DNA from: Candidatus Lindowiibacteriota bacterium | GTDB lineage: Bacteria; Lindowbacteria; 2-12-FULL-62-27 | Direction: 5' to 3' | DNA: 17,455 bases | NCBI GenBank assembly: GCA_023249255.1 | Contig: JAHFCY010000039.1 | Location: 1 to 17,455, forward strand | Part shown: positions 1-17,455 of the stretch, piece by piece | Layout of the letters: each line of letters begins with the position of its first letter | Numbering within the stretch: the first letter of the stretch is position 1 | The notes under the pieces: model-generated | What the model saw: only the letters and a program-made list of their open reading frames with translations | Told to the model about the DNA's origin: nothing | Databases searched by the model: none | Made by a program: the position numbers and the translations under genes

Positions 1-27
1 AGCAGAATTTCAAAGGGGGGTTACATC

Positions 28-1557
28 TTGAAGCACGGAATGATTTTGTTTGCGGCTGTGATAGCGGTCGCGATTCTGTTCAGCCCAGTTGCGTATGCGG
101 CGCAGGATACGAAAACGATTAACAGCGCCTTGACGTCGACCAGCGGCCCTGGACCGGATGTCGCGGTTGGTTCTGATGGGAAGATCTATGTAAGTCTTGG
201 TTCGGCCAACGACCTTCGTGTGGAGGCTGGATCATACGGTTCAACATCCCAGAAGTACTCAGTAAATACGGGAGGCCCCGTGAGGCTGACTGCCATTGGA
301 CTGACGAAGGCGGATACGGTTGTGGTGGCGGCGGCTCTTGGAACGGACACCACAGTGAAACTGTATTACGCAACGAGTTCGTCTGTGTCGGGGTTGTCGG
401 CTTTAACGTCGTTTATTGTACCCAATTTTGCTGGACCAGAAACGAACGGTGGCCCATCCGGAATCCAAATGAGAATCAGCGGGCTTGACATTGCAGTGAA
501 TGACAGTTTTATCGTCGTCGTTTCCACTCTTGCGAGAGTTACTGGAGATACTGACCGTGGCGGTGAGACTTTTCCGAGTACATTCACCGCTATCTACGAG
601 TATGACACAGCGGTCAATGCCCCGGTGCTGAGCGATTCGCCTGTGGGGGCATTCACGGGTACTGACACTGGCTCGGCGGTTCAACCGCAGGTTGTGTTCG
701 ATCCGGCATCGGGAGAGTCTGGAGCCGTTATCTGGATTGTTAAGACTACGCTCACATCTGCATGGACCACCGGAGACACGGGGGTTAGTCTGTGGAAAGT
801 TCGAATTGGCACTGATACAGGTCGCGGTCGAGTCATCGATGCCGTTCAGGTTTTTCAGGGTCTCGGAGATAGTTACACTATCGGCAGAATCTCTGTTGAG
901 AACGTCACGGGGTCTGACACCCGATCGAGTGTCACCGTTGCCATTGCGGGGGACACATCCACGTGCGGCAACATCAAGGTGTTGGAATTCAGGGACAGTC
1001 GGTTTACTGTTCCGGACGCGACGCTAGCAACGTTTGGCAGACTGCAGGACACTCCGCCGGACACGATTGTCGTCGACTTCGATACAGGCTTGAGCGTACC
1101 CTTCTACACTGTAAGATCGATGTCGTATGGTCGAAGCAGTGCCACCCACGGTTGGGTTCTTTCGTTGGCCAAGCCGTCTGACCTCTCCTCAAAGGCCGAT
1201 ACCATCATGGCGTTTGTGCAGAGTACGCTTGGAGGATCCAGTTTCACATTCGACACGGCCACGACGAGCGCAGCTAACATCAACCGGGATGTGGGCATGA
1301 ACTTGTCCGGTGCTGTGAGAGATGGAACGTTCTACACAGTCGGATGGGACTCGGGTCCGAAATTTGTTTTTGCGACGAAATTGTCGCTGGGCAGTTCTGA
1401 AACCAAGAAGAAAGCCGGCGGCGTGTGTGTGCTGGACCGGATGATTGGCGGTACGAGCTTTGCGAATGCGATCTTCCCAAGCTTGAAGTCGTTCCGTGAC
1501 ACCCTCCTCGGAAGCGATTTTGGCCGGAAGATGGTCGGACTGTACTACACGTTCTAA
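28..1557 (+). CDS. Secreted protein with CFI-box-like C-terminal module
   Basis: A 509-residue exported protein of unknown function. The start is TTG, chosen because a strong AAAGGGGGG Shine-Dalgarno lies 7 bases upstream; the alternative ATG at 40 lacks one. Residues 1-25 form a signal peptide: a short charged start, a hydrophobic core, then a cut near AYA-AQ. The body (about 26-460) is rich in Thr, Ser, Gly and Asp, with many GDT/TDTG motifs. Predicted short beta strands, such as DVAVGSDGKIYVSL, suggest a beta-propeller-like or all-beta surface protein. Residues 466-509 carry Cys467, then SFRDTLL, FGRKMV and the end LYYTF. From memory this pattern matches C-terminal CFI-box modules of exported proteins (FRD..LL..GR..V..YY). 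The DNA for this module recurs as repeats downstream. Export is well supported; the C-terminal family is a recalled similarity and the function is unknown. Confidence 0.75.
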   Translation: MKHGMILFAAVIAVAILFSPVAYAAQDTKTINSALTSTSGPGPDVAVGSDGKIYVSLGSANDLRVEAGSYGSTSQKYSVNTGGPVRLTAIGLTKADTVVVAAALGTDTTVKLYYATSSSVSGLSALTSFIVPNFAGPETNGGPSGIQMRISGLDIAVNDSFIVVVSTLARVTGDTDRGGETFPSTFTAIYEYDTAVNAPVLSDSPVGAFTGTDTGSAVQPQVVFDPASGESGAVIWIVKTTLTSAWTTGDTGVSLWKVRIGTDTGRGRVIDAVQVFQGLGDSYTIGRISVENVTGSDTRSSVTVAIAGDTSTCGNIKVLEFRDSRFTVPDATLATFGRLQDTPPDTIVVDFDTGLSVPFYTVRSMSYGRSSATHGWVLSLAKPSDLSSKADTIMAFVQSTLGGSSFTFDTATTSAANINRDVGMNLSGAVRDGTFYTVGWDSGPKFVFATKLSLGSSETKKKAGGVCVLDRMIGGTSFANAIFPSLKSFRDTLLGSDFGRKMVGLYYTF

Positions 1558-1699
1558 GACTGAATTGGCCGCGGGGCGCGCAAACACAAAGGCGTTCGGT
1601 GGCTTGATAGGCTAAAAGGAAAATCCAGGCGCTTCTTCAAACCTGTAAGGAGCCCTTTCAACCCTGTCGTGGCTAACCAAAGCCGCGACGGGGTTTTTT
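1419..1699 (+). repeat. Repeat R1: C-terminal module plus leader and terminator
   Basis: This is the most complete copy of the repeat family. It starts inside the secreted-protein gene at CGGCGTGTGTG and covers the coding module down to TACTACACGTTCTAA (1543-1557). It then runs through about 100 bases of shared noncoding sequence, including GGCTTGATAGGCTAAAAGG, and ends in a terminator hairpin. The full noncoding part recurs in R3 and pieces recur in R4 and R6. R1 lacks the palindromic 21-base insert found in R2 and R3, so it is closest to the ancestral form. Confidence 0.85.
1662..1699 (+). terminator. Rho-independent terminator of R1
   Basis: CCCTGTCGTGGCT (1662-1674) pairs with AGCCGCGACGGGG (1681-1693) over 13 bp with two G-T pairs. 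The loop is AACCAA and six T follow. It ends transcription of the secreted-protein gene. The loop is the same in the R3 and R6 hairpins while the stem sequence differs. Confidence 0.9.
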
Positions 1700-1711
1700 G
1701 TTTCGTCTTTC

Positions 1712-1740
1712 TTGATATTAAGAAAAGTGGTGTGTACCAT
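1712..1740 (+). promoter_or_regulatory. Sigma70-like promoter just after the R1 terminator
   Basis: TTGATA at 1712-1717 and TACCAT at 1735-1740 are separated by 17 bases. Only 8 bases separate the -10 from the ATG at 1749, so the transcript would be nearly leaderless. Confidence 0.5.
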
Positions 1741-1748
1741 GGGCGTGT

Positions 1749-1992
1749 ATGATCTTTGAAGTTGTCGGTAGGATTGCGAGCGTGGAAGTCATCGCCATTG
1801 GAGGCCGTATACGGGATATCATGCACATCCGTAAGCAGTTCGGAGATGGGCAATGGCGAAAACTCAAGGGTATTGCCGAGGTGCGGGCTTCAAAATGGCG
1901 GGATTCACACGGCCGAAGTGCACTGGTATGAAGCGCACGGTATCGGAAGAAAGAAGATGAAGATCAAGAGATTTTTGGGAGAGGAGGGATGA
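1749..1992 (+). pseudogene. Frameshifted small conserved protein
   Basis: The N-terminal part (MIFEVVGRIASVEVIAIGG... to KGIAEVR) reads from 1749. The C-terminal part (GGIHTAEVHWYEAHGIG, then RKKMKIKRFL) lies in the next frame and stops at 1992. Removing one G from the GGG run at 1884-1886 restores a continuous protein of about 80 residues reading VRLQNGG across the join. From memory, small bacterial proteins ending in HWYEAHGIG-(R/K)K-x-x-KIKR are common and often precede a partner like the next gene; I know no function for them. The remaining tail overlaps the next gene (ATGA), as expected of a two-gene module. The extra base could be real decay or an assembly error. Confidence 0.7.
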
Positions 1993-1994
1993 CC

Positions 1995-2219
1995 ATGGAA
2001 CGGCGAGAACAAAAGTTTGCGCTTTGCATCCGGAACTCGCAGTGTGAGGATCTGGAATTACATAAGGTCTACCGGATCCTCCCCGACGGGCGCGCCGCCA
2101 AAGAAGGCTACTTGAGAATCATCGATGAATCCGGTGAAGATTACCTGTATCCGCAATCCTACTTCATCCGTGTCAAACTGCCTCGCAAAGCGCAAGAAGC
2201 GTTGCCGGTTCCCCGTTAG
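1995..2219 (+). CDS. Small conserved protein, partner of the frameshifted gene
   Basis: A 74-residue soluble protein. I favour ATG 1995 over 1989 because the GAGGAGGG at 1981-1988 abuts the first ATG but sits 6 bases before the second. Visible motifs are FALCIRN near the start, LELHKVYRILPD, and the conserved-looking IDESGEDYLYPQSYF, followed by RVKLP. I recall this family only as a hypothetical protein found next to genes of the type upstream; no catalytic motif is visible. The upstream partner is broken, so this gene may be the surviving half of an antagonistic pair, but that is a guess. Its own stop is about 30 bases before repeat R2. Confidence 0.7.
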   Translation: MERREQKFALCIRNSQCEDLELHKVYRILPDGRAAKEGYLRIIDESGEDYLYPQSYFIRVKLPRKAQEALPVPR

Positions 2220-2250
2220 TGTTGGTCGTGGGCGAGGGGCGAGGGGGCGA

Positions 2251-2432
2251 GGGGTCATTCTGACACTTTGACACTTTCGGTGTGTGTGCTGGACCGGATG
2301 ATTGGCGGTACGAGCTTTGCGAATGCGATCTTCCCAAGCTTGAAGTCGTTCCGTGACCCTCCTGAGGCGGGCAGGCACCCGATCCTCGGAAGCGATTTTG
2401 GCCGGAAGATGACTACAGGGATGTAGGAATCC
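2251..2432 (+). repeat. Repeat R2
   Basis: This copy starts at GGGGTCATTCTGACACTTTG and runs through the C-terminal module (GGTSFANAIFPSLKSFRD) and the FGRKM codons. It stops at ACTACAGGGATGTAGGAATCC, without the leader or terminator. It is nearly identical to the first 180 bases of R3. Compared with R1 it has a 21-base in-frame insert (CCTCCTGAGGCGGGCAGGC plus two bases) after the FRD codons. The sequence after it is a headless membrane ORF. Confidence 0.85.
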
Positions 2433-2555
2433 ATAACGGTTGCCACGGCTGTTGTCGGTGCTATTGTTAAAACGCCTTTCGCAACGGTAGAATTCGCCTG
2501 CGGATTTTTGATTGCCTTGTTCTGGTTTATGTTTGCCATTCTGATTGAGAGGTGA
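2433..2555 (+). pseudogene. Headless small membrane protein ORF
   Basis: An open frame runs from just after repeat R2 to TGA at 2553-2555 and encodes about 40 residues: ITVATAVVGAIVKTP, then a hydrophobic stretch from FACGFLIALFW to AILIER. It has no ATG, GTG or TTG near its beginning. The in-frame stop sits inside the repeat, so the 5' end seems to have been replaced by R2. It would have been a one-helix protein, possibly two. No family is recognised. Confidence 0.4.
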
Positions 2556-2561
2556 GATAAA

Positions 2562-2660
2562 ATGACTCCCTTAACAATTGTTTTCCTCGCGCTGGGGATC
2601 CCGGCGGTTTTGCTTCTCGCATGGGTCCTGCTGTTCGATCGTAAAGCCCGACAACCCTAG
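2562..2660 (+). CDS. 32-residue single-helix membrane peptide
   Basis: The ORF starts 6 bases after the stop of the preceding membrane ORF, with GAGAGGTGAG as ribosome site 5-8 bases before ATG. It encodes a short N-terminus, one hydrophobic helix (about residues 5-24, LTIVFLALGIPAVLLLAWVL) and a positively charged tail FDRKARQP. The layout is that of small membrane peptides such as type I toxins or complex-stabilising subunits, but nothing identifies it. It sits between R2 and R3 in an array of toxin-antitoxin-like modules. Confidence 0.45.
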   Translation: MTPLTIVFLALGIPAVLLLAWVLLFDRKARQP

Positions 2661-2668
2661 GAGGGCGA

Positions 2669-3072
2669 GGGGTCATTCTGACACTTTGACACTTTCGGCG
2701 TGTGTGTTGGAACGGATGATTGGCGGTACGAGCTTTGCGAATGCGATCTTCCCAAGCTTGAAGTCGTCCCGTGACCCTCCTGAGGCGGGCAGGCACCCGA
2801 TCCTCGGAAGCGATTTTGGCCGGAAGATGACTACAGGGATGTAGGAATCCCGCGGGAGCCTGCTTGATGAGCAGGGTGGAGTTGCCATGGAAGGCGGCGC
2901 GGGATGGTCAGTTTGTATTACACGTTCTAAGACTGAATTAGCCGCAGGGCGCGCTAACACAAAAGCGCCCGGTGGCTTGATAGGCTAAAAGGAAATTTTA
3001 GGCGCTTCTTCACCTTAAAGAGGCCCTTTCAACCCTGCGTGGGCTAACCAAAGCCCGCGCGGGGTTTTTTTT
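2669..3072 (+). repeat. Repeat R3, longest copy, with internal insert
   Basis: The copy spans the whole family: the GGGGTCATTC head, the C-terminal module, the TATTACACGTTCTAA end (2916-2930), the leader and the terminator. A 77-base segment (2830-2906) splits the module between FGRKM and VSLYYTF. It is bounded on both sides by GATG, and its first 21 bases are also the end of R2. The part downstream of the insert matches R1 closely, with third-codon changes in the YYTF codons. Confidence 0.85.
3033..3072 (+). terminator. Rho-independent terminator of R3
   Basis: CCCTGCGTGGGCT (3033-3045) pairs with AGCCCGCGCGGGG (3052-3064) around an AACCAA loop; eight T follow. Compared with R1, both arms change together, keeping the pairing. 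Confidence 0.9.
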
Positions 3073-3073
3073 A

Positions 3074-3082
3074 TGGTATAAT
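3074..3082 (+). promoter_or_regulatory. Extended -10 promoter after the R3 terminator
   Basis: TGG-TATAAT is a perfect -10 with the extended TGn element. No good -35 is seen, since the position falls in the terminator stem. Seven bases downstream is GTG 3090, the likely original start of the DUF4258 gene, again implying a leaderless message. Confidence 0.5.
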
Positions 3083-3089
3083 ATCGAGA

Positions 3090-3345
3090 GTGGAGAATTT
3101 GCAGCACGGAAGACACGGCCCATTTCAGAGATATCTTGATCGAACGCAATATCAATCCTGAATGGGTGGATCGGGCGATCCGGGATCCGGACAGGGTCGA
3201 AGAACATGACGGTGGAACCCGGCATTTCATCAAGAGGATACAGGAGTTCGAGAACCGATGGTTGAGGGCAGTCGTGAACGAGTCGACGACGCCCCACAAG
3301 CGCGTCACGGCGTTTTTTGACCGCCGAATGGGGAGGCCGACAGTC
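3090..3345 (+). pseudogene. DUF4258-like protein with damaged start
   Basis: Reading from 3103 gives STEDTAHFRDILIERNINPEWV, then DGGTRHFIKRIQE and VTAFFDRRMGR. This is the usual layout of a small DUF4258 protein (HFRD..ERNI..EWV; TRH; VVN; FFDRR), a family often paired with DUF2283 in putative toxin-antitoxin modules. No ATG, GTG or TTG is in frame between the stop at 3079 and TTG 3136, which would cut into the domain. GTG 3090 (VENL) lies 7 bases after the -10 box and becomes in frame if one base near 3101 is skipped. I therefore infer a one-base insertion. Residual translation from TTG 3136 would run without a stop into DUF2283. Confidence 0.65.
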
Positions 3346-3546
3346 ATGAAAATCAAAGTGGACAAAAACAGCGATGCTCTCTACTTCCGGCTTGACGAAA
3401 GCCGCATTGTTGAATCGGAGGAGATTCGCCCCGGCGTGGTTCTGGATTATGACAAGGACAACCGGGTGGTCGGTGTTGAGTTCCTCGGAATTTCAAAGCG
3501 AGCCACGCCGACCGAATTGTCCTCCCTGCAGTTCCAGACATTGTGA
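3346..3546 (+). CDS. DUF2283 family protein
   Basis: A 66-residue protein with the DUF2283 pattern: MKIKVDKNSDALYFRLDE, then SEEIRPGVVLDYD and VVGVEFLGISKR. The ATG has a GGGGAGG ribosome site 11 bases upstream, so it can be translated alone. The DUF4258 frame upstream nevertheless reads into it without a stop (RRMGR-PTV-MKIK), giving a 136-residue fused ORF from 3136. The family is found beside DUF4258 genes and is usually considered the antitoxin-like member; that role is inferred from context. Confidence 0.75.
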   Translation: MKIKVDKNSDALYFRLDESRIVESEEIRPGVVLDYDKDNRVVGVEFLGISKRATPTELSSLQFQTL

Positions 3547-3600
3547 CATTGCCGAAACGGCGAAACGGATTTGGGCCCGATCCATCCATGGATCAAGATC

Positions 3601-3738
3601 GTCAGTCCGTATTACACGTTCTAAACCGTAGGGGCGAGGTAACCTCGCCCGCACAAACTCGAATAATCGGCGTCCGCCGACAAAGGCGGACCCTTTCAAC
3701 CCCGCTTGTGGTCACCAAACTGTGCGCGGGGTTTTTTT
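3601..3738 (+). repeat. Repeat R4, tail copy carrying extra palindromes
   Basis: This copy keeps only the end of the family: GTC AGT CCG TAT TAC ACG TTC TAA (coding VSPYYTF in R1 frame), a diverged leader, CCCTTTCAA and the terminator. Two short palindromes sit in the leader: GGGCGAGG-TAA-CCTCGCCC (3632-3650) and GGCGTCCGCC...GGCGGACC (3669-3692). Confidence 0.75.
3700..3738 (+). terminator. Rho-independent terminator of R4
   Basis: CCCCGCTTGTGGT pairs with ACTGTGCGCGGGG with one mismatch and several G-T pairs; seven T follow. The next start codon (3755) is only 16 bases away, with no room for a promoter between. Transcription of MNT/HepT must therefore start upstream and pass this hairpin. 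Confidence 0.75.
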
Positions 3739-3754
3739 AGGGAGGATTGAATTT

Positions 3755-4051
3755 ATGGCTCGAATTTCAGTTGATCGGGTTGCCCTGTCGGCTATTTGCA
3801 AAAGGTATCACATTCATAAATTGGCCTTTTTTGGATCTGTCCTTCGCGATGACTTTGGACCGCACAGCGATGTCGACGTGCTGGTCGAGTTTGAGCCGGG
3901 TCACGTTCCGGGTCTGGCCTTTTTTTCCATCGAGCAGGAGTTGACCGGCCTTATCGGGCGCAGGGTCGATCTGAACACCAAAAATTTTTTGAGTCCCTAT
4001 TTCAGAGATGAGGTTCTCTCCGAGGCCGAGGTGCAGTATGTCGCGGCGTGA
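3755..4051 (+). CDS. mntA: MNT-type nucleotidyltransferase antitoxin
   Basis: A 98-residue minimal nucleotidyltransferase. The active-site signature is complete: GS at residues 27-28 (FFGSVLRDDFG) followed by D39 and D41 in SDVDVLVEF, the two acidic residues that bind metal. In the MNT/HepT system this protein is the antitoxin and transfers AMP to a tyrosine of HepT. ATG 3755 is preceded by AGGGAGG at 9 bases. The 3' end overlaps the HepT gene by 14 bases, as is usual for this pair. No promoter is visible close by, and a terminator hairpin lies directly upstream. Length and motifs are normal, so the gene looks intact. Confidence 0.88.
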   Translation: MARISVDRVALSAICKRYHIHKLAFFGSVLRDDFGPHSDVDVLVEFEPGHVPGLAFFSIEQELTGLIGRRVDLNTKNFLSPYFRDEVLSEAEVQYVAA

Positions 4052-4418
4052 TCCAACCGTTTCGTTGCGTCATATGCTGGATCATGCACGGGAGGCGGCG
4101 GACATGATTCGAGGCAAGACGCGGCCTGATCTCGATACGGACAGGAAACTAAACCTGGCGATTGTTCGACTCGTGGATATCATCGGTGAAGCGGCTTCCC
4201 GAATTCCCAAAGAGGAGCAACGTTGCTTTCCGGATATTTCGTGGCCCGGCATAATCAGCATGCGAAATCGTCTGATTCACGGATATGACATCGTCGATTT
4301 TGATGTTCTCTGGACCATTCTCACGACAGATCTGCCGCCCTTAATCACTTCTCTGGAAAAAACGCTTCCGCCGGAAAATTCAGTCGGTGGTACTTCCGGG
4401 CTTGAAGTCGTTCCGTGA
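4038..4418 (+). CDS. hepT: HepT-like RNase toxin (DUF86)
   Basis: A 126-residue helical protein of the HepT/DUF86 family, the RNase toxin of the MNT/HepT module. The catalytic RX4HXY motif is present at R76-H81-Y83 (RNRLIHGY); the tyrosine is the residue modified by the partner. ATG 4038 begins inside the nucleotidyltransferase gene. The family normally ends near residue 113-116. Here about ten further residues (from SVGGTSGLEVVP) and the stop codon come from repeat R5, whose GGCTTGAAGTCGTTCCGTGA is read in frame. The original 3' end was thus replaced by repeat sequence without touching the catalytic part. Function is likely kept. Confidence 0.85.
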   Translation: MSRRDPTVSLRHMLDHAREAADMIRGKTRPDLDTDRKLNLAIVRLVDIIGEAASRIPKEEQRCFPDISWPGIISMRNRLIHGYDIVDFDVLWTILTTDLPPLITSLEKTLPPENSVGGTSGLEVVP

Positions 4419-4450
4419 CCCTCCTGAGGCGGGCAGGCACCCGATCCTCT
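4385..4450 (+). repeat. Repeat R5, short internal fragment
   Basis: This fragment contains GGTGGTAC, then jumps to GGGCTTGAAGTCGTTCCGTGA with the palindromic insert and the CACCCGATCCTC end. The middle of the module is deleted. Its left edge is the 3' end of hepT and its right edge is the truncated hicA. Confidence 0.8.
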
Positions 4451-4451
4451 C

Positions 4452-4592
4452 GTGACAAAAGGCAGTCACCGCCAATATAAGCATCACGTCAAATCAGGAC
4501 GGGTTACAATCGCAGGGCAACCGAGCGATGATTTGGCTCCCGGAACGCTGAACAGCGTTTTGAAACAGGCAGGATTGAAAGAGGTGAAATGA
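4452..4592 (+). pseudogene. hicA: hicA toxin fragment lacking its N-terminus
   Basis: Reading from GTG 4452 gives VTKGSHRQYKHHVKSG, then RVTIAGQPSDDLAPGTLNSVLKQAG and a stop at 4590-4592. This is the C-terminal two thirds of a HicA mRNA-interferase toxin. It includes the active-site His in KGSHRQ and the GTLNS(V/I)LKQAGL end. The first 20 or so residues (the usual first strand and helix) are missing; repeat R5 occupies their place. GTG 4452 might still start translation, but the product would lack part of the fold and is probably inactive. HicB follows after one base. Confidence 0.8.
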
Positions 4593-4593
4593 G

Positions 4594-4833
4594 ATGTATC
4601 GTTTCCTGGTTGTCATCGAAAAGGCGAATGGAAATTATTCGGCATATTCTCCTGATCTACCGGGATGTATTGCGACGGGCTCGACCCGTGAGGATGCCGA
4701 ACAAAACATGCATAAGGCGGTCGGAATGCATGTCCACGGTCTTCTGGAAGACAGATTGTCCATTCCGGAACCGTCTTCGTTTGCGGAATACGTGGTGATT
4801 CCGGGAAGCGAGGGAAGCGAGGGGTCATTCTGA
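4594..4833 (+). CDS. hicB: HicB-family antitoxin
   Basis: A 79-residue HicB antitoxin: MYRFLVVIEKANGNYSAYSPDLPGC is the typical first half, followed by STREDAEQNMHKAVGMHVHGLLEDR and the end FAEYVVIP. It follows the hicA remnant directly, with AGAGGTG upstream as ribosome site. The tail GSEGSEGSF and the stop codon come from the purine-rich lead-in and the GGGGTCATTCTGA head of repeat R6, so the natural end was probably just after VVIP. Because its toxin is truncated, this may be an orphan antitoxin. Confidence 0.85.
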   Translation: MYRFLVVIEKANGNYSAYSPDLPGCIATGSTREDAEQNMHKAVGMHVHGLLEDRLSIPEPSSFAEYVVIPGSEGSEGSF

Positions 4834-4964
4834 CACTTTGACACTTTCGGGGTGTGTGTGTTGGATCGGTGGCTTGACAGGCTAAAAGGAAAATTCAGGC
4901 GTCCGTCTCAGGCGGACCCTTTCAATTCTGTCTTGGCTAACCAAAGCTGCGACAGGTTTTTTTT
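4814..4964 (+). repeat. Repeat R6, deletion copy with terminator
   Basis: The head (GGGGTCATTC to GTGTTGGATCGG) is joined directly to the leader TGGCTTGACAGGCTAAAAGG at a CGG shared by both edges in R1, so the coding module is deleted. A short palindrome, CGTCCGTCTCAGGCGGACC, sits where R1 has GCTTCTTCAAACC. The copy ends in a terminator. Confidence 0.85.
4927..4964 (+). terminator. Rho-independent terminator of R6
   Basis: TCTGTCTTGGCT pairs with AGCTGCGACAGG with one mismatch, around the conserved AACCAA loop; eight T follow. It ends transcription from hicB. Confidence 0.85.
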
Positions 4965-4965
4965 C

Positions 4966-4995
4966 TTGACGCCAACCTTTCTTCGGCGGTACACT
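4966..4995 (+). promoter_or_regulatory. Sigma70-like promoter after the R6 terminator
   Basis: TTGACG (4966-4971) starts one base after the T tract. TACACT (4990-4995) follows after 18 bases. ATG 5002 is 6 bases further on, so transcription should begin at or next to the start codon. Confidence 0.6.
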
Positions 4996-5001
4996 GATTC
5001 G

Positions 5002-5222
5002 ATGATGAAACGGTACACGGTTGTGATCGAACGAGATGAGGATGGATTCTATGTTGCGACCTGCCCGGCTTTCCGGGGTGTTTTACCCAGGGGAAAACAT
5101 ATCGGCAGGCCATGGGACGGGTTCGGAGTCTGATCCGAATTTTTGCCGCCATCCGCCGGAAAGAAGATGGAGAACTTCCGGAAGAAGTTGGCGTGGAGCA
5201 CGTGAACGTTGGCGCTTCTTAG
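5002..5222 (+). pseudogene. hicB: hicB antitoxin with one-base deletion
   Basis: The first frame gives MKRYTVVIERDEDGFYVATCPAFRG, a standard HicB start. The frame then fails. The next frame continues from about 5080 with CFTQGKTYRQAMGRVRSL and ends ELPEEVGVEHVNVGAS before TAG 5220-5222. Adding one base near 5077-5080 (after CGGGG) restores a HicB of about 73 residues with the usual PAF-x-GC-x-TQGKTY motif. As given, the first frame stops at 5133. The gene overlaps the hicA-like frame that follows, which is the usual hicB-hicA arrangement. Confidence 0.8.
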
Positions 5223-5545
5223 GCCTTTAAAGCAGCGCGTGGTAGCCCAGATTCTCAGAAGACTTGATTTCAAGTTGGATCGAACTCAAAAGGGTCCACA
5301 TGAAATTTATCGCCGGGAGTCCGACGGAAAAACAGTTCCCCTTCTTCCCCGTCATCCCTCCGAAAAAGGCGCTGGACAGGATACTGCGGGCCGCCAAAAA
5401 TGGTGTGGACATCAACAACGTCGACACGGCCGTCAAATTGTTTTTTGTGAACCGGCTCCGCGAGAATGGGTCAAGATGGTCCCGCCTTGTCGACCGCGGA
5501 CCCCGGACCGCAGTGCGTCCCTTAAAATGGCGCCGTTTGTATTGA
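5209..5545 (+). pseudogene. Frameshifted HicA-like toxin
   Basis: From TTG 5209, overlapping the end of hicB, one frame reads LKQRVVAQILRRLDFKLDR, then KGPHEIYRRESDGKTVPLLPRHPS. This resembles a HicA: the helix LRRLDF, a (G/S)-x-H active-site region and VP..H. The remainder of the fold appears in the next frame as KKALDRILRAAKNGVDIN from about 5358. Skipping one base near 5355 joins them. The usual Ser before the His is Pro here (KGPHE). The second frame runs on to 5545 without a HicA-like end, so the 3' border is uncertain. It is assigned mainly by position after HicB. Confidence 0.5.
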
Positions 5546-5570
5546 CTTTGCACTACAACTTCCGCATAAT
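5542..5570 (+). promoter_or_regulatory. Sigma70-like promoter of the BrnT/BrnA-like pair
   Basis: TTGACT at 5542-5547 and CATAAT at 5565-5570 are 17 bases apart. GTG 5577 follows after 6 bases and no ribosome site precedes it, so the mRNA is probably leaderless. Confidence 0.65.
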
Positions 5571-5576
5571 CCCGTT

Positions 5577-5873
5577 GTGAAGATCATCATAAATGCTTAT
5601 AGTGCCGAGTACATCTTAAAACACGGTGTACGGCCGGAAGAGGTTCATGAAATCGCCGCGGACCCCGGAAGAGTCGATTCACGTTTGAAGCGCATTCGTT
5701 CCGTGATGTTCGGAATAACGGTTGACGGCTGGTATCTGAAAGTGATTCTGAAAAAAACAAAAAAAGGACTTGAACTGCGATCGGCGTGGGATATGGAAGA
5801 GTCCGAGATAGAAACGTATAAGAGAAACAGAAAAATCAGGAGGCAAAATGGCGAAGAAAAAGAAACTCCCTGA
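5577..5873 (+). CDS. BrnT-like toxin
   Basis: A 98-residue basic protein starting at GTG. KHGVRPEEVHEIAADPGRV, then RSVMFGITVDGWYLKVIL and ELRSAWDMEESEIETYKRNRK follow the BrnT/RelE-like order: KHGV.xEEV, an R..G.T..G.YL.V strand pair, and a final xAxxMxxxExxxY segment. The downstream overlapping gene is a CopG/BrnA-type antitoxin, which supports the role of ribonuclease toxin. The last dozen residues (RRQNGEEKETP) are translated from the antitoxin ribosome site and start region. It is the only module here with both genes apparently intact besides MNT/HepT. Confidence 0.6.
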   Translation: MKIIINAYSAEYILKHGVRPEEVHEIAADPGRVDSRLKRIRSVMFGITVDGWYLKVILKKTKKGLELRSAWDMEESEIETYKRNRKIRRQNGEEKETP

Positions 5874-6117
5874 CTTCGATAAAATGACGGACGAGGAGGA
5901 GGGGGAGTGGTTCAAAACCCATGACCTCACAAGATATATCGATGAGACCGATATCATTCATCTCGATATCGATCCTCCTGGCAAGGGTGTCCTTCAGCTT
6001 CGCCTGTCCAACCGCGTGATTCGAAAACTCGAACGCCTGGCTCGCGAAAATGGACTTCGCGGGAAATCCACTTTGGCCGGCATGGTATTGACCAACTACG
6101 TCGACAAGGCCGCATAA
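5848..6117 (+). CDS. CopG/BrnA-like antitoxin
   Basis: An 89-residue protein with CAGGAGG 6 bases before ATG. The N-terminal half has the pattern PDFDKMTDEEEGEWFKTHDLTRY, then an acidic linker, typical of CopG-type antitoxins that neutralise the toxin with this segment. The C-terminal half (about residues 50-86, LQLRLSNRVIRKLERLARENG and following) is a ribbon-helix-helix DNA-binding domain. It overlaps the toxin gene by 26 bases. Such antitoxins normally repress their own promoter; the target would be near 5542-5577. Confidence 0.75.
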   Translation: MAKKKKLPDFDKMTDEEEGEWFKTHDLTRYIDETDIIHLDIDPPGKGVLQLRLSNRVIRKLERLARENGLRGKSTLAGMVLTNYVDKAA

Positions 6118-6154
6118 AAACAATTTTCGCCCGGCGTCCAAAAGAAAAGGAAAA

Positions 6155-6206
6155 GGGGTCATTCTGACACTTTGACACTTTCGGCGTGTGTGCGCTGGAC
6201 CGGCTG
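6155..6206 (+). repeat. Repeat R7, head fragment
   Basis: Only the head of the family is present: GGGGTCATTCTGACACTTTG to TGCGCTGGACCGGCTGATTGG. It then runs into unrelated sequence. It marks the right edge of the repeat-bounded array, 38 bases after the last antitoxin gene. Confidence 0.8.
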
Positions 6207-6254
6207 ATTGGCTGTCATCCGCAGGAGTTTATAGTCGGTGAGAGAGAAAAAAAT

Positions 6255-6280
6255 CCCCCAGCGGTTTTGGCCGCCGGGGG
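6255..6280 (-). terminator. Terminator-like hairpin, minus strand
   Basis: CCCCCAGCGG (6255-6264) and CCGCCGGGGG (6271-6280) form a GC-rich stem. Seven A at 6247-6253 on the plus strand make it a terminator only for minus-strand transcripts. No minus-strand gene is seen to its right until 9714. The 280 bases between 6118 and 6397 hold this hairpin, R7 and nothing else recognisable. Confidence 0.45.
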
Positions 6281-6362
6281 TACCTTTAATTACGGTGGAG
6301 TGGGGGTGAGGTATCTGTTTAGTTATCTTATCGGCGGCGCCGGGTCGGACTTTAAATTTAAT

Positions 6363-6391
6363 TTGAATTTTCCCGCCATCAAAGTTAGATT
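6363..6391 (+). promoter_or_regulatory. Possible promoter of the aldolase gene
   Basis: TTGAAT and TAGATT with 17 bases between; the ATG follows after 6 bases. The -10 is a 4/6 match only, and the region is AT-rich, so chance is possible. Confidence 0.35.
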
Positions 6392-6397
6392 TGGGGT

Positions 6398-7186
6398 ATG
6401 AGTGCGGTAGTGGGGGAGAGAGTCTGGCTTGACGAGGAGGAAGTTCTTCGTGATCAGCTTCTGCAGATGCGCGAAGAATACGGGGCCACATCCTTAAAAG
6501 TTTCGACCGAAGACGCGGGGATGAGTTACGAGGAGATTCGGACTGTCCACCGGCTGTTTCACGACATATTGCCGATCCAGGCGAAGATCGGCGGGGTGGA
6601 GGCCCGGCAGGATATGCGGGCCATGGTGGATATCGGGTGCCGCGCGATCATCGGGCCCATGATCGAATCGAGTTATTCCCTCCAAAAATTCATCGAGAGC
6701 CTCAAGCAGGAGCTGGGCGAGAAGCCGTATGCCTTTATCGGAAAACAGATCAACATCGAGACCGAGACCGCCTGCCGGAATCTCGACAAGATTTTCGCGC
6801 GTCCCGAAATCGCCGAGATCACGCAGATCACCGTCGGCCGGACAGACCTCTGCCGGTCGATGGGGCGTGAGCCGAACCATCACGAAGTGATGCGGCGCGT
6901 GGCGGAGGTCGTGTCGGCTGCGAAGGAGCGGAACATTCCGGTGTCGGTGGGCGGCCGGATCACGCCGAAAGACGCGGTGCGGCTCATGGAAGTATGCGCG
7001 CCGACGCGGCTCAACACGCGTGACGTGGGGCTGGACCCGAACCTGTGCCAAAATCTCGAAGAGGCGGTCCAGCGGATGCTGGATTTTGAGATCGCGGTTC
7101 TCGAACACCAGAAACTTTTCGGCCGCCGCGCGATCACGTCCCTGACCAACCGGATCGGCACGCTCAGAGGGCGGAAGAACAGATAG
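6398..7186 (+). CDS. HpcH/HpaI aldolase / citrate lyase family protein
   Basis: A 262-residue TIM-barrel enzyme of the phosphoenolpyruvate/pyruvate superfamily. Motifs in order: REEYGATSLKVSTED near residue 25, KIGGVEARQDM (63-73), IGPMIESSYSLQKF (85-98), INIETETACRN (118-128) and VGRTDLC (146-152). The acidic residues in INIE and GRTD are the expected metal ligands. Related enzymes cleave or form C-C bonds with pyruvate or oxaloacetate enolates or with acyl-CoA; the substrate here is unknown. The family member is short, without the extra domain of CitE. It sits 77 bases before the ATP-grasp/FMN fusion gene and most likely acts with it. Confidence 0.8.
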   Translation: MSAVVGERVWLDEEEVLRDQLLQMREEYGATSLKVSTEDAGMSYEEIRTVHRLFHDILPIQAKIGGVEARQDMRAMVDIGCRAIIGPMIESSYSLQKFIESLKQELGEKPYAFIGKQINIETETACRNLDKIFARPEIAEITQITVGRTDLCRSMGREPNHHEVMRRVAEVVSAAKERNIPVSVGGRITPKDAVRLMEVCAPTRLNTRDVGLDPNLCQNLEEAVQRMLDFEIAVLEHQKLFGRRAITSLTNRIGTLRGRKNR

Positions 7187-7263
7187 GAAGAAGACTGAAG
7201 AAGACTGAAGAAGGCTGGAGAAGACTGAAGAAGTCTGAAGAAGGCTGGAGAAGCGGGGAGAAG
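7187..7263 (+). repeat. Decamer tandem repeat between two genes
   Basis: About seven units of AGAAGACTGA-like sequence (variants AGAAGGCTGG, AGAAGTCTGA) fill the whole gap between the aldolase and the fusion gene. The last units supply the GGGGAGAAG that precedes the next ATG as a ribosome site. Confidence 0.85.
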
Positions 7264-9489
7264 ATGGACACCCTTCTGATTATCGGGGCCGGGGTGATGC
7301 AGGCTCCGGCGATCCGCATTGCGCGAGAGATGGGATTTCGGACGGTCGTGACGGACTACAATCCGCACGCGCAGGGCATGTTGATGGCGGACGTGCCGAT
7401 GGTCATGAGCACGCGGGACGTTCAGGGCACGGTGCGTGTCGCGCGCGAAATCCATGAAACTTATCCGATCAGCGGTTGTATCACCGTCGGCACCGACGCG
7501 AGCGTCACTGTCGCGGCCGTCTGCGAAGCGCTGGGATTACCGGGTATCCGGACGGACGCGGCTGAGCGCGCGACCGACAAAATCAAAATGCGCCGGGCGT
7601 TTCGGGCGTCGGGCGTTCCGTCGCCGGGGTTTTGCGGTGTGTGGACGATGGCGGAAGCCGAGGAGGCGCTGAAGGAAATCGGATTGCCGGCGGTGATCAA
7701 GCCGGCGGACAACATGGGCGCGCGCGGCGTGAAAAAAATATCGAAAGACTGGGAGCTTGAGGCCGGGTTTCGCGAGGCGAAGGCGGCGTCGACGTCGGGC
7801 GGCGTCATCATCGAAGAATACATGCCGGGTGAAGAGCTCTCGATCGACGTGTTGATCCACGCCGGCCGCCCGCTGTTCAGCGCCGTGGCCGACCGGATGA
7901 TCAAGTATCCTCCCTACTTCGTCGAAATCGGCCACATCCTGCCTTCGAACAAACCCAAAGACATTCAGCGCGCCGCGGTCGATCTGACGATGCGGGGATG
8001 TGAGGCTCTGGGGATCACGACGGGAGCCGCGAAGTCCGACATCCGGCTGACGCCGAAGGGTCCGATGATCGGGGAGCTGGCGGCGCGCCTGTCGGGCGGG
8101 TTCATGTCGGGCTGGACGTGTCCGGCCGCGACCGGCGTCGAAATCATCCGAAGCGCGATCGAGATCGCGACAGGCCGGACTCCGACGCCCATTCGTCCGA
8201 CCAACCACAAAGTTTCTGTCGAGCGGTCGATCATTCCGATGCCGGGCCGGGTGGTGTCGGTATCGGGCGAGGAGGACGTCCGCAAGATGCCGGGCGTGGT
8301 GGCGCTGTTCGTGGACGTCAAGGAGGGTGACGTGGTGGCGGCGCCGAAATCCAATCTCGACAAAGCCGGGCATGTGGTCGTTGTCGGGCCGGACCGGGAG
8401 GCGGCGCTGAATCTGGCGGAGGAGGCGCTGACGAAAATCCGGATCGAAATCGGCGCGCCGAGTTTCACGAACTGGGATGACGTCCGGTCGGCCGCCTCAA
8501 AAAATTTCGGGTCGGTCTGTCGGGCGTGCCGGGAATGCGACGGGAATGTCTGCGCCGGCTGGGTACCGGGCGTCGGCGGCGTGGGAACCGGAACGACGTT
8601 CAAGGACAATTTCAAAGCGTGGCGGCAGATGCGTCTGCGGTTGAGAACGATTCATTCCGTGAAGGAAGTTGACCCGTCGATCCAGCTTTTCGGCCGAACG
8701 CTGGCGCATCCGATTCTGGCCGCGCCGATGACGGGCACGAGCACGAACATGGGCGGCGTTCTGACGGAGGACGAGTTCACGGAATATTTCATCCGCGGCA
8801 TGGCCGAGACCGGATCGATTCCGATGGTCGGCGACGGCGCGTCGATCAACAAATATCAGATCATTCTGGACGCGGCCGCGCGCCATGACGGCTGGGCGAT
8901 TCCGATTTTCAAACCGCGCGTGGACGAGGAGGAACTCCGTCGGCGGTTCGATCTGGCGCGGGATGTGGGATGTCCGGCGATGGGGATGGACGTCGATGCG
9001 GCGAATTTCATCACAATGCAAAAAAAGGGCGTGGCTGTCGAAACCAAAACGCCGGCCCAGCTTCGGGACTACATCTCGTACGCCGGCCGGCCGTTCATTT
9101 TGAAAGGCATCATGACGCCGGACCAGGCCGAGCTTGCGGTCGAGGTTGGCGCATCCGCGATTGTCGTGTCGAACCACGGCGGCCGGGTTCTGGATTTCAT
9201 GCCGTCGACCGCGTCGGTATTGCCGGGGATTGCGTCGGCCGTGAAAGGCCGTCTGACCGTGTTTGTGGACGGCGGGATCCGGACGGGCGACGAGGTGTTA
9301 AAGGCGCTGGCGCTGGGGGCGGATGCCGTGCTGGTCGGCCGGCCGCTCATGATCGCCGCAGTGGGCGCCAAGGCCGAGGGCGTGAGTCTGTACGTCAAGC
9401 GGATGGAAAAAGAATTAAAAAAAGCGATGTTGTTGACGGGGTGCGCGCGCGTATCGGACGCGTCACCTGAAATACTGCAGATGAATTAA
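7264..9489 (+). CDS. Fusion: ATP-grasp ligase + FMN alpha-hydroxy-acid dehydrogenase
   Basis: A 741-residue two-domain protein. Residues 1-395 are an ATP-grasp ligase: a Rossmann-like start (LLIIGAGVMQAPAI), TDKIKMRRAF, VIKPADNMGARGVKKI (145-159), VIIEEYMPGEE (181-191), and the metal-binding IGELAARLSGGF (269-280). Residues about 410-741 are a COG1304-type FMN barrel: APMTGTS (487-493), KGI (614-616), SNHGGR (636-641, His as base), DGGIRTGDE (669-677) and GRP (692-694). Between them is C-x2-C-x2-C-x4-C (419, 422, 425, 430), followed by PGVGGVGTGTTF. This cysteine run heads the stand-alone clostridial relatives I recall and might hold an Fe-S cluster. ATP-grasp enzymes join a carboxylate to an amine or thiol; the FMN part oxidises 2-hydroxy acids. 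The fusion implies consecutive steps; the substrate is unknown. Confidence 0.85.
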   Translation: MDTLLIIGAGVMQAPAIRIAREMGFRTVVTDYNPHAQGMLMADVPMVMSTRDVQGTVRVAREIHETYPISGCITVGTDASVTVAAVCEALGLPGIRTDAAERATDKIKMRRAFRASGVPSPGFCGVWTMAEAEEALKEIGLPAVIKPADNMGARGVKKISKDWELEAGFREAKAASTSGGVIIEEYMPGEELSIDVLIHAGRPLFSAVADRMIKYPPYFVEIGHILPSNKPKDIQRAAVDLTMRGCEALGITTGAAKSDIRLTPKGPMIGELAARLSGGFMSGWTCPAATGVEIIRSAIEIATGRTPTPIRPTNHKVSVERSIIPMPGRVVSVSGEEDVRKMPGVVALFVDVKEGDVVAAPKSNLDKAGHVVVVGPDREAALNLAEEALTKIRIEIGAPSFTNWDDVRSAASKNFGSVCRACRECDGNVCAGWVPGVGGVGTGTTFKDNFKAWRQMRLRLRTIHSVKEVDPSIQLFGRTLAHPILAAPMTGTSTNMGGVLTEDEFTEYFIRGMAETGSIPMVGDGASINKYQIILDAAARHDGWAIPIFKPRVDEEELRRRFDLARDVGCPAMGMDVDAANFITMQKKGVAVETKTPAQLRDYISYAGRPFILKGIMTPDQAELAVEVGASAIVVSNHGGRVLDFMPSTASVLPGIASAVKGRLTVFVDGGIRTGDEVLKALALGADAVLVGRPLMIAAVGAKAEGVSLYVKRMEKELKKAMLLTGCARVSDASPEILQMN

Positions 9490-9713
9490 AAAATAGCCAC
9501 ACACAGACAATCACAGACAATCACACCTGCCTGCCGGCAGGCAGGGACACAGACAGGCTTGACGGAAAAGATGTGTGGAAGGCTGTGCGTGCGGATGAAT
9601 TAAAAAATAGCCACACACAGACTCGCACCGGCACTCACAGAACCCCGCACTTTTTTCTGTGATGTCTGTCCGTGTTGGTGGACGTCTGTGATTGTCTGTG
9701 AGTGGCTATTTTA
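9483..9713. repeat. CACAGAC-type inverted and direct repeats between convergent genes
   Basis: GAATTAAAAAATAGCCACAC occurs at 9483-9502 and again at 9597-9616. The right end (about 9686-9713) is the near-perfect inverse of the first copy, giving an arm of about 28 bp. A perfect palindrome, CCTGCCTGCCGGCAGGCAGG, lies at 9526-9544. This 220-base gap holds no gene; the inverted arms end both convergent genes and may act as a two-way terminator. Confidence 0.75.
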
Positions 9714-10337
9714 TTAACCCTTCCAGTTCAGGAATTCCTCGATGGTTTTGCATTGCAGGGCCGCGTTGTGAGTTTTTTCAAAATCCATGGTTGATGTTTC
9801 CAATCGGCCGTAGGTGTGGCCGGAGCAGACGGTGAGGTGTCCGGGCAGGCCGCGGATGCGCTGAAGGGAAGCGGCCATGTCCCGGGGGCCATCGCCGTAG
9901 AGGTCGACGCGGCCGCAGTTTTCGCCGGCGAAGAGTGTGTCGCCGAAGAAGGCGTGGTCATCCGCGATATACGTCACGCTGCCGGGCGTGTGGCCGGGCG
10001 TGTGCATGCACCGGATTTCGATTTCGCCCAGGAGCAGCATGTCGCCGTCCTTGACGGCGTGCGTTTTGGATTTGGGCGCGGGGATGCGTTCGAGTTCGTG
10101 GCAGACGGCTTTTGCGTTTGGAAACTGATTCAAGAGATCGGAGACGAGATTCACATGATCGCCGTGTCCGTGGGTGCAGAGGAGGATCCGCAGGTCGCCC
10201 CGCGCCGCCCGAAGTTCGCGTGTGAGCGTGTCGAGTTCCCAGGCGGGATCGACGATCGCCGCCTCGCGCGTTTTTTCGCAGACGATGAGGTAACTGCGGT
10301 TCATCATCGGCCCGACGGGAATTTGTTTGACGATCAT
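9714..10337 (-). CDS. Metallo-beta-lactamase-fold hydrolase (glyoxalase II-like)
   Basis: A 207-residue cytosolic hydrolase of the MBL superfamily. Metal ligands are all present: THGHGDH (H56, H58, D60, H61), TPGHTPGS (H116), FGDTLF (D133) and SGHTYG (H174). The GRVDLYGD segment and short length resemble small glyoxalase II-like thioesterases. The exact substrate cannot be told from sequence; a thioester or persulfide is likely for this group. It runs against the fusion gene and is divergent from the arginine operon, 84 bases away. The opposite strand is open through the whole gene, an effect of GC-rich codons. Confidence 0.88.
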   Translation of the reverse strand: MIVKQIPVGPMMNRSYLIVCEKTREAAIVDPAWELDTLTRELRAARGDLRILLCTHGHGDHVNLVSDLLNQFPNAKAVCHELERIPAPKSKTHAVKDGDMLLLGEIEIRCMHTPGHTPGSVTYIADDHAFFGDTLFAGENCGRVDLYGDGPRDMAASLQRIRGLPGHLTVCSGHTYGRLETSTMDFEKTHNAALQCKTIEEFLNWKG

Positions 10338-10421
10338 GCCCGCAAGAATACAGGATTTAGAAGGCAGAAGCCAGAAGGCGGGAGAAAAAAGAGCGGCGGG
10401 TGTGATAGACTTGCGGGCGGG

Positions 10422-11687
10422 ATGAGAGATGAGATCAAGGGAATTCGGCCGCCATCAAATCCGGCGGCAATAAAAGATGCGCTGGACGATATTGCGCGGA
10501 TACGGGGCCGGCCGCTGGTTTATCCGTTCATCGGATCGGGCCGGGGGAGGGGGGCGCTGGTCGAATTGGCGGATGGAAGTGTGAAATGGGATTGGATCAC
10601 GTCGATCGGGACGCATTTTTTCGGCCATGGCGATCCGGAGATGACGCGCGCGGTGCTGACGGTCGCGTCGGCCGACGTGCCGATTCAGGGGCATCTTCAG
10701 CCCAATGGCGAGTACGTCGAATTTTTGCGTGCGGTTTCGTCCATCGCGCCGGGGCGGTGCAAACACGTGTGGCCGTCGATGAGCGGGACGATGGCGAACG
10801 AAAACGCGCTGAAAATCATCCGTCAGCGTCATGCGCCCGCGTTTCGCGTGCTGGCGTTTGAGAACGCGTTCGCGGGCCGAAGCGCCCTCATGTCGGAAAT
10901 CAGCGGCAGCGCGGCGAACAAAAAAGGCCAGCCGGACATGGGTCAGGCGCATCCTGTTCCGTTTTACGACCCGGCCGATGCGTCGTCGGTGGATCGGACG
11001 GTCGCGGCGATGGACGATGCATTCAAAAAACATCCGGGCGAGTTTTGCGCGATGCATGTCGAGCTGGTGCAGGGTGAGGGCGGATTTCGGGACGCGCCTC
11101 GTGAATTTTTTCAGGCCGTGTTTGAGAGATGCCGCCGGGAGAGGGTGGCGGTCTGGGTCGACGAAATACAGACGTTCGGCAGGATTGGCGAATATTTCAT
11201 GTTGACGCGTCTTGGGTTGGAGGAATGGGCGGACGTTGTTACGATCGGCAAGATGTTGTGCGGTAGCGCCGTTTTGTTTTCATCCGAATATAATCCGGAT
11301 CCTGGCCTCGTGTCGGGAACATTCGCCGGATACACGGCGGGTCTTGCGCTTGGCGCTCACGTGATCCGCAGGCTTCGGGCCGACGGGCTGATCGGACTTC
11401 AGGGGAAAATCCGCGCGTTGGAACGGGCCGTGTCCGAACGTCTGCAAGTCTGGAAATCCGATCGTCTCATCCGGGATTACACGGCGGTCGGCGCAATGGC
11501 GGCGTTCACGCCGATCGAGCCGGATCTGGATTCGATCCGGAGTATGGTCCGGAAAATTTTCGACGCGGGCGTGTGCGTCTATTACACCGGCCATGGCCCG
11601 TACCGGATCCGGGTGCTGTTGCCGGGCGGGTGTATGTCGACGGACGAGTTGAAGGAGGGGTTTGACATCATGGAGCGATGCCTGTGA
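10422..11687 (+). CDS. Class III aminotransferase (succinylornithine transaminase role)
   Basis: A 421-residue PLP enzyme. The open frame extends far upstream, but that part is antisense to the hydrolase gene; ATG 10422 is the first start clear of it and the protein homology begins there. Motifs: SGTMANENALKI (121-132), VELVQGEGG (213-221), DEIQTFGRIG (247-256), Schiff-base Lys277 in VTIGKML, and SGTFAGYTAG (298-307). It has a slightly divergent fold-I sequence, closer to lysine 6-transaminase-like enzymes than to typical AstC/ArgD. As first gene of the operon with AstA and AstD, it most likely converts N2-succinylornithine to succinylglutamate semialdehyde. No clear promoter is visible. It overlaps the next gene by 10 bases. 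Confidence 0.85.
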   Translation: MRDEIKGIRPPSNPAAIKDALDDIARIRGRPLVYPFIGSGRGRGALVELADGSVKWDWITSIGTHFFGHGDPEMTRAVLTVASADVPIQGHLQPNGEYVEFLRAVSSIAPGRCKHVWPSMSGTMANENALKIIRQRHAPAFRVLAFENAFAGRSALMSEISGSAANKKGQPDMGQAHPVPFYDPADASSVDRTVAAMDDAFKKHPGEFCAMHVELVQGEGGFRDAPREFFQAVFERCRRERVAVWVDEIQTFGRIGEYFMLTRLGLEEWADVVTIGKMLCGSAVLFSSEYNPDPGLVSGTFAGYTAGLALGAHVIRRLRADGLIGLQGKIRALERAVSERLQVWKSDRLIRDYTAVGAMAAFTPIEPDLDSIRSMVRKIFDAGVCVYYTGHGPYRIRVLLPGGCMSTDELKEGFDIMERCL

Positions 11688-13018
11688 CGGGATTCGATTT
11701 CTGGGCGGCGTGCAAGGCGGCGATTGCGATCGACTCGACGACGAAGCACGGCAACGCCGAGTACGTCGATTTTTTAAAAAAAATTCTGGAACCACTGGAT
11801 CTGAAGGTCCGGACGCAGGCGGTCGACGCGGACGGATATCGCGGCCTGAATCTGATCGGCGAGAAGGGCGCGGGTCCGGACGTGGTTTTGTTCGACACGC
11901 ACCTGGACACCGTGTCGCCGGGCGATCCGGCGCTCTGGACGCAAACCGGCGGCGATCCGTTCCGGGCGGTCATCGAAGACGGAAAAATTTTCGGATTGGG
12001 CGCGGTCGACGTCAAGCTCGATTTTTTGTGCAAGCTCAAGGCGCTGGAAAAATACGCCGGCAAACGATTTCGAAACCGTTTCATTCTGCTCGGAACGTTT
12101 GCCGAAGAGGTCGGGCTTCTGGGCGCGCAGGCGTTTTTAGAGGGGCATCCGGACCAGCAGATCGATTTCGCGCTGATCGGCGAGCCGACAAGTTTGAAGC
12201 TGGTGAACCGGCACAAGGGCCGGGCGTGTTATGAGTTCAGAATTCCGGCCGGTTCCGGGGACACAAAAACATTTTCCGAAACAGTCACAATCGAATTTCA
12301 GGGCGAGTCGGTGCATTCGAGCACTCCCGCCAAGGGTGTGAACGCCGTCGAGATCGCGATGGATGCGCTGGCGGCATTGCCGGTCCAGCCGGAATTTTTT
12401 TCCATCGAGGGCGGGCACCTCATGAACATCGTTCCCGAGAGCTGTCGGATCGTCCTGCCCGCGGGGATTACGGGACTGGATCGCCTGTCCGCCCGCGCGT
12501 CAGTGAAACCAACAGGCGCGAAGCGGCTCATTCGTTCATCCGGCGCATTGGCGTTTTGGGCCGCGGCGCGGGAAGTCGGCCGGCGGCTGGCGTCGGGCAC
12601 GACGTGGGTGTGGGTCACGGCAAAAACGGCCGATGACGCATTCGTGTTCGAATTCGACAGCCGGTTCTGGGAGGACGCCGAGTCGGTGACGGAGCAGAAC
12701 TTGGCTGGCCTGCCGCCCGCGAACTGCCGGACGATCCGCAAGACCCCGTCATTTTTCGAGACGAGCACGGCCTGGTACGTCGAAGGCCTTTGCGGCGCGC
12801 TCGAAGAGGTGGGTGTGCATGCGGAGTTTGCAAGCAAGGAAGCGTCAACGGAAGCGGCGTTGTTCGGGCATCGATGCACGACGCTGGTGTTCGGTCCGGG
12901 CCCTTCGGAAAAAAACGCGCACCGGCCCAACGAATATAATTTTGTCAGCGAGATCGAAACGGCGATCCGCGCCTACGAGTCGATTTTGCGCCGGCTGGTT
13001 CTCGCGCCGAATCAATGA
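11678..13018 (+). CDS. M20 family metallopeptidase/deacylase (AstE-like role)
   Basis: A 446-residue M20 (ArgE/DapE-type) zinc hydrolase. Ligands and catalytic residues: FDTHLDTVS (H75, D77), GAVDVK (D111), AEEVG (E143, E144), LIGEPT (E169) and NAHRPNEY (H415). The lid domain shows SSTPAKGVNAVEIA (214-227). Such enzymes remove acyl groups from amino acids. Between the aminotransferase and AstA, the fitting reaction is hydrolysis of N-succinylglutamate to glutamate and succinate, normally done by the unrelated AstE. The assignment of substrate is inferred from the operon alone. ATG 11678 overlaps the upstream stop, and the gene's TGA overlaps the next ATG (ATGA). Confidence 0.85.
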   Translation: MPVTGFDFWAACKAAIAIDSTTKHGNAEYVDFLKKILEPLDLKVRTQAVDADGYRGLNLIGEKGAGPDVVLFDTHLDTVSPGDPALWTQTGGDPFRAVIEDGKIFGLGAVDVKLDFLCKLKALEKYAGKRFRNRFILLGTFAEEVGLLGAQAFLEGHPDQQIDFALIGEPTSLKLVNRHKGRACYEFRIPAGSGDTKTFSETVTIEFQGESVHSSTPAKGVNAVEIAMDALAALPVQPEFFSIEGGHLMNIVPESCRIVLPAGITGLDRLSARASVKPTGAKRLIRSSGALAFWAAAREVGRRLASGTTWVWVTAKTADDAFVFEFDSRFWEDAESVTEQNLAGLPPANCRTIRKTPSFFETSTAWYVEGLCGALEEVGVHAEFASKEASTEAALFGHRCTTLVFGPGPSEKNAHRPNEYNFVSEIETAIRAYESILRRLVLAPNQ

Positions 13019-14106
13019 AACGGATGACCGGCCGGATGAAGGTCCGCCTGAGGCGGACGCGAAGTCCGGGGATGGCCGGGAGCGGGACGGACTGGCTGAT
13101 CCGGCAGGCCCGGCCGGAGGACATCAAGGATCTTCTCAAACTGGCCCGGCGGCTCGATTCGGTCAATCTTCCGGCCGATGAGCCGGCGATTTCGGGGCTG
13201 ATTCACAAGTCGCGGGAATCGTTCGCGAGCCGCAGCCGGGAAATCGTCCACAGCCAGTTTTTGTTCGTCATCGAGAATGCCGCCACGGGTGAAGTCGTCG
13301 GCTCGTCGCAGATTCTGGACAAGCATGGAATCGTCAACCGGCCGCACATCGGGTTCAAGCTGGTGCAAGTCGAAAAATCGAGCCGGACGATGAACCGGTC
13401 GTTCACGCACACGTGTATGAAACTCGAATGGAATTCCGAAGGCATCACCGAAATCGGCGGCCTCATCGTGGCCGACCGGTACCGGTCGCATCCGGACAAG
13501 TTAGGCAAGCTGATTTCCTACGCCCGGTTTCTTTACATGTCGATGTGGCCCGAAAAATTCCGGTCCGAAGTCCTCGCGGAGCTTTTGCCGCCTCTGGACA
13601 AACACGGCGATTCTCTTTTCTGGGAATACGTCGGGAAAAAATTCACCGGCATGTCGTACAAAGAGGCGAACGCAACCTGCCGGACAAACGCCGAGTTCAT
13701 GTTTTCGCTTTTCCCTCACACGCTGATCTACGCGACCATCCTGCCGGAAAAAGTCCAGAAACTGATCGGCGCGGTCCATCCGGACACGCAGCCCGTGCCG
13801 CGGATGCTGGAATCGATCGGATTCCGATTTACCGGAGAAGTATGCCCGTTTGATGGCGGGCCGCATTACCGCGCGAAGATGGCTGAGATCACGCTGTTGA
13901 AAAAATGCCGGCCGATGGCGGTTGTCTTTGGCGATCCGGTCGCGGATGCTCCGCAGTCGCTCGTGGCGCATGACGACGCGGGTGAATTTCGCGCGGCGGT
14001 TTTGCCTGTCGCCCCGGCGTCGCCGAGCGTGGGTGTCAGCCCATCCACGGCGAAACTTCTTGGCGTGCGCCGCGGCCAGCATGTTCATGTACTGCCGTTG
14101 AAATGA
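13015..14106 (+). CDS. astA: Arginine N-succinyltransferase
   Basis: The enzyme transfers succinyl from succinyl-CoA to the alpha-amino group of arginine, the first step of the AST pathway. AstA signatures: IRQARPEDIKDLLKLA (29-44), SLPA-like VNLPADE (50-56), EIGGLIVADRYR (146-157), LGKLISYARFLYMSMWPEKFR (163-183), LFWEYVGKKF (201-210), VHPDT (254-258) and GFRF...FDGGPHY (269-285). ATG 13015 overlaps the stop upstream, giving 363 residues. The first 19 include translation of a palindrome (13041-13057). ATG 13072 would give 344 residues, the size of E. coli AstA, and is an equally likely start. Confidence 0.9.
   Translation: MKRMTGRMKVRLRRTRSPGMAGSGTDWLIRQARPEDIKDLLKLARRLDSVNLPADEPAISGLIHKSRESFASRSREIVHSQFLFVIENAATGEVVGSSQILDKHGIVNRPHIGFKLVQVEKSSRTMNRSFTHTCMKLEWNSEGITEIGGLIVADRYRSHPDKLGKLISYARFLYMSMWPEKFRSEVLAELLPPLDKHGDSLFWEYVGKKFTGMSYKEANATCRTNAEFMFSLFPHTLIYATILPEKVQKLIGAVHPDTQPVPRMLESIGFRFTGEVCPFDGGPHYRAKMAEITLLKKCRPMAVVFGDPVADAPQSLVAHDDAGEFRAAVLPVAPASPSVGVSPSTAKLLGVRRGQHVHVLPLK
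13041..13057. repeat. Palindrome GTCCGCC-TGA-GGCGGAC at the astA 5' end
   Basis: A perfect 7-bp inverted repeat with a TGA loop lies between the two candidate starts of astA. Related forms occur inside repeats R4 (3669-3692) and R6 (4902-4919). Confidence 0.8.
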
Positions 14107-15482
14107 TCCGGGGTCGGATCCGGCTGGTCGATCCGGCGGACCGGCGCCGGGTGACGGGAACGTACGGCTGGAGTGAATCGGCCGCGGACGACGCCGTCGA
14201 ACGCGCCCGCCGGGCGTTCGCGTCCTGGTCAGGCCTGACCCTCGCGCGCCGGATCGAAATTCTGCGTCGGTTTCGCCGCGTCCTCGCCGGCCGCGCGGGC
14301 GATCTGGCCGAGCAGATCACGCGGGACACCGGCAAGGCGATCACGGAAGCGCGGGAGGAAGCCGCGCTGTTGCTTTCAAAAATCGACATCACGATCGAGC
14401 ACGGCGCCCGGGAGATCGCCCGAATCGACGCAGGTCCGTCCGCTTACGGACTGTTTCGTCCATACGGAGTGGCGGCCGTTCTCGGGCCGTTCAATTTCCC
14501 CCTGCATCTTGCGCATGGTCACATCATCCCCGCCCTGGCGGCGGGCAACACAGTGGTCTTCAAACCGTCGGACAAGGCCTGCGGCGCCGGCGCGCTGTAT
14601 GCGAGGTGCGTTCGGGCCGCGAATTTGCCGCCGGGCGTGTTTAATCTGGTTCAGGGGCCGGGATCGATCGGCGCGCGGTTGGCGGCGCACCCGGATGTGC
14701 CGCTGGTGATGTTCACGGGATCGTACCGCGTCGGGCGGGATCTCAAGCGCCGGACGTTGAACCAACCCGACAAAGTTCTGGCGCTGGAAATGGGCGGAAA
14801 GAACGCGGCGATCATTTGCGCGGACGCGGATTTGGCGGGTGCGGCCGCCGAATGCGCGCGATCGGCGTACGCGACAGCGGGCCAGCGCTGTACGTCGACG
14901 TCACGGATATTTGCTCATCCGCGCGTGATCGACGAATTTTGCAAAAAATTTTCGGCGGCTGTGCGCGCCCTGCGGGTTGGCGATCCGCGCGATCCCGGCG
15001 TTTTTTGCGGTCCGCTGATAACGGAAGAGGCCGTCCGGCGCGCCGAAATCGCCCTCCGTGAAGCCCGGCGTCTCGGCGGCGAACCGATCCTCGCCGGCGG
15101 TCGAATCGTTCCGTTTCACGGAAATTTTGTGGCGTTGTCAGCGCATCGATTTTCAACGTATCCGGGCGCGCATCGATACACGACGGAAGAATTGTTCGTG
15201 CCGGAGACCGGCATTTATCCGGCGCGGGATCCGGACGAGGCGATCGAGCTGGCCGAGAGCGTCGACTACAGCCTCGCGCTGTCGGTGTTCACGCGTCGCC
15301 GGTCGAATTTCGATCGAGTGCTGGCCCGTTCGACGCATGGCGTGGTGAATTGGAACATCGGGACGATCGGCGCATCGGGCCGCCTGCCGTTTGGCGGCCG
15401 AAAGCGCAGCGGCAACGCGCGTCCTGCCGGACTGTATGCGATCAGAAATTGCGTGTACCCGGCGGCGGTCAGGGTCAAATGA
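14103..15482 (+). CDS. astD: Succinylglutamate-semialdehyde dehydrogenase (AstD)
   Basis: A 459-residue NAD(P)-dependent aldehyde dehydrogenase. Catalytic features: GPFNFPLHLAHGHIIPALAAG (128-148, N131), FKPSD (K154), FTGS (204-207), ALEMGGKN (E229) and AGQRCTSTSR (C263). The HGHI.PAL.AGNT and EMGGKN forms are those of AstD rather than general betaine or succinate-semialdehyde enzymes. It oxidises N-succinylglutamate 5-semialdehyde to N-succinylglutamate. The protein is shorter than E. coli AstD (about 490). It is coupled to astA and to the next gene by ATGA overlaps. Confidence 0.87.
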   Translation: MIRGRIRLVDPADRRRVTGTYGWSESAADDAVERARRAFASWSGLTLARRIEILRRFRRVLAGRAGDLAEQITRDTGKAITEAREEAALLLSKIDITIEHGAREIARIDAGPSAYGLFRPYGVAAVLGPFNFPLHLAHGHIIPALAAGNTVVFKPSDKACGAGALYARCVRAANLPPGVFNLVQGPGSIGARLAAHPDVPLVMFTGSYRVGRDLKRRTLNQPDKVLALEMGGKNAAIICADADLAGAAAECARSAYATAGQRCTSTSRIFAHPRVIDEFCKKFSAAVRALRVGDPRDPGVFCGPLITEEAVRRAEIALREARRLGGEPILAGGRIVPFHGNFVALSAHRFSTYPGAHRYTTEELFVPETGIYPARDPDEAIELAESVDYSLALSVFTRRRSNFDRVLARSTHGVVNWNIGTIGASGRLPFGGRKRSGNARPAGLYAIRNCVYPAAVRVK

Positions 15483-16381
15483 GCGCCGTTGTGATGGGTG
15501 ATCCCGGTGCGTTTGAAATTCTGCACGGGTCGAACCCGCACACGCGGAATTTATGGGGGATGCGAAAGAGCGTGAACCGGTCGCAGGCGGCGGTTCAATG
15601 GAAAACTTTCGCCGAACAACTTCGGGCCGCCGGCGTTCAGGTTCACGTCATGCCGGCCGTGCCGGACTGTCCGGGTCTGGTGTATCCGGCAAACGCCGGA
15701 ATTATCGCGGCCGGATGTTTTTATCCATCGAATTTGCTGCCGTCGCGCGCATCCGAGCGTCCGCACTACGAGGAATTTTTTGTCCGTCTTGGATTTTCGG
15801 TAAAGCCGTTTGGCGGCGGGATGATCCCGTTCGAAGGTGAAGCCGATTTTTTTCCGTGGGGCGGACGGACGATTTTTACACACGGCCGAATCGAGCGCCA
15901 GCGATTGACGCCATCGTGGCGGTTTCCGTTTTACAGGCGCGTTTATGGATTCCGATCCGACGTGGCCGCGCTGGATGAACTTCGCAAGATCGTCCCGTCG
16001 CGCGAAATTCTGGCCCTCGAGCTCTGCGACGAGCGGTATTATCACGGCGACACGTGCCTGTGCTCGTTCGGCCCGCGCCGGGAATTTCTGATGGCATACA
16101 TGCCGGCGCTGACCGGCCCCTCGCGCGAAACTCTGAACCGCGTCGCGGCCGACAAGCTAATTGAGATGGGGGAGGCGGACGCCGCCGTGTACGCGGCGAA
16201 TTCGTTCGCGGCGACGATCCGGGGCGCGCCGCACCTCTTCATGCCTGAACAGGCGTCGGGAGAATTAAAACGCCGGATAACGGATTTGGGCGTGACCCTC
16301 GTCGAAATTTCCGTGTCGGAATTTCTGAAAAAAGGCGGCGGGTCGGTGAAGTGCATGGTGTTTGATCTCGGGGAGACATGA
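15479..16381 (+). CDS. DDAH-like guanidino-group hydrolase (AstB-like role)
   Basis: A 300-residue member of the guanidino-group-modifying superfamily (DDAH/arginine deiminase/amidinotransferase). Visible features: YPANAG (69-74), FEGEADFFPWG (118-128), the catalytic His189 in YYHGDTCLC, NSFAA (241-245) and the nucleophile Cys292 in GGGSVKC near the end. Canonical AstB is about 440 residues and belongs to the same superfamily but is longer. By position this enzyme should open N-succinylarginine to succinylornithine (or succinylcitrulline). Arginine dihydrolases such as ArgZ/AgrE show that short members can do the two-step reaction. ATG 15479 overlaps the astD stop; the frame is open further upstream only as shadow. 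Confidence 0.85.
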   Translation: MSAVVMGDPGAFEILHGSNPHTRNLWGMRKSVNRSQAAVQWKTFAEQLRAAGVQVHVMPAVPDCPGLVYPANAGIIAAGCFYPSNLLPSRASERPHYEEFFVRLGFSVKPFGGGMIPFEGEADFFPWGGRTIFTHGRIERQRLTPSWRFPFYRRVYGFRSDVAALDELRKIVPSREILALELCDERYYHGDTCLCSFGPRREFLMAYMPALTGPSRETLNRVAADKLIEMGEADAAVYAANSFAATIRGAPHLFMPEQASGELKRRITDLGVTLVEISVSEFLKKGGGSVKCMVFDLGET

Positions 16382-17208
16382 AAAAGAGAACCGAAAAATC
16401 AGCCACAGACGAACGCAGACAGACGCGGACCACCACAGACAGGATGATGGGTTTGAGAATGATATTTACCGGATTGACGATCGTGCTTGTTTTTTTCGCG
16501 CGGGGCGGGTGGTGCGATATTCTGTTCAAAGATGATTTTGAAACGAACACGATCGCCAACCGGGAAATCTACGATACCCTCGGCACGCCGATGGCGGCCG
16601 ATGCCGGCAGTCTGAAATTTTTATACTCCATCACGCATGCGTCATCCGCCACCGGGTTGGAGTGTACCCTGCCGATTGCGCCCGATGCGCCGGATGAGCG
16701 CGAGATTGAAATGAATTTTCTCGGAGGCGGGTCGGACATGTCCAACTCGCTGTTCATTTGTTACGCCTGCGGCCCTGGCGCGGGGATGTCTCTGCCGGTG
16801 ATGCCGGCCGGAAACCTGCCCAATTCGCGGACCGGATACATCATCCGGTTCATCCGGCACGGTGACGCGACCAACGAAGTGAAATTTTACAGAAATGACA
16901 GCGGGACAGCGGTCGAATTGGCCAACGAGACCGGCCTTCCTTCCAATCCCATCAAAACGCTCCGCAAAGTCGTCATCGTGCATCAAAAATCGGGGGAACA
17001 CATGATCCGCGCCGAGTTTGACACCGGAATCCGGTTGGCGCGCAGTTTCGAATTTTCGGACAGCACGTATCCGCCCAACAACATTCAGCGCGGTCTGGAA
17101 TTGATCGCCAAAGGTCACGTCAGCACGTCTCTGTTGGCGGAACTCCGCACCGACACATGGATCGTTTCAGATCGCTGGCTCCCAGCTGGAGAACCGCTGC
17201 AGAAATAG
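16378..17208 (+). CDS. Secreted protein of unknown function
   Basis: ATG 16378 overlaps the preceding stop, but residues 4-22 (RTEKSATDERRQTRTTTDR) are translated from a CACAGAC-type repeat. A signal peptide begins only at Met23, Met24 or Met28 (16444, 16447, 16459): a hydrophobic core FTGLTIVLVFF, then ARGGWC-DI. The later starts are therefore more natural. The mature part (about 225 residues) opens with FKDDFETNTI, common in beta-sandwich lectin-like domains that begin with a DDFE segment. No catalytic motif is seen. It trails the arginine operon and might be co-transcribed by chance; no link to arginine use is visible. Confidence 0.7.
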   Translation: MKKRTEKSATDERRQTRTTTDRMMGLRMIFTGLTIVLVFFARGGWCDILFKDDFETNTIANREIYDTLGTPMAADAGSLKFLYSITHASSATGLECTLPIAPDAPDEREIEMNFLGGGSDMSNSLFICYACGPGAGMSLPVMPAGNLPNSRTGYIIRFIRHGDATNEVKFYRNDSGTAVELANETGLPSNPIKTLRKVVIVHQKSGEHMIRAEFDTGIRLARSFEFSDSTYPPNNIQRGLELIAKGHVSTSLLAELRTDTWIVSDRWLPAGEPLQK

Positions 17209-17211
17209 TGG

Positions 17212-17239
17212 TTGCGGGGAACGTGCAGTATGATACACT
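17212..17239 (+). promoter_or_regulatory. Possible promoter of the phosphoglycerate mutase gene
   Basis: TTGCGG and TACACT are separated by 16 bases. The start codon is 24 bases further on and has a ribosome site, so unlike the array promoters this message has a leader. Confidence 0.4.
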
Positions 17240-17263
17240 ATCGCTTCAGAAGGGTGGGTGGTT

Positions 17264-17455
17264 GTGAAAACGAAGTACGTCATCATTGTACCGGACGGCA
17301 TGGCGGATCGTCCTGTCCCGTCGCTTGGCAATAAAACTCCTCTCGAATCAGCGAAAACTCCGGGATTTGATCGGATGGCTCGTGAGGGTATCGTCGGGTT
17401 GGCCCGAACGGTGCCCAAAGGCGTGACGCCGGGCAGTGACGCCGCCAATCTCGCA
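17264..17455 (+). CDS. apgM: Archaeal-type cofactor-independent phosphoglycerate mutase, 5' part
   Basis: The gene runs off the window; 64 codons are present. KYVIIVPDGMADRP (3-16), LGNKTPLESAKTPGFDRMA (20-38) and PKGVTPGSDAANLA (51-64) match the N-terminus of ApgM-type enzymes of the alkaline phosphatase superfamily. These interconvert 3- and 2-phosphoglycerate. The PDG aspartate is a metal ligand and the Ser in PGSDAAN is the phosphorylated residue of the family. The start is GTG with AGGGTGGG 5 bases upstream. Related sequences have been annotated as homoserine kinase; without the rest, the mutase role is the likeliest. Confidence 0.88.
   Translation, partial: MKTKYVIIVPDGMADRPVPSLGNKTPLESAKTPGFDRMAREGIVGLARTVPKGVTPGSDAANLA

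What the first reader, a model, noticed from the sequence alone, without database searches (positions are those of the whole stretch)
1419..6206. A 3' gene end (C-terminal export module plus terminator) has become a dispersed repeat family
Seven partial copies (1419-1699, 2251-2432, 2669-3072, 3601-3738, 4385-4450, 4814-4964, 6155-6206) share blocks in one order: a GTCATTC head, a coding block for GGTSFANAIF..SFRD..FGRKM..YYTF-stop, a leader, and a terminator. In R1 the block is the real end of a secreted protein and resembles a CFI-box C-terminus. In R3 and R4 the YYTF codons differ mainly at third positions, although no gene body remains. The copies may be remnants of a family of surface-protein genes or of an element that carries this 3' end.
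Basis: partly seen in the sequence, partly recalled or inferred. Interest (0 to 1): 0.72.

Follow-up and report, generated by a model that had tools for sequence, protein, structure and literature searches.

The report
Gene-tail repeats spacing a toxin–antitoxin array
The tail end and transcription terminator of one secreted-protein gene recur as spacers between small toxin–antitoxin genes, at the same chromosomal place in two related uncultured bacterial genera; this looks like an old toxin–antitoxin array that grows, shuffles and decays without an integron integrase.

Summary
The repeats are real. R1 is the true 3' end of an exported-protein gene. R2–R7 are gene-less pieces of the same end (coding block, leader, terminator); R2, R3, R6 and R7 begin with a 27-nt head. 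The head is not part of the gene: it is the terminal inverted repeat (TIR) of a Y1 tyrosine transposase (TIRYT/RAYT) element, also found alone elsewhere in the genome. Between the copies lie toxin–antitoxin-type genes (DUF4258/DUF2283, MntA/HepT, HicAB, BrnT/CopG-like). Apart from the bare TIR, no copy was found outside this locus.

A related genus (Ca. Lindowbacteria MAG) has a larger array at the orthologous locus, with the same plan and shared modules. A third genus has the gene and one terminator but no array. Block copies are 93% and 88% alike within the two genera, 66% between them, yet R4 and one copy of the other genus share a variant leader: the array probably predates the genus split and evolves concertedly. 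The terminator hairpin is kept with compensatory changes in gene-less copies.

Best reading: a chromosomal toxin–antitoxin accretion array whose spacers act as terminators and recombination homology. It is not an integron. How copies arise is unproven.

The parts
28..1557 (+). exported-protein gene (509 aa, signal-peptide-like start, divergent CFI-box-like C-terminus); source of the repeats
   Evidence: homologues in two other genera of the family (27-33% overall, C-terminus much better conserved)
1419..1702 (+). R1: 3' coding block, leader and terminator of the gene itself (no TIR head)
1741..2219 (+). module 1: frameshifted small gene (1741-1992) and 76-aa ORF (1989-2219), TA-like by size and setting only
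   Evidence: no Pfam or PADLOC match
2251..2432 (+). R2: TIR head (2251-2279) + block; terminator missing; ends inside the 5' part of the next gene
2433..2660 (+). module 2: two small membrane peptides, the first lacking its 5' end; same pair in G001
   Evidence: alignment to L042:9124 onwards
2669..3072 (+). R3: most complete copy: TIR head, block, second inserted repeat (2830-2905), tail, leader, terminator
3100..3546 (+). module 3: DUF4258 + DUF2283 genes, read in one open frame
   Evidence: DUF2283 3.9e-17; DUF4258 3e-5, just below cut-off
3564..3738 (+). R4: older copy: tail, variant leader, terminator; resembles G001 copy m
   Evidence: 72 nt, 81%, E 1.2e-11
3755..4418 (+). module 4: MntA-type nucleotidyltransferase and HepT-like toxin
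4385..4450 (+). R5: middle of block only; joined to HicA about 16 codons inside the gene
4451..4833 (+). module 5: HicA remnant + HicB (shared with G001, 72% DNA identity)
4821..4964 (+). R6: TIR head joined to leader and terminator (block deleted)
4966..6117 (+). module 6: broken HicB/HicA-like fragments (5001-5360) and BrnT-like / CopG-like pair (5577-6117)
   Evidence: BrnT 0.028 and CopG 2.9e-5, both below cut-off
6155..6215 (+). R7: TIR head and first ~35 nt of the block

Best explanation
This is a chromosomal toxin-antitoxin (TA) accretion array that lies directly behind an exported-protein gene and has probably existed since before two genera split. Its spacers are copies of that gene's 3' end, leader and intrinsic terminator, many fused on the left to the TIR of a Y1 (TIRYT-type) transposase element. 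A complete unit reads: terminator - promoter - TA genes - TIR - gene-end block - terminator. Step 1 (shown): the repeat units are local, in one orientation, and shared with another genus at the orthologous locus. Step 2 (supported): the terminator is kept in gene-less copies, so each TA operon is closed off from its neighbours. Step 3 (inferred): the direct repeats give homology for duplication, conversion and deletion, so the array gains, swaps and loses TA modules; broken copies (R2, R5) mark deletions that ran into the next module. Step 4 (inferred, weakest): the TIR marks a past Y1-transposase event that created or moved the first TIR-block fusion.
For: TA-type genes between copies in both genera. 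Orthologous locus: flanking genes 79-81% identical. Shared modules in the same order, membrane pair then HicAB, and a shared leader variant in R4 and G001 copy m. All block copies confined to one locus in each genome. Genus-specific clustering, 93/88% within against 66% between, and two 185-nt copies 100% identical in the other genus. Terminator stem 96.6% paired over ten copies from three genera, 8 of 15 pairs with changes on both sides; observed covariation beats all 500 shuffles and all slid versions. -35/-10-like sites close behind terminator T-runs, e.g. window 1712 and 4966, L042 7173 and 8167. Head = inverted ends of Y1_Tnp genes on G000 C15 and G001 C44. No array in the third genus.
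Against: No population or time series, so cassette gain and loss were not seen. The covariation may partly come from old gene-linked terminator variants. Several TA genes are broken, one module has no family match, and several TA hits are below curated cut-offs; TA activity rests on family resemblance. Not all modules in G001 have the same orientation (PIN genes on the minus strand).
Confidence: 0.6

Rival explanations
1. The TIR-block-terminator unit is itself a mobile element moved in trans by the TIRYT (Y1) transposase: the TIR is its left end, a hairpin its right end, and it inserts behind genes.
For: The left edge of R2, R3, R6 and R7 is exactly the TIR edge seen at solo TIRs, and the sequence to its left differs between copies. 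Six G001 copies also begin at a TIR, of the type that flanks G001's own transposase. Solo TIRs sit mostly near gene 3' ends.
Against: No compound copy lies anywhere else in either genome, whereas bare TIRs do. No inverted TIR closes the right side. The left flanks of R2, R3 and R6 share GCGAGGG units and most G001 ones share TCATGGT, so they are not fully independent.
Confidence: 0.2
2. The copies are remnants of a tandem family of exported-protein genes whose bodies were deleted, with TA genes filling the gaps.
For: One G001 copy (f) reaches upstream into the SKKK region in frame and has no TIR; a paralogue N-terminus lies on contig C12; copies differ as paralogues would.
Against: No gene body fragment remains in either array beyond that one; most copies begin at the same TIR junction; blocks are genus-specific in sequence.
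Confidence: 0.12
3. It is an integron cassette array with degenerate attC sites.
For: TA cassettes in a row with a repeat behind each, mostly in one orientation.
Against: No integron integrase over cut-off in three genomes, and the weak hits lie on other contigs. Head + block does not fold better than shuffles in a consistent way. The repeat is a gene end with an intrinsic terminator.
Confidence: 0.03

Closest known systems
TIRYT / TIRtron elements (Di Nocera et al. 2013, PMC3733652; Quentin et al. 2018, subclass 2.1, PMC6006769)
   Same: Y1 transposase gene flanked by inverted TIRs; reported consensus GGGGWSAS, here GGGGTCAT (7 of 8); solo TIRs form a dispersed family
   Different: Here the TIR is fused to a host gene end plus terminator and recurs in direct orientation between TA modules; the passages read describe no such fusion, and no tandem repeats outside the TIRs
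Chromosomal (super)integron arrays with TA cassettes, e.g. Vibrionaceae (PMC11014356, PMC3948777)
   Same: Small cassettes, TA genes among them, in a row with a repeat behind each
   Different: No integron integrase, no attC-like folding; the repeat is a gene 3' end with an intrinsic terminator; modules seem to have their own promoters
CFI-box-CTERM domain (NCBIfam NF041770)
   Same: C-terminal Cys followed by RD..L, GR and YY motifs; several proteins per genome carry the module
   Different: All matches are far below the curated cut-off; the CFI motif reads CVL, CLM, CLI or CVI here
REP / BIME / REPIN repeats with RAYTs (PMC2817692)
   Same: Short repeats near gene 3' ends linked to a Y1 transposase
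   Different: Not a GC-rich palindrome and no GTAG foot; the ends carry two direct ~8-nt motifs

Membership tests
TIRYT element end (the head) | Inverted repeats flanking a Y1_Tnp (PF01797) gene | tested here: met
   Head flanks Y1_Tnp genes on G000 C15 (4681+/5740-) and G001 C44 (3796+/4850-); 22 of 24 Y1_Tnp loci in the three genomes have inverted flanks of 15 nt or more
TIRYT element end (the head) | GGGGWSAS motif at the outer end | tested here: inconclusive
   GGGGTCAT matches 7 of 8 positions; other TIRs here read GGGGTCAG, GGGGCCGG and others
Integron | Integron integrase (TIGR02249) in the genome, next to the array | tested here: not met
   No hit over cut-off in three genomes; weaker hits are on other contigs and control genomes ring as well. 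The genome is incomplete
Integron | Repeats fold into an attC-like hairpin | tested here: not met
   Head + block folding z-scores -1.89, -0.89, 0.31 and -0.53
Type II / VII toxin-antitoxin modules | Toxin- and antitoxin-family domains in adjacent small genes | tested here: met
   NTP_transf_2 + HepT-like and DUF2283 + DUF4258, HicB with HicA remnant; HicA/HicB, DUF433/DUF5615, DUF4160/DUF2442 in G001. Some below cut-off
Type II / VII toxin-antitoxin modules | Toxicity and its neutralisation | not testable with these tools
   Needs expression in a laboratory strain
CFI-box-CTERM protein (R1) | Score over the NCBIfam cut-off of 40 bits | tested here: not met
   17.6 bits for the window protein, 14.0 and 15.8 for its homologues
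Coding C-terminal module in gene-less copies | Conserved frame with synonymous excess | tested here: not met
   In-frame 21-nt insertion in R2/R3/R5, second insertion in R3, frameshifts in G001 copies b, c, d, g, h; the R3/R4 codon differences match the other genera's genes
Intrinsic terminator | G+C-rich stem followed by a T-run, kept across copies | tested here: met
   96.6% of cells paired; 8 of 15 pairs with changes on both sides

The most novel reading that the evidence does not exclude
A Y1 (TIRYT) single-strand transposase drives an integron-like cassette system without an integrase: TIR - gene-end - terminator - TA units in direct orientation are cut out and re-inserted at GGG(G/T) targets, so that this lineage stores TA genes as cassettes behind one host gene.
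Probability: 0.12. Interest if true: 0.85.

Novelty: new variant of a known kind. Interest (0 to 1): 0.6.

Why it matters
TA genes are known to gather in arrays, and the best-known case relies on integrons. Here a row of TA modules is kept at one place across two genera by spacers made from an ordinary gene's tail and terminator. That makes it possible to ask how TA arrays form without an integrase, and whether insulation by terminators is selected. The transposase ends and the short tandem repeats beside them also give material for studying how TIRYT transposases choose their targets.

Tried and rejected
Integron: no integrase over cut-off, no attC-like folding. Known RNA family in the leader: no Rfam match. 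tRNA or tmRNA target site: none. Genome-wide dispersal of the block: rejected. Coding maintenance of gene-less copies: rejected from insertions, frameshifts and ancestral-looking codons. Search of genome contigs for further arrays found only the two relatives already known. Head pattern in 290 genomes: outside the family only one genome (G069), with five loose matches. Assembly artefact: unlikely, as an independent MAG shows the same arrangement at the orthologous locus. The automatic alignment handled the first hairpin poorly, so it was checked by folding single sequences. Literature searches on TA arrays with repeats gave nothing close. Structure prediction of the exported protein was not run because only three sequences were available.

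Full report
What was checked. The window is the whole of contig C224 of a 3.35-Mb MAG (366 contigs, 88.7% complete). The seven copies exist and are highly significant. R1 is the true end of a 509-aa exported-protein gene (28-1557). R2-R7 have no gene body. Only R2, R3, R6 and R7 begin with the GTCATTC head.

What the head is. The string GTCATTCTGACACTTTGACA occurs 14 times in the genome, ten of them outside the array. On contig C15 two heads flank a gene in inverted orientation; the gene is a Y1 transposase (Pfam Y1_Tnp 9e-8; NCBIfam REP_Tyr_transpos 1e-12 but below its cut-off). In the related genus G001 a variant head, GTCATTCTTCTACTTTGCTAC, flanks a Y1 transposase on C44 in the same way. 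Of 24 Y1_Tnp loci in the three family genomes, 22 have inverted flanks of 15 nt or more, mostly with GGG(G) at the outer side and two direct ~8-nt motifs inside. This fits TIRYT elements ('TIRtrons', TIR consensus GGGGWSAS; PMC3733652; PMC6006769). The head is therefore a transposase end, not part of the gene tail. Array copies in each genus carry the head type that flanks that genus's own transposase.

What lies between the copies. Pfam finds DUF4258 and DUF2283 (3136-3546), a nucleotidyltransferase antitoxin with a HepT-like toxin (3755-4418), HicB (4594-4833) and BrnT/CopG-like genes (5577-6117); a HicA remnant precedes HicB. Several are broken or below cut-offs, and module 1 has no match. 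In G001 the spaces hold HicA/HicB, DUF433/DUF5615, PIN-domain genes, a second HicAB, DUF4160/DUF2442 and a zeta-toxin-like gene.

The same locus in another genus. G001 is Candidatus Lindowbacteria bacterium RIFCSPLOWO2_12_FULL_62_27. Its homologous gene is followed by twelve further block, leader or terminator pieces over about 10 kb. The genes behind the window's array (6398-9489 and on) are 79-81% identical to those at G001:C4:236284 onwards, so the arrays are at orthologous loci. A third genus, G002, has the gene with one terminator and no array; it shares upstream genes with G001.

Age and concerted evolution. Block copies average 93% identity within the window genome, 88% within G001 and 66% between them, and cluster by genus. 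Yet R4 and G001 copy m share a distinctive leader (72 nt, 81%, E 1.2e-11), and the HicAB module is 72% identical in DNA over 349 nt and lies in the same order behind the membrane-peptide pair. The simplest reading is an array older than the genus split, whose blocks were later homogenised or re-amplified in each lineage. Two 185-nt copies in G001 are 100% identical, which shows recent copying or conversion.

Are the gene-less copies doing anything? Coding: no; the blocks carry insertions or frameshifts. Termination: probably yes. Across ten leader/terminator copies from three genera the main stem is paired in 96.6% of cells and 8 of 15 pairs show changes on both sides; the whole structure beats every shuffle and every slid control on the covariation score. 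A second, upstream hairpin is formed by different bases in different copies. Promoter-like sites lie just behind several T-runs, so TA operons seem to sit between terminators. R2 and R5 lack terminators, and the gene behind each has lost its 5' end, as expected if single deletions ran from the spacer into the module.

How the copies arise. Two facts pull in different directions. The left edge of head-bearing copies is exactly the TIR edge, and the sequence beside it differs, which suggests transposition. But no compound copy occurs anywhere else in either genome, which favours local duplication and recombination. I judge local recombination of an old TIR-block fusion most likely (0.6 for the whole account), mobilisation by the Y1 transposase 0.2, gene-family remnants 0.12. 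An integron is not supported: no integrase over cut-off and no unusual folding.

The C-terminal module. It resembles CFI-box-CTERM but stays far below the cut-off (17.6 against 40 bits). At least seven other proteins in the genome end with a divergent version (Cys, then RD..L, GR and YY), so it is a genome-wide C-terminal signal, of which only this gene's copy has multiplied.

Novelty. Each part is known (TIRYT ends, TA arrays, intrinsic terminators). Their combination, a TA array spaced by one gene's own tail at a conserved locus, was not found in the literature searched, which covers open-access papers only.

Noticed in passing
Outer flanks of TIRs, e.g. L118:4145-4187, L113, L096, L101; window 2224-2253 and 4800-4823: Short tandem repeats of the local sequence sit directly outside many Y1-transposase TIRs: tandem score outside 7.9, inside 3.9, shuffles 5.1 over 42 ends (Wilcoxon p = 1.4e-6); also at 32 solo and array heads (7.4 against 4.5, p = 3e-4). 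Cause unknown; not described in the TIRYT passages read.
   Followed up: partly
L045:4681, L046:6271, L049:1810, L050:9832 (TIR heads, inner side): Host reading frames run into the TIR and use its internal TGA, ending in (E)SVKVSE or similar; one looks like the end of FtsY (by eye). The transposase on C15 ends the same way.
   Followed up: partly
window 2830-2905; G000 contigs C59, C272, C292: A separate repeat (ACTACAGGGATGTAGGAATCCCGCGGGAGC...) is inserted in R3; pieces of it occur on other contigs.
   Followed up: no
L042:14006-14701 (-): Group II intron reverse transcriptase/maturase fragment inside the G001 array, directly beside a TIR-block copy.
   Followed up: no
window 7179-7268: Ten-base tandem repeat AGAAGACTGA with variants between two genes.
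   Followed up: no
window 13015-16381: Genes that look like an arginine N-succinyltransferase, a succinylglutamate-semialdehyde-type dehydrogenase and an amidinotransferase-like protein in a row; judged by eye only.
   Followed up: no
L044 (G000 C12) 23-634 and 1739-3997: Paralogue of the exported-protein gene, cut off by the contig end, next to a homologue of window 16378-17208; the missing part might hold a second array.
   Followed up: no
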